Source of the DNA: Desulfatiglans anilini DSM 4660
GTDB taxonomy: Bacteria; Desulfobacterota; DSM-4660; Desulfatiglandales; Desulfatiglandaceae
DNA length: 64,000 nucleotides
NCBI RefSeq assembly: GCF_000422285.1
Contig: NZ_AULM01000014.1
Coordinates: forward strand, 1 to 64,000
Direction: 5' to 3'
Shown: piece by piece, positions 1-64,000 of the stretch
How positions within the stretch are numbered: position 1 is the stretch's first letter
Layout: every line of letters starts with the position of its first letter
The notes under the pieces: generated by a model
What the model was told of the DNA's origin: nothing
The model's input: only the letters and a program-made list of their open reading frames with translations
The model's database searches: none
Program-made: the position numbers and the translations under genes

Positions 1-70
1 CTCCCCGATCGAAAATGGTTTAGCAAAAGGCCCTCTTTTATGCTAGACACATAGTCATTTCCATCCGCGA

Positions 71-230
71 ATGGACTTTCCGGCCGATCCCGGCTTCAAT
101 CTTTTCATCCCCTTGTGCTGCACCTGGGCGGCGTCTCCGCGCAAACGCCCGGTTTCATCGACGCGGCGAAAACCGGGACCAGCCGTGAAGGGGGCGAAGA
201 AACCGGGAATCGCCGCAAACCTTACCTGGT
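71..230. repeat. Degenerate copy of the intergenic palindromic repeat
   Basis: This spacer resembles the repeat family described at 8028-8167 (for example a CGGCCGATCCCGGCTTCAATC-like start and TCCGCGCAAACG further on), but many bases differ and the central palindrome is gone. It lies directly next to the better copy at 231-417. I see no convincing gene in 1-455. The alignment was done by eye, so the boundaries are approximate. Confidence 0.35.
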
Positions 231-417
231 TTCCATCCGGAAACGAGGATTTTTCTTCACACCCTTCGGGTGCTCAGTCCCACCGCTTCGCGGCGGGTCC
301 CGGTTTGGCCAATATCAAGGAAATCAAGCGTTTGCGCGGATGCGACCTGCAGGTCGCCCCACAAGCAAACGTGCAGATTGACGCCGAGATTGGCCAAAAA
401 GACCCTTTCCGGATTGC
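231..417 (-). repeat. Palindromic intergenic repeat, long form (copy A)
   Basis: A long-form member in reverse orientation. It runs from TTTCCATCCGGAAA at the left through a hairpin block (CACCGCTTCGCGGCGGG), TTGGCCAATATC, the core GCGACCTGCAGGTCGC and TTGGCCAAAAAGACC to TTTCCGGATTG at the right. It ends about 40 bp before the ATG at 456, so it makes up most of that gene's upstream region and may be in its mRNA leader. Confidence 0.75.
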
Positions 418-455
418 AACTACCTATTGCAGGGGCAGAGCTCAGGAGAAAAACA

Positions 456-2570
456 ATGGCTTCCGAAACAACCAACCTCGCATCCTTTTTCCACCCCCGC
501 AACGTCGCCGTCATCGGCGCGTCGGCCGACCCGGCCAATCTCGGGCGGAACATCATCAAGAACCTGCTCAATTTCGGGTACCAGGGCGAGATCCTGCCGG
601 TCAACATCCAGAAAGGAGTCCTTTTCGGCCAGCGCATCTACGGCTCGGTCGAGGAGGTGGACCACCCGGTCGACCTGGCGGTGATCCTCACACCGGCAAA
701 GACCATCCCCGGCATCATGGAGGCCTGCGGGCGCAAGGGGGTCCGCCGGATCGTCATCGAATCGGGGGGATTCTCCGAGATGGGGGAGGAAGGACTGCCC
801 CTGGAAGAGGCATGCCTCTCCGTCGCCCGCCGCTACGGCATCCGTTTCGTCGGCCCGAACGGGATCGGCGTCACCAATCTCCAGAACGGGCTGGTGCTCC
901 CCTTCTGGCCGATGCGCGAGGATCTGAAGCTCGGCAAGGTCTCCATCCTGGCCCAGAGCGGCGGCGTCGGGTTGAGCTACCTCGGCTTCCTGGCGGAGGA
1001 AAACATCGGGCTGAACAAATTCGTCTCCATGGGAAACAAGCTGAATGTCGACGAGAACGACCTGCTCGAGGTCCTGATCGAGGACGAAGGGACCGAGATC
1101 ATCCTGCTCTACCTGGAAGGGTTCAAAGACGGGCGCCGCTTCCTGGAGATCGCCTCCCGCTCCCCGAAGCCCATCCTCGTCCACAAATCCAACCGCTTTC
1201 AGGAAAGCGCCCGCATTGCCCACTCGCACACCGCCGCCCTCTTCGCGGATGACCTCCTGGTGGATCAGGCCCTGGAACAGGTCGGCTGCGTCCGAGTGAA
1301 CACCATGGTGGACGCCGTCGATTACGTCAAGAGCCTGACCCTTCCGCCCCTCAGGGGAAACCGGCTGGCGGTCGTTTCCCGCTCCGGCGGGCACGCCGTC
1401 ATCGCCGCCGATGCCTGCGCCCACTACGGCTTCGACCTGCCGCCTTTTCCGCGCGACTTCCTCGCCCGGATCGAAACGAGCTTCCGCGCCAAGGTCATCC
1501 GCCTCCAGAACCCGCTCGATCTGGGCGACCTGTTCGATCTGGCCGTCTATGAAAACATTGTCGAGGAGATGCTCAAACGGGGCGACGTGGACGGCCTCCT
1601 TCTCGTGCACGGCTACCGGCGCGGGCTGGACCACGAAGACAGCCGGAAGCTGGTCCGCCGGGTGGAGGAACTGATCGATACGTATCGGAAGCCCGTCGCA
1701 GTCGCCATCTTCACCGAGGCGGTGGAGGTGGATTTTCTGCGGCGGCACACCGGCGTCCCCATCTTCACCGCCCCCGAAAACGCCATGCGCGCCTTTTATC
1801 TTTCCCACCAGTGGGGCGTCCGCAAAAAGGCCGCCAAGGCGATCAGCCCCCTTGCGGAAATCCGCTCCAAGACGCCGCCTGCCTCCCTCCCCCCGACGTC
1901 AGGGCGCGCACACCTGCTCCTGAGCGAAGCCACAGCCTTTGTCAAGGCCTACGGCTTTCCGGTTCCGGAATACAGGCTGGCACGGTCCGCCGGCGAGGCC
2001 GCAACGGCCTGGCGGAGCATCGGCGGCCCGGTCGCCCTGAAGGTCAACCGCCCGCACATCTCGCACAAGACCGATGCGGGCGCGGTGATCCTGGGCATCG
2101 ATTCGAGCGATGCCGCGGCAGAGGCCTTCGAGGACCTGGCCCGGAGGCTGGCCCCGGAGCCGCTGGAGGCCCTGATCCAGGCCATGGCGCCAGGCGGCCG
2201 CGAAGTGATTCTCGGAGGCAAGCAAGACGAGGTGTTCGGGCCTGTGGTCCTCTTCGGGCTGGGAGGCATCTTCGTCGAAGCGCTCGAGGACGTGGCCTGG
2301 CGCGCCGCACCCCTCGAACGAGCCGATGCCCGTGCCATGATGCAGCAAATCCGCGGCCGGAGGATCCTCGAGGGCATCCGCGGGGAGGAGCCGTGCGATT
2401 TCGAGGCGCTGGAAGACCTGCTCGTCCGGCTCTCGCGGATGCTCGTGGACCACCCCGGCATCTTCGAAATCGACATCAACCCCGTGCGGGTGGGGCGGAA
2501 GGGGCGCGGGGCGGCGGCACTCGATGCGCGGATTCTGCTTCGATCCGGCGGAGACCCCCGGGCGGACTGA
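456..2570 (+). CDS. Acetate/acyl-CoA synthetase, ADP-forming (fused alpha-beta)
   Basis: A 704-aa NDP-forming acyl-CoA synthetase that would interconvert acyl-CoA + ADP + Pi and acid + ATP + CoA in the cytoplasm. Domains in order: CoA-binding Rossmann domain (about residues 10-105, with RNVAVIGAS), two succinyl-CoA-ligase-like domains (about 155-450), and a C-terminal ATP-grasp domain (about 480-700, with ALKVNRPHISHKTDAG and FEIDINPV). His258 in SHTAAL sits where the phospho-histidine of this family lies. There is no GNAT domain, unlike the Pat-type relatives. ATG 456 is preferred over an upstream in-frame start because AGGAGA precedes it by 7 bases and the upstream codons lie inside a repeat. 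The substrate cannot be told from sequence; acetate fits the many acetate genes in the window. Confidence 0.9.
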   Translation: MASETTNLASFFHPRNVAVIGASADPANLGRNIIKNLLNFGYQGEILPVNIQKGVLFGQRIYGSVEEVDHPVDLAVILTPAKTIPGIMEACGRKGVRRIVIESGGFSEMGEEGLPLEEACLSVARRYGIRFVGPNGIGVTNLQNGLVLPFWPMREDLKLGKVSILAQSGGVGLSYLGFLAEENIGLNKFVSMGNKLNVDENDLLEVLIEDEGTEIILLYLEGFKDGRRFLEIASRSPKPILVHKSNRFQESARIAHSHTAALFADDLLVDQALEQVGCVRVNTMVDAVDYVKSLTLPPLRGNRLAVVSRSGGHAVIAADACAHYGFDLPPFPRDFLARIETSFRAKVIRLQNPLDLGDLFDLAVYENIVEEMLKRGDVDGLLLVHGYRRGLDHEDSRKLVRRVEELIDTYRKPVAVAIFTEAVEVDFLRRHTGVPIFTAPENAMRAFYLSHQWGVRKKAAKAISPLAEIRSKTPPASLPPTSGRAHLLLSEATAFVKAYGFPVPEYRLARSAGEAATAWRSIGGPVALKVNRPHISHKTDAGAVILGIDSSDAAAEAFEDLARRLAPEPLEALIQAMAPGGREVILGGKQDEVFGPVVLFGLGGIFVEALEDVAWRAAPLERADARAMMQQIRGRRILEGIRGEEPCDFEALEDLLVRLSRMLVDHPGIFEIDINPVRVGRKGRGAAALDARILLRSGGDPRAD

Positions 2571-2584
2571 GCCGAACCTGGGTC

Positions 2585-3883
2585 TCAGGGTTCGAAACGC
2601 TCCAGGACGATCGACGCGTTCTGTCCGCCGAAACCGAAGCTGTTGTTGAGGCATCGGGTGACGGCGCCTTGGACCGCCACAAGCGGCGTGTAGTTCAGAT
2701 CGCACTCCGGATCCGGATGATCCAGGTTGATGGTGGGATGAATCCACCCCCGCTCGATCGTCAGCGCAATCGCGATGGCTTCAACCCCCCCGGCGGCGCC
2801 GATCATGTGGCCCGTGATCGATTTGGTGGAATTGATGGGGATTCGGTAGGCATGTTTTCCGAGGGCCTCTTTGATCGCGCGGGTCTCTGCGGGATCGTTC
2901 AGGGGCGTGGACGTCCCGTGGGCGTTGATGTAATCGATCTCCTCCGGCCTGCGTCCAGCCCTTTTCAATGCATCTTCCATCGCCTTGGCCTGCATGCGGG
3001 CGGTCGGTTCCGGCGCCGCGATGTGATAGGCATCCGAGGTCGCCCCGTACCCCGACATCTCGCAGTAGATGCGGGCGCCGCGCTCGAGCGCATGGCTTCG
3101 CTCCTCCAGGATGACGATCCCGGCCCCCTCTCCCATGACAAACCCGTCGCGATCCCTGTCAAAAGGTCTGGAGGCCTTCTCGGGTTCGTCGTTTCGGCGG
3201 CTCATGGCGTTCATGGCTGCAAACCCTCCGAAAACGAACGGCGTGATGCAGGCATCCACCCCTCCCGTCACCATCACGGTCTCCTCCCCAAGCAGGATCT
3301 GTTTGTAGGAGGCGATCATGGCGTGGTTCGAAGAGGCGCAGGCCGTCGAGACCGTCGAGGCGATGCCGTGGATCCCATACTTCATCGTAACCGTCACCGG
3401 CACGGAGCAGATCTGCACATGGGGTAGGCCGAAAGGGGAAATCCTTTTGGGGCCGTGGTATTTCAGAAAGCTCTTGTGCCACCGCTCGCACAGGTCCATG
3501 TTCTGCGCCCCGACTCCGAGGATGGCGCCGACCCGATGCGCTTCGACGCCTTTCAGCGTAAAATCGAACTCGCCCTTATCCCCCTCCCTGGGCAGGAGGG
3601 TGAAACCCGCGTCCTCGAGCGCCAGCCGCGCCCCGGCCAGGGCGAATTCGGAGGTGCGCCCCAGATAGCGGAAGCTCTTGGTACGTGGGATAAAATCCCC
3701 CAGATCGAAGGACGGGACGGGGCAGGCGATCTGTGAGTTGTACTGGTCCATCTCGCAGTCTTCGAAGACGATCCGGCGCGCCCCCGACTTTCCGGAGACC
3801 AACGCCTTCCAGAAGGCCTCCTTGCCGATGCCGACCGGCGTGATCGGCCCAAGGCCAGTGATGACGACTCGCTTGAAACCCAT
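2585..3883 (-). CDS. fabF: 3-oxoacyl-ACP synthase II
   Basis: A 432-aa KAS II-type condensing enzyme of fatty acid elongation. It begins with the usual VVITGLGPITPVG. The Cys-His-His triad is visible: Cys182 in STACASSNHAM, His in NAHGTSTPLND and His in SITGHMIGAAGG; the C-terminal NNSFGFGGQNAS is also typical. The start at 3883 has GAGGAAA just upstream and matches the family's N-terminus. The gene is convergent with the acyl-CoA synthetase across 14 bp and lies downstream of the cytidylate-kinase-like gene in the same direction. No ACP or other fab gene is adjacent, so it could serve a specialised pathway instead of bulk lipid synthesis. Confidence 0.92.
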   Translation of the reverse strand: MGFKRVVITGLGPITPVGIGKEAFWKALVSGKSGARRIVFEDCEMDQYNSQIACPVPSFDLGDFIPRTKSFRYLGRTSEFALAGARLALEDAGFTLLPREGDKGEFDFTLKGVEAHRVGAILGVGAQNMDLCERWHKSFLKYHGPKRISPFGLPHVQICSVPVTVTMKYGIHGIASTVSTACASSNHAMIASYKQILLGEETVMVTGGVDACITPFVFGGFAAMNAMSRRNDEPEKASRPFDRDRDGFVMGEGAGIVILEERSHALERGARIYCEMSGYGATSDAYHIAAPEPTARMQAKAMEDALKRAGRRPEEIDYINAHGTSTPLNDPAETRAIKEALGKHAYRIPINSTKSITGHMIGAAGGVEAIAIALTIERGWIHPTINLDHPDPECDLNYTPLVAVQGAVTRCLNNSFGFGGQNASIVLERFEP

Positions 3884-4027
3884 GTGTTTTCCTCGGAAAG
3901 AAACAAGGCAACCCGGCGCTACGCCCCGTCGGCCTGGCTCACCCGTTGGAAGGAAGAGCCGCCCGGGGTTCTCGCGGCAGGGAATCATTTCCCCGGGCAA
4001 GCCATGTTCCAGATCGATGCACGTTCC

Positions 4028-4648
4028 TCAGGTCTTTTTTCCCGCCAGACCGACGATCAAATCCACGGCTGCATCCATGGACACCCGACCCGTGTTGATG
4101 GTCAGGTCATACGAGAGCGGATCATCGTGCCGTTCCGGCTCCGCGTAGAAATTGAGGAAGCGGCTTCTGATATCGTCAGCCCTGCGCATGGCCTTTTCGG
4201 CATCTTCCTGCTTGAGACCATACTGGGTGACCAGAAAGTGGATGCGTGAAGGCACGTCCCCGACCAGGAGAATATGCACCGCTCCTGCGTGCTTCTCCAG
4301 AATGAACTGGCCGCCTCTTCCGACCAGCACCACGTCACCCTTCTCATAAAAATCGAGGATGGTCTCTTTGACCGCGTCGACATAACTCTTCTCGTCGACA
4401 TAACCGTAGTTATCGGCGCAGAGTCTTTCAACATAGCTGGTCGAAACGATCTTGTCCAAAAACTTCATCAGTTTGTCAGTGCCACGCTTCTCGAAGGACT
4501 TGATCTGGTCGTGGGACACCTGCGCCTTGATCGCAATCTCCTTGATCATATCTTCGTGAACATACCGATATCCCAACTCCTTGGCCACCCGCTCCGCCAG
4601 GGTTCTTCCCCCTGCTCCGAACTGCCGCGAAATCGTCACAACCGCCAT
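4028..4648 (-). CDS. Cytidylate kinase-like family protein
   Basis: A 206-aa P-loop protein of the cytidylate-kinase-like family. It starts MAVVTISRQFGAGGRTLAER, a variant nucleotide-binding loop, followed by YRYVHEDMI and a conserved VVLVGRGGQFILEK strand-loop. The substrate is unknown; these proteins are related to CMP kinase but are distinct from the essential Cmk. The start at 4648 has GGAGGGAG upstream; a longer frame would run into repeat copy B. It is 144 bp upstream of fabF on the same strand, so co-transcription is possible. Confidence 0.8.
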   Translation of the reverse strand: MAVVTISRQFGAGGRTLAERVAKELGYRYVHEDMIKEIAIKAQVSHDQIKSFEKRGTDKLMKFLDKIVSTSYVERLCADNYGYVDEKSYVDAVKETILDFYEKGDVVLVGRGGQFILEKHAGAVHILLVGDVPSRIHFLVTQYGLKQEDAEKAMRRADDIRSRFLNFYAEPERHDDPLSYDLTINTGRVSMDAAVDLIVGLAGKKT

Positions 4649-4668
4649 AGCCTCTCCCTCCTCATAAG

Positions 4669-4859
4669 TTTCCGTCCGGAAATGGTCTTTTCGGCCAATT
4701 TCGGCGTCAATCTGCACGTTTGCTTGTGCGGCGACCTGCAGGTCGCCTCCGCACAAACCCTTGCTTTTCTTATTACTGGCCAAACCGGGACCCGCTTCGA
4801 AGCGGTGGGATTGAGCATCCGAAGGGTGTGAGGAAAAATCCTCATTTCCGGCCTGGGAA
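4669..4859 (+). repeat. Palindromic intergenic repeat, long form (copy B)
   Basis: A complete long-form member. It has a left terminus around TCCGGAAATGG, then TTTTCGGCCAAT, the 18-bp perfect palindrome GGCGACCTGCAGGTCGCC near the left third, and a hairpin block containing the 14-bp palindrome CCGCTTCGAAGCGG. A second small stem (CATCC-GAA-GGGTG) follows, ending in ATCCTCATTTCCGG. It begins about 20 bp upstream of the start of the cytidylate-kinase-like gene and occupies that gene's promoter side. Confidence 0.8.
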
Positions 4860-4879
4860 CTGTTTCGTTTTCAACGCGT

Positions 4880-4937
4880 AATTTCCGGATTGGAAACCCG
4901 GTTGTACCCAGGAAATCATTTCCGGATTGAAACCATC
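4880..4937 (+). repeat. Short satellite module of the repeat family
   Basis: A roughly 45-58 bp unit that accompanies the large palindrome, here with TTGGAAACCCGGTTGTACCC and GGAAATCATTTCC. The second part is a small perfect stem (GGAAAT-C-ATTTCC). Matching units follow the large repeat at 8161-8203 and 12353-12400, and one stands alone at 44011-44055. From here to 5129 nothing else is recognisable. Confidence 0.6.
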
Positions 4938-5129
4938 GGGTTTCAGGAGTGTAAACTGACCATCCAGCTTAGATCGTCTCCGAACAGACACCGCTCCAGC
5001 CAACGCCCCGACGGGCCGGCAAGCCGGATCTCAAGACATGCCAAACCTATTATCACATCCAAATGCCTTTTGTCAGATGAAAAAAGAAGCCGGGCAGACC
5101 CGCGGCCGCCTTTTGAAAGGGCGCCGGCA

Positions 5130-6599
5130 TCAAGGCCCTTCATCGGCCGGGAAGATGTTTCCGGGCGCGAGGATCCCCTTCGGGTCGAAGCTGCGCTTGA
5201 GCGCCTTCATGGCGGTGATGACGGCAGGAGGATATTGGAGCGCGAGGTGCTCCCGTTTCATCTTTCCGACCCCATGCTCCCCGGTGATGGTCCCGCCCAG
5301 CGCGACCGCCCTGCGCGCCATCAGCAGGTCCACCTCCTCGGCCGTTCGCTTCTCCTCCGGATCGCGGGCGATGAAATTGAAGTGCGGATGGCCCTCGCCG
5401 ATGTGTGCAAAGCGCACCACCGGCATCGATCCGAGGCGGGCCCGGACCTCTTCGAAACAGGCGAACAGCTCCGGGAGACGCCGATACGGAACGGCCCAAT
5501 CCGTCGAAATCTTGCAGCCGCCTGTGCGGACCGCCTGGATGCTGAGCGCATTCATGCTCTCCGGCACGAAATGGCGCAATTTCATGACGTGGTCCTTCTG
5601 CGCATCCGTCAAGGCGATCCGGGTGTCGCCGGCCAGCGGCGTGTGCTGTTCGATCAGACGGGACCAGGCCTCCAGCCGGGCCTCGTAGCCCTCCTCCGCT
5701 CCGTATTCCTGTTCGAAGTAGACGATTGCACGGGCGGATGGCGGGATGCTGAGGCCCTCGGCCCTGCCCCGGATGATCTCCAGGCAGCCTTCGTCCAGGA
5801 ACTCCAGGCTCCGTGGATCGCAGGCCGGATCCTCCCGTGCGCTGATGACGAAGTCGAGCGCGCGGCTCATGTCGGGGAAAAAGACCAGTACGAGCATGAA
5901 GGCCTCGGGCAGTTCGGTCAGGGCGACCTCGATCCGGGTCACGACCCCGAGCGTACCCTCCGATCCGACAAAGAGGCGCGCCGGATCGTAAAACGCGCCG
6001 TAACCGGCGCAGATCTTGCCGCCCTCGGCGGTGCGCGCCGTGATCACACGCCCCGATCCGTCCACAACCTGCAGCGCCCTGACCCATTCGATCGTGGCCC
6101 CGTATTTGAGGGAACGGGAGCCCGATGCGTTGGTGGCCACGTTTCCGCCCAGAGTGCACTCGGCCGCGCTGGTCGGATCCGGTGGATAGAAAAGACCTTC
6201 CGCGGCGGCCGCCGCCTTGAACTCGGCCAGGACCACCCCCGGTTCGACCAGGGCGCGCCGCCGGACTCGATCGATATCCAGGATCCGGTTGAACCGCTCG
6301 AGCGACAGGGCGACGCCCCCCGGCGCCATCGAGGCCCCGGTGAGCGAGGAGCGCAGACCCTGGCAGGTGACGGACCCTCCCCTGTCCGAGATCATCCGCA
6401 GGCATTCCTGGATGTCGGCGGTGTCTTCCGGCCTGAAAAGCGCCTCGAAACCGCCCTGCATCCCCAGGGCATCGTGGCGGTAACCCTCGACGATGTCGGG
6501 GTCGGTCACCCACTTGCCTGACTGTACGAAGGATTCCAACCGGAAGGACCGCCGCTCAGGAGAGATACGGCGCCCACTGGCGGGCCGTATCGGCGACAT
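5130..6599 (-). CDS. FAD-binding oxidase, GlcD / D-lactate dehydrogenase type
   Basis: A flavin oxidoreductase of the 2-hydroxyacid family (489 aa from the longest start) that would oxidise glycolate, D-lactate or a similar 2-hydroxyacid. The N-terminal half is a PCMH-type FAD domain with LGGNVATNASGSRSLKYG and FVGSEGTLGVVT; the C-terminal cap ends with GTITGEHGVGKMKREHL, typical of GlcD/DLD. The ATG at 6599 overlaps the upstream gene by 44 bp; a TTG at 6539, which places the N-terminus where the family usually starts, is a good alternative. No GlcE/GlcF or iron-sulfur partner is adjacent. The substrate is not decided by sequence. Confidence 0.85.
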   Translation of the reverse strand: MSPIRPASGRRISPERRSFRLESFVQSGKWVTDPDIVEGYRHDALGMQGGFEALFRPEDTADIQECLRMISDRGGSVTCQGLRSSLTGASMAPGGVALSLERFNRILDIDRVRRRALVEPGVVLAEFKAAAAAEGLFYPPDPTSAAECTLGGNVATNASGSRSLKYGATIEWVRALQVVDGSGRVITARTAEGGKICAGYGAFYDPARLFVGSEGTLGVVTRIEVALTELPEAFMLVLVFFPDMSRALDFVISAREDPACDPRSLEFLDEGCLEIIRGRAEGLSIPPSARAIVYFEQEYGAEEGYEARLEAWSRLIEQHTPLAGDTRIALTDAQKDHVMKLRHFVPESMNALSIQAVRTGGCKISTDWAVPYRRLPELFACFEEVRARLGSMPVVRFAHIGEGHPHFNFIARDPEEKRTAEEVDLLMARRAVALGGTITGEHGVGKMKREHLALQYPPAVITAMKALKRSFDPKGILAPGNIFPADEGP

Positions 6600-7281
6600 A
6601 ACCGGGGGGGACCTTTTTCATGATCTGGTTGTGCCCGGGCAGCAGCACATCGACCTCGAGTTCCGCCAGCCGCAGCAGCGACTCCCTGAGCTGCGGCCCG
6701 CTCGCGCCGTGAAGATCGAAGCGGCCGATGGCATAATCGGCGTACACGACGTCTCCGGAGATCAGGATCCTGCCGGAGCGGTTGTAGAGTCCGATGGAGC
6801 CGGCCGAATGCCCCGGGATGTGCAGGATCTCCCAATCCATCCCCCCGAGTTCGACCACCTCCCCGTCCTCGAGTTTGCGGTCCACTGTGAAGGTGAGGGC
6901 CTTCGGCGTCAGACCGTATTGCATCTCGCACATGTTCCGGAACATATCCATCCCGTAGACGGTCCTGGGGTCCCCCTGCTCCAGGGGTTCGGCCTCCGCC
7001 CGGTGGATCCACAATTCGACCTCCCCCAGGGCGTCGAGCAGCTCGCGCAGACAACCGATGTGATCGAGATGGGTATGGGTCAGAATGATCCGCTTCACCT
7101 TGGCCGGATCCAAACCCAGCCGCCGGATCGCATCCAGCTTGTAGGCCCCTTTTCCGACCAGGCCGGCATCGACCAGCGTCAGGTCTTCGGCGTCCGGCCC
7201 GCCGATGACGTACATATGAGCGTCCGGGATCATCTCGTCCCGCCCCGGTATGAAATAGACTCCCTCGCACACTGCTTTCAT
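6556..7281 (-). CDS. MBL-fold metallo-hydrolase
   Basis: A 241-aa metallo-beta-lactamase-fold hydrolase. The metal-binding signature THTHLDHIG is present, with later ligands in HIPGHSAGSIGLY, GDVVYADYA and LLPGHN, a complete set for a binuclear metal site. Glyoxalase-II-like or thioesterase chemistry is possible. AAGGAGAAGAGG precedes the ATG. It is upstream of, and overlaps, the FAD oxidase gene, so the two are probably co-transcribed and may act on one hydroxyacid or thioester pathway. Confidence 0.85.
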   Translation of the reverse strand: MKAVCEGVYFIPGRDEMIPDAHMYVIGGPDAEDLTLVDAGLVGKGAYKLDAIRRLGLDPAKVKRIILTHTHLDHIGCLRELLDALGEVELWIHRAEAEPLEQGDPRTVYGMDMFRNMCEMQYGLTPKALTFTVDRKLEDGEVVELGGMDWEILHIPGHSAGSIGLYNRSGRILISGDVVYADYAIGRFDLHGASGPQLRESLLRLAELEVDVLLPGHNQIMKKVPPGYVADTARQWAPYLS

Positions 7282-7361
7282 CCTCTTCTCCTTGTCGTGG
7301 ATTTCAACCCACCATACCCTATTGCCGGGCGCGGTTCAAGCAGGAGAACCTGCGGCGCCCC

Positions 7362-7898
7362 TCACCCCTCGATCGGCCGAATCATCAAATAGGCGTTCTG
7401 CCCCTCGGGGTAAAAGCTTTCCTTCAGCCCCAGCGGCACGAGGCCGAAGGATTTGAACAGCTTCAAGGCCGGCAAATTTCCTTCGGCGGTGTGCAGCACC
7501 ACGCTCCGGGCGCCCCCTGTCCGCGCCTTCTTCAAGGCCTCGGACAAAAGCCTGCGTCCGACCCCCATGCCCTGGAACCGGGGCTCCACCGCGATCGCCA
7601 GGATCTCCACGGTGCAATGGAACCGGCCGTTCCCATCGACCGGACCCATCATGACAAAACCGGCCCGGGAGCGGCCCAGCACAGCCACGAGCGTCATGCC
7701 GAACCGATGTCTGAACCACTCTGAGAGGATCTCTCCGTAGGTCCCCCCATACCGCGTGAATACGCGGCGGCTCAAGGCCTCGATGAAGGAGGCGTCCGAC
7801 TCCAGGGAGGAACGGACGAAGGGCGCGGCGGACTTCCGCCCGGCCCCGGGGCCCCGGCCCGGCGCAGACGGAAAAGCCCTTCCGCCGGCCCCGGCCAT
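7362..7898 (-). CDS. GNAT-family N-acetyltransferase
   Basis: A roughly 178-aa acetyltransferase of the GNAT fold. The acetyl-CoA-binding signature is VEPRFQGMGVGRRLLSEAL, followed by NLPALKLFKSFGLVP, the usual beta5-alpha4 segment. The layout resembles RimI-like enzymes. The start is uncertain: ATG 7898 has a weak ribosome site, while TTG 7988 or GTG 7979 would add a basic, low-complexity N-terminus with GAAGGGG upstream. No neighbour shows what it acetylates. Confidence 0.75.
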   Translation of the reverse strand: MAGAGGRAFPSAPGRGPGAGRKSAAPFVRSSLESDASFIEALSRRVFTRYGGTYGEILSEWFRHRFGMTLVAVLGRSRAGFVMMGPVDGNGRFHCTVEILAIAVEPRFQGMGVGRRLLSEALKKARTGGARSVVLHTAEGNLPALKLFKSFGLVPLGLKESFYPEGQNAYLMIRPIEG

Positions 7899-8027
7899 CC
7901 GCCTGGTCAGACGGCTGCGCCGCAGCCGCTCCAAGCGTTTCGTCTCGCCGTATTTTCCGAAGCGTCCCCTGCGACTCACCGCCCGCAACGCCCCTTCACC
8001 GCCCCCCGGTATCCTTCAGGCGGTCCG

Positions 8028-8167
8028 TTTCCAATCCGGAAATGGTCCTTTTGGCCAATCTCGGCGTCAATCTGCACGTTTGCTTGTGCGGCGACCTGCA
8101 GGTCGCCTCCGCGCAAACGCTTGATCTCCTTGATATTGGCCAAAAATCCTCATTTCCGGATTGGAAA
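8028..8167. repeat. Palindromic intergenic repeat, best short-form copy (copy C)
   Basis: A 140-bp imperfect palindrome centred at 8098/8099. The ends TTTCCAATCCGGAAATG (8028-8044) and CATTTCCGGATTGGAAA (8151-8167) are perfect 17-bp inverted repeats. Inside, TTTTGGCCAAT pairs with ATTGGCCAAAA, and GTTTGC plus the 18-bp perfect palindrome GGCGACCTGCAGGTCGCC plus GCAAAC form the centre. A satellite module follows at 8161-8203. The element has no room for a gene. MITE-like or REP-like status is inferred; no transposase lies nearby. Confidence 0.85.
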
Positions 8168-8310
8168 CCGGTTCTACCGGGAAATCATTTCCGGATGGGA
8201 ACCAGCTCGATTTTCTGAATCTTTCACGAATCCGCTTTCATCCGGCGAAGGTCTTTCGCCGGCCGGCTGCGCCGCTCAGCCCCCTTCATGGCGGATCCGC
8301 CGCCCGGTCC

Positions 8311-8418
8311 CGACGTCAATCTGCACGTTTGCTTGTGCGGCGACCTGCAGGTCGCCACGGCGCGAGGGTGCCATTCCCCTGAAATCAGCAAAAAAATCAT
8401 CCTGTCCGGATTGGAAAC
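8311..8418 (+). repeat. Partial palindromic repeat (copy D)
   Basis: This copy keeps CGTCAATCTGCACGTTTGC, the perfect core GGCGACCTGCAGGTCGCC and a right terminus TCCGGATTGGAAAC, but the right inner arm is replaced by unrelated sequence and the left end is missing. It ends about 10 bp before the earliest rnc start. Between copies C and D lies a separate short stem, CCGGCGAA/TTCGCCGG, near 8240-8262. Confidence 0.6.
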
Positions 8419-8427
8419 TTGCGCGCC

Positions 8428-9246
8428 ATGCGCAAGCGTTATAGAATCAAACCATCCGACACACGATCAAGGCCGGGAGACCGTCTCATTCAGGCTGGAA
8501 GGCGGGTCTCCGCCGCCCCGTCAGCAGCAGGTAAGACTCCATTGGAAAACGAAATCGTCAATCTCACCGAACTCGGACGAAGGCTGGGCCACCGGTTCAA
8601 GAGGAAAGAACTCCTGTTCCAGGCCCTTTGCCACGCCTCTTACATCAACGAGCAGGCCTCTTCGGATCTGGCGGACAACGAGCGCCTCGAGTTCCTGGGC
8701 GACGCCGTTCTCGACCTCGCCATCAGCGACCTCCTGATGCAGCGTTTTCAGGAGGCGACAGAAGGGGACCTGTCCAAATACCGGGCCATGATCGTCGACG
8801 AGTCAGGGCTGTTTGAAATCGCTCAACGGCTCGGACTCGGCGACTATATCCTCCTCGGCAAAGGGGAGGCCCAGAGCGACGGGCGCGCCAAACCTTCCAT
8901 CCTCGCCAACACCGTCGAGGCGATCGTGGGCGCCGTTTTTCTCGACGCGGGCTTCCAAAAGGCCAGAAAGGTGATCGACACTCTCTTCGCGCCCCTGATC
9001 GAAAAGGTTCAAAGCCGGGACCGGGTCCACGATTACAAAAGCCTTCTGCAGGAATACACCCAGAAGGCCTTCCGCTCGCTTCCCCAGTACAGTCTCATCG
9101 AGGAGACCGGCCCCCCGCACGACAAGACCTTCAAAATCGCTTTATGGCTGAGCGGCACCATGTTAGCCGAGGGGTGCGGCAAAAGCAAGAAAGAGGCGGA
9201 GCAGCAAGCCGCCAGGGAGGCCTTCCGGTGTCTCGATCCGGTCTGA
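8428..9246 (+). CDS. rnc: Ribonuclease III
   Basis: Double-strand RNA endonuclease for rRNA and mRNA processing. The signature NERLEFLGDAVLDLAIS carries the catalytic acidic residues, with a second acidic site in ANTVEAIVGAVFLD. A C-terminal dsRNA-binding domain spans DYKSLLQEYTQKAF to KSKKEAEQQAAREAF. From ATG 8428 the product is 272 aa, about 40 residues longer than usual at the N-terminus. The TTG at 8542 (LENEIVNLTEL) matches the family start and has AGGT upstream, so it may be the real start. It overlaps the radical SAM gene and is followed by era, a common grouping. Confidence 0.93.
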   Translation: MRKRYRIKPSDTRSRPGDRLIQAGRRVSAAPSAAGKTPLENEIVNLTELGRRLGHRFKRKELLFQALCHASYINEQASSDLADNERLEFLGDAVLDLAISDLLMQRFQEATEGDLSKYRAMIVDESGLFEIAQRLGLGDYILLGKGEAQSDGRAKPSILANTVEAIVGAVFLDAGFQKARKVIDTLFAPLIEKVQSRDRVHDYKSLLQEYTQKAFRSLPQYSLIEETGPPHDKTFKIALWLSGTMLAEGCGKSKKEAEQQAAREAFRCLDPV

Positions 9247-10253
9247 CGCCATTTATCGTCCCCGTTTTTCTGCCGCATCAAGGCTGTCCGCACCGCTGCA
9301 TCTTCTGCGACCAGCACCGCATCACCGGCCATGACGAACACCCCCTGCGGGGCGCGGAGATCGGCCGGATCCTGGAACAGGCGCTTGGCTCGCGGCTCCC
9401 CGCCGGGGCGGAGGTCGCCTTTTACGGCGGGACTTTTACGCGGCTGCCGATCGAGCGTATGGAGGAACTCCTGTCGGCGGTCCAACCTTTCAGGGAAAAA
9501 GGCGCCGTCGTCCGCATCCGCGTCTCGACCCGCCCCGACGCCCTGGATCCCGTGCGGCTGGAAACACTGCGCCGCTTCGGGGTCACGACCGTCGAACTCG
9601 GCGCCCAGTCGATGGAGCCGGAGGTCCTCCGTCTCGCCGGCAGAGGACACGGCCCGGAAGCCACCCGCGACGCGGTCGCCGCTCTGCGCGGCATGGGGTT
9701 CAAGGTGGGGATCCAGCTGATGCCGGGCCTCCCCGGGGACACCGCAGATGCCTTCCAATCCACCGTCCAGGCCGTCATCGAGCTTCATCCCGACATGGCC
9801 CGGCTCTACCCTGCGATCGTGATCGAAGGCACCGCCATGGCGGAATGGTACAAGGCGGGGCGCTACCGCCCCCTGTCCGTGGAAGAGGCCGCAACCCGGT
9901 GCGCCGAGGCCTGCCGGCGCCTCGAAGAAAGCGGCATTCCCGTCATCCGGATCGGTCTGCTGCCCTCGCCGGCTCTCCGCGAATCGGGGCGTATCCTGGC
10001 CGGCCCCTGGCACCCTTCCTTCGGCTCCCTGGTGAGGGCCGCGGTCTATCGCGCAACCCTTCGAAACCAGCTCCCCCAGGTCCCTCGGGGCCGCACCATC
10101 CAGCTCATGGCCCCGCAAAAGGACATCCCGCTCCTTCGCGGACACCGGAATCAGGGCCTTGCCTGGTTCGAGGCGACGACCGGCAGCCGGGTCGCGGCCG
10201 TCCTCCCGGACGAAAGCCTTCCGCCAGGGCGCATCCGGGTGGTCGAGGCATGA
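9228..10253 (+). CDS. Radical SAM protein, Elp3/oxygen-independent type
   Basis: A 341-aa radical SAM enzyme. GCPHRCIFCDQHRI carries the CxxxCxxC iron-sulfur motif near the N-terminus, followed by VAFYGGTFTRLP and VELGAQSMEPEVLRLAGRGH, the B12-independent Elp3-like core. The C-terminus has no recognisable acetyltransferase domain. The GTG at 9228 is chosen because AGGGAGG lies 8 bases upstream and the family starts close to the FeS motif; it overlaps rnc by 19 bp. The stop overlaps the era start (ATGA), so rnc, this gene and era form one transcription unit. The substrate is unknown; an RNA-related role is a guess from context. Confidence 0.85.
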   Translation: MSRSGLTPFIVPVFLPHQGCPHRCIFCDQHRITGHDEHPLRGAEIGRILEQALGSRLPAGAEVAFYGGTFTRLPIERMEELLSAVQPFREKGAVVRIRVSTRPDALDPVRLETLRRFGVTTVELGAQSMEPEVLRLAGRGHGPEATRDAVAALRGMGFKVGIQLMPGLPGDTADAFQSTVQAVIELHPDMARLYPAIVIEGTAMAEWYKAGRYRPLSVEEAATRCAEACRRLEESGIPVIRIGLLPSPALRESGRILAGPWHPSFGSLVRAAVYRATLRNQLPQVPRGRTIQLMAPQKDIPLLRGHRNQGLAWFEATTGSRVAAVLPDESLPPGRIRVVEA

Positions 10254-11134
10254 GCTTCCTCTCGGGATTCGTCGCCATCGCCGGCCCGCCGAACGTCGGG
10301 AAGTCCACCCTCCTGAACCGCATCCTCGGCCGGAAGGTTTCCATCGTCTCCCCCAAACCCCAGACCACCCGGAACCGGATCACAGCCGTCTTGAACGGCG
10401 AGGATTTTCAGGTCGTTTTCATCGACACGCCCGGCATCCACAAAACGAAGACCGCCCTGCACCGCAGCATGGTGGAATCGTCCATGGCGGCCCTTCAGGA
10501 GGTCGACCTGGTGCTCCTCTTGATCGACGCGGGCCGGCCCAACGACCCCGAGATCCCGCCGATCATCCGCCGGCTGCATGCCTCCCGCAAACCGGCGATC
10601 CTCGTCATCAACAAGATGGACCTGGGGCCTCCGGAGCGCACCCTTCCCGTCATCGAACAGTTCCGTTCGGCCTACCCTTTCGAGGCCTTTCTCCCGGTCT
10701 CGGCCCTGCGGGGGGACGGGGTGGAAGCGCTCCTCGGGCAGATCAAGACCCATTTGGAGCCGGGGCCCCAGTTCTTTCCTCCGGACATCTCGACCGACCA
10801 GACCGAGGCCTTTTTCATCGCCGAGATCATCAGGGAAAAGATCTTTCTGCGCACGCGCGGAGACATCCCTTACGCCTGCGCGGTGACCGTCGACCGGATC
10901 GAGGAGAGGGCGAGCGGGGATCTTCTGGAGATCGACGCCCGGATTCATGTCGAAACCGAAAACCAGAAGGGCATCCTGATCGGCAGGCAGGGAAAAATGA
11001 TTCAGTCGATCGGGCGCGCAGCGAGGCTGGAACTGGAGAAGCGCTTCGGGATCCGGGTCTTCCTCTCCCTCAGCGTACGGGTGGAGAAGAACTGGAACAA
11101 GGACACTCGGGCCCTCCGGCGGCTGGGGTACTGA
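10250..11134 (+). CDS. era: GTPase Era
   Basis: A 294-aa Ras-like GTPase that binds 16S rRNA and helps 30S assembly. G1 is [10 protein letters not shown]2/effector TTRNRI, G3 DTPG ([10 protein letters not shown]), and G4 NKMD. The C-terminal KH domain follows, with [20 protein letters not shown]. The length is normal. The ATG overlaps the radical SAM stop codon, giving translational coupling. The last 65 bp overlap the end of convergent cysC. Confidence 0.97.
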
Positions 11135-11744
11135 GGATGCCCGCGTCCTCGAGGAGCTTGACGACGCTCAAGGCCGCCTCCTCCGAAGTCTGCCGGTCCG
11201 AACGAACCACCAGTTCGGGGGCCTCCGGCGCTTCGTAGGGCGACGAGATCCCGGTGAAATTCCGTATCTTCCCTTCCCTGGCCTTGACGTAGATCCCTTT
11301 CGGGTCGCGCGCGGCGCAGACCTCCAGCGGACAGTCGACGAAGACCTCGAAAAACCGGCCCGGCTCGACCAGCGCCCGCACCCGATCCCGATCCGACCGG
11401 AACGGTGAGATGAAGGCGGTTATGGCGATGATCCCCGCATCTACGAAGAGCCGCACCATTTCGCCGATGCGACGGATGTTCTCACTCCGATCGTCCCCGG
11501 AAAAACCGAGATCGGCGCACAGGCCGTGGCGGACGTTGTCCCCGTCGAAAACATAGGTCGAACACCCCATGCGGTGCAGGACATGTTCGAGGCGATGCGC
11601 AATCGTCGACTTGCCCGAGGCTGAAAGCCCCGTGAACCAGACCACCGCACCGCGGTGCCGATGCAGCCGCTCCCGATCTTCCCGGCTGACCAGTCCTTTG
11701 AACCAGGTGACATTGTTCTTCTCGGCGATCGTGCCTTCTCCCAT
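11070..11744 (-). CDS. cysC: Adenylyl-sulfate kinase (APS kinase)
   Basis: A 224-aa kinase that phosphorylates adenosine 5'-phosphosulfate to PAPS. The P-loop is GLSASGKST (residues 39-47), followed by [23 protein letters not shown], and [19 protein letters not shown], all classic for CysC. The start at 11744 has GGAGG upstream. The last 20 or so residues ([16 protein letters not shown]) are low-complexity and come from reading era antisense, so this C-terminal tail is probably non-functional read-through. No other sulfate gene is adjacent. Confidence 0.93.
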
Positions 11745-12273
11745 GCTTTTTGCAAACCTCCACGAATCAAAATCGGAACGGCCTATTGATAAATGAATTC
11801 CCCTTTTCCAGCAAGGTGAAAAAGGGGCGGACCGGGTCTGATCCCGTCCTCGGATCGTTTTTTATCTTGACACCCAACCCATACATCCCGCATACTTTCA
11901 CTAAAAAGTTCCCTTTATCAATGGTTTAAGTCAACATTTCTTTCGACTTCCTGAAATGCCCCCCGTATCCCGGCCCGCAGGGTGCGGCATCCGCTGGATC
12001 CCGGGCGGCTTCACCGATACCCGCCCTTTTTGCCAAGGGCTTTCCAAAGTCGCTGAGACCATCCGCCCCGGAAAGCCGCCGGGCCTATTTCGCAAGTTTT
12101 TGCAATCGAAGCAATCCATTCGGAACCACCATCCCGGTTGAAGGATGTTTTAGTCGCTGGTGTAAAAGGCCTTTCGATCAACCCCAACCGTTCTTGTTTT
12201 TTGTTTTCTTTTTTATTCTCTGGTGCAAAAGGCCGCGGGCCCCCATGAATCATTGCAGAGGCAGGTTCGTGTC
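11745..12273. other. Gene-less spacer upstream of cysC
   Basis: I see no convincing gene here. It holds an 8-bp stem CCCCTTTT/AAAAGGGG (11800-11827) without a T-tract, a possible promoter at 11867-11896, and two short similar strings of the form GGTGYAAAAGGCC near 12157 and 12221. The small open frames in it lack ribosome sites and family features. Confidence 0.5.
11867..11896 (+). promoter_or_regulatory. Possible sigma-70 promoter
   Basis: TTGACA at 11867-11872 is a perfect -35 box. It is followed after 18 bp by CATACT (11891-11896), a 4/6 match to the -10 box. The nearest downstream gene starts at 12581, so either the leader is very long or the transcript is non-coding. The call rests on sequence match only. 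Confidence 0.25.
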
Positions 12274-12500
12274 CCATCCGGAAAGGGGCCTTTTGGCCAA
12301 TCTCGGCGTCAATCTGCACGTTTGCTTGATATTGGCCAAAAATCCTCATTTCCGGTTGGCAAACCGGGTTCTACCGGGAAATCATTTCGTGATGTAAACT
12401 ACTTGATTTCCTTGATATTGGCCAAACCGGGACCCGCCGCGAAGCGGTGGGACTGAGCACTTGAAGGGTGTGAAGAAAAATCCTCATTTCCGGATGGAAG
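12274..12500 (+). repeat. Composite, rearranged palindromic repeat (copy E)
   Basis: Three pieces lie in series. First is an 84-bp derivative (12275-12359) whose whole central palindrome is missing: it goes from CACGTTTGCTTG straight to ATATTGGCC, as if deleted between two CTTG strings. Next is the satellite module (12353-12400). Last is the right half of a long form (about 12403-12495) with CCGCCGCGAAGCGG and CATTTCCGGATGG. It ends about 85 bp before the next start codon. Confidence 0.7.
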
Positions 12501-12580
12501 CGAAATCTTTTTCAGGCCGCAGATCCGTGCGGAGACATGCCGGCAAAACCCTTGCCCGATCGAAAGGAGACAGGATTCTT

Positions 12581-13129
12581 ATGGCCATCGTGGAAAAAAA
12601 GGTTGCCTGCCCATTCTGCCGCAAACCCTTTCGGGCGGCCCCCGGGATCAGTCCGCTCGGCTTTCAGAAATACGCCTGCCCGAATTGCGGTCGAACCATC
12701 CTTCACCCCCTTTTCCGGCGGCGTTATTATTGGATGGCGCTGGCCGTTCTGGGGGCGGCGGCCCTTTTCTCTCTCGCCGGCTACAGCGCGCAGCCCTGGG
12801 GCGACAAGCTCCTCGCTGCGGCGGTCCTCAGCACGATCTATGTCATGGAGCGCGTGTCCTATCTCCTCTTTCCGCTCGCCGCCTGGGCTGTCCTGCGTCT
12901 CTTCGGCATATCCTACCCATGGGCGCTTTCGGCGGCCCGGACCGTCCTGCGGTACACCGGCATGGCGGCGCTTGCAGGCATCTTCATCGCCATCCTGGGG
13001 GGGGTCGCCAGCCTCGTCTGGCGGGGAATCATCCTGGAACCGTTTCTCGCGTCGATCATTCTTTCCTTCGGCTTTCTGGCTGTCCTGATGCGGGATCGAG
13101 CGATCCGGACGCGCCTGCAGAAGACCTGA
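12581..13129 (+). CDS. Zinc-ribbon integral membrane protein
   Basis: A 182-aa protein I cannot name. Residues 10-13 (CPFC) and 34-37 (CPNC) make a CxxC/CxxC zinc ribbon. Four or five hydrophobic helices follow: WMALAVLGAAALFSLAGY, a segment around YLLFPLAAWAVL, TGMAALAGIFIAILGGVASL, and FLASIILSFGFLAVL. ATG 12581 is preceded by AAGGAGA; upstream in-frame codons lie in repeat copy E. It stands alone between repeat E and the signalling cluster, with no clue to function. Confidence 0.7.
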   Translation: MAIVEKKVACPFCRKPFRAAPGISPLGFQKYACPNCGRTILHPLFRRRYYWMALAVLGAAALFSLAGYSAQPWGDKLLAAAVLSTIYVMERVSYLLFPLAAWAVLRLFGISYPWALSAARTVLRYTGMAALAGIFIAILGGVASLVWRGIILEPFLASIILSFGFLAVLMRDRAIRTRLQKT

Positions 13130-13361
13130 ACCTAGAAACATCGAACCGGTACAGACGGGCCGAGGGCCTTCACTCTTGTGTAGACCGACCAGAAAGGGAG
13201 AGTCTCGATGTTGCGCCTGCGGATATTTCAGGCGGCGGAATGAACGTAGCCTTCGTGATCGAACGGTTTACGGCCGGTTCGACCGGCAGGGGTAAGACTG
13301 GCATCGCGGCCCGGCAACGCCGGCCTCGAGCGGATGGACGTGCACGTATTGAGGGGGAGAG

Positions 13362-15317
13362 ATGAAGGATACCCAATCCGCCGGAATGATCTATGATTTT
13401 CTGAAAACCGTTCCACCGTTCCATCTCCTGCCCGACGCGGAGATTCGGGACCTCTCGCGCACCTTAACCCTGGAGCACTTTCATCCTGATCAAGTGATCC
13501 TCAGCCCCGGCTCCCCCCCGAACCAATTCCTGTACCTGATCCGCTCCGGCGAGGTCCGGCTCATCCCTTTCGGGGGTCGGAAGGAAAGCGCCGGGCCTGT
13601 GGTCGACATGCGCGGAGAAGGGGAGTTTTTCGGCTTTTTCAGCCTCCTCGGCAACCGGCCGAGTCCTTTCACCATCGTCGCCGAACGGGACACCATTTGC
13701 TTTCTCCTCGGCAAGGCCAGCTTCCTCCGGCTCCTCGACACCTATCCCGATGTCCTCCTGTACTTCACCATGGGCCCCAGCAAGGGCTTCAAGGCCCCCG
13801 TCCCGGGAAGGCCGGCGGAAGGGAGTGCCGCAGCGCCTTCCGGGCCGGAGCCGGACATCCTCTTTTTTTCCGCCCGCGTGCGGGACATCATGCATCCCCA
13901 CGTGGCGGTCTGCCCGGACAACGAATCCGTCGTGGCGGCCGCCCGCCTCATGACCACGCGCGGGGTCGGGTCCCTGGTCGTCGTCGACCCGGCGCAGAAG
14001 CCCATCGGGATCCTGACGGACGGGGACCTCCGACGCAAGGTGATCGCCTCGGGGGAGCTGAAGGATGTCCCCGTCAAAGGGGTCATGAGCCATCCCCTCT
14101 CGGCGGTGCCGCCCGACGCCTTTCTCTTCGATGCCATCCTCCTCATGATCCGCAAACGCATCAAGTACCTGCCCGTCCTCCAGGGACAGGACCTGGCGGG
14201 AATCCTCTCCGAGCGGGACCTCATGATCTCGCAGGGCAACAACCCCGTCGCGATCATCCGCCGCATCCAGCAGGCGCCGGACCTCGAGGAGCTCGTTCTC
14301 ATCCGCAAGGAAATCACCCACACCCTGAAGGTGATGCTCGAGCGCGGCGGGCAGGCGCGGGAGATCTGCCAGCTCATCACCCAACTGAACGACCACCTCA
14401 CGGTCCGGATCATCGAACTGGCCGCGGGGGACCTCGACCGGGAGGGTCGGAAGGCCCCCCCGCTGCCTTTCGTCTGGGTGTCCCTCGGAAGCGAAGGGCG
14501 CCAGGAGCAGACCCTCTCGACCGACCAGGACAACGCCCTGATCTTCGGCGATTCCGACCCCGGCTCGGAGGCGGACGCAAAGGCCTATTTTCTGGTCCTG
14601 GCCGAGCGGGTGGTCTCCGGCCTCGAACGCTGCGGCTTCCCGCGCTGCAACGGAGACATGATGGCCTCGAACCCGCAGTGGTGCCAGCCGCTCAGGGTCT
14701 GGAAGGACTATTACCAGAAGTGGATCTTTCAGCGGGACCTCTCGGCCCAGGACATCCTGATCTCGTCCATCTTTTTCGATTTCCGGGCCATCTACGGACC
14801 GGAGAGCCTTCTGAACGATCTGATCGCCTCCATCAAGGCAGCCATCCCCGAGAGCAAGGTCTTCCTGCCTCACATGGCCCTGCGCTCCCTGGAGCTGCGG
14901 ACGCCGTTGAGCTTCTTCAACCGGCTCGTGGTGGAACGGTCCGGACAGTACAAGAACCGCCTCAACATCAAACGCCACGGCCTGATGCCGCTGATCGACG
15001 CCGTCCGCATCCTGTCCCTCGAACAGGGGATCTTCCGGACCAACACGCTCGACCGCATTGCGGCCCTGATGGAAAGGGACATCTTCGCCCCGGGGGATGG
15101 GAACAACCTGCGGGAGGCCTTCAACCTCATGATGCTCCTGCGGCTGCAGCACAACCTCGAACAACTGAACCAGGGCGAGCAGCTCGACAACTACATCGAA
15201 CCTTCGGAACTGAGCACAATCCAGCGGTCCAATCTGAAAATGGCCTTCAAGGCCATCGACCGCCTGCAGAGCCAGATCGAGATCCGCTACGGCCTGACGA
15301 CCCTCAGGAAACGGTGA
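13362..15317 (+). CDS. cNMP-binding/CBS/nucleotidyltransferase signalling protein, paralog 1
   Basis: A 651-aa cytoplasmic signalling protein. It has a cNMP-binding-like beta-roll (about residues 15-135), two CBS domains (about 170-295, starting VRDIMHPHVAVCPDNESV), a DUF294 nucleotidyltransferase-like domain with GSEGRQEQTLSTDQDNALIF (about 376-395), and a helical DUF294 C-terminal domain. The GS and DQD residues of the transferase site are intact. The CBS pair is expected to bind adenine nucleotides or similar ligands; no target is known from sequence. The ribosome site GGGGGAGAG precedes the ATG. It heads a same-strand run to 24833 and has paralogs at 21592 and 25626. The 230-bp spacer before it shows nothing I recognise. 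Confidence 0.85.
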   Translation: MKDTQSAGMIYDFLKTVPPFHLLPDAEIRDLSRTLTLEHFHPDQVILSPGSPPNQFLYLIRSGEVRLIPFGGRKESAGPVVDMRGEGEFFGFFSLLGNRPSPFTIVAERDTICFLLGKASFLRLLDTYPDVLLYFTMGPSKGFKAPVPGRPAEGSAAAPSGPEPDILFFSARVRDIMHPHVAVCPDNESVVAAARLMTTRGVGSLVVVDPAQKPIGILTDGDLRRKVIASGELKDVPVKGVMSHPLSAVPPDAFLFDAILLMIRKRIKYLPVLQGQDLAGILSERDLMISQGNNPVAIIRRIQQAPDLEELVLIRKEITHTLKVMLERGGQAREICQLITQLNDHLTVRIIELAAGDLDREGRKAPPLPFVWVSLGSEGRQEQTLSTDQDNALIFGDSDPGSEADAKAYFLVLAERVVSGLERCGFPRCNGDMMASNPQWCQPLRVWKDYYQKWIFQRDLSAQDILISSIFFDFRAIYGPESLLNDLIASIKAAIPESKVFLPHMALRSLELRTPLSFFNRLVVERSGQYKNRLNIKRHGLMPLIDAVRILSLEQGIFRTNTLDRIAALMERDIFAPGDGNNLREAFNLMMLLRLQHNLEQLNQGEQLDNYIEPSELSTIQRSNLKMAFKAIDRLQSQIEIRYGLTTLRKR

Positions 15318-15355
15318 AAACCCCTTCAGGAGCCGACGCATCCAGGACTCGCGGC

Positions 15356-17233
15356 ATGGAAACGCCTTACTGGGCCGATGACTACCGCAGCAAGCTCACC
15401 TCTCCCGAGGAGGCCCTTCGCGCCATCCGGCACGGTCAGAGGGTCTTCATCGGGTCCTCCTGCGGCGAGCCCCAGTGCCTGGTCCGCGAACTGGCCAGCA
15501 AGGCCCACCTCTTCGGGGACATCGAGATCGTGCGTCTCCTCAGCATGGAGAGTTCGCCGCTCACCCGGATCGCCGCCAGAAGCGGCGGCGACTGCTTCAA
15601 CATGCGCTCCTTCTATCTCGGATCGGGGAAGACCCGGACCCTCGAGCGCAACCGCCGCTTCATCACCCCGATCAACCTCTCGGCGGTGCCGCGCCTCCTC
15701 CGAAGCCGGCAGATCCCGATCCATGCCGCCCTGATCCAGGTCTCTCCGCCGGATGACTTCGGCTGGATGAGCCTCGGCATCTCGGTCGACATCACACTAG
15801 CGGCGGCCGAGGCAGCCTCCCTGGTCATCGCCCAGGTCAACCCCAGGATGCCGCGTGTCCTGGGCCACAGCTTCATCCATGTCAACCGGGTCGACCGGAT
15901 TGTCGAATGCGAGGAGGATCTCCTGACCATCGCCGACCCGCCGGGCCTCGAAGCCGCCAGACAGATCGCCGGGCACACGGTCAAGCTCATCGAAAACGGA
16001 GCCACCATCCACATCGGCCTCGGCGCCGCCCCCCAGGCGACCCTCGCGGCCCTTACCGACCGGAAGGACCTCGGGGTCCACAGCCGTTTCCTGACCGACG
16101 GCATGATGAAGCTGGTCGGCCTGGGGGTGATCACCAACCGGCGCAAGGGATACAACAACGGCAAACTCGTGGCGAGCGCCGCCATCGGCTCCAAAGACCT
16201 TTACGCCTTCATCAACGACAACCCGTGCATCGAGTTCCGCCCGTCCGACTACGTGAACCGGCCGTCGATCATCGCGCGGCACAACCGGATGGTGGCCCTC
16301 AACGTGGCCACCGCCATGGACCTCACCGGCCAGGTTGCGGTCGACGCCATGCCATACAACAATCTCTCCGGCGTGACCGATATCATGGATTTCATCCGGG
16401 GGGCGGCGGAGGCCCCCGAGGGGAAATCCATCCTGATGCTGCCGTCGACCACCCTCGACGGAAAGCAGAGTCGGATCGTCCCCACGCTGGACGACACGGC
16501 TGTCGTCGTGCCGCGCGGCGACGTCCAGTACGTGGTGACGGAATACGGGATCGTCAATCTGTTCGGAAAAAGCCTCCAGGAGCGGGCGGTGGCCGTCATC
16601 AGCATCGCGCACCCGGATTTCCGCGAGGACCTCTTCTATCAGGCCCGGCAAAAGGGCCTGCTCGCTCCCGAGCAGACCCTGAGCGCCTCCATCTTCGGGG
16701 TCTACCCTGTAAAGCTGGAAGAGGCCCACGACATCGCGGGCGAACGCGTCCTGATCCGGCCCACCAAGCCCTCCGATGAGCGGCTGATCCAGGAGCATTT
16801 CTACAACATGGACAAGGAGGACCTCGTCTTCCGCTTCATGCACGAAAAGCCGCTCTTTCCCCGGCGCGACGTGGCCGAGATGTACCACATCGACTACATC
16901 AAGAACCTGACCCTCCTGGCGGTGACGGGCGAAATGGGATTCGAGACCGTCATCGCCATCGGCGGCTCGTTCTTCCACCCGGCCCGCAATGAAGCCGAGG
17001 TCGCCTTTTCGGTCCTCAAGGACTGGCAGGGGAAGGGGATCGGCACCATCCTCATCCGAAAACTGGCCGAAGCCGCCCGCGAAAGCGGTATCGCCGGCCT
17101 AAGCGCGTACACGATGCCCCAGAACCAGAAGATGATCAAGCTGTTCCACTCACTGCCCTACAAGGTCCACACCTTTTTCGAGGAAGGAACGCTGTGCCTC
17201 ACCTGCCGGTTCGACGAACCGGCGGAGGGATGA
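15356..17233 (+). CDS. Acetyl-CoA hydrolase/CoA-transferase fused to a GNAT domain
   Basis: A 625-aa two-domain protein. Residues about 1-440 form an acetyl-CoA hydrolase / 4-hydroxybutyrate CoA-transferase unit (FIGSSCGEPQCLV, HIGLGAAPQATLAAL, and TEYGIVNLFGKSLQERA). Residues about 462-620 are a GNAT acetyltransferase with the acetyl-CoA motif WQGKGIGTILIRKLAE. The first part moves CoA between acids; the second probably acetylates a protein or small molecule. GTG 15314 overlaps the previous stop (GTGA) with AGGAAA upstream and is an alternative start adding 14 residues. Nearby acyl-CoA synthetases and an AcuC-like deacetylase make Lys-acetylation of Acs a fair hypothesis, but it is inference. 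Confidence 0.88.
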   Translation: METPYWADDYRSKLTSPEEALRAIRHGQRVFIGSSCGEPQCLVRELASKAHLFGDIEIVRLLSMESSPLTRIAARSGGDCFNMRSFYLGSGKTRTLERNRRFITPINLSAVPRLLRSRQIPIHAALIQVSPPDDFGWMSLGISVDITLAAAEAASLVIAQVNPRMPRVLGHSFIHVNRVDRIVECEEDLLTIADPPGLEAARQIAGHTVKLIENGATIHIGLGAAPQATLAALTDRKDLGVHSRFLTDGMMKLVGLGVITNRRKGYNNGKLVASAAIGSKDLYAFINDNPCIEFRPSDYVNRPSIIARHNRMVALNVATAMDLTGQVAVDAMPYNNLSGVTDIMDFIRGAAEAPEGKSILMLPSTTLDGKQSRIVPTLDDTAVVVPRGDVQYVVTEYGIVNLFGKSLQERAVAVISIAHPDFREDLFYQARQKGLLAPEQTLSASIFGVYPVKLEEAHDIAGERVLIRPTKPSDERLIQEHFYNMDKEDLVFRFMHEKPLFPRRDVAEMYHIDYIKNLTLLAVTGEMGFETVIAIGGSFFHPARNEAEVAFSVLKDWQGKGIGTILIRKLAEAARESGIAGLSAYTMPQNQKMIKLFHSLPYKVHTFFEEGTLCLTCRFDEPAEG

Positions 17234-17291
17234 GATCGAAGGTCCGCCGAGGCGGACCCCGGATCCCGGGCCTGCGGAAGGGAGTACCGAC

Positions 17292-17468
17292 ATGCAGAAC
17301 AAAGAGCTGTGGCCGTTCATCTTCTTCCTGGGCATCCTCGTTTTCAACTGGCCGCTGGCCGCGCTGGTCCGAGTGCCTCTGCCCTATTATCTCTACACGC
17401 TTTGGGCGCTCTTCATCCTGATCGTCGGGATCCTCGTCAACCGAACGAACGGCAGGGGGAAGGTCTGA
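17292..17468 (+). CDS. Small membrane protein upstream of the symporter-kinase
   Basis: A 58-aa peptide starting MQNKELWPFIFFLGILVFNW, with two hydrophobic helices (about 8-25 and 33-50) separated by a short VPLPYY turn and a basic tail (RTNGRGKV). Its stop is one base before the ATG of the symporter/histidine-kinase gene, so the two are tightly coupled. By position it resembles the small protein sometimes found ahead of cbrA-type kinases, and it parallels the DUF4212 subunit ahead of the symporter at 28733. An accessory subunit is a reasonable inference. GGAAGGGAG lies 8 bases before the ATG. Confidence 0.7.
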   Translation: MQNKELWPFIFFLGILVFNWPLAALVRVPLPYYLYTLWALFILIVGILVNRTNGRGKV

Positions 17469-17469
17469 G

Positions 17470-20430
17470 ATGTTCAAGGGGTGGTTCATTTCCCTGATCG
17501 TGATGGGCAATCTGACGGCCCTTTTCCTCGTCGCCTATTACGCCGAACGGCGCGAGCGGAAAGGGAAGAGTCTGGTCGCGAACCCCTATGTCTATTCCCT
17601 CTCCCTGGCGGTCTACTGCACCTCCTGGACCTTTTACGGCAGCGTGGGCGAGGCGGCCACCTCGGGGCTGTCCTTTCTGCCGGTCTACCTCGGCCCCACC
17701 CTGATGTCGTGCCTCTGGGGGGTCCTCCTGATCAAGATCATCGTCATCGCGAAGCGCCACCGCATCACCACCATCTCGGATTTTCTGAGCTCCCGCTACG
17801 GGAACTCGCTCTTCATCTCCATCCTGGTCACCCTGGTCTCGCTGATCGGCATCACCCCCTATCTCGGGCTCCAGATGAAGGCCATCCTGAACGCCTTCAC
17901 GATCCTTGCCGGCGAGTCGCGGGGCATCACCGCCACCGGATGGGTGATCACCCTGGTCCTCGGCGTCTTCGCGGTCATCTTCGGCGCGCGCCGCCTGGAT
18001 TCGTCCGAACGGCACGGCGGACTGGTCCTCGCCATCGCCTTCGAATCCCTGGTCAAGCTGGTCGCCTTCCTGGGCGTCGGGATCTTCGTCACCTACGGGC
18101 TCTTCGACGGCTTCGGGGAGATCTTCAGCCGCATCCAGGCATCGGACCAGGGGCACCTGATGACGATCGGCGAGGGGTCCACCGTCAGCTATCTGGAGTG
18201 GTCCTCGCTCCTTTTCCTCTCCATGATGGCCGTCCTCTTCCTGCCCCGCCAGTTCCAGATGGCGGTGGTGGAAAACGCCGATCCCTCCCACGTCTACAAG
18301 GCCATGTGGCTCTTTCCGCTCTACCTCCTGCTGATGAATATCTTCGTCCTGCCGATCGCCTTCGGGGGGATCCTCCTCGGCAGGCACCAGGCGGAGGCCG
18401 ACACCTTCGTCCTCACCATCCCCCTGACCCAGGGCAGCCCCGCCCTGGCCCTCCTGGTCCTGATCGGCGGCTTTTCGGCCGCCAGCGGCATGATCATCGT
18501 GGAATCCCTGGCCTTGAGCACCATGGTCATGAACAGCCTCGTCATGCCGGCCATCTTCCGCTTCCGGCAGATCAGGGGGTTTCCCGCGCTGATCCTGAAC
18601 ATCAAACGCTTCATCATCATCGGGTGCGTTTTCCTCGGCTATTTCTTCGCGGTCTTCATCGGCCGCTTCTACACACTGGTGCAGATCGGCCTCAAATCCT
18701 TCGAGGCCGTCACGATCTTCGCCCCGGCCTTCATCCTGGGCCTTTACTGGAAGAAGGGCAACAAGAAGGGGGCGATCGCCGGCATCCTGGCCGGCTTCGG
18801 TGTGTGGACCTACACCCTTCTGCTGCCGGCCCTCATCCGCGCGCACGTGCTCCCCGACGAATGGGGCGCCCAATCCCTGATGCAGAACGTGTTCCTGAGC
18901 CCCAGGGCCCTCTTCGGACTCGAAGGGCTCGACAAATGGAGCCACTCCCTCTTCTGGGGGCTGCTCTTCAACGTCGTCGCCTACATCGGGGTCTCGCTCG
19001 CCACCGCCAAGCGCGGGGAGGAAGAGCGGCAGGCCCTGCTGTTCGTGGAGGCCTACGACCCGGCGCTGGTCTCCCCGAAGAGCCTTTACAGCATCGAACA
19101 GATCGAAGCCATCCTCGAGCAGTACATCGGCAGGCAGGAGGCGTCCGATGTCATCGGCCGCTTCATGGCCCGACACGGGATCGAGCGCGGAGCGATCAGC
19201 CGGGACGATTTGATCCGCCTGCGGGACGAGGCCAAACGGATCCTGTCCGGGGCCCTCGGATCCTCCATGGCCGCCATCCTCTTCGAGGACAAATCGATCC
19301 TCACCGAAAAGGAGCGGGACGAGCTTTCGAGCTCCGTCAAGATGATGACCGACACGCTGCGCCTGTCCCGCCACGAGCTGTCCGAGGCCAACCGGAACCT
19401 GGCCTACCTCAAGGCCTTCAGCGAAAACATCATCGAAAGCGCCCCCTTCGGGATCGTGGCCGTGGACGCCCACCTCCACGTCACCTATTGGAACCGGGAG
19501 ATGGAGACGCTGACGGTCATCCCCAAGGCGGCGGCCATCGGCCGGCCGGTCCAGCCCCTGATCCCCTGGATCCCCGAGGAGACCTGGACCCTTGGAAAGC
19601 AGCAGGAACGGACGGTGGAATCGCCCGCCCTGCAGCACATCAAGATCAACATCAGTCCGTTCAAAGACCCCTCCGGCGGGCTGGTCGCCATTTTCGAAAA
19701 CATCACCCAGAAGAAGATCATGGAAAAGCAGCTGCTCCAGACCTCGAAGCTGGCGAGCCTCGGCAAACTGACGGCCGGCATCTCCCACGAGATCGGCAAC
19801 CCGCTCGCCTCGATCAGTTCACTGGTGCAGGAGCTCCAGTCCCTCGAACTCCGCAGCGATCAGGATGTGGCCTTCACGCAGGAGTCCCTGAACAACATCA
19901 ACGGACACCTGGCCCGCATCTCCAAGATCGTCCGGAGCCTCGGCGATTTCGCGCGCCTTTCCTCTTCCGAAAAGGTGCCCACCGACATCCCCGGGCTGGT
20001 CGAGCAGACCGTCAATCTCCTCAAATACGACAAACGGTCGCGGAAGGTGGAGTTCGTCACCCGGATGGGCAAGATCCCCCAGCTCCGCGTCAATCCCGAC
20101 CAGATCCAGCAGGTCTTCCTGAATCTCATGCTCAATGCCGTCGACGCGATGCCGGAGGGCGGCAGGCTCGAGGTGTCGATCGAGGACAAGGACCGATGGA
20201 TCGACATCCGCTTCCGGGACACCGGGAGCGGTATCGACGAATCGCTGATCGACCGCATCTTCGACCCCTTTTTCTCCACCAAACCCATGGGCAAAGGCAC
20301 CGGCCTCGGGCTGAGCATCTGCTACGGCATCATCAAGGAGCACAACGGGAGCATCAGCGTCAGAAGCAGCAAAGGGAACGGGACCAGCTTTGAAATCAGG
20401 CTGCCAAAAGAGGAGGCATCACATGGCTGA
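17470..20430 (+). CDS. Sodium:solute symporter / sensor histidine kinase hybrid (CbrA-like)
   Basis: A 986-aa inner-membrane protein. Residues about 1-560 form a sodium:solute symporter with 12 or more helices. A linker and PAS domain follow (about 640-750, IIESAPFGIVAVDAHLHV), then HisKA with His773 in GISHEIGNPLASISSL, and HATPase_c (about 840-985) with NAVDAMPEGG, DTGSGID and GKGTGLGLSI. It should sense or co-transport a solute and phosphorylate a response regulator. The next gene's start overlaps its end (ATGGCTGA), making that degenerate regulator an obvious partner; the intact regulator at 23490 is another. The solute is unknown; acetate or another organic acid is suggested only by context. 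Confidence 0.92.
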   Translation: MFKGWFISLIVMGNLTALFLVAYYAERRERKGKSLVANPYVYSLSLAVYCTSWTFYGSVGEAATSGLSFLPVYLGPTLMSCLWGVLLIKIIVIAKRHRITTISDFLSSRYGNSLFISILVTLVSLIGITPYLGLQMKAILNAFTILAGESRGITATGWVITLVLGVFAVIFGARRLDSSERHGGLVLAIAFESLVKLVAFLGVGIFVTYGLFDGFGEIFSRIQASDQGHLMTIGEGSTVSYLEWSSLLFLSMMAVLFLPRQFQMAVVENADPSHVYKAMWLFPLYLLLMNIFVLPIAFGGILLGRHQAEADTFVLTIPLTQGSPALALLVLIGGFSAASGMIIVESLALSTMVMNSLVMPAIFRFRQIRGFPALILNIKRFIIIGCVFLGYFFAVFIGRFYTLVQIGLKSFEAVTIFAPAFILGLYWKKGNKKGAIAGILAGFGVWTYTLLLPALIRAHVLPDEWGAQSLMQNVFLSPRALFGLEGLDKWSHSLFWGLLFNVVAYIGVSLATAKRGEEERQALLFVEAYDPALVSPKSLYSIEQIEAILEQYIGRQEASDVIGRFMARHGIERGAISRDDLIRLRDEAKRILSGALGSSMAAILFEDKSILTEKERDELSSSVKMMTDTLRLSRHELSEANRNLAYLKAFSENIIESAPFGIVAVDAHLHVTYWNREMETLTVIPKAAAIGRPVQPLIPWIPEETWTLGKQQERTVESPALQHIKINISPFKDPSGGLVAIFENITQKKIMEKQLLQTSKLASLGKLTAGISHEIGNPLASISSLVQELQSLELRSDQDVAFTQESLNNINGHLARISKIVRSLGDFARLSSSEKVPTDIPGLVEQTVNLLKYDKRSRKVEFVTRMGKIPQLRVNPDQIQQVFLNLMLNAVDAMPEGGRLEVSIEDKDRWIDIRFRDTGSGIDESLIDRIFDPFFSTKPMGKGTGLGLSICYGIIKEHNGSISVRSSKGNGTSFEIRLPKEEASHG

Positions 20431-21589
20431 AACCATACTCATCGTCGAAGACGAGGACACCCTCAGGGAATCTCTCACCCGGGTCTTTGAGCGGGAGGGC
20501 TACGAAGTCGTCCCCGTGAGCAGCGCGGAGCCGGCCATGGAGCTTTTCGAGGAGGGCTCCTTCGACCTGATCCTGACCGACATCATCCTTCCGGGGATGA
20601 CGGGGATCGAATTGATCAAGCGCGTAAAGGAGGCCGCACCCGAGCAGGCCTGCATCGTCATGACCGCTTACGCCTCGCTCGAGACGGCGGTCGAAACTCT
20701 GCGAGCGGGGGCCTATGACTACATCGTCAAACCGATCATCCACGAAGAGATCAAGCAGACCGTTCGAAACGCCCTCAAACTGAGGGCCCTGCAGGAGGAG
20801 AACGCCCAACTGCGCGAACAGGTCGCCGGCTATTATGACACCCGGCACCTGATCGGCGCCCACCCCGCCATCGCGTCCGTCCGGGACCGCGTCCACAAGG
20901 TGGCGGAGGCCAGGAGCCCCGTCCTTTTAACCGGCGAGATCGGGACCGGCAAGAAGCTCGTCGCCCGGATGATCCATGAAGCGGGATCCAGGATGCGCCT
21001 GCCTTTTCTCGAGGTGCACTGCGAGGCCCTGTCGCCCGCCGGGCAGGAAGAGGCCCTGTTCGGCGGGCGAGGAGCCCAGGGTCCGCAGGGTCAGACGGGC
21101 GCCCGCGGCCTCCTCGAAAGGGCCCGGGGCGGGACGGTCTACCTGAACCGCGTCGACGCCCTCGCCCTTCCCGTCCAGCAGCTGCTGCTCTCCGTCCTGT
21201 CAGAGGGCCGCATCCGCCCGGCCGGCGGGGGGGCGGACACGCCCTTCGGGGCGCTCATCATCTCCGGAACGGAGAAGGGCCTCGGAGCGGCCGTTGCGGA
21301 AGGCCGGTTCCTCGGCGCCCTCCAGCAGCGGCTGCGGGTCGCTGAGCTGCAGCTGCCGCCGCTGCGCGAACGGGGGGAAGACATCCAGGAACTGGCCGCT
21401 TTCTTCGTGAGCCGTTACAACCGCGCCTTCGGCAAGGCCGTCGAGGGCCTCGCCCCGGAGGCCTGGGCCCGGTTGCAGGCCTACGCATGGCCCGGCAATG
21501 TGCTGGAACTCAGAAACCTTCTCGAGCGGGCCGTTCTGCTCACCCGGAACGGCCGGCTCCAGCCGGCGGACTTTCCGCCCCTTTCGTAA
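20423..21589 (+). CDS. Response regulator with degenerate NtrC-type AAA+ domain and no HTH
   Basis: A 388-aa protein. The receiver domain is intact: acidic DED cluster, phospho-Asp53 in LTDIILPGM, Thr in MTAYAS, Lys in VKPI. The AAA+ part keeps Walker A (GEIGTGKK, 171-178) and the NtrC layout (PLRERGEDI, AWPGNVLELRNLLERA). It lacks the sigma-54-contacting GAFTGA loop, replaced by GGRGAQGPQGQTGARG. Its Walker B reads GGTVYLNRVD instead of LDE, and the protein stops without a DNA-binding HTH. It should accept phosphate but not activate sigma-54 transcription. GAGGAGG precedes the ATG, and it overlaps the kinase gene. It is a close paralog of the regulator at 23490. Confidence 0.88.
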   Translation: MAETILIVEDEDTLRESLTRVFEREGYEVVPVSSAEPAMELFEEGSFDLILTDIILPGMTGIELIKRVKEAAPEQACIVMTAYASLETAVETLRAGAYDYIVKPIIHEEIKQTVRNALKLRALQEENAQLREQVAGYYDTRHLIGAHPAIASVRDRVHKVAEARSPVLLTGEIGTGKKLVARMIHEAGSRMRLPFLEVHCEALSPAGQEEALFGGRGAQGPQGQTGARGLLERARGGTVYLNRVDALALPVQQLLLSVLSEGRIRPAGGGADTPFGALIISGTEKGLGAAVAEGRFLGALQQRLRVAELQLPPLRERGEDIQELAAFFVSRYNRAFGKAVEGLAPEAWARLQAYAWPGNVLELRNLLERAVLLTRNGRLQPADFPPLS

Positions 21590-21591
21590 TC

Positions 21592-23490
21592 ATGCTGACA
21601 GAAGACGTTATCCGGTTTCTCTCGGGGGTTCCCCCTTTCCAGTTCCTGGACAGAGGGGAGATGGAGCGGGTGGCCAGGGATGCCTCTCTGGAATTCTATC
21701 CCGTCAACACACTGATTCTCAAACAGAACGGGCCCCCCAGCGACGCCCTGAGGGTTATCAAGAAGGGGGCGGTCAAGGTCGTCATCGAGGGGGATGAAGG
21801 GGAGGAAATCGTCACGGAGTACAAGGGCGAAGGGGACAATTTCGGGTTCCTGTCCATGATCGGAAAGGACCGCCAGCGCACCACGGTCAAGGCCATCGAA
21901 GACACCCTCTGCTACATCCTGAGCAGGGAGCGGGTCCAGCGGCTCCTCGAGTCCAGCCCGGCCTTCGCCGAGTATTTCCTGTCGTACCTGTCCCGTTACG
22001 TCGATCGGACCTCTCAGGAGATGCGACGGCGAAGCCAGCTCCAGAGCGCACACGACCGGCTCCTCTTCACCACGCCGGTGGGGAACATCGCCATGGACCT
22101 GATCACGGTGCCCGGGTCCATCTCCATCCAGGAAGCCGCCAGAACCATGGTCAGACACCGGATCAGCTCGCTCGTCATCCTGAACGAGCACAACCTGCCC
22201 ACGGGCATCGTAACCGACCGCGATCTGCGCGAGAAGGTCGTGGCGACGGGGCGAAGCGTCTCGGAGCCGGTCCGGAACATCAGCCACCTCGCCCTGATCC
22301 GGGCCGACGGAAAGGGATCCTGCTTCGAGGCCCTCATGAAAATGATCCAGTACAACATCCACCATCTCCTCGTGGTGGAGGAAGGCGAAATCAAAGGGAT
22401 CATCACCAACCATGACCTCATGCTGCTCCAGGGGACCTCCCCTGTCTCCTTCGCGAAGGACATCCTCCTCCAGGACAGCCTGGAGGGGCTGATCCCCCTG
22501 ATGTCGAAGGTCTTCAACGTCATCGGGCTGCTGCTCAAGGAAGGCAGCCACTACGCCCAACTCGCGGGCATCATCTCCGAGATCTACGACCGGCTCATCC
22601 GAAGGGTCCTCGAGCTGACCGAAAAGGAGATGGGGCCGCCGCCGCTGCCCTATTGCTGGGTGGCCCTCGGAAGCGAAGGGCGCCGGGAACAGATCTTCAA
22701 GACGGACCAGGACAATGCCCTCATCTACTCCGACCCGGCCACCCCCGGCGAGGAGATCGACGCAGCGGGCTATTTCTCCGTCTTCAGCAACCGGGTCAAA
22801 GAGAACCTCGGCTCCCTCGGGATTCCGGCCTGCCCCCAGGGACTCATGGCGGCCAACCCCCGCTGGTGCCAGCCGATCCGGACCTGGAAGGCGGTCTTCA
22901 CCCAATGGATTGCGGAGCCTTCCGAGGGGGACTTGGCGAATGCGCTCAATTTTTTCGACGCCCGGCCGCTTTTCGGCAAGTCCATGCTGTTTCAGGGGAT
23001 CCGAAGCCACATCACGCCCTGGATCGTGGAGGAAGGCGGCGCGTTTCTGAGTGCGCTTGGGCGGCTGGCCGTCAGGACCCCTCCCCCGGCCGGCTTCGTC
23101 GGCAATGCGATCTTCGAAAAAAACGGAGAACAGAGGACGGAGATCGATCTGAAGCGGCGCGGAATCCTCCCGATCGTCGACCTCGTCCGGCTGTTCGCGC
23201 TCTCGATCGGTCTTCCGGAAACCGCCACCCTCGGAAGGATCAAGGCCCTGCGCATCAAGGACCCGGCTTTTGCACCGATGGAACGGGAGCTGCTTCACAC
23301 CTTCGAGTACCTGATGCTGACCCTCACCCATCACCAGTATGAACAGATCCGGTTGGGGCTCGCCCCGGACTCCTTGCTGCAGCCCGCGGACATGAGCAGC
23401 CTCGAGAAGAAGACCTTGCGGGAGGCCTTCCGTCTGATCGAGTCCCTGCAGCAACTCGCGCGGGAGCGTTTCGATCCGGGGACGGCCTGA
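21592..23490 (+). CDS. cNMP-binding/CBS/nucleotidyltransferase signalling protein, paralog 2
   Basis: A 632-aa paralog of the protein at 13362, with the same order: cNMP-like beta-roll (about 10-130), CBS pair (about 165-285, including TGIVTDRDLREKVV), DUF294 nucleotidyltransferase-like domain with GSEGRREQIFKTDQDNALIY (about 360-379), and a helical C-terminal domain. The active-site DQD is present. The start follows the previous stop by two bases without a strong ribosome site, so translation is probably coupled. Its stop overlaps the start of the next regulator (TGATG). Sitting between two response regulators, it may modulate the same pathway. Confidence 0.85.
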   Translation: MLTEDVIRFLSGVPPFQFLDRGEMERVARDASLEFYPVNTLILKQNGPPSDALRVIKKGAVKVVIEGDEGEEIVTEYKGEGDNFGFLSMIGKDRQRTTVKAIEDTLCYILSRERVQRLLESSPAFAEYFLSYLSRYVDRTSQEMRRRSQLQSAHDRLLFTTPVGNIAMDLITVPGSISIQEAARTMVRHRISSLVILNEHNLPTGIVTDRDLREKVVATGRSVSEPVRNISHLALIRADGKGSCFEALMKMIQYNIHHLLVVEEGEIKGIITNHDLMLLQGTSPVSFAKDILLQDSLEGLIPLMSKVFNVIGLLLKEGSHYAQLAGIISEIYDRLIRRVLELTEKEMGPPPLPYCWVALGSEGRREQIFKTDQDNALIYSDPATPGEEIDAAGYFSVFSNRVKENLGSLGIPACPQGLMAANPRWCQPIRTWKAVFTQWIAEPSEGDLANALNFFDARPLFGKSMLFQGIRSHITPWIVEEGGAFLSALGRLAVRTPPPAGFVGNAIFEKNGEQRTEIDLKRRGILPIVDLVRLFALSIGLPETATLGRIKALRIKDPAFAPMERELLHTFEYLMLTLTHHQYEQIRLGLAPDSLLQPADMSSLEKKTLREAFRLIESLQQLARERFDPGTA

Positions 23491-24833
23491 TGTCCGAGCG
23501 TATTCTCATCGTCGAAGACGAGGCGGCTCTGTGCGAGTCGTTGCGGCGGGTGTTCGAGCGCGACGGGTACGACGTCTCGACCGCCGGCAACGCCGAGGCG
23601 GGCCTGCTTCTCTACGAGGCGGGGGGGCACGATCTGATCCTCTGCGACATCCTCCTGCCGGGCATGGACGGCATCGAGTTCCTCGAGGCGGTCAGGAAAC
23701 GCTGCCCTGAGCAGATCGTGATCGTCATGACGGCCTACGCCTCGATCGAAACGGCGGTCGGCGCGTTGAGGGCTGGCGCCCACGACTATATCCTGAAGCC
23801 GGTGATCCACGAGGAGATCAAACGCCTGGTCCGGATGGCGCTCCATCAGCGGTCGCTCCAGTCAGAGAATGCGCTGCTCCGCAAACAACTCGAAGAACGG
23901 CACGATTTTCAGAACATCCTCGGCGCGAGCACCGCGATCCAGGGCTTGATCGAACAGGTCAAACGGGTCGCCGATTCACGCAGCAACATTCTGGTCCTGG
24001 GGGAAACCGGGACGGGCAAGGAGCTTTTCACCCGCGCCATCCATCACAACAGCCCGCGGCGGAGCAAACCCTTCATCCCCATCAACTGCAGCGCCATCCC
24101 CGATCATCTGCTGGAATCGGAGCTGTTCGGCTATGTGAAAGGGGCCTTTACGGGGGCGACCCAGACCAAGCGCGGGCTCTTCGAAGAGGCCGATGAGGGG
24201 ACCGTCTTCCTGGACGAGATCGCCGACCTGAGCCCGCACCTCCAGGCGAAGCTCCTGCGCGTGATCGACGACCACGAGATCCGGCCGCTCGGCTCTACCC
24301 AGAGCCGCAAGGTCGATCTCCGGTTCATCGCCGCCACCAACCGGGATGTGATCCAGGCCGTGCGGGAAGGAACGCTGCGTGAGGATCTCTTTTACCGTCT
24401 GAACGTCGTCACCCTGCACCTTCCGCCCCTCAGGGAGCGGAAGGAGGACATCCCCATTCTGGCGGCTCAGTTCATCGCCAAATTCGCCCAGGAACTCGGG
24501 AAGCGGGTCCGCGACCTGGACCCGGCCGCCGCCCGCCTCCTGAGGGAGTACCCCTGGCCCGGGAACGTGCGCGAACTCCAGAACATCATCGAACGGGCCG
24601 TCTTGATCACCGACGGCACATTGATCCGCCCCGGACACCTCCCCGAAGGCCTGAAGACCGGAGGGACGTTCGCCGGCCAGTCTTTGGAGGAGGGCCTTTC
24701 CATCGAGGGCTATACCAAGGCCTTCATCCGCCGTTACCAGGCCACCCTGACCGAACAGCAGCTGGCCGACCGCCTGGGCATCACCCGCAAGGCCCTCTGG
24801 GAAAAGCGCAAGCGCTGGAATCTAACTCGCTAG
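23490..24833 (+). CDS. Sigma-54-dependent response regulator (NtrC family, CbrB-like)
   Basis: A 447-aa transcription activator. The receiver has phospho-Asp53; the AAA+ domain has Walker A GETGTGKE (171-178), the sigma-54 loop GYVKGAFTGATQ, Walker B EGTVFLDEIADLS, and the arginine finger region REDLFYRLNVV. The C-terminal HTH is EQQLADRLGITRKALWEKRK. Phosphorylation by the symporter-kinase at 17470 is likely from context. Targets are unknown; a near-consensus sigma-54 site lies ahead of acs at 30845. The last 4 bp overlap the convergent J-domain gene. Confidence 0.94.
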   Translation: MSERILIVEDEAALCESLRRVFERDGYDVSTAGNAEAGLLLYEAGGHDLILCDILLPGMDGIEFLEAVRKRCPEQIVIVMTAYASIETAVGALRAGAHDYILKPVIHEEIKRLVRMALHQRSLQSENALLRKQLEERHDFQNILGASTAIQGLIEQVKRVADSRSNILVLGETGTGKELFTRAIHHNSPRRSKPFIPINCSAIPDHLLESELFGYVKGAFTGATQTKRGLFEEADEGTVFLDEIADLSPHLQAKLLRVIDDHEIRPLGSTQSRKVDLRFIAATNRDVIQAVREGTLREDLFYRLNVVTLHLPPLRERKEDIPILAAQFIAKFAQELGKRVRDLDPAAARLLREYPWPGNVRELQNIIERAVLITDGTLIRPGHLPEGLKTGGTFAGQSLEEGLSIEGYTKAFIRRYQATLTEQQLADRLGITRKALWEKRKRWNLTR

Positions 24834-25144
24834 TCCTTGTTCGGACCATCGCCCCAGAGGGGGTCTCCGAAGCGCTCGATGAGCCAGTCTTCGGGAGAGA
24901 GATTTTTCCTGATATCGTCTGCTTCGAAGGAATATTGATAATGGTTGCAGTAATCCATGATCTTCCGGTAGGCCTCGATGATCCGGCGGGTCATCTCATG
25001 ACGGGCGTCGGCATCGTCCGCCGAGCGGTCGGGATGCCATTTTTCGAGGAGCATGCGGTAGTGGGTCTTGATCTGCTTCAGGGTCGCCCTTTCCGGCAGA
25101 CCGAGGACCTCTTTCGCGGCAGTGATTTCACGGTATCTTTTCAT
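24830..25144 (-). CDS. J-domain (DnaJ-like) protein
   Basis: A 104-aa single-domain protein. The J-domain runs from AKEVLGLPERATLKQIKTHY through the HPD motif in LEKWHPDRS to RIIEAYRKIMDYC. The tail (SPEDWLIERFGDPLWGDG) is acidic and shows no glycine-rich or zinc domain. It should stimulate an Hsp70 ATPase; the client is unknown. It is the only minus-strand gene inside the 13.4-30.5 kb cluster and separates paralog 3 from the regulators. Confidence 0.82.
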   Translation of the reverse strand: MKRYREITAAKEVLGLPERATLKQIKTHYRMLLEKWHPDRSADDADARHEMTRRIIEAYRKIMDYCNHYQYSFEADDIRKNLSPEDWLIERFGDPLWGDGPNKD

Positions 25145-25625
25145 GAGCGGCTCCCGCCTCCAGACGGCTTTCGGATGAATAGCCGGCTTTTACACCCCCA
25201 TGCCGATCTTGTCAACCAGGCCCCGGTCACGACCCGTCCCCCTCCCCGCCGGTTACCTTTTTTCCTCATTCACCGTCTCATTTGCTACCAAAAGTAACGC
25301 GCTTTCAGGTATCGCCCGACCGGCCGCGATTTCTCCAGGAGGCAGGTCTTTTTCGCCGGCGGACCCATGCGCGGGAGCCGGTTCCACCCTCCGTCCCCGC
25401 ATGTCGCCGGAGGTCGATGCCTGCCCGGATCTCCCGGTGGCGCCCCGCATCCAGGCATCCTGTTACCTTATGTAGCACGACAGGCCTCTTCCCCGGATCC
25501 GGAGAGGCCGCACCGCGGGTCCGAGCGCGCCCTCTTTCAATAAATTGATCAACGATATCGATTCATTACAATTCAAGGGCGCCAAACTCGCTCCCCCGGC
25601 ACAGGAGTTGCTTAACCAATCCATC
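25145..25625. other. Gene-less spacer with a pair of GTTAC/GTAGC dyads
   Basis: I see no gene. Two 15-bp dyads face each other: GCTAC-N5-GTAAC at 25284-25298 and GTTAC-N5-GTAGC at 25462-25476. Their outer pentamers are exact reverse complements of each other. They lie about 150 and 330 bp before the ATG at 25626 and could bind one regulator as an operator pair. No sigma-54 or strong sigma-70 promoter was found. Confidence 0.4.
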
Positions 25626-27530
25626 ATGGACCGGGAAAACATCATCCGTTTTTTGACACGCTCACCGCTCTTTCAGGATCTGGAGCCCGGGGTCCTGCAG
25701 GATCTGGCCGACCGCCTGGAGGTGGAAACCCACCGCGGGGGCAGCGTCATCCATGAACCTGCCGGGCCGCCCGTCGACCGCCTCCGGATCATCAAAGAAG
25801 GGGCGGTCAAGATCACGCTCCCTTTCGGCCGCAACGACGACGCCCTGATCGACTACCGGGGCACCGGTGAGATCCTCGGCTTTCTCTCCCTGCTGACCGG
25901 CGGACGGCCCCGCGGAGAGGCCGTCACCCTTGAAGACACGACCTTTTTCGTGCTCGATCGGGCGACCACCCTGAATCTTCTCAAGAGCCAGCCGGCCTTC
26001 GCCCAGCAGTTCTTCTCGGATTTCTACAACCGTTATGTCCACAAACCCCACCGGGAGATCGGGAAGAAGAAACTCCTCTACGGGGGAGGCGAAAGGCTCC
26101 TTTTCACGACGCCGGTCGGAGAACTGGTCAAACGCGACCTGGTCACCGCCTCCGAGGAAATCTCCATCCGCGAGGCCGCCGAGATCATGATGGCCCGCCG
26201 GATCGGCTCCCTCGTCCTTTTGAACGCGCTCGGTCTGCCGGCGGGGATCGTCACCAACAAAGACTTCCGGGACCGCGTGGTCTCCCGGAACCGGGATGTA
26301 TCCCAACCCGCCCGGCGCATCCAGAGCGTCTCCCTGGTCAAGGCCGAGGCGGCCGAACACTGCATCGAGGCCCTCTTCAAGATGCTGCACTACAACATCC
26401 GCCACCTCCTGGTGGTCGAGGGCGGCCGGCTCAAAGGCATCGTGACCGCCCAGGACCTCCTGCGGCTTCAGGGGACATCGCCGATCGCCATCGTGCAGGA
26501 ACTCGAAAGCCAGCCTTCCATCGACGGCCTGGTGGACCCCGCCGCAAGGATCCAGTCCATGGTCGGCGCCTTCCTCCAGGAGGGGGTCAAGACCAATCAC
26601 ATCCTCAGGATCCTGAACGAGGTGTACGACCGGCTGATCCGGCAGGTGGTGAGCCTGGAGGAACGCCGGCTGGGACGCGCCCCTCTGCCCTATTGCTTCC
26701 TGTCCTTCGGCTGCGCAGGCCGTAAGGAGCAGATCTTTATGCTCCCCCAGCGCAATGCCCTCCTCTTCGCAGACCCTCCCTCCCCGGAGACCGCGGAGCC
26801 CGCGGCCCGCTATTTCGGCGAGCTTTCGGACGCCATTGTACGCGCCCTGGAACGGCTGGGCTTCCCCGCCGGGGGGGGCGGCGCATCCGGCCATGAGGCC
26901 TGCCCCTTCCATTCTTCCACCGCCTGGAAAAACCGCTTTTTCGAATGGATCAAGCGGGCGGACCGCGGATCCATCGAGGCATCCCTGCCGGTCCTCGACT
27001 TCCGCGCGCGCTTCGGCGACGAAACCCTGGCCGAAGACCTGAGAAGCGCGGTTTTCGACCGCATCGCCCGACACGGCGTCTTTCTGAACGTCATGGGCCT
27101 CACGATCGTCAAGACCTCCCCTCCCGTCAGCGCCTTCAAGCGGTTCATTCTCGAAAAGGAAGGCGAACACAAGGGATGTTTCGATTTGAAGCAGAAGGGG
27201 TTGAAACCGCTCGTCGACATGGTCCGCCTGTACGCCCTGGAGGAGGGGATCCGGGAGACCTCGACCTGCGAAAGGCTCGGCGCCCTCAGGGAGCGCTCTC
27301 AGCACCTGCGGCCGCACTGCCAGGAACTGGAGTATGCCTTCGAGATCATGAGCGGCCTCTGGCTTCGGACCCAGCACGAACAATATTCTGCGGGCGCGGG
27401 CACGGCGTCCTCCTTTCTCGATCCGGACCGTCTCAACCGGCTCGAGAAGCAGGCCCTGCGCGCCATCTTCACCTTCATCGCCAAACTCCAGTTTCTCGTC
27501 CAGGAAAGGCACGAACCGATAAAGATCTGA
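25626..27530 (+). CDS. cNMP-binding/CBS/DUF294 protein, paralog 3, with lost transferase residues
   Basis: A 634-aa third paralog with beta-roll, CBS pair (AGIVTNKDFRDRVV, LVVEGGRLKGIVTAQDLL), DUF294 domain and helical C-terminus. The transferase motif is degraded: where paralogs 1 and 2 read GSEGR...TDQDNAL, this one reads GCAGRKEQIFMLPQRNALLF (about 360), losing the serine and both acidic residues of DQD. It is probably a catalytically dead sensor or regulatory subunit. ATG 25626 aligns with the other paralogs; the TTG 81 bp upstream is less likely. The gene is followed after 19 bp by the exonuclease gene. Confidence 0.83.
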   Translation: MDRENIIRFLTRSPLFQDLEPGVLQDLADRLEVETHRGGSVIHEPAGPPVDRLRIIKEGAVKITLPFGRNDDALIDYRGTGEILGFLSLLTGGRPRGEAVTLEDTTFFVLDRATTLNLLKSQPAFAQQFFSDFYNRYVHKPHREIGKKKLLYGGGERLLFTTPVGELVKRDLVTASEEISIREAAEIMMARRIGSLVLLNALGLPAGIVTNKDFRDRVVSRNRDVSQPARRIQSVSLVKAEAAEHCIEALFKMLHYNIRHLLVVEGGRLKGIVTAQDLLRLQGTSPIAIVQELESQPSIDGLVDPAARIQSMVGAFLQEGVKTNHILRILNEVYDRLIRQVVSLEERRLGRAPLPYCFLSFGCAGRKEQIFMLPQRNALLFADPPSPETAEPAARYFGELSDAIVRALERLGFPAGGGGASGHEACPFHSSTAWKNRFFEWIKRADRGSIEASLPVLDFRARFGDETLAEDLRSAVFDRIARHGVFLNVMGLTIVKTSPPVSAFKRFILEKEGEHKGCFDLKQKGLKPLVDMVRLYALEEGIRETSTCERLGALRERSQHLRPHCQELEYAFEIMSGLWLRTQHEQYSAGAGTASSFLDPDRLNRLEKQALRAIFTFIAKLQFLVQERHEPIKI

Positions 27531-27549
27531 AGAGCGGAAGGGGTTTGTT

Positions 27550-28251
27550 TTGATCAACCTTTTCAGGAGAAAGACCCGCAGCGAGCCCGCAACCGGCGCA
27601 GGGGACAGATCGGATCTTCCGGCCCCGGAGGCCTCCTATGTCATCCTGGACACGGAGTTGACGGGCCTCGACCGGAAGCGGGATTCCATCCTGTCCATCG
27701 GCGCCCTCAAGATGGCCGAAGGACGGATCGAGATGGGGCGGACCTTCTATCGTCTGGTCAGACCGGGCAGCGAGATGAAGCACGATGCGATCGTCATCCA
27801 CGAGATCACGCCGTCCGAAGTGGTCGAAAAACCGCTCATCGACGACATCATCTCCGAATTTCTGGCATTCTGCGAAGACGCCGTCCTGGTGGGCCATTAC
27901 ATCAGCATCGACCTCCACTTCATCAACCGTGAACTCAAACGCATTTCGGGCGCATCGCTGACCAACCCGGTGCTCGACACGCTGACCCTCGTGGACTGGA
28001 TCCGCTGGAACACCCCGAACCAGGGGGACGAGAGCTTCACCCCGAAAAACTATCAGCTCTATGAGATCGCCAAGGACCTGGGCATCCCCGTGCAGGGTGC
28101 CCACAACGCCCTGATGGATGCCTTCATGACCGCCCAGGTGTTTCAGCGGCTGCTGCCGCGGCTGGCACGCCAGGGCATCCGGACGCTCGCGGATCTCCTG
28201 CGGGTCGGTAACCCTTCACGGAAACTCAACCAGCCCGGGATGGTGATCTGA
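27550..28251 (+). CDS. DEDDh 3'-5' exonuclease (DnaQ/epsilon-like)
   Basis: A 233-aa exonuclease-fold protein. ExoI has VILDTELTGLD (D and E), ExoII GHYISIDLHFI, and ExoIII GAHNALMDAFMT (His and Asp), so all DEDDh catalytic residues are present. The N-terminal 28 residues are not part of the fold. The start is TTG with GGAAGGGG upstream. Genes of this type commonly sit beside DUF294 proteins and acetate symporters, which suggests a nucleotide-signal or RNA-turnover role instead of replication proofreading; that is inference from context. Confidence 0.85.
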   Translation: MINLFRRKTRSEPATGAGDRSDLPAPEASYVILDTELTGLDRKRDSILSIGALKMAEGRIEMGRTFYRLVRPGSEMKHDAIVIHEITPSEVVEKPLIDDIISEFLAFCEDAVLVGHYISIDLHFINRELKRISGASLTNPVLDTLTLVDWIRWNTPNQGDESFTPKNYQLYEIAKDLGIPVQGAHNALMDAFMTAQVFQRLLPRLARQGIRTLADLLRVGNPSRKLNQPGMVI

Positions 28252-28420
28252 GCGTCCTGAAAGGGCCGGTGCGAGGAATTGGTTCCTGCTTTGGCAGGCG
28301 ATGACATGAGGATGACAAAGGAGGTGATCAAACAAGAGAAGGAGCGGAAGGACGCCTGAGGCCCGCGGCTGCGCCGGGTTCGTAAACGTCCGAACAACCC
28401 ACAGGAAAAGAGGAGGAGTT

Positions 28421-28681
28421 ATGGAAACGAAGCAGAATTTTGCGGCGTACTGGCGGATGAACCTGACTTATGTCGTCATCCTGCTGTCCATCTGGTTTCT
28501 GGTTTCCTATGTCTGCGGCATCCTGCTCGCCGATGCGCTCAGCCACATTTATTTCGGCGGGTTCAGGCTGGGTTTCTGGTTTGCCAACCAGGGATCCGAG
28601 GTGGTTTTCGTCATCCTGATCTTCGTCTACGTGAAGCTGATGAACAACCTCGACAAGCGGTTCGACGTCGAAGAAAAGTAG
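28421..28681 (+). CDS. DUF4212 small symporter subunit
   Basis: An 86-aa membrane protein with two helices (VVILLSIWFLVSYVCGILL and VVFVILIFVYVKLM) and the family's FRLGFWFANQGSE between them. DUF4212 proteins are encoded directly ahead of ActP-type sodium:solute symporters, as here (51 bp), and probably form part of the transporter. AGAGGAGGAG precedes the ATG. The 169 bp upstream contain no recognisable promoter or terminator. Confidence 0.9.
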   Translation: METKQNFAAYWRMNLTYVVILLSIWFLVSYVCGILLADALSHIYFGGFRLGFWFANQGSEVVFVILIFVYVKLMNNLDKRFDVEEK

Positions 28682-28732
28682 CCGTCCCATCCCGTCGGCT
28701 CCCGCCAACCCCAAAGATGAAAGGATAGAGCT

Positions 28733-30538
28733 ATGGGTATCTTAGCATGGACCTGGATCATTGTCGGGTTGTCCTTTTCCTTGTACATCAGCATCGCCAT
28801 ATGGGCCAAAGCCAAAACGACCGGAGACTTTTACGTGGCCGAGCGGCGTGTACCGCCGGTCCTCAACGGCATGGCGACCGGGGCGGACTGGATGTCCGCG
28901 GCCTCGTTCATCTCCATGGCCGGTCTGATCTCCTTCATGGGGCGCGACGGCGCCATGTACCTGATGGGCTGGACGGGCGGCTACGTGCTCCTGGCCATGC
29001 TCCTCGCCCCCTACCTCCGCAAGTACGGGAAGTTCACCGTCCCCATGTTCGTGGGCGAGCGCTACTATTCCAACGCCGCCCGCGTGGTGGCGGTCCTCTG
29101 CGCGATCTTCGTCTCGTTCACTTACGTGGCGGGCCAGATGCGCGGCGTCGGCATCGTCTTTTCGCGCTTCCTGGAGGTCAGCATCAACACGGGGGTCATC
29201 ATCGGCATGGCGATCGTCTTCTTCTACGCCGTCCTCGGCGGGATGAAGGGCATCACCTACACCCAGGTCGCCCAGTACTGCGTGCTGATTGTCGCCTACA
29301 TGCTGCCGGCGATCTTCATCTCCATCATGCTGACCGGCAACCCGATCCCGCAGCTCGGCTTCGGAAGCTCGCTCAGTGAAGGAGGGCAGCAACTGCTGGG
29401 AACGACCGGCGGCTACCTGCTGGACAAGCTCGATCTGCTGCAGCAGGACCTCGGCTTCAAGGCCTACACCGGCGCCGGCGCCAAGAGCACGATCGACGTC
29501 TTCATGATCACCTTCGCCCTGATGGTGGGCACCGCGGGGCTTCCCCACATCATCATCCGCTTCTTCACCACGCCGACCATCCGCGGCGCGCGGGCCTCGG
29601 CCGGCTGGGCCCTCTTTTTCATCGCCCTCCTGTACACCACCGCTCCGGCAGTCGCCTCCTTCGCCCGCTTCAACCTGCTTCTGAGCGTCAACAACAAAGC
29701 CTATGAGCAGGCCCCCCAATGGATCAAGAACTGGTCCAAGACCGGGCTGATCGCTTGGAAGGACAAGAACGGCGACGGCAAGATCCAGTACGCCCCGGGG
29801 AATGCGTTTGCCGGGAAGATCGCCTTTGCCAAGACCCCCGACGGGCAGATGGAGATCGGCCCATACGGTGAGCAGGTGGTCTCGACCCCGCAAACGCCCA
29901 TCGAGACAAGCCGCAATGAACTCTACGTGGACCAGGACATCATGGTCCTCGCCAACCCGGAGATCGCCAGGCTCCCGAACTGGGTGGTGGCCCTGGTCGC
30001 CGCCGGAGGCCTGGCGGCGGCCCTCTCGACCGCCGCCGGACTCCTGCTCGTCATCGCCGCAGCCCTTTCGCACGACCTGATCAAGAGCATCCTCGCCCCC
30101 TCGACCTCCGAAAAAATGGAGCTGGTCTACGCCCGGATCGGCGCGGGGCTGGCGGTCCTCGTCGCAGGCTACTTCGGCATCCACCCGCCGGGGTTCGTGG
30201 CGCAGGTGGTCGCCTTCGCCTTCGGCCTGGCGGCCTCCTCCTTCTTCCCCCTCATCATCATGGGGATCTTCTGGAAGCGGGCCACCAAAGAAGGCGCCAT
30301 CGCCGGCATGATCTGCGGAATCCTCTTCACGGCGATCTACATCATCTATTTCAAATTCATCAACCCTGAACTCAACAACGCCGCCCACTGGCTCTGGGGC
30401 ATCTCCCCCGAAGGGATCGGCACCATCGGCATGCTCATCAACTTCATCGTCATGTTCGTGGTCTCCAAGATCACAAAAGAGCCCCCGCAGGAGGTGCAGC
30501 GGATGGTGGAGAGTCTGCGCTACCCGAGAACCATCTGA
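28733..30538 (+). CDS. Sodium:solute (acetate-type) symporter
   Basis: A 601-aa inner-membrane symporter of the SSS family, ActP-like branch that pairs with DUF4212. About 13 helices are visible. Typical stretches are AERRVPPVLNGMATGADWMS, FVGERYYSNAARVVAV, and AAALSTAAGLLLVIAAALSHD. A long hydrophilic loop (about 325-410) contains WKDKNGDGKIQYAPG, an EF-hand-like acidic stretch. The expected role is sodium-driven uptake of acetate or another short monocarboxylate, which fits acs downstream. Repeat copy F begins 8 bp after the stop. Confidence 0.9.
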   Translation: MGILAWTWIIVGLSFSLYISIAIWAKAKTTGDFYVAERRVPPVLNGMATGADWMSAASFISMAGLISFMGRDGAMYLMGWTGGYVLLAMLLAPYLRKYGKFTVPMFVGERYYSNAARVVAVLCAIFVSFTYVAGQMRGVGIVFSRFLEVSINTGVIIGMAIVFFYAVLGGMKGITYTQVAQYCVLIVAYMLPAIFISIMLTGNPIPQLGFGSSLSEGGQQLLGTTGGYLLDKLDLLQQDLGFKAYTGAGAKSTIDVFMITFALMVGTAGLPHIIIRFFTTPTIRGARASAGWALFFIALLYTTAPAVASFARFNLLLSVNNKAYEQAPQWIKNWSKTGLIAWKDKNGDGKIQYAPGNAFAGKIAFAKTPDGQMEIGPYGEQVVSTPQTPIETSRNELYVDQDIMVLANPEIARLPNWVVALVAAGGLAAALSTAAGLLLVIAAALSHDLIKSILAPSTSEKMELVYARIGAGLAVLVAGYFGIHPPGFVAQVVAFAFGLAASSFFPLIIMGIFWKRATKEGAIAGMICGILFTAIYIIYFKFINPELNNAAHWLWGISPEGIGTIGMLINFIVMFVVSKITKEPPQEVQRMVESLRYPRTI

Positions 30539-30545
30539 GTTTGAG

Positions 30546-30684
30546 TTTCCGGCCGGAAATGGTCTTTTCACCCGATCTCGGCGTCAATCTGCACATTCGC
30601 TTGTGCGGCGGCCTTGAAGGTCGCCTCCGCGCGAACGCTCGATTTCCTTGATCTCGGCTGAAAATCGTCATTTCCGGCTCGAAA
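30546..30684. repeat. Diverged but still palindromic repeat (copy F)
   Basis: This copy has the same outline as 8028-8167 but many changed bases. The ends are GTTTCCGGCCGGAAATG and CATTTCCGGCTCGAAAAC. The centre is GGCGGCCTTGAAGGTCGCC, which still pairs end to end (one G-T). In the arms TTTTCA faces TGAAAA where other copies have TTTTGG/CCAAAA, and TTCGC faces GCGAA where others have TTTGC/GCAAA. These are compensatory changes. It fills the gap between the symporter gene and the acs promoter side. Confidence 0.75.
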
Positions 30685-30844
30685 ACTCCCTCGGGATATC
30701 AACCTTTGTTGTCCGTAAACTCAGGCGCGAATGCTCCCTCGAGCGGAGGGCTTCGAGGCGGCCTCACCGCTCGCAGGCAAGATCATTGCATGTGCCTCAT
30801 CAAAAGAACATCCGGGCGCAGACCCAAGGCTCGATCGAACCTTT

Positions 30845-30860
30845 TGGCACAGATCTTGAC
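30845..30860 (+). promoter_or_regulatory. Possible sigma-54 promoter for acs
   Basis: TGGCAC (30845-30850), five bases, then TTGAC (30856-30860). The -24 half is perfect; the -12 half has TTGA where TTGC is the rule, so activity is doubtful. It is placed about 125 bp before the acs ATG. The nearby sigma-54 regulator at 23490 makes it worth noting. Confidence 0.35.
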
Positions 30861-30983
30861 TCACATGCGAGTTCTCCCTATTTCATCCTTATTCGGTGCA
30901 CCCGGACCAGCCTTAGGCACCGGAAGACCGTGAAGGGCTGTCCGGGCCCTCGACACCCCCATTACGAACAGGAGGCTAACCCG

Positions 30984-32954
<1,971 letters not shown>

Positions 32955-32987
32955 CCGGCTCTCCCCCATGACCGTGTCTCGCAACTG

Positions 32988-33031
32988 AAGCGGCGGGTGG
33001 TGGAGCTATCGCCTCCAGACCCGCCGCGCTT
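32988..33031. other. Strong hairpin after acs
   Basis: AAGCGGCGGGT pairs with ACCCGCCGCGCTT (two-base bulge), with an inner TGGAG/CTCCA stem. There is no T-tract, so it is not a standard terminator; it may stabilise the acs 3' end or limit read-through into the next gene. Confidence 0.4.
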
Positions 33032-33066
33032 GAACATCCACCGTTTTCAATCCGTTGGGAGGCCTT

Positions 33067-33627
33067 ATGGGTGACAGATTCCTTCTTGGAAAAGAACAGG
33101 TCCTGCTTGTCCTGATCGACCTCCAGGAGAGACTCGCCGCCGCCATGGAGGAGAAGGTGAAAGAGATGGTCATCGGCAACTGCCTGCACCTGCTGGAGGC
33201 CGCCCGAGTGCTCCACCTCCCCGTCCTCGTGACCGAGCAGTATCCCAGAGGCCTGGGCCCCACCCTGAAGGAGATCCGGAGCGCTCTGACCGTTTATGAA
33301 CCGTTCGAAAAAACCGCCTTCGACTGCTGCCGGGAGATCGGGTTCATCGAAAAGGTGGCGGCGGCGGGCAGGCCTGCGCTTCTTCTGGCGGGCATGGAAA
33401 CGCACATCTGCATCCTCCAGACCGCCCTCGGCCTGATGCGTGCCGGATACATCGTCCAGGTCGTGCAGGACGCCGTCTGCTCCCGCACCAAGGGAAATTT
33501 CAGGATGGGGATTGCGGAGATGCGCGATGCCGGGGCCGTCATCACCGCCACCGAAACCGTTCTCTTCAAACTCCTCGTCAAGGCGGGCACCGAACCTTTC
33601 AAGGTCATCTCGAAGCGGCTGAAATAG
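33067..33627 (+). CDS. Isochorismatase-family cysteine hydrolase
   Basis: A 186-aa cysteine hydrolase. The catalytic triad is readable: Asp18 (LIDLQERL), Lys82 (EKTAFDCC), and Cys115 (GMETHICILQTA). The ET-HIC form is typical of the YcaC/nicotinamidase-like side branch, not true isochorismatase, so the substrate is open. GGAGG is 4 bases before the ATG, and the start matches the family. It lies between acs and the PrpE-like gene, but no shared chemistry is obvious. Confidence 0.85.
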   Translation: MGDRFLLGKEQVLLVLIDLQERLAAAMEEKVKEMVIGNCLHLLEAARVLHLPVLVTEQYPRGLGPTLKEIRSALTVYEPFEKTAFDCCREIGFIEKVAAAGRPALLLAGMETHICILQTALGLMRAGYIVQVVQDAVCSRTKGNFRMGIAEMRDAGAVITATETVLFKLLVKAGTEPFKVISKRLK

Positions 33628-33792
33628 CGTCCATTGAAACACCCTTCGGACCCGGCAACGATGGTCCGGCACACGCAAACCCTCCATCGGGAAATGCGGT
33701 TTTTTTGGCGCATACCCAGAAAATCAGACGGCCGGGTGGAGACGATCTGCAGGCCCGGACACAAGCCAGTGTGCCAATGGACGATGCAACGG

Positions 33793-33846
33793 GCCGGACC
33801 GGGACCCGCCCCGAAGGAACGGCGCTGAGCCGTTGAAGGACAGAAA
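33793..33846 (+). repeat. Fragment of the palindromic repeat (hairpin block)
   Basis: ACCGGGACCCGCCCCGAAGG followed by CTGAGCCGTTGAAGGACAG matches the hairpin block of the long-form repeat (ACCGGGACCCGCCGCGAAGC...CTGAGCACTTGAAGGGTG) at about three quarters of positions. The rest of the element is absent. Confidence 0.45.
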
Positions 33847-33863
33847 GGAAAGGAAAGGAAAGG
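33844..33863 (+). repeat. Pentanucleotide tandem repeat (AAAGG x4)
   Basis: Four exact AAAGG units, 80 bp before the ATG at 33944. It lies in the spacer, so a change in unit number would alter spacing of upstream signals, not a reading frame. The 33628-33943 spacer otherwise holds only the repeat fragment. Confidence 0.7.
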
Positions 33864-33943
33864 ATTAACTGCAGATGGAGAACGCGTTTCTTGCCCCCCG
33901 GATAGAACGCATGCGCAACCAAACGATTTCAAACGGAGGGATT

Positions 33944-35854
33944 ATGAATTATCGGGAAGCGTACACGGAATCGATCGAAAGGCCTGCGTCCTTCTGGGGA
34001 AAGGCCGCCGAAGCGATCATCTGGGACCGGAGATGGGACACGGTCCTGGACGACTCGCGGCTGCCGTTCTGTCAATGGTTCAAGGGAGGGCGCCTCAACA
34101 CCTGCTTCAACGCCGTCGACCGGCACGTCCAGGAAGGAAGGGGGAGCCAGCCGGCGATCATTTATGACAGCCCGGTGACCGGCACCACTTCGGTGGCGAC
34201 CTACCAGGAACTCCTCGACAGGGTCGCCCGCATCGCCGGGTTCCTGAAGGGCCTCGGGGTGGAAAAGGGGGATACGGTCATCGTCTACATGCCCATGATC
34301 CCCGAAGCGGTCCTCTCCATGCTGGCCTGCGCGCGGCTGGGCGCCATCCATTCGGTCGTCTTCGGCGGGTTCGCCGCACGGGAACTGGCTGTCCGCATCG
34401 ACGACGCCCGGCCCAAGGCGATCCTTTCCGCCTCCTGTGGCATCGAGGTGAAGCGGGTGATCCCGTACAAGCCCCTCCTCGACGAGGCGATCCGGATCGC
34501 GGTCCACAAGCCCGAACACTGCGTCATCCTCCAGCGCCCGATGGTCGAGGCCCCCCTCGTCCCCGGCCGCGACCACGACTGGGAGGACCTGGAGGCGCAC
34601 GCCGCCCCCGCCGGGTGCGTCTCCGTCGAAGCGACGGACCCCCTGTATATCCTTTACACCTCCGGGACCACCGGACGTCCGAAGGGGGTCGTCCGTGACA
34701 ACGGCGGGCATGCCGTCGCGCTCGCCTGGAGCATGAAGCACATCTACAACATCGGCCCCGGCGATGTCTACTGGGCCGCCTCCGACGTCGGGTGGGTCGT
34801 CGGCCACTCCTACATCGTCTATGCGCCTCTTTTCATGGGGGCCACCACCATCGTCTACGAAGGGAAACCGGTCGGGACGCCGGACCCCGGCGCCTTCTGG
34901 CGCGTGATCTCCGAACATGGGGTCAAGGCGCTTTTTACGGCCCCCACCGCCATCCGCGCCATCAAGCGCGAAGACGCCCAGGGGGCCTTCCTCAAACCCT
35001 ACAACCTCAGCCGGTTCGAGGCCCTTTTCCTGGCCGGGGAGCGGACCGACCCCGACACCTACCATTGGGCGAGCCGGCTGCTGCAGCGGCCCGTCATCGA
35101 CCACTGGTGGCAGACCGAGACCGGCTGGGCGATCGCAGGCAACTTCCTGGGGCTCGAGACCTTTCCCATCAAGCCCGGGTCGGCGACCATGCCGATGCCC
35201 GGCTACAACCTGAAGATCCTGGACCCCGCGACGGCCAAGGAACTCGGACCCAACGAAAACGGGATGATCGTCGTGAAACTGCCTCTTCCCCCGAGCAACC
35301 TGCCGACCCTCTGGAAGGATGACGAACGCTTCCTGAACTCCTACATGAAGCCCTACCCGGGCTACTATCTGACCGGCGACGGAGGCTACATGGACGAGGA
35401 CGGGTATGTCTTCGTCATGGGGCGGGTGGACGATGTGCTGAACGTGGCGGGGCACCGGCTTTCCACCGGCGGCATGGAGGAGGTCCTCTCGAGGCACCCG
35501 GATGTGGCGGAGTGCGCCGTGGTGGGCGCCGCCGACGACCTGAAGGGGCAGGTTCCGGTCGGCATGATCGTCCTGAAGAGCGGGGTCGACCGCCCGCACG
35601 AGGAGATCATCGCCGAGGTCGTCCGGATGGTCCGCGAAGAGATCGGCGCAGTAGCCTCGTTCAAGAAGGCGGTGGTGGTCAAACGCCTTCCGAAGACCCG
35701 GTCCGGAAAGATCCTGCGGGGCACGATGCGCAAGCTCGCCGACGGGGGGGCGGTCGCGGTGCCCTCGACCATCGACGACCCCGTCATCCTGGACGAGATC
35801 CGGGACTCCCTCGTGGCCATCGGGTACGGGCCTCACCCCAAAAATCCCGGCTGA
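33944..35854 (+). CDS. Acyl-CoA synthetase, AMP-forming, PrpE-like
   Basis: A 636-aa adenylate-forming ligase related to Acs. Motifs: YTSGTTGRPKGVVRDNGGH, LFLAGERTDPDTYHW (the GER form seen in PrpE where Acs has GEP), DHWWQTETGWAIAGN, LTGDGGYMDEDGYVFVMGR, and [15 protein letters not shown]. It most likely activates propionate or another short acid. ATG 33944 is preceded by CGGAGGG; an in-frame ATG 69 bp upstream lacks a site. It is followed closely by the deacetylase gene. The conserved C-terminal Lys is a potential acetylation target. Confidence 0.9.
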   Translation: MNYREAYTESIERPASFWGKAAEAIIWDRRWDTVLDDSRLPFCQWFKGGRLNTCFNAVDRHVQEGRGSQPAIIYDSPVTGTTSVATYQELLDRVARIAGFLKGLGVEKGDTVIVYMPMIPEAVLSMLACARLGAIHSVVFGGFAARELAVRIDDARPKAILSASCGIEVKRVIPYKPLLDEAIRIAVHKPEHCVILQRPMVEAPLVPGRDHDWEDLEAHAAPAGCVSVEATDPLYILYTSGTTGRPKGVVRDNGGHAVALAWSMKHIYNIGPGDVYWAASDVGWVVGHSYIVYAPLFMGATTIVYEGKPVGTPDPGAFWRVISEHGVKALFTAPTAIRAIKREDAQGAFLKPYNLSRFEALFLAGERTDPDTYHWASRLLQRPVIDHWWQTETGWAIAGNFLGLETFPIKPGSATMPMPGYNLKILDPATAKELGPNENGMIVVKLPLPPSNLPTLWKDDERFLNSYMKPYPGYYLTGDGGYMDEDGYVFVMGRVDDVLNVAGHRLSTGGMEEVLSRHPDVAECAVVGAADDLKGQVPVGMIVLKSGVDRPHEEIIAEVVRMVREEIGAVASFKKAVVVKRLPKTRSGKILRGTMRKLADGGAVAVPSTIDDPVILDEIRDSLVAIGYGPHPKNPG

Positions 35855-35915
35855 GGGCGGGGAGGCCCGGCTGAAACAAACCATCGGAAACCGGGGAGCC
35901 ACCCCCCGACAGGCT

Positions 35916-36881
35916 ATGAAAAAAACGGGTTTCCTCTATGACGAGCGCTTTCTGCTCCACCGCACGGGCCCTTTCCACCCGGAGGCACCGGAGCGTCTGG
36001 AGGTGATCCACAGGGCGGCGAGGCAAAACGGACTGCTCGGGCGGCTCGTGCCGATCGCCGCCGTCGCCGCCGATCCGCAGCGGGTGGAGGCCGTCCACAG
36101 CATCGCCCACATCCGCCGCTTCGAGGAAATCTGCCTGATGGGGCGCTCAGAGATGGACCACCCCGACAACCAGATCTGCGAGGAGACCTTCGCCACCGCC
36201 ATGCTTGCCGTCGGCGGGGTGCTCGAGGCCGTGCGGATGGTCATGGAAAGGGAGGTCGACAACGCCTTCTGCGCGATCCGGCCACCGGGCCATCACGCCG
36301 AGGAAGACCGGGCGATGGGCTTCTGCTTCCTGAACAATATCGCCATCGCCGCCCGATATCTCCAGACGGCGTGGGGCCTCCAGCGGATCGGCATCGTCGA
36401 TTTCGACGTCCACCACGGCAACGGGACGCAGCACATCTTCGAGAAGGACCCCGGCGTCTTCTTCTACTCCATCCACGAACACCCGACCTTCGCTTATCCC
36501 GGCACGGGCCGCGAGTTCGAGAGGGGGACCGGACCGGGCCTGGGCTTCACCCTGAACTCGCCGATCCTCCCCGGAGAAGGGGATGCCGCCTACCGGCACG
36601 CCTTCGAAAAGGATCTCATCCCGGCCTTCGACCAGTTCGAGCCGGAGTTCATCCTGGTGTCCACCGGCTTCGACGCCCATGCGGAGGACGACATGTCCAA
36701 CATCCAGCTGTCGACCGCAGGATTTTCATGGGTGATGGAAAAAATCACGGACCTGGCCGAACGGCACGCCGGCGGGAGGCTGGTCTCGGTCCTCGAGGGC
36801 GGGTATTGCCTGGAGCGTCTGCCGGAGCTGACCCGCAATCACCTCGGGATCCTCCTCGGGCTTGACCGGCCAGGCGGCTGA
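35916..36881 (+). CDS. Histone-deacetylase-family protein, AcuC-like
   Basis: A 321-aa zinc amidohydrolase of the HDAC fold. Charge-relay GHH is at 125-127 (RPPGHHAEEDRAMGFCFLNN). Zinc ligands are Asp164 and His166 (VDFDVHHGNGTQ), with a third Asp in STGFDAHAEDD. In Bacillus, AcuC removes acetyl groups from acetyl-CoA synthetase; the position here, right after a PrpE-like synthetase and close to acs, supports the same role. Acetylpolyamine hydrolysis is the main alternative. Confidence 0.88.
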   Translation: MKKTGFLYDERFLLHRTGPFHPEAPERLEVIHRAARQNGLLGRLVPIAAVAADPQRVEAVHSIAHIRRFEEICLMGRSEMDHPDNQICEETFATAMLAVGGVLEAVRMVMEREVDNAFCAIRPPGHHAEEDRAMGFCFLNNIAIAARYLQTAWGLQRIGIVDFDVHHGNGTQHIFEKDPGVFFYSIHEHPTFAYPGTGREFERGTGPGLGFTLNSPILPGEGDAAYRHAFEKDLIPAFDQFEPEFILVSTGFDAHAEDDMSNIQLSTAGFSWVMEKITDLAERHAGGRLVSVLEGGYCLERLPELTRNHLGILLGLDRPGG

Positions 36882-37184
36882 GGCGCCTCCGGAAACGTGC
36901 AGGCGCCAAAGGCAGGAATGCATCGAATTTGAATCAGCCGTTTCTTCACGGGACCAGAAGTGTTTCCAGTGTTTTCAGGGATTCCAAACGCAGAGGCGAG
37001 CCCCAGGTCAGATTCGGCGGTCCCCTGAATGATTGAATGTTCGGGACGGCATCCCCGAAGCGGAACGACGGACTTGGGCTTGACGGACGCCCCGTCGCGG
37101 CAGCGGCGTCCCTTTCGGGGGGCCGGGAGGGATCCACGGGGATATGGCCGGGGCGTCCAACCCCGCGAGGAGAAGGGAGAACGC
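36882..37184. other. Spacer between acuC-like and acuB-like genes
   Basis: About 300 bp with no gene, no repeat of the window's main family, and no promoter or terminator I can support. The ribosome site of the next gene (AAGGGAG) is at its end. Confidence 0.4.
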
Positions 37185-37862
37185 ATGTTCATCGAACGGT
37201 CCATGACCCGCAAGGTCGTTACCATCGGCCCGGAGGCCGGCCTGCTCGAGGCCCGGGAAGCCATGAAGACGCACGGGATCCCCTCGCTTCCCGTGGTGGG
37301 GGAGGACGGGGTCCTGCTCGGCATCGTGACCGACCGCGACCTTCGGAGCGCCCTCCCGTCGGGGCTCCTGACGCCGGAGGAGGCCCGGAGGGAACACGAG
37401 CGGATGGCAGCGGTCCAGGTGAAGGATCTGATGACCAGGGACCCTGTGACCGTCGCCCCCGTGCACACTCTCCAGGACGCGCTGATCCTGATCCTGAGGG
37501 CCCATGTGGGCACCCTGCCGGTCGTCGACGAACACCGCAGGGTCATCGGGATCATCTCCCTCAGAGACATGCTGCGGGCCTTCGAGGAGGTCCTGGGGCT
37601 CAACGAGCCCGGGACGCTCCTGTGCGTTCTGGCCGACGAACACCCCGGTCAGATGAAGCGGATCGTGGACGCCGTCACCGAAGAGGGCATCCGCCTCGGC
37701 AGCGTCCTGGTGGCGCGGGATTGGGAGCGCGACAAACGAGCCTTTTTCCCCTATCTCTTCACCAACAACACCATCCGCATCAAGCGGCGGCTAGAGGCCC
37801 TGGGCTTCACGCTCCTCAACCCGCTCGACTGGTATCTGAAGCCGTTCCGCGCCGGACCATGA
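37185..37862 (+). CDS. CBS-ACT domain protein, AcuB-like
   Basis: A 225-aa protein with two CBS domains (about 1-60, MTRKVVTIGPEAGLLEA; about 78-135, VKDLMTRDPVTVAPVHTL) and a C-terminal ACT-like segment (TLLCVLADEHPGQMKRIVDA), the AcuB arrangement. It should sense an adenine nucleotide or metabolite. In Bacillus acuB and acuC belong to one acetoin/acetate operon; here the genes are also adjacent though 303 bp apart. It is convergent with gltD over 9 bp. Confidence 0.8.
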   Translation: MFIERSMTRKVVTIGPEAGLLEAREAMKTHGIPSLPVVGEDGVLLGIVTDRDLRSALPSGLLTPEEARREHERMAAVQVKDLMTRDPVTVAPVHTLQDALILILRAHVGTLPVVDEHRRVIGIISLRDMLRAFEEVLGLNEPGTLLCVLADEHPGQMKRIVDAVTEEGIRLGSVLVARDWERDKRAFFPYLFTNNTIRIKRRLEALGFTLLNPLDWYLKPFRAGP

Positions 37863-37871
37863 AGATGGGGC

Positions 37872-39300
37872 TCAACACCCGCACCGCTTCAAGTAGGCCA
37901 TGATCCCCTCTGCGGCCCTCCGGCCGTCGGCGATCGCCCGCACCACCAGGGACTGCCCCTGGCGCATGTCCCCCGCCACGAACAGGCCGTCGACCGAGGT
38001 CATGTGGTGCGCATCCGCGCAGACATTTCCCCGGGCATCGCGCGCAACGCCCAGTTCCTCCAGCATGCGGTTCTCCCTGGGGCCGAGAAACCCCATGGCC
38101 AGAAAGACGAGGTCCGCCTCGACCTCGAAGGCCGTACCGGGAACCTCCCGGGGAACGGGCGGGCGGCCCTCCTCCACGCTCTCCCAGACGACCTCCGCGC
38201 ACTGCAGGCCGGTCAGCACCCCGTCCCGCCCCGTGAAGGCCCGGGTCGTCACCGACCAGCGCCGCTCGCAGCCCTCCTTGTGGGCATGGCTCTCGCGCAG
38301 AATATTGGGCCACAGGGGCCAGGGGGTGGATGCCGGGCGCTCCCGCGGGGGTTTGGGCAGGATCTCGAACTGCAGCACGCTCCGGGCCCCCTGGCGGAGG
38401 GCGGTGCCGACGCAATCCGAGCCCGTGTCCCCCCCACCGATCACCACCACGCGCTTCCCCTCGGCGCGGATGCCGGCCGAGGACGGCGAAAGCTCGCCCG
38501 AGACGCGCCGGTTCTGCTCCGTCAGATAGTCCATCGCGAAATGGATCCCCTTCAAATCGCGCCCGGGCACCTTCAGATCCCTGGGGGCGCGGGCCCCGCA
38601 GGCGAGGCAGACGGCGTCGTACCGGTCCCGCAGGTAGTGGTAGGACAGATCCTCGCCGACCCGGACGCCGGGCTCGAAGACGACCCCTTCCTTTTCCATC
38701 AGCGCGATGCGCCGGTCGACGACCCACTTCTCGAGCTTGAAATCCGGGATGCCATAGCGCAGAAGACCGCCCGGCCGCCGGGCGCTGTCGAACACCGTAA
38801 CCGGGTAGCCGCTCTGGTTGAGGGTGTCGGCGACCGCCAGACCCGCCGGCCCGGCGCCGATGACCGCCACGCGCTCCCGGCGGCGGACGGGGGGATGCAG
38901 CGGATGGATCCAGTCGGCCTCGAAGCCCTTTTCGATCACCGTGAGTTCGATGTGACGGATGGCGACCGGATCCCCGCCGATCCCGGCCACGCAGGCGGCC
39001 TCGCAGGGCGCCGGACACACGCGGCCCGTGAACTCCGGGAAATTGTTCGTCGCGAGAAGGATCTCGAGCGCCTCGTGGTACAGCCCCCGGTAGACCCAAT
39101 CGTTCCACTCGGGGACGATGTTGCCGAGCGGGCACCCGAAGGCATGGCAGAAGGGGGTGCCGCAGTCCATGCAGCGCGCGGCCTGGCGCTGCACCTCTAC
39201 GTGAGAGAGCTGCTGCTCGACCGCCCGGTAGTCCCTCAACCGCTCCGCCACCGGCCGATAGCCCGGCTCCCGGCGCGGATATTCCAGAAAACCCGTTGTC

Positions 39301-39308
<8 letters not shown>
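37872..39308 (-). CDS. gltD: Glutamate synthase small subunit
   Basis: A 478-aa NADPH-oxidising subunit of glutamate synthase. The N-terminus holds two 4Fe-4S cysteine sets ([24 protein letters not shown]), then an FAD Rossmann motif ([15 protein letters not shown]) and an NAD(P)H motif ([13 protein letters not shown]). It passes electrons to GltB. The ATG overlaps the gltB stop (ATGGGTAA) with GAGGAGG upstream, so gltB-gltD is one unit. Confidence 0.95.
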
Positions 39309-43851
<4,543 letters not shown>

Positions 43852-44010
43852 CTTTTATGATCCTCTCGTCTTCGCTGGAAGGCCCCTCCGGTCTTCTTCG
43901 AGACCGGCACGGGCCACGATGATGCCCTATCCTGCCCGGTGCCGCACCACGCAGGGGGCTCCCCGCCCTCGAGGCCGGCGGTGAAGCCTTTCACCGGGAT
44001 TCCAATTCAA

Positions 44011-44055
44011 TCCCATCCGGAAATGATTTCCCGGCAAAACCCGGTTTCCAATCCA
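44011..44055 (-). repeat. Satellite repeat module in the gltB leader
   Basis: Reverse-oriented copy of the short module at 8161-8203: CCCATCCGGAAATGATTTCC then CCGG and AAACCCGGTTTCCAATCC. It lies between the sigma-54 promoter and the gltB start, so it should be transcribed in the gltB leader. Confidence 0.65.
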
Positions 44056-44078
44056 GGTTGATTCCGGAACTAAGGGTT

Positions 44079-44094
44079 AGCAACAATGGTGCCA
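44079..44094 (-). promoter_or_regulatory. Sigma-54 (-24/-12) promoter of gltBD
   Basis: On the minus strand the sequence is TGGCAC-CATTG-TTGCT, a full match to the TGGCAC-N5-TTGCW consensus. Transcription would start near 44068, giving a leader of about 215 nt before the gltB GTG. Dependence on NtrC or a similar activator is inferred. Confidence 0.75.
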
Positions 44095-44171
44095 GTCCGT
44101 CGCAGGAAATGATTCCCGTATTATCATAACCGCTTAAAACAAGCTCACTCAAAACGCTTGCCAAAAAGAAA

Positions 44172-44212
44172 ACATTTTTGTATTACGTTTCCGCCGGCCT
44201 CTACAAAAATGT
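44172..44212. promoter_or_regulatory. Inverted ACATTTTTGTA pair, possible activator site
   Basis: ACATTTTTGTA (44172-44182) and TACAAAAATGT (44202-44212) are perfect 11-bp inverted repeats 19 bp apart. They lie about 80-120 bp upstream of the gltB -24 box, a normal enhancer distance, and just upstream of the aspS promoter on the other strand. A matching AACATTTTTGTT is found upstream of glnA. Confidence 0.45.
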
Positions 44213-44258
44213 CCCATGACACCGGCGCTTCGAAAGCAGGGCTTCCCGAATGAAAAGC

Positions 44259-44287
44259 TTGATCGGCAGAGTCTGTGATAATATACT
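44259..44287 (+). promoter_or_regulatory. Sigma-70 promoter of the aspS-gatC/gatA/gatB operon
   Basis: TTGATC (44259-44264), 17 bp, then TATACT (44282-44287); a TGTGATAAT extended -10 overlaps. Transcription would begin near 44294, which rules out the in-frame ATG at 44288 and supports a start at 44360 (or GTG 44351). Confidence 0.6.
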
Positions 44288-44359
44288 ATGAAATTTCGAT
44301 CCGTCCAGAACGGATTGGGCAGGAATCCGGGAAAACGGAAAAAACGATGGGTGCGTTCG

Positions 44360-46513
44360 ATGCAATGGAAAAACAGAACCTACTGCGGTGACGTCAGCGG
44401 AAAGCAGGCCGGCGCCGCCGTCGTCCTCATGGGCTGGGTGGACGCCATTCGCGACCACGGGAACCTTCTCTTCATCCATCTGAGAGACATCCGCGGGATC
44501 GTACAGGTCGTCTTCAACCCGCAGACCGGGGCGGACCTCTACCTCGAGGCCACACGCCTCAAAGAGGAGTACGTCGTCGAGATCGAAGGCGTGGTGCACC
44601 TACGTGAGCCCGGCACCGAGAATCCGAACCTCGCGACCGGCCGGGTCGAGGTGTTCGCTTCCCGGCTCAGGCTCTTTGCGCGGTCCAGAACGCTGCCCTT
44701 TCAGATCTCCGAAAAGGCCATGGTCTTCGGGGAGGAGCTCAAGTCATCCCCTGAAAGCGTCGACGAGGAACTGCGGCTGCAGTACCGCTACCTCGACCTG
44801 CGCCGCCCGACGGTCCAGGCCCGCTTCGTCAAGCGTTATCAGATCATCCGGTCCATCCGGGATTTCCTGGACGAGCGCGGCTTCGTCGAGATCGAAACGC
44901 CCTTCCTCACCCGCAGCACACCGGAAGGCGCCCGGGATTTTCTGGTCCCGAGCCGCACCCACCAGGGGAAGTTCTACGCCCTGCCCCAGTCTCCGCAGCT
45001 CTTCAAGCAGCTCTTGATGGTCGGCGGGATGGACCGCTACTTTCAGATCGCGCGCTGCTTCCGGGACGAGGACCTCCGCCCGAACCGTCAGCCTGAATTC
45101 ACCCAGCTCGACCTCGAGGCCTCCTTCATCGATGAGGAGTTCATCTACGAGATGCTCGAGGAGCTGACCTGCCGGATCTTCGCCGTCGGCGGGATCGACC
45201 TCCCGAGGCCCTTTCCCCGCATGACCTACGCGGAGGCCATGTCGCGCTACGGGAGCGACCGTCCGGACCTCCGCTTCGACATGGCCTTCGAAGACCTGAC
45301 CGATCTCTTCGAAGGGACGGGCTACGCCATATTCCGGCGCATCCGGGATGAAGGGGGGCTGATCAAGGGCTTCTGCGTAAAAGGCGCCGCCGATCTCCTG
45401 AGCAAGAACATCCTGCAGAACGAATACGCCCTGAAGCTCGTCCCCGCCTTCGGGGGCAAGGGGATGACCTGGATGAAGGTCGCCGGCGGCCGTCTCGAAT
45501 CGAACATCGTCCAGTTCTTCAGCCCGGAGGAGCAGGCCGGGCTGGTCGCCCGCTTCCAGGCAGGCGAGGGCGACGTCCTGATGCTCATCGCCGACACGGA
45601 TCGGGACCTGGCCCACAAGGTCCTCGCCTCGCTGAGGCTCCACGTCGCCCAGCGGCTCGACCGGATCCCCCAGGACCGCTTCCGACCCCTGTGGGTGACT
45701 GACTTCCCACTCTTCGAATGGAAGGAGGGGCGGCTCAGTTCGCAGCACCACCCGTTCACCATGCCTGACCGGACCGAGTTCGACCCCCGCGACGTCGAGG
45801 GCTGCCTGCAGCTCAACTCGCGGGCCTATGACCTTGTCATGAACGGCGAGGAACTGGGGGGCGGCAGCATCCGCATCCACGACATGGCGGTGCAGCGGAA
45901 GATCTTCGAGGCCCTCGAGCTGAGCCCCGAAGAGGCGGAAGGGAAGTTCGGCTTCTTCCTGAACGCGCTCGAGTTCGGCGCGCCGCCCCACGCGGGGCTC
46001 GCGCTCGGCCTCGACCGGGTGATCGCCATGATCCTCAAGGAGCCCAACATCCGGGAGATCATCGCCTTCCCCAAGAACCGCAGCGCCTTCTGCCCGTTGA
46101 CGCGCGCACCGGCCGGCGTCGATCCCCTGCAGCTGGAGGAGCTCGGCATCGGCCTCACAGGCGCCGGCGGCGACACCAAGGATTCCACCGCCGCCCGGCC
46201 GTCGAAGGCGGCCGTCCGCAGCGAGCGGATCAGCGCGGCGGAGGTCCGGCACGTGGCCCGTCTGGCGCGCCTCAGGATCGACGACACGGAGGTCCGGGCC
46301 TTCCAGAAAGACCTGAACGCGGTCCTCGAGCACTTCGAGGCCCTTCAGGAGCTCGATACCCGGGACGTCGAGCCGATGAGCCACGTCCTCGATCTCAAAA
46401 ACGTCTGGAGGGAAGACGTCCCGCGGGAAGGCAAAGAGATCGAACCGCTCCTCCAAAACGCGCCCATGCGCGAGGCGGACTACTTCAAGGTCCCGAAGAT
46501 CCTGGAAGGCTGA
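44360..46513 (+). CDS. aspS-gatC: Aspartyl-tRNA synthetase fused to amidotransferase subunit GatC
   Basis: A 717-aa fusion. Residues 1 to about 600 are a complete bacterial AspRS: OB-fold anticodon domain, class II motif 2 (FRDEDLRPNRQPEFTQLD), GAD insertion (about 290-430) and motif 3 (GLALGLDRVIAMI), ending VDPLQLEELGIGL. A linker (about 601-621) leads into a full GatC (about 622-717: ISAAEVRHVARLARL, DLNAVLEHFEALQELDT, and ADYFKVPKILEG). No ATG, GTG or TTG codon occurs in frame in the linker, so GatC is not made separately by a normal start. His33 and Gly85 match the positions that mark non-discriminating AspRS, which charges both tRNA-Asp and tRNA-Asn. gatA follows after 3 bp. Confidence 0.93.
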   Translation: MQWKNRTYCGDVSGKQAGAAVVLMGWVDAIRDHGNLLFIHLRDIRGIVQVVFNPQTGADLYLEATRLKEEYVVEIEGVVHLREPGTENPNLATGRVEVFASRLRLFARSRTLPFQISEKAMVFGEELKSSPESVDEELRLQYRYLDLRRPTVQARFVKRYQIIRSIRDFLDERGFVEIETPFLTRSTPEGARDFLVPSRTHQGKFYALPQSPQLFKQLLMVGGMDRYFQIARCFRDEDLRPNRQPEFTQLDLEASFIDEEFIYEMLEELTCRIFAVGGIDLPRPFPRMTYAEAMSRYGSDRPDLRFDMAFEDLTDLFEGTGYAIFRRIRDEGGLIKGFCVKGAADLLSKNILQNEYALKLVPAFGGKGMTWMKVAGGRLESNIVQFFSPEEQAGLVARFQAGEGDVLMLIADTDRDLAHKVLASLRLHVAQRLDRIPQDRFRPLWVTDFPLFEWKEGRLSSQHHPFTMPDRTEFDPRDVEGCLQLNSRAYDLVMNGEELGGGSIRIHDMAVQRKIFEALELSPEEAEGKFGFFLNALEFGAPPHAGLALGLDRVIAMILKEPNIREIIAFPKNRSAFCPLTRAPAGVDPLQLEELGIGLTGAGGDTKDSTAARPSKAAVRSERISAAEVRHVARLARLRIDDTEVRAFQKDLNAVLEHFEALQELDTRDVEPMSHVLDLKNVWREDVPREGKEIEPLLQNAPMREADYFKVPKILEG

Positions 46514-46516
46514 CCG

Positions 46517-47956
46517 ATGGAACTATGCGATCACAGTGCGGTTGAACTGGCCCGCATGTTGAGGGCGGGCGAAACGACCTCCGTCGAGGTCACCCGCTCC
46601 GTGCTTCAGAGAATCGACGAGCGGGAAGCGGAGATCAACGCCTATATCACCGTCGACCGTGAAGGCGCGCTTCGGCAGGCGCAGGCGGCGGACGAGCGCT
46701 TCCGGGGCGGGGGGCGGATCCCGGCGTTGAACGGGATCCCTCTGGCGGTCAAGGACATCCTCTGCACCCGCGGCATACGCACCACCTGCGCTTCCAGGAT
46801 CCTGCAGGCCTTCAAGGCCACCTATGACGCGACCGCCTTCCGCAGGATCATGGACGAGGGCGCCGTCCTCATCGGCAAGACCAACCTGGACGAGTTCGGG
46901 ATGGGGTCGTCGACCGAAAACAGCGTCTTCGGACCGACGCGCAACCCGGTCGACACGGGTCTCGTAGCCGGCGGGTCGAGCGGCGGATCGGCGGCGGCAG
47001 TGGCCGCCGGCGAGGCCGTCATCGCCCTCGGCACCGACACGGGGGGCTCCATCCGCCTGCCCGGGGCCTTCTGCGGCTGCGTCGGAATCAAGCCCACCTA
47101 CGGCCGCGTCTCCCGCTTCGGCCTCATCGCCTATGCCTCGTCCCTCGATCAGGTGGGGGCGCTCGCACGGACCGTCGAAGACACGGCCTTCTTCTTGAAT
47201 GCGATCGCCGGGCACGACCCCCTGGACACCACGAGCGCCGCCCTCCCCGTACCCGATTTCACGGCAGGGCTGGGAACGGGTGTAGACGGACTGCGCATCG
47301 GCCTCCCGCGCGAATACTTCGTCGAGGGGCTCGATCCACGTATCCGGGAGTGCGTCCTCGGGGCCGCCTCCCTGCTCGAGCGAAACGGCGCCCGCATCGT
47401 GGAGGTCAGCCTCCCCCACGCCCGCTACGCCATCAGCGCCTATTACCTCATCGCCACGGCGGAGGCGAGCAGCAACCTCGCCCGCTACGACGGGGTCAAG
47501 TACGGCTTCCGCTCCGAGGAGGAAACGGACCTTCTCGGGATGTACGCGGCCACCCGCAGCCAGGGGTTCGGGAGCGAGGTCAAGCGGCGGATCATGCTCG
47601 GCACCTATGTCCTTTCGGCCGGCTACTACGATGCCTATTACCGTAAGGCGCAGGAGGCGCGCACCCTTATCAAGCAGGATTTCGACGCGGCCTTCGAAGG
47701 GGTCGACTGCATGCTGGCACCGGTCTCCCCTTGCCTGCCCTTCAAACTGGGGGAAAAGCTCGACGATCCCCTCCAGATGTACCTGGTGGATATCTACACG
47801 GTGTCGCTCAACCTCTCGGGCCTGCCCGGGATGAGCATCCCCTGTGGGAGGGTGAACGGACTCCCCGTCGGGCTGCAGATCATCGGCAGGGCCTTCGACG
47901 AGGCGACCATCCTCCGCCTCGGGCATGCCTGCGAAACGCTCTTGGGACGGATCTGA
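46517..47956 (+). CDS. gatA: Asp/Glu-tRNA amidotransferase subunit A
   Basis: A 479-aa amidase subunit that frees ammonia from glutamine or asparagine for amidation of misacylated Asp-tRNA-Asn or Glu-tRNA-Gln. The Ser-cisSer-Lys triad is visible: Lys in PLAVKDILCTRG, and serines in GGSSGGSAAAVAAGEAVIAL and GTDTGGSIRLP. It starts 3 bp after the AspRS-GatC stop and ends 2 bp before gatB, so the three genes are translated as a tight operon. Confidence 0.97.
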   Translation: MELCDHSAVELARMLRAGETTSVEVTRSVLQRIDEREAEINAYITVDREGALRQAQAADERFRGGGRIPALNGIPLAVKDILCTRGIRTTCASRILQAFKATYDATAFRRIMDEGAVLIGKTNLDEFGMGSSTENSVFGPTRNPVDTGLVAGGSSGGSAAAVAAGEAVIALGTDTGGSIRLPGAFCGCVGIKPTYGRVSRFGLIAYASSLDQVGALARTVEDTAFFLNAIAGHDPLDTTSAALPVPDFTAGLGTGVDGLRIGLPREYFVEGLDPRIRECVLGAASLLERNGARIVEVSLPHARYAISAYYLIATAEASSNLARYDGVKYGFRSEEETDLLGMYAATRSQGFGSEVKRRIMLGTYVLSAGYYDAYYRKAQEARTLIKQDFDAAFEGVDCMLAPVSPCLPFKLGEKLDDPLQMYLVDIYTVSLNLSGLPGMSIPCGRVNGLPVGLQIIGRAFDEATILRLGHACETLLGRI

Positions 47957-47958
47957 TC

Positions 47959-49413
47959 ATGGAATTCGAGACCATCATCTGTTTTGAAACGCACGTCGAA
48001 CTGAAGACCGAGACGAAGCTCTTCTGCGACTGCCCGGTCCGGTACGACGCCGCCCCGAACCACTGCAGCTGCCCGGTCTGCACCGGCCAACCAGGTGCGC
48101 TCCCGGTCCTGAACCGGCGGGCCGTGGAATTCGCAATCCGGGCCGGCGTCGCCCTGGGGTGCGCCATCAACCGGCGCTCGCGCTTCGCCCGCAAGAACTA
48201 CTTCTACCCGGACCTGCCCAAAGGCTACCAGATCTCCCAATACGAAAGGCCCTTCTGTGAAGACGGGACCCTCGAGATCATCGGGGACGACGGTGAACCC
48301 TATCCCGTGGGGATCAAACGCATCCACCTCGAAGAGGACGCCGGGAAGCTGGTTCACTCGTCGGATTCATTCGAGGCGGCGGATTTCAGCCTCGTGGACT
48401 ACAACCGCTCGAGCGTGCCGCTCCTCGAGATCGTCGGGGACCACGAGCGCAACCCCCTGCGCTCGATCCCGGAGGCGCGGCAGTACCTCGAGAAGCTGCG
48501 CCAGGTCCTGCGCTATATCGGCATCAGCGACTGCAGCATGGAAAAGGGCCAGCTGCGCTGCGACGTGAACGTCTCCCTGCGGAGGAAAGGCCAGCCGCAC
48601 TTCGGCAACCGCACGGAGGTCAAGAACATGTCCTCCTTCCGCTTCATCGCCGACGCCCTCCAGTACGAGATCCGGCGGCAGGCGGAGATCCTGCGCTCGG
48701 GCGGCGCGGTCGACCAGGAGACCCGTCTCTTCGACGAGCAGAAAGGGATCACCCTCCCCATGCGCAGCAAGGAAGACGCGCCAGACTACCGCTACTTCCC
48801 GGACCCGGACCTCGTCGAGGTGGAGATCGATGACGCGTTCCTCGAAGGTGTCCGCCGTGCCTTGCCGGAGCTCCCCGACCGGAAGATCGAACGGGTGATC
48901 GCGGAATACGGGATCGCCCGCAAGGATGCGCTGATCCTCACCCGGGAGCGTGCCGTCTGCGACTACTTCGAGCGTTCCGCCGCCCGCTGCGCGGACGCCA
49001 GGCGCCTCGGGGCCTGGCTGATCAAGGAGCTCTTCAGGCTGCTGAACGACGCCTCTGTGCCCATCGAGGCCTGCCCGGTGCCGGACGCGGCCTTTGCCGA
49101 GCTCATCGACCTGATCGCGGAGGGTACGATCACGGACGCGATCGGCCGCACGGTCCTCGAGGAGATGTTCGCCACCTCCCGAAGACCCGGCGAGATCATC
49201 GCCGCCCGGAACCTCCAGCCGATCCAGGACGAAGACGCCCTCTCGGACATTTTGAACGAGGTCCTGAAGGAGAACCCGGACATCGTGGATCAGATCCTGC
49301 GCGGCAACCGCAAGCCCATGGATTTCCTCATCGGACAGGTCATGCGCAAGACCCGCGGAAAAGCGGATGCCCGAAAGGTCAAAGGCCTCCTGGAGGAGAA
49401 ATTCGCGCCCTGA
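47959..49413 (+). CDS. gatB: Asp/Glu-tRNA amidotransferase subunit B
   Basis: A 484-aa subunit that phosphorylates the misacylated tRNA and amidates it. It begins FETIICFETHVELKTETKLF; the zinc cysteines are in FCDCP and CSCPVC; then KNYFYPDLPKGYQISQYE and LEEDAGKLVH. The C-terminal tail domain (Yqey-like, ending GKADARKVKGLLEEKF) is present. The ATG follows the gatA stop by 2 bp. The operon ends at the terminator at 49597-49639. Confidence 0.97.
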   Translation: MEFETIICFETHVELKTETKLFCDCPVRYDAAPNHCSCPVCTGQPGALPVLNRRAVEFAIRAGVALGCAINRRSRFARKNYFYPDLPKGYQISQYERPFCEDGTLEIIGDDGEPYPVGIKRIHLEEDAGKLVHSSDSFEAADFSLVDYNRSSVPLLEIVGDHERNPLRSIPEARQYLEKLRQVLRYIGISDCSMEKGQLRCDVNVSLRRKGQPHFGNRTEVKNMSSFRFIADALQYEIRRQAEILRSGGAVDQETRLFDEQKGITLPMRSKEDAPDYRYFPDPDLVEVEIDDAFLEGVRRALPELPDRKIERVIAEYGIARKDALILTRERAVCDYFERSAARCADARRLGAWLIKELFRLLNDASVPIEACPVPDAAFAELIDLIAEGTITDAIGRTVLEEMFATSRRPGEIIAARNLQPIQDEDALSDILNEVLKENPDIVDQILRGNRKPMDFLIGQVMRKTRGKADARKVKGLLEEKFAP

Positions 49414-49596
49414 AAACCCGCCCGGTTTTCGCGTATTGCACCAGACCTGGATAAATCCAAGACATCGAGCAGCGCCACGCAAACCGCTCGGCCCATCCGG
49501 CAGCCGCCCCTTTGCAGGGGCGCCAACCCCCGAAACATGAAACCGAACTGCCCGCAGAGGACCCACTTGTCCAGGGACAAGTCCGCAACGACCCCG

Positions 49597-49639
49597 AAAA
49601 AAAGCCTCCCTGGTCGAAACGACCGGAGAGGCCTTTTTC
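49597..49639. terminator. Bidirectional rho-independent terminator
   Basis: A-tract, then GCCTCCCTGGTCG-AAA-CGACCGGAGAGGC (13-bp stem with two non-canonical pairs) and TTTTT. It is flanked by A-rich and T-rich tracts, so it can end gatB (+) and glnA (-) transcripts, which converge here. A second short stem, ACTTGTCC/GGACAAGT, lies at 49564-49581. Confidence 0.8.
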
Positions 49640-49691
49640 AGCATGAGGACCCGTGCCCCAGGGGGTGGAGGGCAGGCTTCGGGCTGGTGGT

Positions 49692-51020
49692 CTACAGTTT
49701 GGCGAGGTAGCGTTCCAATTCGAAGGCGCTCACGTGCGTCCGGTACATATCCCACTCGATCTTCTTGTTCTCGATGAACTTATTGAAAACGTGCTCCCCA
49801 AGGACCTTCTTGACGAGAGAGCTCTTTTCAGCCTCGAGCGTCGCGGCGTAAAGGTTTCCAGGCAGATCGGTGATCCCGTGGGCCTTGCGCTCCGCCGGGT
49901 TCATCTCGAAGATGTCCTCTTCGATCGGGTCGGGCATCTCGTACTTGTTCTCGATCCCCTCGAGCCCCGCGCCCAGCATGACCGCGAATGCCAGGTAAGG
50001 ATTGCACGACGGGTCCGGAGACCGGAACTCGATACGGGTGGCCGCCTCTTTGCCCGGCTTGTACATGGGGACCCGGATCATGGCCGAGCGGTTCCGACGC
50101 GCCCAGGCGACGTAGACCGGCGCCTCGTAGCCCGGGACCAGCCGCTTGTAGGAGTTGACCCACTGGTTGGTGACGACCGTGATCTCCGGGGCGTGGCGCA
50201 TGATCCCGGCGATGTAGTGCTTGGCCACATCCGAGAGGTTGTAGCGGTCGCTCGGGTCGTAAAAGGCATTCCGCTCACCCTTGAAAAGGGACTGATGAAC
50301 ATGCATGCCGCTCCCGTTCTGCCCGAAGATGGGCTTGGGCATGAAGGTCGCGTAGAACCCGTTCTTCCTCGCAACCTCCTTAACGACCAGACGATAGGTC
50401 ATGGTCTTGTCCGCCATGCGCAGCCCTTCATCGTAGCGCAGATCGATCTCGTGCTGGCTCGGCGCCACCTCGTGGTGGCTGTACTCGACCTGGATCCCCA
50501 TGTCCTGCAGCGCGAAGATCGTCTCGCGCCGGAGGTCACTCCCCATATCGATCGGTCGTGAATCGAAATACCCCCCTGTATCCAGACATTCCGTGCCGCA
50601 GTTGTTCCGGAAGTAGAAATACTCGAGTTCGGGGCCCACATAAAAGGTATACCCCTTTTCGGCCACCTTCTTGAGAAGGCGTTTCAGGACGTAGCGCGGG
50701 TCCCCCTCGTAAGGGGTTCCATCCGGGTTCATGACGTCACAGAACATGCGGGCCACCGGGCGGTCGCCGCTCCGCCAGGGCACCAGCTGGAAGGTGGTCA
50801 CATCCGGCTTCGCGATCATGTCGCTTTCCTGGATGCGGGCAAACCCCTCGATAGACGACCCGTCGAACCCCATGCCCTCGCTCAGACCTTCCTCCAACTC
50901 CGAAGGGGTGACGGCGAAACTCTTGAGGACCCCCAGGACATCCGTGAACCAGAACTGGATAAAGCTGATGTTCTTCTCTTTGACGATCCTTTTGACATCT
51001 TCTTCCGTCTGACAAATCAT
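49692..51020 (-). CDS. glnA: Glutamine synthetase, type I (alpha-like)
   Basis: A 442-aa GSI. Signatures: FDGSSIEGF, the metal-site GPELEYFYF, HHEVAPSQHEID, NGSGMHVHQSL, and the RIEFRSPDPSCNPYL nucleotide region. The length and GNLYAATLEAEKSS (in place of the NLYDLPPE adenylylation site) indicate GSI-alpha, so adenylyl-transferase control is unlikely. GAGGAGG precedes the ATG. A sigma-54 promoter lies about 90 bp upstream. It would supply glutamine to GltBD and to the GatCAB enzyme. Confidence 0.95.
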   Translation of the reverse strand: MICQTEEDVKRIVKEKNISFIQFWFTDVLGVLKSFAVTPSELEEGLSEGMGFDGSSIEGFARIQESDMIAKPDVTTFQLVPWRSGDRPVARMFCDVMNPDGTPYEGDPRYVLKRLLKKVAEKGYTFYVGPELEYFYFRNNCGTECLDTGGYFDSRPIDMGSDLRRETIFALQDMGIQVEYSHHEVAPSQHEIDLRYDEGLRMADKTMTYRLVVKEVARKNGFYATFMPKPIFGQNGSGMHVHQSLFKGERNAFYDPSDRYNLSDVAKHYIAGIMRHAPEITVVTNQWVNSYKRLVPGYEAPVYVAWARRNRSAMIRVPMYKPGKEAATRIEFRSPDPSCNPYLAFAVMLGAGLEGIENKYEMPDPIEEDIFEMNPAERKAHGITDLPGNLYAATLEAEKSSLVKKVLGEHVFNKFIENKKIEWDMYRTHVSAFELERYLAKL

Positions 51021-51110
51021 GTGTTTTCCTCCTCTTGCTTTTCAATATGGATTCGAAAGTTTCTCAAGCCTGCATCGAACAGGTCAACGTCCTCGGGTGC
51101 CCTCTACTGT

Positions 51111-51126
51111 AGCAAGCACAATGCCA
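51111..51126 (-). promoter_or_regulatory. Sigma-54 (-24/-12) promoter of glnA
   Basis: On the minus strand: TGGCAT-TGTGC-TTGCT, matching TGGCAY-N5-TTGCW. Start of transcription would be near 51100, 80 nt before the glnA ATG. This is the classic nitrogen-control arrangement. Confidence 0.75.
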
Positions 51127-51234
51127 AAAGGAGCGAAAGGCAAAAACAGCTGTTATCTCAATAAACTATAGGTGGAGACGTCTGAACCGCGTTTTCTCTT
51201 GCCTGCATTATTGTAGGAAACATCGGGATAATAT

Positions 51235-51246
51235 AACATTTTTGTT
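51235..51246. promoter_or_regulatory. AACATTTTTGTT dyad upstream of glnA
   Basis: A 12-bp dyad, ACA-N4-TGT with extra flanking pairs (ATATAACA/TGTTGTAT). It lies about 110 bp upstream of the glnA -24 box. The same ACATTTTTGT string occurs in the inverted pair upstream of gltB. It may be an activator-binding site. Confidence 0.4.
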
Positions 51247-51264
51247 GTATCGCGAGGTGATGGG

Positions 51265-51897
51265 TCAGGAAACGGAGGCTTCCAGGAAAGGGCAGAACCG
51301 GACCAGTTCGGCCAAAAAGGTCCTCCGGTCCCGATAGAGGATGGTCTCGAGCCCCCGGCTCCGGGCCCGCTCGATGTTTCCCGGGTTGTCGTCCATGAAG
51401 AGGACCTCCGAAGGAGCTGTGCCGAGACGGCCCACAACCTGATCGAAAAAGGCCGGATCCCGCTTGCTGCGGCCCTCGACGAAGCTGTTGAAGACGGCCT
51501 CGAAGTACTGGAAGAATCGATCACGGCGGTCGAGCTGAATCAGCCAGTCGGTCTGGTCGCTCAGGATCGCCAACCGTACACCGGCCTCTTTCAAGACCCT
51601 GACGAGTCTCACCATCCAGTCCCGCAGCACGAAACGATCCAGGATCTCCCGACGCAGATCGGCATCCGAGCCCCGGATGCCCGTCTCAGAGCGGAGGTGC
51701 CGCCAGTAGGTTTGCTCCGACGCCTTCCCCGTAACGTACCCGCTCGCGTGCACCCACTCGGACGCCGTCTGGAAAAAGGCATCGGGATCCAGCCCGTCTT
51801 TCAGCGCAATCGCCTTGAGTCCTTCCCGGAATCCCTCTTCGGCCAGAACGCCGCCATAGTCGAAGAGGAGGACATCCACCCGGCATTTTCCCTGCAT
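51265..51897 (-). CDS. HAD-family hydrolase
   Basis: A 210-aa HAD phosphatase-like protein. Motif I is LLFDYGGVLAEEG, motif II LAILSDQTDW, the lysine region FVEGRSKRDPAFF, and motif III VLFMDDNPGNIERARSRG. The first motif lacks the usual second Asp (DYGGV instead of DxDxT), as in the YihX/epoxide-hydrolase-N-like branch. ATG 51897 has GAGGG upstream. The substrate is unknown. The spacer to glnA holds the glnA promoter. Confidence 0.82.
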   Translation of the reverse strand: MQGKCRVDVLLFDYGGVLAEEGFREGLKAIALKDGLDPDAFFQTASEWVHASGYVTGKASEQTYWRHLRSETGIRGSDADLRREILDRFVLRDWMVRLVRVLKEAGVRLAILSDQTDWLIQLDRRDRFFQYFEAVFNSFVEGRSKRDPAFFDQVVGRLGTAPSEVLFMDDNPGNIERARSRGLETILYRDRRTFLAELVRFCPFLEASVS

Positions 51898-52002
51898 CTC
51901 AAAAACCCTCGACTCCCCGCGCCCGACGAGAGGCGCCTCCACAATCTTGCCACCGTTTTTGGGAGGATAGCCGATCGACCGGAGAAAGGAAAGCCTCAAA
52001 AC

Positions 52003-52024
52003 CGCATTTCCGGATTGGAAACCG
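52003..52024. repeat. Terminal fragment of the palindromic repeat
   Basis: CATTTCCGGATTGGAAACC matches the terminal inverted repeat of 8028-8167 exactly (17 bp), standing alone near the upstream end of the HAD gene. Confidence 0.5.
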
Positions 52025-52153
52025 GCGCGCAGTGGACTATTATAGTGATTTTGACCGTGCGGTGGATTGTATCCAACCGGAAAAGCCCTTTTGATCGTCC
52101 GTTTTCGCCACCCGGTCCCACCTCGGCGAGTCGGACGCCCGTTTGGCCGGGAG

Positions 52154-52258
52154 CGGCTCCAACACCACGTGCAGCCGTGAAGTCATCCGAGGAGAAGAAG
52201 GCCTTCGAGACCGCGACCAAAGGCGGCTCGGACACCACGTGCAGCCGTGAGGTCATCC
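52154..52258 (+). repeat. 35-bp direct repeat pair
   Basis: Two near-identical 35-bp units (52154-52188 and 52224-52258) exactly 70 bp apart, each with ACACCACGTGCAGCCGTGA. They lie in the spacer ahead of the GTPase gene. CACGTG within each is palindromic. Function is unknown. Confidence 0.6.
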
Positions 52259-52330
52259 CGTGTCGTGACGGGGCACACCGGGCCTGCCCGGAGACGAACT
52301 CGGCCTCATCGCCTGTGATCCCGTGCCCGG

Positions 52331-54091
52331 GTGGCACATAACCCGAGAAATCTCGAGCTGACATCATTGGAATCTCTGATTACCGCCATCCGTGCCGTCC
52401 GCCATCCAGGCCTCATCGAAGCAAGCGCCGCCATCCCGGGGCTGGCGGAGGACCTTGGGCGCCAAATGGCGGTGATCGCCTACAAATCCAACTCACCGGT
52501 GACGTGGGTGATGTTTCTCGGCGGCACCGGCACCGGGAAGTCGACCCTCTTCAATCTCTTCTGCGGCAGGGCGCTCAGTGCGACCGGCGTCGAAAGGCCC
52601 AAAACCTTCGGTCCGATCGCCTATGCCCATGCCTATGCGAACATCGGGACAGGCTTCCCTTTCCCCGAGGTGAAACCCGATGAGCCCTCCCCCGAAGAGG
52701 ACCTGGGCCAGCCCATGGCCGGGGCCCCAGGCCGCCTGTCGATCATCAGCCACCGCCGCAAAACGCTCTCCCATCTCGCCATAGTCGACACGCCCGACGT
52801 CGACAGCGTGGAGGAGGGCAACCGGGTGATCACCCGGAATCTTTATCTCCTGGCCGACGCGATCATCTTCGTCGCCAGCCCGGAAAAATATGCGGACGAA
52901 GTGCCCCTCGATGCCCTGTTCGAGGCCTTCCAGGATGGGAAGGTGGTCGCCTTCCTCTTGAACAAGGTCCGCAGCGGCCTCGGTGCGGAGGACGTTCTGA
53001 AGGTCCTCGAAAGCCGTGGGATCGCATGCGAACGGGGGCTGATCCGGATTCTGCCGGCTGCACCCGGGGGTTCGGCCGCGGAGTTGAGCGCCCTGGAAGC
53101 CGTGAGCCGCACCATGCAGTCCCTTCACGCCGAGCTCGACCCGGCCTCATCCGGCGAGCGGCTGCGCCGCCAGCAGGACCGCCGCCTGGAGCACAGCCGC
53201 CGGAGCGCGCAGCGGCTGCTCGGCCTGCTGCAAGCGGAGGCGTCCGCCGCCGCCCAATGGCAGGAGAGGCTCGAGCAGTGCGCACGGGAGACGGCGGACC
53301 TTCTGCTGGAGGGAGAAGCAAAACGCTTCAAGGCACAGAGCGATGAATACATCCGGATCGAAATCCGCAAGCTCTTCAACCGCTACGACCCCCTCGCAAA
53401 ACCCCGGCGGGTGATCCAGGAAACGATCCTCTTTCCCCTGCGACTGCTCGGCTTCCGCAAGGACAGGGGCGAGGCGCGCCACAAGCAGGCCCTCGCGAAG
53501 CTGCGCAAATACTCCGACAGCTCCCCTCTGGCCGCCGCCCTGGCGCAGATGAACCGCCGCGTACTGGAAGAACTCGCCCCGGCCGGTCAAGACGCCCCCC
53601 TTGGCGCCGCCCTGCGGAGTCCAGACCTGCCTTTGACCGAGCCGGAGATCGAAGCCCGCATCCTGCAAGGCCAGGAAACGCTGCTTGCCTGGATAGACGA
53701 GCGGTTCCGCGACCTGGCCGAACACCTGTCGACGCGCAAGAAGTGGGGCATCTACAGCGCTTCGATCGTCTGGGGGGCGCTCCTCCTTGCGGTCGAAATC
53801 GTCATCGGCGGGGGCTTCACCATGATCGACGCCGTCCTCGACTCCGCGCTCGCACCCTTCCTGACCAAGGGCACGACAGAGCTTTTCGCCTACCAGGAGA
53901 TCCAGAAGATCGCCCGCGAATTGGCAGACCGATACCGAAGCGAGCTCCTCGCCGTGATCGACGAGCAGCGGATGCGCTACGAGCAATGCCTCGCGGCGAC
54001 CCTGACGCCCCCCGAAACGGTGCAACGCCTCGATCAATGGCTGAAACAGCGGCCCCGCGCCGGCGCGAAGGGCCGCACAGAACGTCCGTGA
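52331..54091 (+). CDS. Dynamin-like GTPase, first of a tandem pair
   Basis: A 586-aa large GTPase-type protein. P-loop GGTGTGKST (64-72), switch Thr region, DTPDVDS (G3), and NKVR at the G4 position, where NKxD is normal; the Asp that reads guanine is lost. Helical stretches (about 285-330, 430-480) and a hydrophobic segment near residues 480-500 (WGALLLAVEIVIGGGFTMI) suggest membrane association. GTG 52331 is the first start of the frame; its ribosome site is weak. The second GTPase starts 9 bp after its stop, and bacterial dynamin-like proteins often occur in such pairs. Confidence 0.8.
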   Translation: MAHNPRNLELTSLESLITAIRAVRHPGLIEASAAIPGLAEDLGRQMAVIAYKSNSPVTWVMFLGGTGTGKSTLFNLFCGRALSATGVERPKTFGPIAYAHAYANIGTGFPFPEVKPDEPSPEEDLGQPMAGAPGRLSIISHRRKTLSHLAIVDTPDVDSVEEGNRVITRNLYLLADAIIFVASPEKYADEVPLDALFEAFQDGKVVAFLLNKVRSGLGAEDVLKVLESRGIACERGLIRILPAAPGGSAAELSALEAVSRTMQSLHAELDPASSGERLRRQQDRRLEHSRRSAQRLLGLLQAEASAAAQWQERLEQCARETADLLLEGEAKRFKAQSDEYIRIEIRKLFNRYDPLAKPRRVIQETILFPLRLLGFRKDRGEARHKQALAKLRKYSDSSPLAAALAQMNRRVLEELAPAGQDAPLGAALRSPDLPLTEPEIEARILQGQETLLAWIDERFRDLAEHLSTRKKWGIYSASIVWGALLLAVEIVIGGGFTMIDAVLDSALAPFLTKGTTELFAYQEIQKIARELADRYRSELLAVIDEQRMRYEQCLAATLTPPETVQRLDQWLKQRPRAGAKGRTERP

Positions 54092-54100
54092 GGAACTGAC

Positions 54101-55840
54101 ATGCGAGACCCCGGCTTCCAAGTGCGGAAAGAACTCGACCGCATCGACCGCCTCCTCGAAAAAGACACCCTTTTCTCGATTGCACCCGGGGAGCGCCGGT
54201 CCCTCGCGGCCCGTTCAAAGGCCCTGCGCGCGAAGCTCGAGCGGATCGAAGGGCGTTTTCTGACCGTCGGCCTCATCGGCGGCACCGGTGTCGGCAAGTC
54301 CTCCCTCCTCAACGCCCTCGCCGGATCCGAGATCGCGTCAAGCAGCCACCGGAGGCCCCACACGGACCGGGTGCTGATCTACCGCCACATCCACGCGGAC
54401 CCGCCGCCCGCCGCGGAGCTCCGCCGTATCCCCTGGAAGGAGATCACCCACGAGGCCGGCGCGATGCAGGCGCTTCTCCTGTGCGACCTGCCCGACTTCG
54501 ACAGCCTGGGCGGTGAAAACCGCCGTTACGTCGTCGATTTCCTGGAGCACCTCGACCTCCTCGTGTGGGTCGCATCGCCCGAAAAATACGCCGACGGCCG
54601 GTTTTACGCCTTCCTGGATGAGGTCCCCAAGGCCAGGGAATACTTCGCCTTCGTCCTGAACAAGGTGGATCAGCTCGTGGAGCCCGGCGACGGTGCGGCC
54701 GCCGACCGCCTTGCCCCGGTTCTGAGCGGCTTCAAGGAACTGCTCGCCAAACACGGGGTCCCGGACCCCCTCGTCTTCGCCGTCTCGGCAGAGCACGCCC
54801 GGCGCAGCGGCGGGGCGGCCGTCTGGAACCAGTTCGATTTCTTCCGCCGGCACCTGATCGATCAGCAGCGCGTCAAGACCATCACCGCCATCAAGGCCGC
54901 CAATCTGAGCGCAGAGATTCAACAGCTCCTGACCCCTTTCGAAACCGAACGGCTGCATCTCGAAGAGGCCTCGGGGGTGATCGCGAACGCCCTCCAGTGG
55001 GTGGAGGAAAAACGGTCCCATTGGACCGCGGCGGGGCGCGAGGCCCTGTCTGCCTGGCTCATCAGCGAAACAGCCCCGGTGGGCGAAGAGCCGATCGAAG
55101 ACCTTTCGGGCCTCGTCGGTCCGAGCTACGGGATCGGCCTCCTCCTGCAAACGCTGCGGCGGGGGGGCGGCAACCCCGCCGGCGGCGATGCTCGGCCAAA
55201 CTTTCTGCTCCCGCCCGAAGGCACGGCGGCCATTCTGAGAAGGCCCTTTCAGTGGCTCGAAGAAAACCTTCACAGCCGCTTCCTGCGTGCCAATCTCCCG
55301 CAGAGCCTTTGGGAGGAGGTCCAGTCCAAACTCGACCTCGAAGGCGCATTCGAACAGCTGGGAACGGACCTCGCCACCGTCGGTGAACAAGCCGCGGCAC
55401 AGGCCGGAAGGCCATCCTTCCGGATCTTTCGGGCCGGGCAGATGCTGACCTTCGCAGCCCTCACCCTGTGCCTCCTCATCGCCCTGACGGGGGCCGGCGC
55501 CTGGCGGGCCTTTTTCGAGCACCCCGGCCTCGGCGGCGCGGCCGGACTCCTCGCGGCCGCGATCGAGGCCGTCTTCAGCCCCAAGGGCCTCGCCGCCCTC
55601 CTGAGCTACGCCTTGATCAACCTTTTCCTTTCCATCCGATTCTATCGCCGTTACAATAAGAAGCGGCGTGACGAGCGCCTCAAGCGGCGAGTCCGGCTGG
55701 CGGAGACCCTCGCAGCCGTCTGGTCCGAGCACCTGGGGCACCTCGCCGGCCGGTTGCAACGTTTGGAAAAGGACACCCGCGAACAGATCGGCGCGCTCGA
55801 AAGCGTCCTGGCGGGCCGTCGCGCAGAGAAGGGTTCCTGA
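54101..55840 (+). CDS. Dynamin-like GTPase, second of a tandem pair
   Basis: A 579-aa partner of the previous GTPase. P-loop GGTGVGKSS (60-68), CDLPDFDS at G3, and NKVD at G4, all intact. The C-terminal part has two membrane segments (MLTFAALTLCLLIALTGAGA and LAALLSYALINLFLSI) followed by a basic stretch (YRRYNKKRRDERLKRR) and a coiled tail. It probably acts with the first protein in membrane remodelling or protection; that is inferred from fold and pairing only. GAGGAA precedes the ATG. Confidence 0.82.
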   Translation: MRDPGFQVRKELDRIDRLLEKDTLFSIAPGERRSLAARSKALRAKLERIEGRFLTVGLIGGTGVGKSSLLNALAGSEIASSSHRRPHTDRVLIYRHIHADPPPAAELRRIPWKEITHEAGAMQALLLCDLPDFDSLGGENRRYVVDFLEHLDLLVWVASPEKYADGRFYAFLDEVPKAREYFAFVLNKVDQLVEPGDGAAADRLAPVLSGFKELLAKHGVPDPLVFAVSAEHARRSGGAAVWNQFDFFRRHLIDQQRVKTITAIKAANLSAEIQQLLTPFETERLHLEEASGVIANALQWVEEKRSHWTAAGREALSAWLISETAPVGEEPIEDLSGLVGPSYGIGLLLQTLRRGGGNPAGGDARPNFLLPPEGTAAILRRPFQWLEENLHSRFLRANLPQSLWEEVQSKLDLEGAFEQLGTDLATVGEQAAAQAGRPSFRIFRAGQMLTFAALTLCLLIALTGAGAWRAFFEHPGLGGAAGLLAAAIEAVFSPKGLAALLSYALINLFLSIRFYRRYNKKRRDERLKRRVRLAETLAAVWSEHLGHLAGRLQRLEKDTREQIGALESVLAGRRAEKGS

Positions 55841-55930
55841 GCGACCGGACGCCCCCGCAGCGGTTCGACAAGAACTTTTCCGGATGGCAGCCATTCTGAT
55901 AAAAACCGGCAGCGTATAAGGAGGAACGGC

Positions 55931-56602
55931 ATGGATCCAATCCCGGTCAAATTCGGCGAATGGTTCGAGAAAGGCTTCGCCCTCTACAAGCAGAACATCG
56001 TACCGCTCATCCTCGCCTCCCTGATCGCCCTGGTTTTGGGGATTGCGACGCTGGGCATCCTGGCCGGCCCGATGCTGGCAGGGCTTTTTCTGATGGTGCT
56101 CGCCTTTCACGACGGGAGGGAACCCCGCCCCGACGTGGGCGAGATCTTCCGGGGTTTCAATTTCTTCTTGAATTCGCTCCTTTTCGTCGGGGTGTGGGGC
56201 ATCGCCATGCTGATGCTCGCCGTCATCGTCGGGCTGATCCCGTGCGTCGGACAACTTGCCGCCCTGTTCGGCGTCTACGCGATGCAGACCTTCCTCATGT
56301 TCGGGCTGCTCCTCATCGTCGACCGGGGGATGGATTTCTGGCAGGCTTCCCAGGAGAGCTATCAGGCGGTCAAGACCAACTTCTGGCAGTTTCTAGGGCT
56401 CATGATCGTGACCGGCATCATCGGCAGCCTCGGGGCCATCGCCTGCGGCCTGGGCCTGGCGGTCACGGTCCCTATCCAGATCTGCATCCTGAGCGTAGCC
56501 TATCGGGACATCTTCAAAGATGGCGAGGCGGAGACCGCCGAGGTGATCGAGATCATCGAGACAGGTCCGGCGCCGGAGCCCCATCCGGAAAATCCCGCTT
56601 GA
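55931..56602 (+). CDS. Integral membrane protein, unknown function
   Basis: A 223-aa protein with five or six hydrophobic helices and an N-terminal FGEWFEKGFALYKQNIVPLI, a pattern seen in DUF975/glycerophosphodiester-domain-like membrane proteins. The C-terminal tail is acidic (EAETAEVIEIIETG). AAGGAGGAA precedes the ATG. It lies 90 bp after the GTPase pair and may belong with it. I cannot assign a function. Confidence 0.75.
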   Translation: MDPIPVKFGEWFEKGFALYKQNIVPLILASLIALVLGIATLGILAGPMLAGLFLMVLAFHDGREPRPDVGEIFRGFNFFLNSLLFVGVWGIAMLMLAVIVGLIPCVGQLAALFGVYAMQTFLMFGLLLIVDRGMDFWQASQESYQAVKTNFWQFLGLMIVTGIIGSLGAIACGLGLAVTVPIQICILSVAYRDIFKDGEAETAEVIEIIETGPAPEPHPENPA

Positions 56603-56824
56603 CGGGCGATTGGAGAGCACCGCTCTGCTGCGCTCCGGCCATCCTCCGCCCCCGCGGCGCAAAGGCATCCACCCTGGGCCCCCGGGATTCCACCGGGCTC
56701 GGATAGAGGGGGCTTTTTCCCCGGCCTGCAAACCGGGGATGAGGTGATCCACGGCCGACGCGCCCGCAGCGGAAAGCCGCTCGGCCAGAGGCGGTGTCTG
56801 CAGGGCGCCCTGGCAGCCTGGAAG

Positions 56825-57331
56825 ATGAAGATGTCATTGAACCCGTTGCATCTCGGAAAGCCGCTATCCCACTGGAGGCGTCTGTTCGGGCCTTCGGGCC
56901 GTCTGGTGGAGGTCCATCGGCCTCCATCCTGGTGGGATGTCGCCGGAAAGCATCTGCCCCTGGCGCTTATCGGGGCGGTGCCCCTCGCCTTGGCGCACTT
57001 CGTGCCGATTTCACGCCTTCCCGGGGTCCCCTGCCTGTTCCTGAAATGGACGGGGGTTCCCTGCCCCTTCTGCGGCTACACCCGCTCCTTCTGGGCCATG
57101 GCGCAGGGGGACTGGGCGTTCGCCCTCCGCAACGCACCGCTCGCATGCCTGCTTTATGGAGCGGCGATCCTCCTTCTACTCTGGAACGGGGGGGCGCTTT
57201 TTTCCAGGCACCGCTTCAGCCGGGGACGCCTTCTGCGGATCCCCGGACGACTCGCCGGCCCCCTGATCCTGATCGGCGCCCTGCTGCTCCTCTCCCAATG
57301 GGTGTACCGGGTCGCCGAATCCCTCACGTGA
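56825..57331 (+). CDS. DUF2752 membrane protein
   Basis: About 168 aa. The family signature is clear: GVPCPFCGYTRSFWAMAQGD and FALRNAPLACLLYGAAI, with three helices. The CPFC cysteines are conserved in this family; their role is unknown. The start is uncertain: ATG 56825 is used, and GTG 56744 (27 residues longer) is possible. Its last 156 bp overlap the convergent cation-transporter gene. Confidence 0.72.
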   Translation: MKMSLNPLHLGKPLSHWRRLFGPSGRLVEVHRPPSWWDVAGKHLPLALIGAVPLALAHFVPISRLPGVPCLFLKWTGVPCPFCGYTRSFWAMAQGDWAFALRNAPLACLLYGAAILLLLWNGGALFSRHRFSRGRLLRIPGRLAGPLILIGALLLLSQWVYRVAESLT

Positions 57332-58393
57332 AGGCCGCCTCTCCCCGGCATCTGTCTCCACAGGCCCGTTTTCAATCTCCGCCTCACCGGCTGAAACCCC
57401 GATCCGCACCAGACGCTCCCGCTCCCATCTCGGACGGCCCGTCGCCGCACGGCTTCGAAGTTCGCAGAGGTGCTTCACACAGACCGGGCAGTCCTCGTCG
57501 ATGCAAGGGTCCATGTGGATCAGGATGCTCGCACGCCCCGAAAAGTGCTCCTGAAGGAGGGCCTCCAGGTCCTTGGCCTCGCGGTGCGCCTCTTCCAGCG
57601 AAAGATGTCTCGGCAGGATCAGGTGAAGATCGATATGGATCAGACTCCCGGAACGCCAGGCCCGCAGTTGGTGGATATCGATCCACAGCACCTTGCGATG
57701 CCCGTCGAGGACGGACGAGATCCTGTCCAGGAGCTTCGGCTCCGAGGCATCCATCAGGGCGGAAAAGGATTGCCGCACCAACCCACCCCCCGAGACCAGG
57801 ATGTTCACCCCCACCAGGCAGGCGACCACCCCATCGAGCCAGAGTAGGCCGGTGAATTTGACCAGCAGCAGTCCGGGAAGCACGGCGGCGGAGGTGTAGA
57901 CATCGGTCAGGATGTGCTTTCCGTCCGCGATAAGAATCAGCGAACCGGTCTTTCTCCCATATTTGAGGAGCGCGGCACCGAGGGCCAGGTTGACGACCGC
58001 AGCCCCGGCCAGTAATAAAAGACCGCTTTCGAGGCACGGCAGCGGACGGGGATCCAGGATGTGGGATATCCCGCTCACGAATATTCCCACGGCGGCAACG
58101 ATGATCAGGGCCCCTTCGAACCCGGCGGAAAAATACTCGATCTTGCCATGGCCGTAGGGGTGGGAGGCGTCGGGCGGCTTTTGGGCCAGGATGACGCTTC
58201 CGAGGGCGAAGGCGCTCGCCACTACATTGATGATGGATTCGAGCGCGTCGGAAAGGATGGCCGAAGATCCGGTCAGGTGATAGGCGTAGAATTTGACGGC
58301 CATGAGGCCCATCCCCACAGCCAGCGCGAGCCCGATGACCGCAAGCCGTATGCGGTTTTCCCTGCCCGCCGTGTCTGAGAGACTGCTTGACAT
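57176..58393 (-). CDS. Cation diffusion facilitator (CDF) transporter
   Basis: A 405-aa metal/proton antiporter. Six transmembrane helices and the metal sites LSDALES (helix 2) and HILTDVYTS (helix 5) identify the family; the cytoplasmic domain follows (VLWIDIHQLRAWRSGSLIHIDLHLI). A CxxxxCPVC cluster near residue 305 could bind metal. The last 65 or so residues are low-complexity, charged, and read antisense to the DUF2752 gene, so they may be a read-through tail. The gene starts 19 bp after the DsbA-like gene on the same strand. Confidence 0.85.
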   Translation of the reverse strand: MSSSLSDTAGRENRIRLAVIGLALAVGMGLMAVKFYAYHLTGSSAILSDALESIINVVASAFALGSVILAQKPPDASHPYGHGKIEYFSAGFEGALIIVAAVGIFVSGISHILDPRPLPCLESGLLLLAGAAVVNLALGAALLKYGRKTGSLILIADGKHILTDVYTSAAVLPGLLLVKFTGLLWLDGVVACLVGVNILVSGGGLVRQSFSALMDASEPKLLDRISSVLDGHRKVLWIDIHQLRAWRSGSLIHIDLHLILPRHLSLEEAHREAKDLEALLQEHFSGRASILIHMDPCIDEDCPVCVKHLCELRSRAATGRPRWERERLVRIGVSAGEAEIENGPVETDAGERRPSREGFGDPVHPLGEEQQGADQDQGAGESSGDPQKASPAEAVPGKKRPPVPE

Positions 58394-58412
58394 GGGTCGG
58401 GTCCGCCCGTTC

Positions 58413-59261
58413 CTACCGGCTTGTCTCTTGCCGCTCTCTTTCGACCGCAGCCATCAACTTCTCGGGGGTCAGAGTGCGAAGAGGCTTTCCGTTGATAAAA
58501 ACCGCCGGGATCCCTCTCACTCCGGCCTCCCGGCCTTCCTCCATGTCCCTGCGGAGAACCCCCTGAAAAGCCGGATTCTTGCGGTCGCTCTGGAAGCGCT
58601 CCATATCCAGACCCACCGCTTCGGCGGTCCGGGTGATCACCTCTTCGCTCATCGTACTGTGCAACGCCATCAACCCGTTGTGAAAGGGCTCGAACTTGCC
58701 TTGCGCATCCGCCGCCAGGGCGGCGAGGGCAGCCGAAACCGCGAAACGGTGGCTCGAAAGAGGCATGTTCTTGTGCACGATCCTGATATCCTTCGGGTAT
58801 TTCTCCTGAACCTGCTGAAGGAGCGGCTCCAGTCGCGCACAGTAGGGGCACTGGTAATCGCTGAAGACCGTCACCGTCACCGCCCCGTCTTCGGCCCCCA
58901 GGATCGGCAAACCGGACGGATCGAAGGAATACACCTTCTCCAGGACCACCCGCAGCTCCCGTTTGTTGCCCCGGCTTGTCAGGATCAGCATCCCCTCAGC
59001 CTCTGAATAGGCAATCCGGTCGAATCCGCTTTCGATCGGGATCCGCGCAATAAAGGCCCCCGTTTTCGCATCGAGGACGCGGACCTCGGCAGGGGCCAGG
59101 ATAAACATCCAGGATCCGTCCTGCGCCACGGCAAGATCGAGCGGCTCCACCTCCAGCTTCCGATCGTCCCGAACCTCCCACTCGAGGCCGGCAGCCGCCG
59201 CCGGGACACACCAAACCGACAACAACACCAACAACCATCCCGTCAGAAAAAAACGATTCAT
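58413..59261 (-). CDS. Exported DsbA/thioredoxin-like protein
   Basis: A 282-aa periplasmic protein. The signal peptide is MNRFFLTGWLLVLLSVW with a likely cut after PAAAA. Residues about 35-115 hold two beta-propeller-like repeats (LAVAQDGSWMFILAPAEVRV). The rest is a thioredoxin fold with the CPYC active site in FSDYQCPYCARLEPLLQQ and GIPAVFINGK at the cis-Pro loop. It should act on protein disulfides. ATG 59261 has GGGAGG 8 bases upstream; the ATG at 59267 is too close to that site. Confidence 0.87.
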   Translation of the reverse strand: MNRFFLTGWLLVLLSVWCVPAAAAGLEWEVRDDRKLEVEPLDLAVAQDGSWMFILAPAEVRVLDAKTGAFIARIPIESGFDRIAYSEAEGMLILTSRGNKRELRVVLEKVYSFDPSGLPILGAEDGAVTVTVFSDYQCPYCARLEPLLQQVQEKYPKDIRIVHKNMPLSSHRFAVSAALAALAADAQGKFEPFHNGLMALHSTMSEEVITRTAEAVGLDMERFQSDRKNPAFQGVLRRDMEEGREAGVRGIPAVFINGKPLRTLTPEKLMAAVERERQETSR

Positions 59262-59477
59262 GTGCATTGCCTCCCAGTCGAGATCCATAGGGGCCATTTC
59301 GTGATGCGGCCGTGCCCATCCCGGGCATCCCCTCCGCCCGCATCTATTTGCACGGGCCCTAGCCCTGGCGGCGGTGCAGCCCGGCCGGCGCGCCCGTCGC
59401 GCTCCGCGCCGCCACGGTATTCCTCTCGGCGGACGCCCGAGGGCATCCGCCGGCGATCGGCGTCACAACCCGGCGTT

Positions 59478-60002
59478 TCAAGCGCCCGCTTCGATCCAGG
59501 CCGAGATCGCAGGACGCTCTTCAGCCTCCCATTCGGGGGAGATCCGCAGCAGAACGAAATGCTCGAAAAGGGCGTCCAGCGCCATGGCGCAGCGTTCCAG
59601 CAGAAGAACCTTCTCGAAGAACAGACCGTCCGGATCGTCGTTGCGGTCCATCAACACCTTCGGCCCCTTGTAGCCTTTGACGTTGAACCAGCAGGAATCC
59701 AGAAGAAAAGACCAGCGCTCGTCGCCCGCAGCCAGTTTGATCATGGCCTGCACCACCTGCTTCTGCCGGGTCAGGGCGTACCGCGCCTCACGGAGGGCGG
59801 GTCTCTCGCCCGAACACGTTACGGTCTCCACGCCCTCGTCCCCTTCGGACTGAAGCACCACCTTTCCTTCGATGGCGAACTCCACCGCGCCGAGGTCCGG
59901 GATATCGATCACACCCCCCTCGGTTTCACTCCTGAACCACAGCCACAGCAAAAACTCCCGGCCCAGAAACTCCGTCTTCTTCGCCTGTTCGAGAACGTTC
60001 AT
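59478..60002 (-). CDS. RdgC-like protein, C-terminal part
   Basis: A 174-aa protein. FLGREFLLWLWFRSE at the N-terminus resembles the central part of RdgC-family proteins (recombination-associated, DNA-binding). The upstream gene matches the N-terminal part, and this one is in a different frame 49 bp later with its own GAGGT site. Together they would equal one RdgC. I am moderately sure of the family. Confidence 0.6.
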   Translation of the reverse strand: MNVLEQAKKTEFLGREFLLWLWFRSETEGGVIDIPDLGAVEFAIEGKVVLQSEGDEGVETVTCSGERPALREARYALTRQKQVVQAMIKLAAGDERWSFLLDSCWFNVKGYKGPKVLMDRNDDPDGLFFEKVLLLERCAMALDALFEHFVLLRISPEWEAEERPAISAWIEAGA

Positions 60003-60051
60003 CCGGTTACCTCGCGTCCATCCCGAAATGTTGATCGAGCCCCACCGCGCT

Positions 60052-60687
60052 CTAATCCGAAGGCTGCCTCCCCCCGGTGAAGAGACAGGGCGTCAGGGCA
60101 TCGAGGGCTCCCAGCGAGCGTTTCTCCCGTTCGAGGATCCTCGCCGCGAGGGCATACGGATAGACGGCCTGGAGGGTCAAACCGAAGGTCTGGTAGAAAA
60201 GAGCGGCAAAATCGTCGCAGAGGGCCGCGTTGACGGCGCCGAAAAACACCATGCCGTCCGTCAGCCTCCAGACCATGTCGTAGACGTTGGTCCTGGGGAT
60301 CGACCGGTGCAGGAGGCTCCGCTTCACCGATTCCCGGATCTCGATCCGGCGCTCGCGAGGCAGGAAGGCGATCTCCTCCGCCGCCTTGACCTTCTCCTCC
60401 GCCTCCCGGCAAAACTGCTTCAGGGCGCTGGCGGGCACCCGGCGGACGTCCACGCGGAGCGAGAGAGCCAGGTAGGGTTCCTTCAGATAGTCGAGTCCGC
60501 CCATGACGTTGTCGAACAGGTCCATGATGTTGACCCACCCCATCGACTTCTCCTGATCGGAGTCATCCGCAAACGGCCGAAAAGCGTACCGGCCGACCCT
60601 CGGAGGCAGCGACTCCATGACCTCCCTGGGAACCGTCCCCTCCACCCAATAACGGGTGAAGCTCGCCGAGCCCTGTATGAACCCCAT
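60052..60687 (-). CDS. RdgC-like protein, N-terminal part
   Basis: A 211-aa protein. It starts MGFIQGSASFTRYWVEGTVP, with KSMGWVNIMDLFD matching the conserved MGWV of RdgC, and a helical ERRIEIRESVKRSLLHRSIP region. RdgC forms a ring around double-stranded DNA and limits RecA; here the protein would lack its C-terminal part, which the next gene supplies. AAGGAGA precedes the ATG. Confidence 0.65.
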   Translation of the reverse strand: MGFIQGSASFTRYWVEGTVPREVMESLPPRVGRYAFRPFADDSDQEKSMGWVNIMDLFDNVMGGLDYLKEPYLALSLRVDVRRVPASALKQFCREAEEKVKAAEEIAFLPRERRIEIRESVKRSLLHRSIPRTNVYDMVWRLTDGMVFFGAVNAALCDDFAALFYQTFGLTLQAVYPYALAARILEREKRSLGALDALTPCLFTGGRQPSD

Positions 60688-60718
60688 ACGATCTCCTTCC
60701 GATCACCCCATCGTTGAA

Positions 60719-60842
60719 CAGGCTGTTGAAAAACGCCCGTCCGCTGCGTTGCGCTCATCCCACATCACTGCGGCGCACAGATATGTGCAGCCATTCCAAG
60801 GAATTTCGCAAACCCTGCATCCGGCCCCTTTTCAACAGCCTG
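60719..60842. repeat. 124-bp element with 14-bp terminal inverted repeats
   Basis: CAGGCTGTTGAAAA (60719-60732) and TTTTCAACAGCCTG (60829-60842) are perfect inverted repeats 96 bp apart. The interior has no gene. This family differs from the main palindromic repeat. It sits between the DUF2889 gene and the RdgC-like genes and could act as a transcription barrier. Confidence 0.7.
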
Positions 60843-60894
60843 CGCACCATAAATCCTTCGACACCCTGCTGCCGAGCCTTTCCGGCGAAGGGCT

Positions 60895-61482
60895 TCAGCC
60901 GGGCCGGGATCCTTTCTTCCCTGCTTCTTGAACGACCTGCCGGACCTTGTCCATGAACGGCCCGTCGTCCCGCCACAGGAAGCAGCTGTTGCGCAGCTGT
61001 CTCAAGGCGGGGATCTCGCCGAGGGAGTTCGGCAGAGGTCTCCGCTCGCGCGATTGATCCGTCCAGTAACCGTGCAAGGCTGCAGGCCCCATGGCGATCA
61101 TGAGATGGGTGAGGTGGCTGCACCCCCTTATCCCTCCCATCAACCGGATGACCTCCCGGCTGTACCCCCCGGAGATGGCCACTCCCTTCATCCGTTCGAC
61201 CGAGCCTATCGCCTCCGTGCAGAGCTCGTGCGGCACCCCGGGCATCTCGGCCTCGATGTCGGTGATCGTCAAAGGACGGCCTTCGACGATCATCCGCACG
61301 ATCATCCAGTGGATCACGCCCTCGGGCGCCTGAACGCCGTCGAAGTAAAAACCTGGTTGAAACCGGTCGTCCCGGAGGGACCCCTCGACGAGAACCCGGC
61401 CCTGCCCCAGCGGATAACTCTTGAACTCGAGCCGCCGCTGGTGAACGGCATTCCCCCGAGCGAGCTCTTTCAACGCTCCCAT
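60895..61482 (-). CDS. DUF2889 protein
   Basis: A 195-aa protein that resembles DUF2889: an N-terminal RGNAVHQRRLEFKSYP, then VLVEGSLRDDRF and a cysteine/histidine stretch (MGGIRGCSHLTHLMIAMGPA). The function of the family is unknown. AGAGAG lies upstream of the ATG. Confidence 0.72.
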   Translation of the reverse strand: MGALKELARGNAVHQRRLEFKSYPLGQGRVLVEGSLRDDRFQPGFYFDGVQAPEGVIHWMIVRMIVEGRPLTITDIEAEMPGVPHELCTEAIGSVERMKGVAISGGYSREVIRLMGGIRGCSHLTHLMIAMGPAALHGYWTDQSRERRPLPNSLGEIPALRQLRNSCFLWRDDGPFMDKVRQVVQEAGKKGSRPG

Positions 61483-61788
61483 GTCATTCTCTCTGTTGGA
61501 CCCGACTCATTCGATGCGGAAACGAGATGTCCCGCAGGCCGCACAGCTTAACAGGCTTTCCTCAACGAGTCAACGCCGCAGCATCGGCAGGCGCGGACTC
61601 CTCCGGCGCACGGCTGCACCGTCTTGTCCAGCCTGGATCCGGGCTGCTGCGCTGCGACGAACCAAGGCGGGGCGACGCCATTTCCCGGCTTGCCATCCAC
61701 CGGCCGGTGCCCTTATGATAGGCTTCGCCCTCCGGAAACAAATATCCAGCACGACCCGGTTTCCTTCCTGAGATCCCTTTGCGGCGGA
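61483..61788. other. Spacer between divergent DUF2889 and MATE genes
   Basis: No gene or clear promoter is visible. A degenerate repeat fragment follows at 61789-61850. Confidence 0.35.
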
Positions 61789-61850
61789 AATAAGGAAATC
61801 AAGCGCCCACGCTGAGGCGACTTGCAGGCCGCCTCATGCGCGAAGGGGCG
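61789..61850 (-). repeat. Degenerate half of the palindromic repeat
   Basis: AAGGAAATCAAGCG is shared with copy A. The core is GGCGACTTGCAGGCCGCC with two changes from consensus, but its flanks TGAGGC/GCCTCA extend the stem. The termini are missing. An in-frame ATG of the MATE gene at 61836 lies inside this fragment and is unlikely to be the real start. Confidence 0.5.
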
Positions 61851-61952
61851 GATCGAGGCCGGAAGCGGTCGAAAACACCCTTTTCGGAGAGAGGCCGGGT
61901 CATCGCCGTCCGCCGCACCGTGGCCCAAAAAATCATCAGAGGTCCCCGCAGC

Positions 61953-63584
61953 GTGAATGTTTCCTGTTCCAGATGGTCGGAGCCCGGAGGATACCGAGAG
62001 GTCCTCAAGATCGCGATCCCTCTGATCCTGAGTACGGGTGCCTGGTCGATCCAGCACTTCGTGGACCGGATGTTTCTGTCCTGGTATTCCCCCGAGGCCA
62101 TCGCAGCCGCCATGCCGGCCGGCATGCTCAATTTCACCCTCATGAGCATCTTCATCGGCACGGTGAGCTATGTGAGCACATTCGTCGCGCAATATCACGG
62201 CGCGGGGCGGCACCGGGAGATAGGGCCGGTCCTCTGGCAGGGGATGTATGTCTCCATGTTCGGCGGGCTTTGCATGCTCTGCCTGATCCCCCTCGCCGGG
62301 CCCATCTTCGCCTTTGTAGGGCACGATGCGCCCGTGCAGAAAAATGAGGTCGATTACTTCGTCATCCTCTCCATCGGAGGGTTCCCGGCGATTGCGACCC
62401 ATGCGCTCTCCGGTTTTTTTTCCGGGGTTGCGCGTCCCTGGCCGATCATGTGGGTGACCATGGCCTCGACGGCCCTGAACCTGATTCTGGACTATCTCTT
62501 CATCTTCGGCAGGGCCGGCCTGCCCGAAATGGGGATGCGCGGCGCGGCACTGGCCACGGTCCTCGCCGCCGTGTTCTCCCTGGTCGTCATGCTCCTGCTG
62601 GCCTGGCGCACCGCGAACGACACCCGCTACCATACCCTGAAGGGCTGGCGGCCCGATGCGGCGCTGATGCGGCGGCTGCTGCGATTCGGCTTTCCTTCCG
62701 GGATGCAGTTCTTCCTGGACATGAGCGGCTTCACCGGTTTCATCCTCCTCGTGGGAAGGCTCGGCACCCTGCCGCTGGCCGCCACCAACATCGCCTTCAA
62801 CATCAACACAATTGCCTTCATGCCTATGATCGGCTGCGGGATCACGGTATCCGTCCTGGTCGGGCAGCACCTCGGCAGGAACGCCCCTGAGCTGGCCGAA
62901 AAGGCGACCTGGTCGGCGTTCCACATCACCTTCGCCTACATGGCCTCGATAGCGCTCGCCTATGTCCTGATCCCGGAGGTCTTCGTCTCCCCTTTCGCAC
63001 CGGCGGACAACCCGCAGGCCTTCGAAGCCATTTTTCACCTGGCCGTGATCCTCCTTCGCTTCGTCGCCCTCTACTCCATCTTCGACACGCTCAGCATCGT
63101 CTTCGCCTCCGCCGTCAAGGGGGCGGGCGACACGCGCTTCGTCATGCTGATCATCGCCGCCTTCTCGGGTCTCATTCTGCTCGGGCCCGCATACGTGATG
63201 ATCGTCGTCCTGGGGTGGGGCATCATGGCGGCCTGGATCCTGGCCACGCTTTACGTGACCTCGCTTGGCATCGTCTTCCTCCTGCGGTTCCTGCAGGGCA
63301 AATGGAAGGCGATGCGGGTCATCGAACCGGACAAGATCTGGGGCGCCCCCGAAATACCCCCCGTTCGGGAGCAATCGTCCACCCCGCAAAGGCTCCCGAT
63401 ACCAAAACCAGGTTTCCGGCCGGGGAGGCAGCCTGTCCCCATCCTGCAACAGGGAGCTGTCCAGGATGCCTGCCGCTTCGATCAGTCAAGCCCCGCCACC
63501 GACCCGGGCGGACTCGGCACTCCAGGAGTGGAACCAGGCGCGGGATCGTGCAGCAACCGGTTGGACGATCACAACCCCCCGTAG
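61953..63584 (+). CDS. MATE-family efflux transporter
   Basis: About 543 aa with 12 hydrophobic helices. MATE features: ILSTGAWSIQHFVDRMFLSW, GAALATVLAAVFSLVVML, and SAVKGAGDTRFVMLIIAAF. It should export drugs or metabolites against sodium or protons. GTG 61953 is chosen with AGAGG upstream; an ATG at 61836 falls in a repeat. The last 65 residues (after KIWGAPEIPP) are proline-rich and unlike the family, so the C-terminus may be a drifted tail. The substrate is unknown. Confidence 0.85.
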   Translation: MNVSCSRWSEPGGYREVLKIAIPLILSTGAWSIQHFVDRMFLSWYSPEAIAAAMPAGMLNFTLMSIFIGTVSYVSTFVAQYHGAGRHREIGPVLWQGMYVSMFGGLCMLCLIPLAGPIFAFVGHDAPVQKNEVDYFVILSIGGFPAIATHALSGFFSGVARPWPIMWVTMASTALNLILDYLFIFGRAGLPEMGMRGAALATVLAAVFSLVVMLLLAWRTANDTRYHTLKGWRPDAALMRRLLRFGFPSGMQFFLDMSGFTGFILLVGRLGTLPLAATNIAFNINTIAFMPMIGCGITVSVLVGQHLGRNAPELAEKATWSAFHITFAYMASIALAYVLIPEVFVSPFAPADNPQAFEAIFHLAVILLRFVALYSIFDTLSIVFASAVKGAGDTRFVMLIIAAFSGLILLGPAYVMIVVLGWGIMAAWILATLYVTSLGIVFLLRFLQGKWKAMRVIEPDKIWGAPEIPPVREQSSTPQRLPIPKPGFRPGRQPVPILQQGAVQDACRFDQSSPATDPGGLGTPGVEPGAGSCSNRLDDHNPP

Positions 63585-63622
63585 CGGCGGGACTGAGCAC
63601 ACGCAGTGTGCAAGGAGATTGG
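63579..63622 (+). repeat. Fragment of the palindromic repeat (hairpin block)
   Basis: CCCGTAGCGGCGGGACTGAG followed by CACACGCAGTGTGC matches the hairpin block of the long form. The small stem here is GCACAC-GCA-GTGTGC, perfectly paired although copy A has GCACCC/GGGTGT. It overlaps the MATE stop codon. Confidence 0.5.
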
Positions 63623-63775
63623 GCCCATCCCGAAAGGGCAGAGCTGGACAGGCGGCGGCATTGGAAAAAACCGCCCCATTCAGAATCGAAACGCACTGAA
63701 GCGGACGTGCTGCATTTCCGAATTGACACTCAATTTATTTTATCCGAAAACGGTTCAACGGTTGGAGGCCCATCG

Positions 63776-64000
63776 ATGAAGAACGAAAAACAGAAGGCTC
63801 CGGGCACTGCACAGCTCACCGCGATGGCCGAAGAACTGATCCGCAGCCGCAGCACCATGACCTTGGCCACCGGCGGAGACAGCGGCCCATGGGCGGCCCC
63901 CGTCTACTACGCCTGTATTGACGGATCCTTCTATTTTTTCTCGAGCCCCGAATCGCGGCATATCCAGGAGTCCCTGCCTGACAAAGGAGCGGCGGCGGCC
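63776..64000 (+). CDS. Pyridoxamine 5'-phosphate oxidase-like protein (partial)
   Basis: The first 75 codons of a gene cut by the window edge. STMTLATGGDSGPWAAPVYY and FYFFSSPESRHIQ match the start of the split-barrel flavin/PNPOx fold. It may bind FMN, F420 or heme; the visible part cannot tell. GGAGG precedes the ATG. No function can be assigned from this fragment. Confidence 0.7.
   Translation, partial: MKNEKQKAPGTAQLTAMAEELIRSRSTMTLATGGDSGPWAAPVYYACIDGSFYFFSSPESRHIQESLPDKGAAAA

Follow-up and report, generated by a model that had tools for sequence, protein, structure and literature searches.

Intergenic palindromes of Desulfatiglans anilini as a non-autonomous transposon, most likely moved by an ISNCY-type insertion sequence

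The palindrome family in the window

The stretch of DNA analysed here (the window) comprises 64,000 nucleotides from the draft genome of Desulfatiglans anilini DSM 4660 (4.67 Mb, 107 contigs; designated G000). The best protein matches bearing an organism name were 66-68% identical and came from Desulfatiglandales/Deltaproteobacteria, among them strain NaphS2. A preliminary description had recognized a family of intergenic palindromes, and had regarded the copy studied here as a 140-bp palindrome with perfect terminal inverted repeats of 17 bp. We found that positions 8027-8168 form a 142-nt near-palindrome whose perfect inverted termini, GTTTCCAATCCGGAAATG / CATTTCCGGATTGGAAAC, are 18 bp in length and whose centre is GGCGACCTGCAGGTCGCC. 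The perfect termini and the centre were thus confirmed, but the palindrome is not the whole unit; a 36-bp tail with a third end motif follows, and the complete element is ~176 bp (Table 1). RNA folding, which had been proposed as a check, indicated a very stable structure for positions 8020-8175 (-76 kcal/mol, z = -9.4), with none of 200 shuffles equally good. The DNA fold of positions 8027-8203 gave a z of -8.5 against shuffled sequence. An Rfam scan of the window gave no matches above the gathering score. A target duplication is no longer visible at the focal copy, and at the corresponding site in a complete genome of the same genus (G001) most of the element is gone by a 111-bp deletion.

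Table 1. Members and remnants of the palindrome family in the window.
Feature	Positions	Strand	Remarks
Degenerate copy	51-161	+	~60-70% identity to others
192-bp copy with one 52-bp module, without tail	229-420	-	Flanking 5-bp repeat TACCT
266-bp copy with one module and two tail repeats	4668-4933	+	Orthologous copy present in G001
Main hairpin of focal copy	8027-8168	+	Left end GTTTCCAATCCGGAAATG at 8027-8044; asymmetric stem; central palindrome ~8090-8107; bulged inner end CATTTCCGGATTGGAAAC at 8151-8168
Tail of focal copy	8169-8203	+	Outer right end CATTTCCGGATGGGAAC at ~8186-8203; completes 177-bp element
Left-truncated copy	8284-8421	+	Shortly downstream of focal copy
Composite or rearranged copy	12269-12501	+	Holds one module
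Diverged main hairpin	30545-30688	+	Orthologous copy present in G001
Degenerate 52-bp module alone	33798-33840	+	No palindrome
Tail remnant	44010-44054	-	Complete element kept at orthologous G001 site; most of it lost in window
End-motif fragment	52005-52022	+	
Degenerate main-hairpin copy	61789-61890	-	
Degenerate 52-bp module alone	63575-63617	+	No palindrome

Among the family members listed previously, those at ~229, 4668, 8308, 12269 and 30545 proved to be full or near-full, and those at 61789, 44010 and 52005 a degenerate copy, a tail remnant and an end-motif fragment, respectively. The entries at 33793 and 63579 do not stand as palindromes; both are pieces of the 52-bp module described below. 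The degenerate copy at 51-161 is an addition to the list.

Two other repeats were noticed in the window. Positions 60719-60842 contain a 32-bp inverted repeat (CAGGCTGTTGAAAAACGCC..) with a 60-bp loop, unrelated to the palindrome family. A 95-bp block with 65-80% identity is common to three ORFs (14457-14551, 22639-22733 and 26679-26773), which lie within 12 kb and look like paralogous genes.

Structure, copy number and insertion sites of the unit

The boundaries of the unit were determined from the flanks of 50 copies together with the spacing of the end motifs. The element consists of the left end GTTTCCATCCGGAAATG, the hairpin, a bulged inner repeat of the end (CATTTCCGGATTGGAAAC), a spacer of ~18 nt and the outer right end CATTTCCGGATGGANAC, 176 bp in total. 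Exactly this length was found in 43 elements, with the terminal inverted repeats GTTTCCATCCGGAAATG ... CATTTCCGGATGGANAC at both outer ends. Some copies harbour a 52-bp module (ACCGGGACCCGCCGCGAAGCGGTGGGACTGAGCACCCGAAGGGTGTGAAGA plus one base) that forms two small hairpins, the inner pairs of which swap G-C for C-G between copies. Elements with no, one or two modules are 176, 228 and 281 bp, and the size range of 140-190 bp given in the preliminary description is explained by these insertable modules. No size class contains a transposase gene, in agreement with the lack of coding capacity noted before.

Repetition was also seen at the level of the parts. The 36-bp tail repeat occurs in tandem, and in G001 whole elements do so as well; 3-4 elements, complete or almost so, stand head to tail at a spacing of ~142-182 bp on C1 at 803136-803530, 2312543-2313025 and 3015795-3016247. 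The 52-bp module forms short tandem arrays at two loci (L150 and L168), at L150 outside any complete palindrome, and the module may be an independent repeat. At the third-last base on the tail side of the 176-bp element (column 174), A, T, C and G are used almost equally in G000 and G001 (16/10/8/9), whereas the equivalent position at the opposite end is almost always T. We considered this variation as a signature of individual insertions, but part of it follows the tail subfamilies, and we claim no mechanism.

The family is abundant. The core motif gave 136 matches in G000 and 237 in G001, with none for a reversed control pattern, and the end motif (two mismatches or fewer) gave 209 matches in G000 against 0 for its reversed pattern. 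An absence of further copies in the genome, which would have spoken against the family, was not observed. Among the scored candidates of G000, at least 41 were near-complete copies with 91-100% identity. Outside the window, G000 was read in the stretches surrounding matches. Several G000 contigs start at element copies. At 136-237 core copies per genome, the element shapes the spacers of its hosts and may break short-read assemblies. Single end motifs lacking a partner, which might have marked the borders of a larger element, turned out on inspection to be decayed copies. Placement was examined for 126 copies with a simple hexamer-based gene caller, whose calls are rough: 6 lay inside a called ORF, 51 in divergent, 47 in co-directional and 12 in convergent spacers, and 10 were too close to the locus edge. 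Within co-directional spacers, the orientation matched that of the genes for 25 copies and opposed it for 22, revealing no bias. This pattern fits insertion that is tolerated in spacers, and lends no support to a strand-specific RNA role.

We searched for traces of transposition in the flanking sequences. Direct repeats of 6 bp or more flanked 15 of 71 non-redundant elements (~1% in shuffled pairings), and repeats of 7 bp or more flanked 13 (0.1% in shuffled pairings). The joined flanks of 15 copies of the palindromic element and one insertion sequence (IS) copy described below were then compared with both sister genomes, G000 and G001. As a result, a continuous match representing an unoccupied site was obtained for six, the sixth being less clean. 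The duplicated bases were present singly in the empty sites (TATTCTA, AACCTAG, AAGAGG, TGGTTA, which reads TGGCTA when filled, and GAATT). The focal site and those at 229 and 12269 were ruled out as clean empty sites, as G001 displays deletions or rearrangements there. In other genera, element copies of 175-177 bp were found with target-site duplications (TSDs) of 6-7 bp. In the flanks at three loci (L004, L191 and L208), another dispersed repeat (..TTTGACAAGAGCCCGTTTCATAACA..) recurs beside independent insertions of the element or the IS, which suggests a shared target sequence.

A candidate transposase with matching ends

NF033593 (NCBIfam) was chosen as the query for a partner transposase, as one ISNCY group has duplications of 6-7 bp. 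The search identified three IS copies in G001 and a single one in G016, a member of another genus. The G001 copies are 1,693-1,698 bp, bounded by GTTTCCATCCGGAAA, with the ends GTTTCCATCCGGAAAACG and, at the partner end, GTTTC(C/T)ATCCGGAAATAGGGTTTTT. One is flanked on both sides by TAAATA; the other two are without a clean duplication, and one copy has a stop codon in its ORF. The protein scored 444.6 bits against NF033593 (cutoff 325), placing it in the ISNCY family, and contains DDE_Tnp_1 and DUF772 domains. The G016 copy (1,698 bp, TSD TAATTA, 67% protein identity) has the ends GTGTCCATCCAGAAATG / GTGTGCATCCATGAAGG (GTGTCCATCCA..). The palindromic element of G016 starts with GTTTCCATCCATAAATGG, and both it and the G016 IS read ATCCA in place of the ATCCG of the first genus. 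The ends of the IS therefore depart from those in G001 in the same direction as the ends of the palindromic element. Strong identity between IS and palindromic element is confined to ~15 bp at the ends plus a T-rich stretch.

With a transposase above the family cutoff, a length of 1.69 kb, ends of ~15 bp and a 6-bp duplication, the partner IS resembles the ISNCY family. The palindromic element lacks a transposase, and has only the ends in common with such an IS. Within ISNCY, the IS possibly belongs to the ISDol1 group of ISfinder, a group with 6-7-bp duplications. The IS1202 group does not fit, because its duplications are 3-5, 16-28 or 0 bp (PMC10132070). No transposase match was found in the draft assembly of G000, and many relatives bearing the element also have no matching transposase. 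The enzyme in G000 and in these relatives has thus been lost, is unassembled or is a different one. At one locus of a further genome (L236, G007), several GTGTCCATCCGGAAAT-type ends are clustered near a 26-aa transposase end, possibly debris of an IS.

Taking these results together, we propose that the palindromes are a non-autonomous transposon, that is, a MITE, most probably mobilized by the transposase of an ISNCY-type IS with the same ends (probability roughly 0.88). Its identity as a MITE we regard as close to certain; short length without a transposase gene, TSDs and an autonomous element with the same ends in G001 and G016 were all found. The ISNCY-type IS is the likely partner, mobilization in trans being suggested by the shared ends and duplications. 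In the proposed mechanism, the DDE transposase would bind the two outer ends, GTTTCCATCC on the left and GGATGGANAC on the right, and excise or copy the MITE, which would be inserted with a 6-7-bp duplication, mainly between genes. The hairpin interior might be kept since folded RNA or single-stranded DNA helps persistence or limits damage to the host. The MITE-like spread envisaged in the preliminary description is strongly supported by the 6-7-bp duplications, the empty sites and the transposase with matching ends in G001 and G016.

Conservation of the folded interior and other explanations

We examined how widely the element is distributed. By blast, it was present in 16 of 41 relatives. 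Within the order, the core pattern was found in 26 of 85 genomes (20 of 47 genera). Of 395 genomes sampled from the phylum, 23 contained it, and single genomes of other families had as many as 23 matches. Copies from other families share the left end and the interior; several have a complete tail and a duplication, and others are truncated. Examples are L267 (176 bp, TAAATA), L273 (TACCTA) and L282 (TCGCTA). Among 21 sequences of the order, two-sided changes occurred in 19 of 44 pairs (45 cells; shuffles gave 11.0±3.4 and slid partners 1-6). In 33 sequences across families, 118 two-sided cells were counted against 32.0±4.8, a number reached in 0 of 500 shuffles; slid controls gave 8-41. These counts are inflated by kinship among the sequences, and the structure was derived from the same sequences.

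These changes make selection on the folded interior plausible, and part of the same signal could be produced by templated repair of palindromes. A tentative proposal, to which we give somewhat less than even odds, is a MITE lineage in which the folded interior is selected throughout the phylum as a functional nucleic acid, either RNA or a single-stranded DNA hairpin. The structured RNA or DNA role suggested in the preliminary description thus retains a place, with an interior hairpin that covaries across many families. If the proposal is correct, the fold would be, for example, a binding structure for the transposase or a host factor, or an insulator making insertions tolerable, and the element would be a non-coding mobile element with a structure of its own, as opposed to an IS that had passively lost its interior by deletion. 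Alternatively, the compensatory changes in the MITE could derive from template-switch correction of quasi-palindromes, not from selection on structure. Correction of this kind renders palindromes more perfect and changes both sides in one event. However, the asymmetric loops and bulges (TTGTGCGG vs CCTCCGC; GGCGTC vs TTTCCTTG), which correction should erase, hold some of the most conserved positions, and we consider this origin possible but rather unlikely.

Explanations without a MITE are much less probable. The stable fold and the strong covariation across families would also be expected of a structured RNA, terminator or cis-regulatory element encoded by the host, conserved but not mobile. 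The precise insertions with TSDs and empty sites, polymorphic between sister species, are at odds with this, as are the even orientation towards co-directional genes (25 same, 22 opposite) and the absence of an Rfam match in the window, and we judge it very improbable, although a MITE could act as RNA after insertion. The least probable is a REP/BIME-like palindrome spread by RAYT, a Y1 tyrosine transposase that moves short palindromes without target duplications. The family is indeed palindromic, intergenic and present in many copies, and both G000 and G001 contain Y1_Tnp genes. On the other hand, the clear 6-7-bp TSDs and empty sites contradict this mode of movement, the canonical 17-bp end motif was found at none of the six Y1 loci examined, and, as had been remarked, the unit is too long for classic REP units (176 bp, not 20-40 bp).

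MITEs of bacteria are commonly regarded as lineage-specific remnants under little internal constraint. The breadth of interior conservation in the present MITE, together with its module architecture, is unusual. An interior and fold kept across families with two-sided changes, a candidate transposase, empty sites in sister species and natural variants in module number make it a concrete system to test selection on the fold of a non-coding mobile element, and the purpose of that fold. The copies did not correspond to parts of known mobile elements, which would have spoken against a new family: there was no match in Rfam or in the plasmid collection (blastn), nor when named genomes and viral contigs were scanned with exact patterns, and no earlier description of the element or its end sequence was found in the searchable literature, an incomplete body outside which most subscription literature lies.

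Known prokaryotic MITEs such as Chunjie (Geobacter), QMITE (Coxiella) and MITEAba12 (reviewed in PMC10969869) are, like the present element, short and intergenic, with no ORF, terminal inverted repeats, target duplications, a strong fold and probable movement by an IS with matching ends. In contrast to these three, the present element has an interior and fold common to many families of the phylum, and modular size classes. BOX elements of pneumococcus (PMC3049150) are also intergenic composite repeats with a variable count of a self-folding internal module, and give stem-loop RNA if transcribed. The likeness lies in architecture, with no sequence relation seen, and the present element has in addition ends, duplications and a candidate transposase. 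The BrickBuilt MITE of Porphyromonas gingivalis (PMC4596501), which is always intergenic, similarly combines an internal tandem repeat with leader and tail units. Its repeat is a 23-bp minisatellite found in one species, whereas the module described here is a 52-bp unit of two hairpins in a widely spread element.

Follow-up and report, generated by a model that had tools for sequence, protein, structure and literature searches.

Our analysis of the window (the whole 64,000-nucleotide stretch of DNA) points to RR1, an output-less response regulator derived from the NtrC family, as a conserved phospho-receiver forming one signalling branch of an acetate kinase that resembles CbrA/CrbS. RR1 would act by protein contact, most likely on the adjoining nucleotidyltransferase NTa, and this reading is offered tentatively, with somewhat less than even confidence. 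The shared losses of RR1 and its relatives, found beside one sensor and a usual enzyme neighbour, suggest that the signal of the sensor is routed to a target other than DNA. General explanations are wanting for output-less receivers and for DUF294/CBS/cNMP nucleotidyltransferases alike. Here a symporter-kinase heads a conserved unit of four genes that contains both, and the intermediates form a series that begins with the full activator, passes through a pseudo-activator and ends with the receiver alone; the driving of a nucleotidyltransferase by a two-component kinase therefore becomes testable. The locus illustrates the conversion of a transcription activator into a non-transcriptional signalling part.

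RR1 and its gene cluster

RR1 (20423..21589, plus strand; 388 amino acids) is a real open reading frame. Three Pfam domains were identified, namely Response_reg (amino acids 5-114), Sigma54_activat (143-309) and AAA_lid_14 (315-386), and Sigma54_activat scored 111 bits in RR1 versus 235 bits in RR2. Consistent with an earlier note on this DNA, the receiver (amino acids 1-120; 20423..20782, plus strand) is intact, with the phospho-acceptor Asp53 together with Thr81 and Lys103, and Walker A is kept as GEIGTGK (amino acids 171-177; 20933..20953, plus strand). The same note had described a Gly/Gln-rich stretch in place of the sigma-54 loop, Asn-Arg in place of the Walker B Asp-Glu and a missing DNA-binding domain, and all three losses were borne out. 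GGRGAQGPQGQTGA occupies the L1 loop (21062..21103, plus strand) where GAFTGA is expected, Asn242-Arg243 stands at the Walker B site (21146..21151, plus strand), and no Pfam domain such as an HTH was found beyond AAA_lid_14, the C-terminus lying about two amino acids past the lid. The arginine finger motif (REDLFYR in bEBPs) reads FLGALQQR, in which the first arginine is gone and the second is kept; the sensor I asparagine and the sensor II arginine are also absent. AlphaFold2 modelled the receiver, AAA+ and lid confidently (mean pLDDT 86), with the substituted loop (217-225) disordered, and in the SURF_67 ortholog the L1 loop region is deleted altogether. From these sequence features we strongly infer that RR1 would be unable to hydrolyse ATP in the manner of an activator, and that it lacks the canonical means of reaching sigma-54 and of binding DNA. 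A frameshift or a sequencing or assembly artefact was rejected as the source of the losses, since identical losses are common to orthologs in other assemblies.

The presumed cognate kinase (17470..20430, plus strand) shows an SLC5-type symporter fused to a kinase (Pfam SSF, PAS, HisKA and HATPase_c), as in CbrA/CrbS-type systems, and is without a C-terminal receiver of its own; no Pfam model for a STAC domain was matched between SSF and kinase. Its gene and RR1 overlap by 8 nucleotides, in agreement with the direct coupling noted earlier. Two nucleotides separate the RR1 stop from the start of NTa (21592..23490, plus strand), the proposed RR1 partner, which is a cNMP-CBS-CBS-DUF294 nucleotidyltransferase by Pfam with the active-site motif GSEGR...DQD intact. 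NTa overlaps by one nucleotide with RR2 (23490..24833, plus strand), an intact sigma-54 activator possessing a receiver, GAFTGA, DE, arginine fingers and a Fis-type HTH. Also on the plus strand are NTb (25545..27530), a second DUF294 protein that has lost its active-site residues (GCAGR...PQR), a DEDD 3'-5' exonuclease that is a conserved member of the cluster (27550..28251), a VC_2705-family sodium/solute symporter of the acetate type (28733..30538; TIGR03648, 860 bits, cut-off 321) and, in keeping with an acetate context, an acetyl-CoA synthetase-type enzyme (30648..32954; Pfam ACAS_N, AMP-binding). A second enzyme of the latter type occupies positions 33875-35854. Sigma-54 promoter matches in the window were no commoner than chance, and hence the targets of RR2 were not located.

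Shared losses and selection in RR1-type proteins

A total of 10 RR1-type proteins, three from the family of the window and seven from Nitrospirota, were used for the comparison. D53, T81 and K103 are present in all 10. The Walker B aspartic acid is found in none of them versus 62 of 62 intact paralogs, exact GAFTGA and an HTH likewise never occur, and the closest form of the former is GAFHGA (L152). The arginine-finger motif is broken in every Nitrospirota member, and Walker A is eroded in three proteins (L174, L159 and L163). The earlier reading had turned on whether orthologs share the losses or keep functional AAA+ and HTH domains: the losses are shared across the 10 proteins, including those of another phylum, and functional domains of both kinds were found in paralogs only. 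Orthologs elsewhere in the window's own class were discounted, the symporter-kinase occurring in only 3 of 85 genomes there; it occurs in 77 of 395 Nitrospirota genomes. RR1-type genes lie directly after the symporter-kinase, the position taken by intact regulators in genomes without the RR1 module.

Comparison of RR1 with a sister species revealed no nonsynonymous and 13 synonymous changes in the receiver (omega 0). The AAA+ region, with 25 nonsynonymous to 28 synonymous changes, is still constrained (p = 7e-5), and its omega of 0.31 is relaxed in comparison with 0.02 for the AAA+ of RR2. Conservation of receiver versus AAA+ is 0.78 versus 0.49 in Nitrospirota RR1-type proteins and 0.73 versus 0.76 in RR2. 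Given this constraint and the unbroken frame, RR1 as a pseudogene was rejected.

Candidate partners of the RR1 receiver

Of the 21 loci with an RR1-type gene, 19 have a DUF294/CBS/cNMP nucleotidyltransferase in the interval from kinase to RR2, versus none of the 45 loci that lack an RR1-type gene, a contrast assessed by a Fisher test that takes no account of phylogeny. The linked nucleotidyltransferases fall into two distinct clades, each at 100/100: one belongs to the degenerate regulator lineage that includes the window and the other to an independent receiver-only lineage. The G(S/T)EGR...DQD motif is intact in 19 of 19. Receiver-only RR1-type genes without an adjoining nucleotidyltransferase were seen in L171 and L161. 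The enzyme accompanying RR1-type genes is a putative protein-modifying enzyme. Since a nucleotidyltransferase follows RR2 in many loci, the linkage of RR1 and NTa may have originated by tandem duplication of a regulator-nucleotidyltransferase block.

In the mechanism proposed here, RR1 would have arisen when an NtrC-type activator was duplicated within an acetate-utilisation cluster of the symporter-kinase (CbrA/CrbS-like) type, and it is most likely phosphorylated by the same kinase as RR2. The phosphorylated receiver would then most likely make protein-protein contact with the co-translated NTa, a step suggested by linkage in two independent lineages; linkage on its own is insufficient proof of such contact. 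If RR1 contacts NTa, the kinase would consequently run two branches, a transcriptional one through RR2 and a post-translational one through RR1 and NTa. The residual AAA+ of RR1 is probably a scaffold, discarded by some relatives. The wider proposition, that the symporter-kinase directly controls this nucleotidyltransferase through an output-less receiver, linking phospho-signalling to nucleotidylation in acetate uptake, and that this evolved twice with the AAA+ of a pseudo-activator reused as scaffold, is possible but distinctly doubtful.

Helix alpha1 is the main kinase-contact helix of receivers. Its identity between RR1-type proteins and same-genome RR2 is 60-93%, a range given without one misregistered pair, versus at most 33% with the other receivers compared from the window genome. 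At kinase-contact residues mapped from Spo0F, RR2 was the top match to RR1 (67%), and we take this as no more than supportive since the next paralog is close (57%). The alpha1 likeness and the position of RR1-type genes beside the kinase would also suit a phosphate sink, in which RR1 and RR2 compete for the kinase to set a threshold or a faster shut-off and no downstream partner exists. Sinks and sequestering regulators are documented (PMC4214558; PMC10368727), and the limitation of strict conservation to the receiver, with an AAA+ dispensable in some relatives, fits such a role. However, a sink leaves two observations unexplained: a nucleotidyltransferase goes with RR1-type genes in both independent lineages and never keeps that place where they are missing, and the AAA+ of the window lineage remains folded and subject to purifying selection. 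We consider a sink rather unlikely.

Phylogenetic analysis bears on the AAA+ itself. Receiver-only members with the AAA+ deleted occur inside the RR1 lineage in three sampled relatives (L172, L161 and L166), where the kinase is still present, accompanied in L172 and L166 by the nucleotidyltransferase and an intact RR2. Deletion occurred at least once within this lineage, and probably in two events; the second receiver-only lineage is of independent origin. The regulator tree neither rejects (p-AU 0.25) nor demonstrates a common origin of the window trio and the degenerate regulators of Nitrospirota; support for it comes from the nucleotidyltransferase tree. A recent duplication of RR2 within the window lineage was rejected as the source of RR1 (p-AU 0.009 for grouping RR1 with the RR2 clade, a grouping picked after the tree was seen).

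Poisoning of an AAA+ ring by RR1, as the earlier note had entertained, is weakened because the domain is dispensable in these three relatives. In its broader form, RR1 would pair with RR2 through alpha4-beta5-alpha5, the linker or the AAA+ and so block or tune the ATPase ring. The 65-89% identity of alpha4-beta5-alpha5 between degenerate regulators and their same-genome partners agrees with this, as do the retained Walker A and AAA+ fold and the intact RR2 in every locus with a degenerate RR1 whose contig extends far enough; moreover, paralogous activators are known to interact (PMC9542535). Yet a ring-level role could not be general, since the AAA+ is missing from the three relatives and the independent receiver-only lineage, contacts in trans would be one-sided because the arginine fingers and Walker B of RR1 are gone, and the nucleotidyltransferase is left unexplained, so that mixed oligomers are in our view improbable. 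A decaying duplicate heading for loss, with no present function, could draw on the relaxed AAA+ and its loss in relatives but is very improbable against the purifying selection on receiver and AAA+, which speaks against neutral decay, the intact frame in all copies from two phyla and the maintained coupled gene order.

Comparison with known systems

No literature on this gene arrangement was found among open-licence papers. The best NCBIfam match of RR1 was AtoC (300 bits, under its cut-off of 714) and the best structure match was NtrC1 (1ny5). RR1 shares the receiver-AAA+-lid order of NtrC-family sigma-54 activators (AtoC, NtrC1, CbrB) but is without their GAFTGA, Walker B DE, first arginine finger and HTH. 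VpsR and FleQ, also among the structure matches, are non-standard AAA+ regulators that depart from the sigma-54 norm as RR1 does; unlike RR1, they retain DNA-binding domains. FleT (PMC7175178), an activator with neither an R nor a D domain, resembles RR1 as an activator-family protein without DNA binding, whereas RR1 has a receiver and has lost its AAA+ active site.

CbrA/CbrB and CrbS/CrbR also possess a symporter-type sensor fused to a kinase. The gene set of such systems includes, as here, genes for an acetate transporter, for Acs and for a cNMP/CBS/nucleotidyltransferase protein (PMC5715377). CrbS has its additional receiver as part of the kinase protein itself (PMC5715377), in contrast to the separate output-less regulator of the window, which is paired with an additional nucleotidyltransferase. 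Having kept its receiver intact while lacking any working output domain, RR1 belongs by sequence to the output-less, single-domain-like class. In this respect it resembles the single-domain EpsW, whose phosphorylated form stimulates an enzyme, apparently through direct contact, action by contact being proposed for EpsW-EpsZ (PMC12802240). Unlike EpsW, RR1 and the other degenerate members retain a defective AAA+, and both the partner of RR1 and its contact with that partner are putative.

Domains, fold and selection on RR1

The ORF of RR1, the output-less NtrC-derived response regulator (20423-21589, + strand; 388 aa), matches in Pfam a receiver (aa 5-114), weakly a sigma-54 interaction AAA+ domain (aa 143-309) and an AAA lid (aa 315-386), directly after which the protein ends. 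The intact sigma-54 activator RR2 (23490-24833, +) has the same layout plus a C-terminal Fis-type HTH (HTH_8, 21.2 bits, slightly below the cut-off of 22), and its AAA+ score is twice that of RR1. Motif comparison found Asp53, Thr81, Lys103 and Walker A retained in RR1, GAFTGA absent and Walker B Asp-Glu changed to Asn-Arg, which bears out both the intact features and the losses, HTH included, claimed in the earlier note. The first arginine finger, sensor I Asn and sensor II Arg are also lost. RR1 cannot work by the known activator mechanism. In an AlphaFold2 model the receiver, AAA+ domain and lid are folded (mean pLDDT 86) and the loop replacing GAFTGA (217-225) is disordered; among solved structures NtrC1 and NtrX come closest, and the AAA+ domain of NtrC1 by itself gives a target-normalised TM of 0.90.

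Comparison with the sister species G001 (one-contig 4.8-Mb assembly) revealed 94% identity for RR1. The receiver shows 0 nonsynonymous and 13 synonymous substitutions, and the AAA+ part 25 and 28, below the neutral expectation (p = 7e-5). Omega is 0 (receiver) and 0.31 (AAA+) for RR1, and 0.06 and 0.02 for RR2. Hence the RR1 receiver is at least as constrained as that of RR2, and its AAA+ part is relaxed yet maintained. Rapid neutral decay, the objection foreseen earlier, was looked for and constraint was found instead; the substitution counts rule out a pseudogene.

Conservation and descent of the RR1 module

Within the window's class, 3 of 85 genomes have the SSF-PAS-histidine kinase that lies upstream of RR1 (17470-20430, +); it occurs in 2/395 genomes sampled from the window's phylum versus 77/395 from the phylum to which a Nitrospirota genome belongs. 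This rarity in its own phylum and abundance in Nitrospirota suggest that the kinase cluster (17470-30538) was transferred horizontally, in a direction that we infer.

Annotation of DNA 3' of the kinase at 70 loci gave as the fullest shared order kinase, (RR1-type gene, nucleotidyltransferase), RR2, nucleotidyltransferase, exonuclease and symporter. The RR1 slot is empty or holds either a bare receiver (12 cases, ~120-147 aa) or a degenerate regulator of ~355-394 aa (window, G001, the ortholog-bearing genome SURF_67, and Nitrospirota loci L152, L159, L163, L173, L174, L182 and L221). L152 (1108-5961) carries both: kinase, degenerate regulator, nucleotidyltransferase, bare receiver and intact RR2. 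At L161 a bare receiver (1102-1560) adjoins the kinase, and neither a nucleotidyltransferase nor RR2 was found within ~10 kb downstream. The orthologs share the losses of RR1: all ten degenerate copies lack HTH and GAFTGA and have Arg (5) or Asn (5) in place of the Walker B Asp, which 62/62 intact paralogs keep.

Of the 21 loci that have an RR1-type gene, 19 carry a nucleotidyltransferase between kinase and RR2, compared with none of the 45 loci lacking an RR1-type gene (hand counts from annotated loci; Fisher p = 1.2e-14, shared descent ignored). The active-site motif, DQD together with GSEGR or GTEGR, is intact in every one of these 19 enzymes. In the window, kinase, RR1, the cNMP-CBS-CBS-DUF294 nucleotidyltransferase NTa (21592-23490, +) and RR2 overlap or almost touch, confirming the proposed direct coupling of RR1 to the kinase gene. 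The second DUF294 protein, NTb (25545-27530, +), has lost the motif (GCAGR...PQR); it is lost in G001 too (TQR) and differently in SURF_67, and several Nitrospirota having one copy show a similar loss. RR2 often has a nucleotidyltransferase next downstream, so tandem duplication of a regulator-nucleotidyltransferase block could by itself explain the first linkage; however, no locus retains the enzyme between kinase and RR2 once the RR1-type gene is absent, and this speaks for a functional link.

The receiver tree unites the seven degenerate copies from Nitrospirota with the bare receivers L172, L161 and L166 in one clade (100/99). Within this clade L172 stands apart from the L161/L166 pair, although some inner forks are weak; the AAA+ domain was thus deleted at least once, probably twice. 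The remaining nine bare receivers group elsewhere, in a second clade (97/87). A long branch leads to a separate clade made up of the window, G001 and SURF_67 copies; testing does not reject one origin for all ten degenerate copies (p-AU 0.25). Grouping these three with the RR2 clade is rejected (p 0.009, post-hoc test). The nucleotidyltransferase tree is clearer: enzymes following degenerate copies, the window's included, and the partners of L172 and L166 form a clade of 12 (100/100), and those following seven other bare receivers a clade of 7 (100/100). Most likely, therefore, the window carries the Nitrospirota module, and a comparable pairing evolved once more.

Possible function of RR1

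RR1-type receivers share 60-93% of helix alpha1 with RR2 of the same genome, far above the other compared receivers of the window genome, a likeness consistent with one shared kinase. Beside the observed motif losses, constraint, nucleotidyltransferase linkage and two lineages, we favour a second, non-transcriptional branch: RR1 would be phosphorylated and would then contact NTa, the presumed partner, separately from transcription, the direction of control between the two being likewise presumed. A phosphate sink, as proposed earlier, would account for the conserved receiver but leaves the accompanying enzyme unexplained. Mixed oligomers with RR2 may form at receiver level but not as a general AAA+ ring effect, because relatives without AAA+ exist. 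The arrangement is real, conserved and built from known parts, with no earlier description in the open-licence literature searched; a demonstrated contact between RR1 and NTa would raise its interest.

The acetate setting

RpoN is encoded in the genome, so RR2 could be an ordinary sigma-54 activator. The opposite strand encodes a small DnaJ-domain protein (24830-25144, -) that overlaps the RR2 end by 4 nt and is conserved in G001 (93%). A third DUF294/CBS/cNMP protein (13362-15317) is followed, at about 15377-17233, by a protein that joins an acetyl-CoA hydrolase/transferase to a GNAT acetyltransferase domain. Where loci without RR1 have a gap between kinase and RR2 (L153, L154, L157, L158, L160, L164, L165 and L168, also L156), the genes in it resemble by eye Na+/H+ or cation/proton antiporters, among which at least three kinds occur (NhaD-, NhaA- and CPA-like); this would fit a sodium-coupled acetate system.

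Among the products of the window cluster are a VC_2705-family sodium symporter, two acetyl-CoA synthetase-type enzymes and one acetyl-CoA hydrolase/transferase. This gene content agrees with the role in acetate use of CrbS/R, a system that has been studied in Pseudomonas alongside actP, acs and a cNMP/CBS/nucleotidyltransferase gene that has no assigned role (PMC5715377).

Follow-up and report, generated by a model that had tools for sequence, protein, structure and literature searches.

The window analysed here, a stretch of 64,000 nucleotides from Desulfatiglans anilini DSM 4660, contains an imperfect palindrome (copy F below) in which changes in one arm are matched by changes in the other. 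The initial annotation took these paired changes as a sign of selection on the folded form, and named gene conversion between the arms as the alternative. The locus thus raises the question of what keeps the hairpin paired, and of whether it is kept at this site or elsewhere. Copy F represents a non-autonomous transposon (MITE) of 176 bp, and the following features can be placed on this copy.

30545..30686, + strand: copy F, the hairpin part of the MITE, from the left inverted end GTTTCCGGCCGGAAATG to the right arm CATTTCCGGCTCGAAAAC (match to structure model R1, 147.1 bits, E 3.4e-31)
30687..30719, + strand: probable decayed 3' module of copy F, with uncertain boundary, from comparison with intact copies
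30569..30574, + strand: left side of three compensated pairs (30569-30660, 30570-30659 and 30574-30655)
30655..30660, + strand: right side of the same pairs, with the partners of 30569, 30570 and 30574
30598 and 30633, + strand: fourth compensated pair, from consensus scoring and ortholog alignment
30580..30586, + strand: conserved internal loop, left side, GGCGTCA
30644..30649, + strand: conserved internal loop, right side, TTCCTT region

Compared with the family consensus, four pairs of copy F are altered on both sides and are still Watson-Crick pairs (model positions 27-117, 28-116, 32-112 and 56-90). Three of them had been read correctly from the sequence: the change of TTTTGG/CCAAAA to TTTTCA/TGAAAA comprises two pairs (27-117, TA>CG, and 28-116, GC>AT), and that of TTTGC/GCAAA to TTCGC/GCGAA is pair 56-90 (TA>CG). 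The core also pairs as described, with one G-T, at 69-78. The pair 32-112 (AT>GC) had been overlooked, as had three pairing failures, namely G.G at 20-124 and A.C at 53-93, both relative to the consensus, and a C.C mismatch at 29/115, which the ortholog alignment places between compensated pairs. On the tree, the 15 changes private to copy F include 3 compensatory pairs where 0.33 are expected (p = 0.00085, 20,000 randomisations). Contrary to what had been stated, copy F is not the most diverged palindrome: it is 85% identical to the consensus, against 64% for the copy at 61758-61897. It lies between genes for a VC_2705-family sodium/solute symporter and an acetate--CoA ligase (window 28733-32954), an arrangement conserved in the sister genome (G001).

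The MITE has a modal length of 176 bp. A hairpin interrupted by a conserved internal loop accounts for about 142 bp, and the other 34 bp or so form a right module, which repeats the end and can be multiplied. The inverted ends read GT, T or G, TCCATCC, G or A, G or T, AAATG. An exact 6-bp direct repeat, often ending in TA, is found at both ends of 26 of 101 elements (mean of 0.57 and maximum of 3 in 500 sets of shuffled flank pairs), and 39 of 101 have the repeat when up to one mismatch is allowed (3.4 with shuffled flank pairs). In the genome of the window (G000), copy F as query gave 295 first-look candidates, and the end motifs with at most two mismatches occur 252 + 241 times (493), compared to 1 + 1 for the reversed pattern. 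The covariance model matched 150 of 150 scored candidates, first-look candidates numbering 3300. Inverted ends, 6-bp duplications and copy number together are the signature of a MITE-type transposable element. Terminal inverted repeats, a target duplication of fixed length and numerous dispersed copies, not long enough to encode a transposase, are all present, and the ends are common to an autonomous element, represented by three insertion sequence (IS) copies in the sister genome. Some assemblies break within the element (at the starts of contigs C22, C24 and C48 of the window's genome, and at the ends of contigs C17 and C30 of G022), so that counts of the element from draft genomes are probably too low. 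At one locus (L044) the 3' module is present three times in tandem, resembling a slippage or recombination ladder.

Further copies in the window are found at these places.

8026..8202, + strand: near-consensus full copy with 3' module
8284..8418, + strand: partial diverged copy
4666..4851, + strand: copy carrying the CCGGGACCCGC module as an insertion in its right arm
12269..12497, + strand: rearranged composite copy, short hairpin and module
279..422, - strand: copy with module
61..172, + strand: strongly diverged partial copy
33684..33795, - strand: diverged partial copy
61758..61897, - strand: most diverged full-length copy of the window, 64% identical to the consensus
63577..63616, + strand: fragment of a separate small-stem module

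The last entry belongs to a module of its own, CCGGGACCCGC...GGTGGGACTGAGCACCCGAAGGGTGTG, with two small covarying stems, which is nested in MITE arms or occurs in tandem. It is present in the window at 249-307, 4781-4839, 12423-12481 and 63577-63616, and elsewhere at L048, L040, L186 and other loci. The paired change that had been noted in the small stem of the 63577-63616 fragment is real, and the stem belongs to this covarying family. According to a rough regular-expression parsing, the innermost pair is C-G in 12, G-C in 9 and A-T in 1 of 29 copies, and non-Watson-Crick in the other 7. The window also holds three diverged related stretches of DNA (at 14457, 22639 and 26679; 65-80% identical), which are probably paralogous genes.

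The MITE is widespread. A search at the DNA level found it in 15 of 41 genomes (the genome of the window and 40 relatives). When the structure model was used instead, with E no higher than 1e-8, the class yielded 51 positive genomes out of 85, and 34 positive genera out of 47. An exact scan with 23 bases identified as carriers metagenome-assembled genomes (MAGs) of Desulfuromonadales/Desulfuromonadaceae and one MAG labelled Chloroflexi; the latter observation, which may reflect contamination or transfer, concerns loci L050, L060, L066 and L068. No match to the element was found in plasmid or phage records. A second form (type II), 142 bp long, differs in its inner stem but shares the ends and the loop motif. 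It is carried by G007, G014, G061, G063, G069 and G073, with one copy in G077, and exact 6-bp duplications flank 8 of the 15 copies with both ends readable, out of 19 examined.

The structure was derived from an alignment (A1) of 48 copies from 11 genomes, out of 64 full-length copies listed. RNAalifold predicts 38 pairs for it, 22 of them with double changes. The full alignment of 147 copies gives a poor structure, probably because decayed copies blur it, and the A1 structure was therefore used. In A1, 95.9% of the cells are paired and 173 are double-changed, and neither value is reached in any of 500 shuffles; structures slid by 1-3 columns have 9-27 double-changed cells. Since the copies are related, events were counted on a tree, with a null in which substitutions are re-dealt within each branch by site rate; 142 of the 147 copies (more than 68% identical to the consensus) were kept and 5 dropped. 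Compensatory double changes number 42 for all 142 copies (null 4.7, maximum 12 in 300), 22 for the 81 copies of the window's genome (null 2.1, maximum 7), 19 for 43 copies of other genomes (null 2.1, maximum 6), and 22 for a set with one consensus for each of 27 genomes (null 1.4, maximum 6 in 500). For the last set, 10 further genomes were added with 20 selected copies, of which the three from G078 are badly aligned in the core. A per-pair test in the style of R-scape with a tree-based null identified a single pair with E below 0.05, one of the 38; in our opinion this is because one deep split dominates. The strength of the covariation therefore rests on the pooled test, for which some of the tested data had already served to derive the structure, and the sites tested also underlie the tree. 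A covariation test had been proposed as a check on the paired changes, and the pooled tree counts place them far above chance. Comparison of stems and loops over the 27 genomes gives a modal identity of 0.90 for the internal loop (model positions 38-44 and 101-106), 0.89 for paired and 0.79 for other unpaired positions. Across a bacterial order, paired changes have preserved the pairing of the MITE.

The comparison with orthologs indicates where it is kept. Copy F lies in a stretch of 4.2 kb that is 94% identical in the sister genome, where the element occupies the same place. The four compensated pairs are common to both species, and are thus older than the split. The ten later differences, with direction judged by the consensus, include no compensatory change; seven of them fall at paired sites, where six abolish a Watson-Crick pair and one converts G-T to G-C. 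Seven further orthologous copies have 61 differences; 3 pairs changed in a compensatory way, and another 25 pair changes are one-sided or of other kinds. One orthologous copy (L038/L226) contributes two of the three compensatory pairs and has no broken pair, which is also compatible with selection acting at the locus, with conversion between arms, or with the copy having been overwritten by another. On the tree, pairs kept or repaired relate to pairs broken as 30:58 on internal and 64:261 on terminal branches, and as 16:33 and 34:205, respectively, in the genome of the window; the genome consensuses have 22 double changes against 41 breaks. Older lineages thus keep pairs better than recent ones, and terminal branches hold 28 of the 42 compensatory pairs. 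As the compensated pairs of copy F predate the split and the later changes break pairs, the fold appears to be kept in the lineages that spread, and not by maintenance of copy F, which now seems to be decaying, as resident copies mostly do. The original claim of selection on the folded form is therefore supported for the family, where the tree counts are far above the null and slid structures have almost no double changes, but not for copy F itself, given its ten uncompensated differences.

A candidate for the transposase that moves the element was found in the sister genome. Among 27 matches to DDE_Tnp_1 (PF01609) in the genome of the window and the sister genome, 3 are flanked by MITE ends, all of them in the latter. 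These three IS copies are 1.69 kb long and mutually 86-95% identical, with the ends GTTTCCATCCGGAAAAC ... TATTTCCGGATGGAAAC, in which one base varies in two copies. One of them is flanked by a TAAATA duplication; none was seen at the other two. The product of 455 residues scores 438.9 bits against transpos_ISNCY_1 of NCBIfam (NF033593, cut-off 325), which places it in the ISNCY family, and contains the Pfam domains DDE_Tnp_1 and DUF772. A related IS in G016 (protein 66% identical) has ends close to those of the elements of that genome and a TAATTA repeat. Similar ends, here with a duplication of 7 bp (TAGTCTA), are also found in ISRle10 of Rhizobium, annotated as ISNCY. The shared ends suggest that such a transposase mobilises the MITE in trans. 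In the genome of the window we only infer mobilisation, since no good match to an autonomous partner was found in its assembly; this absence is weak evidence, because the assembly is broken at such repeats. About 35 bp to the left of one IS copy (L146) are nearly the same as the left flank of a MITE in the genome of the window (L012), which suggests recombination between IS and MITE ends.

Taken as a whole, the hairpin is probably explained by a MITE that is moved in trans by an ISNCY transposase, with a fold that aids its spread and no selection on landed copies. The ISNCY-family transposase would act on the element in trans, and the folded form, a cruciform or a single-stranded hairpin with its internal loop, would help it to spread. 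Only source elements able to fold would leave descendants, and after landing, copies such as copy F would be free of selection and would lose pairs at the ordinary rate. We think that the hairpin acts in DNA during transposition, because there is no sign of a one-strand RNA and the loop is as conserved as the stems; the loop is perhaps a recognition site. A hairpin is not known to be needed for DDE transposition, which counts against the proposal. More tentatively, the hairpin with its loop may itself be a recognised part, as DNA or RNA, of the mobile unit in a DDE-type family, selected over the whole order in source elements only, with two architectures that share the ends and the loop but not the inner stem.

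The main rival is correction of one arm by the other, through template switching or conversion within the palindrome, which would copy a mutation between arms without selection on the fold. Near-palindromes do suffer template switching, and compensatory pairs are found even on terminal branches (28), as well as twice at L038/L226. However, across 27 genomes the flanking stems change but the internal loop is conserved and does not become paired, and the C.C mismatch of copy F persists between compensated pairs. Moreover, mismatches in individual copies are rarely repaired (16 repairs against 205 broken pairs on the terminal branches of the window's genome), and a different inner stem is found together with this end motif and loop. 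Conversion between the arms, the alternative of the initial annotation, is thus rather unlikely, chiefly in view of the unpaired conserved loop and the uncorrected C.C.

It is unlikely that the element is transcribed and that its RNA hairpin serves the host or limits damage, as an RNase III site, a terminator or a small RNA, as proposed for Correia/NEMIS. PMC2229807 describes RNA roles for the hairpins of MITEs, the internal loop is conserved, and the places are mostly intergenic. Copy F is also predicted to fold strongly as RNA on both strands (-59 kcal/mol, z -5.0, and -67.4, z -6.6, for the opposite strand, each beating 200 of 200 shuffles). However, new G-T and new A-C appear equally on the tree (97 and 95 events), without strand preference; the cell counts are 148 for A-C and 108 for G-T, with the constant T.G pair 60-86 left out. 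Among 103 copies placed with a rough codon-based gene caller, orientation to tandem genes is unbiased (16 same, 17 opposite), with 22 in divergent and 5 in convergent gaps, 29 lacking a called gene on one side and 14 overlapping a called ORF. Copy F, furthermore, loses pairs after the species split. Rfam has no match in the window at the gathering score, and a search with one copy at low thresholds gave one chance-level match (E 3.9). A host RNA role is thus unsupported by the G-T to A-C comparison, gene orientation and Rfam. Finally, it is very improbable, and already disfavoured, that the compensation is only apparent, with many copies having inherited it from a few old subfamilies: only one pair is significant in the per-pair test and some, such as 28-116, are subfamily markers, but events counted once per branch are still above the null in all four sets (42 vs 4.7, 22 vs 2.1, 19 vs 2.1, 22 vs 1.4).

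MITEs with stable hairpins are well known, although to our knowledge it is not settled whether bacterial MITEs owe their hairpins simply to having inverted ends or whether the hairpins are themselves under selection. Correia/NEMIS, RUP and ERIC resemble the present family in being short and intergenic, with inverted ends, target duplications, a stable hairpin and presumed mobilisation in trans by an IS (PMC2229807 and PMC10969869); a word search of these two texts found no mention of compensatory change. In contrast to them, pairing and internal loop are kept here over 27 genomes, and the partner is of the ISNCY family. The ISNCY-family IS (that of the sister genome and ISRle10) have matching or similar terminal inverted repeats and TA-rich duplications of 6-7 bp, whereas the MITE lacks a transposase and, by eye, resembles the IS only over the terminal 15 bp or so, with an unrelated interior.

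REPINs, which are linked to the Y1 (single-strand) transposase RAYT, also form hundreds of hairpin elements with arms that change in step, and compensatory changes in them are noted in PMC3116915. Unlike REPINs, the MITE makes 6-bp duplications and has the ends of a DDE transposon. Y1 transposase genes gave 16 matches, and none of the 10 loci examined carries MITE ends; together with the target duplications, this led to the rejection of a REPIN/RAYT origin. PMC2996986 describes multicopy sequences of Geobacter bemidjiensis, intergenic families of which some are palindromic, and which are similar by description; PMC2674063 reports that stem loops repeated on Borrelia plasmids have compensatory changes. 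No paper on the present element was found in searches of the open-access literature. From the known hairpin repeats, the family is set apart by the DDE-type partner with its duplications, the order-wide breadth and the conserved loop.

With hundreds of copies, a named partner transposase and listed stem, loop and end positions, the family makes the question of the hairpin directly testable. The comparison of orthologs, as a method, separates selection on spreading elements from selection on a resident copy. If the hairpin and its loop are indeed a recognised part of the mobile unit, paired mutations would mark the lineages that could still jump.
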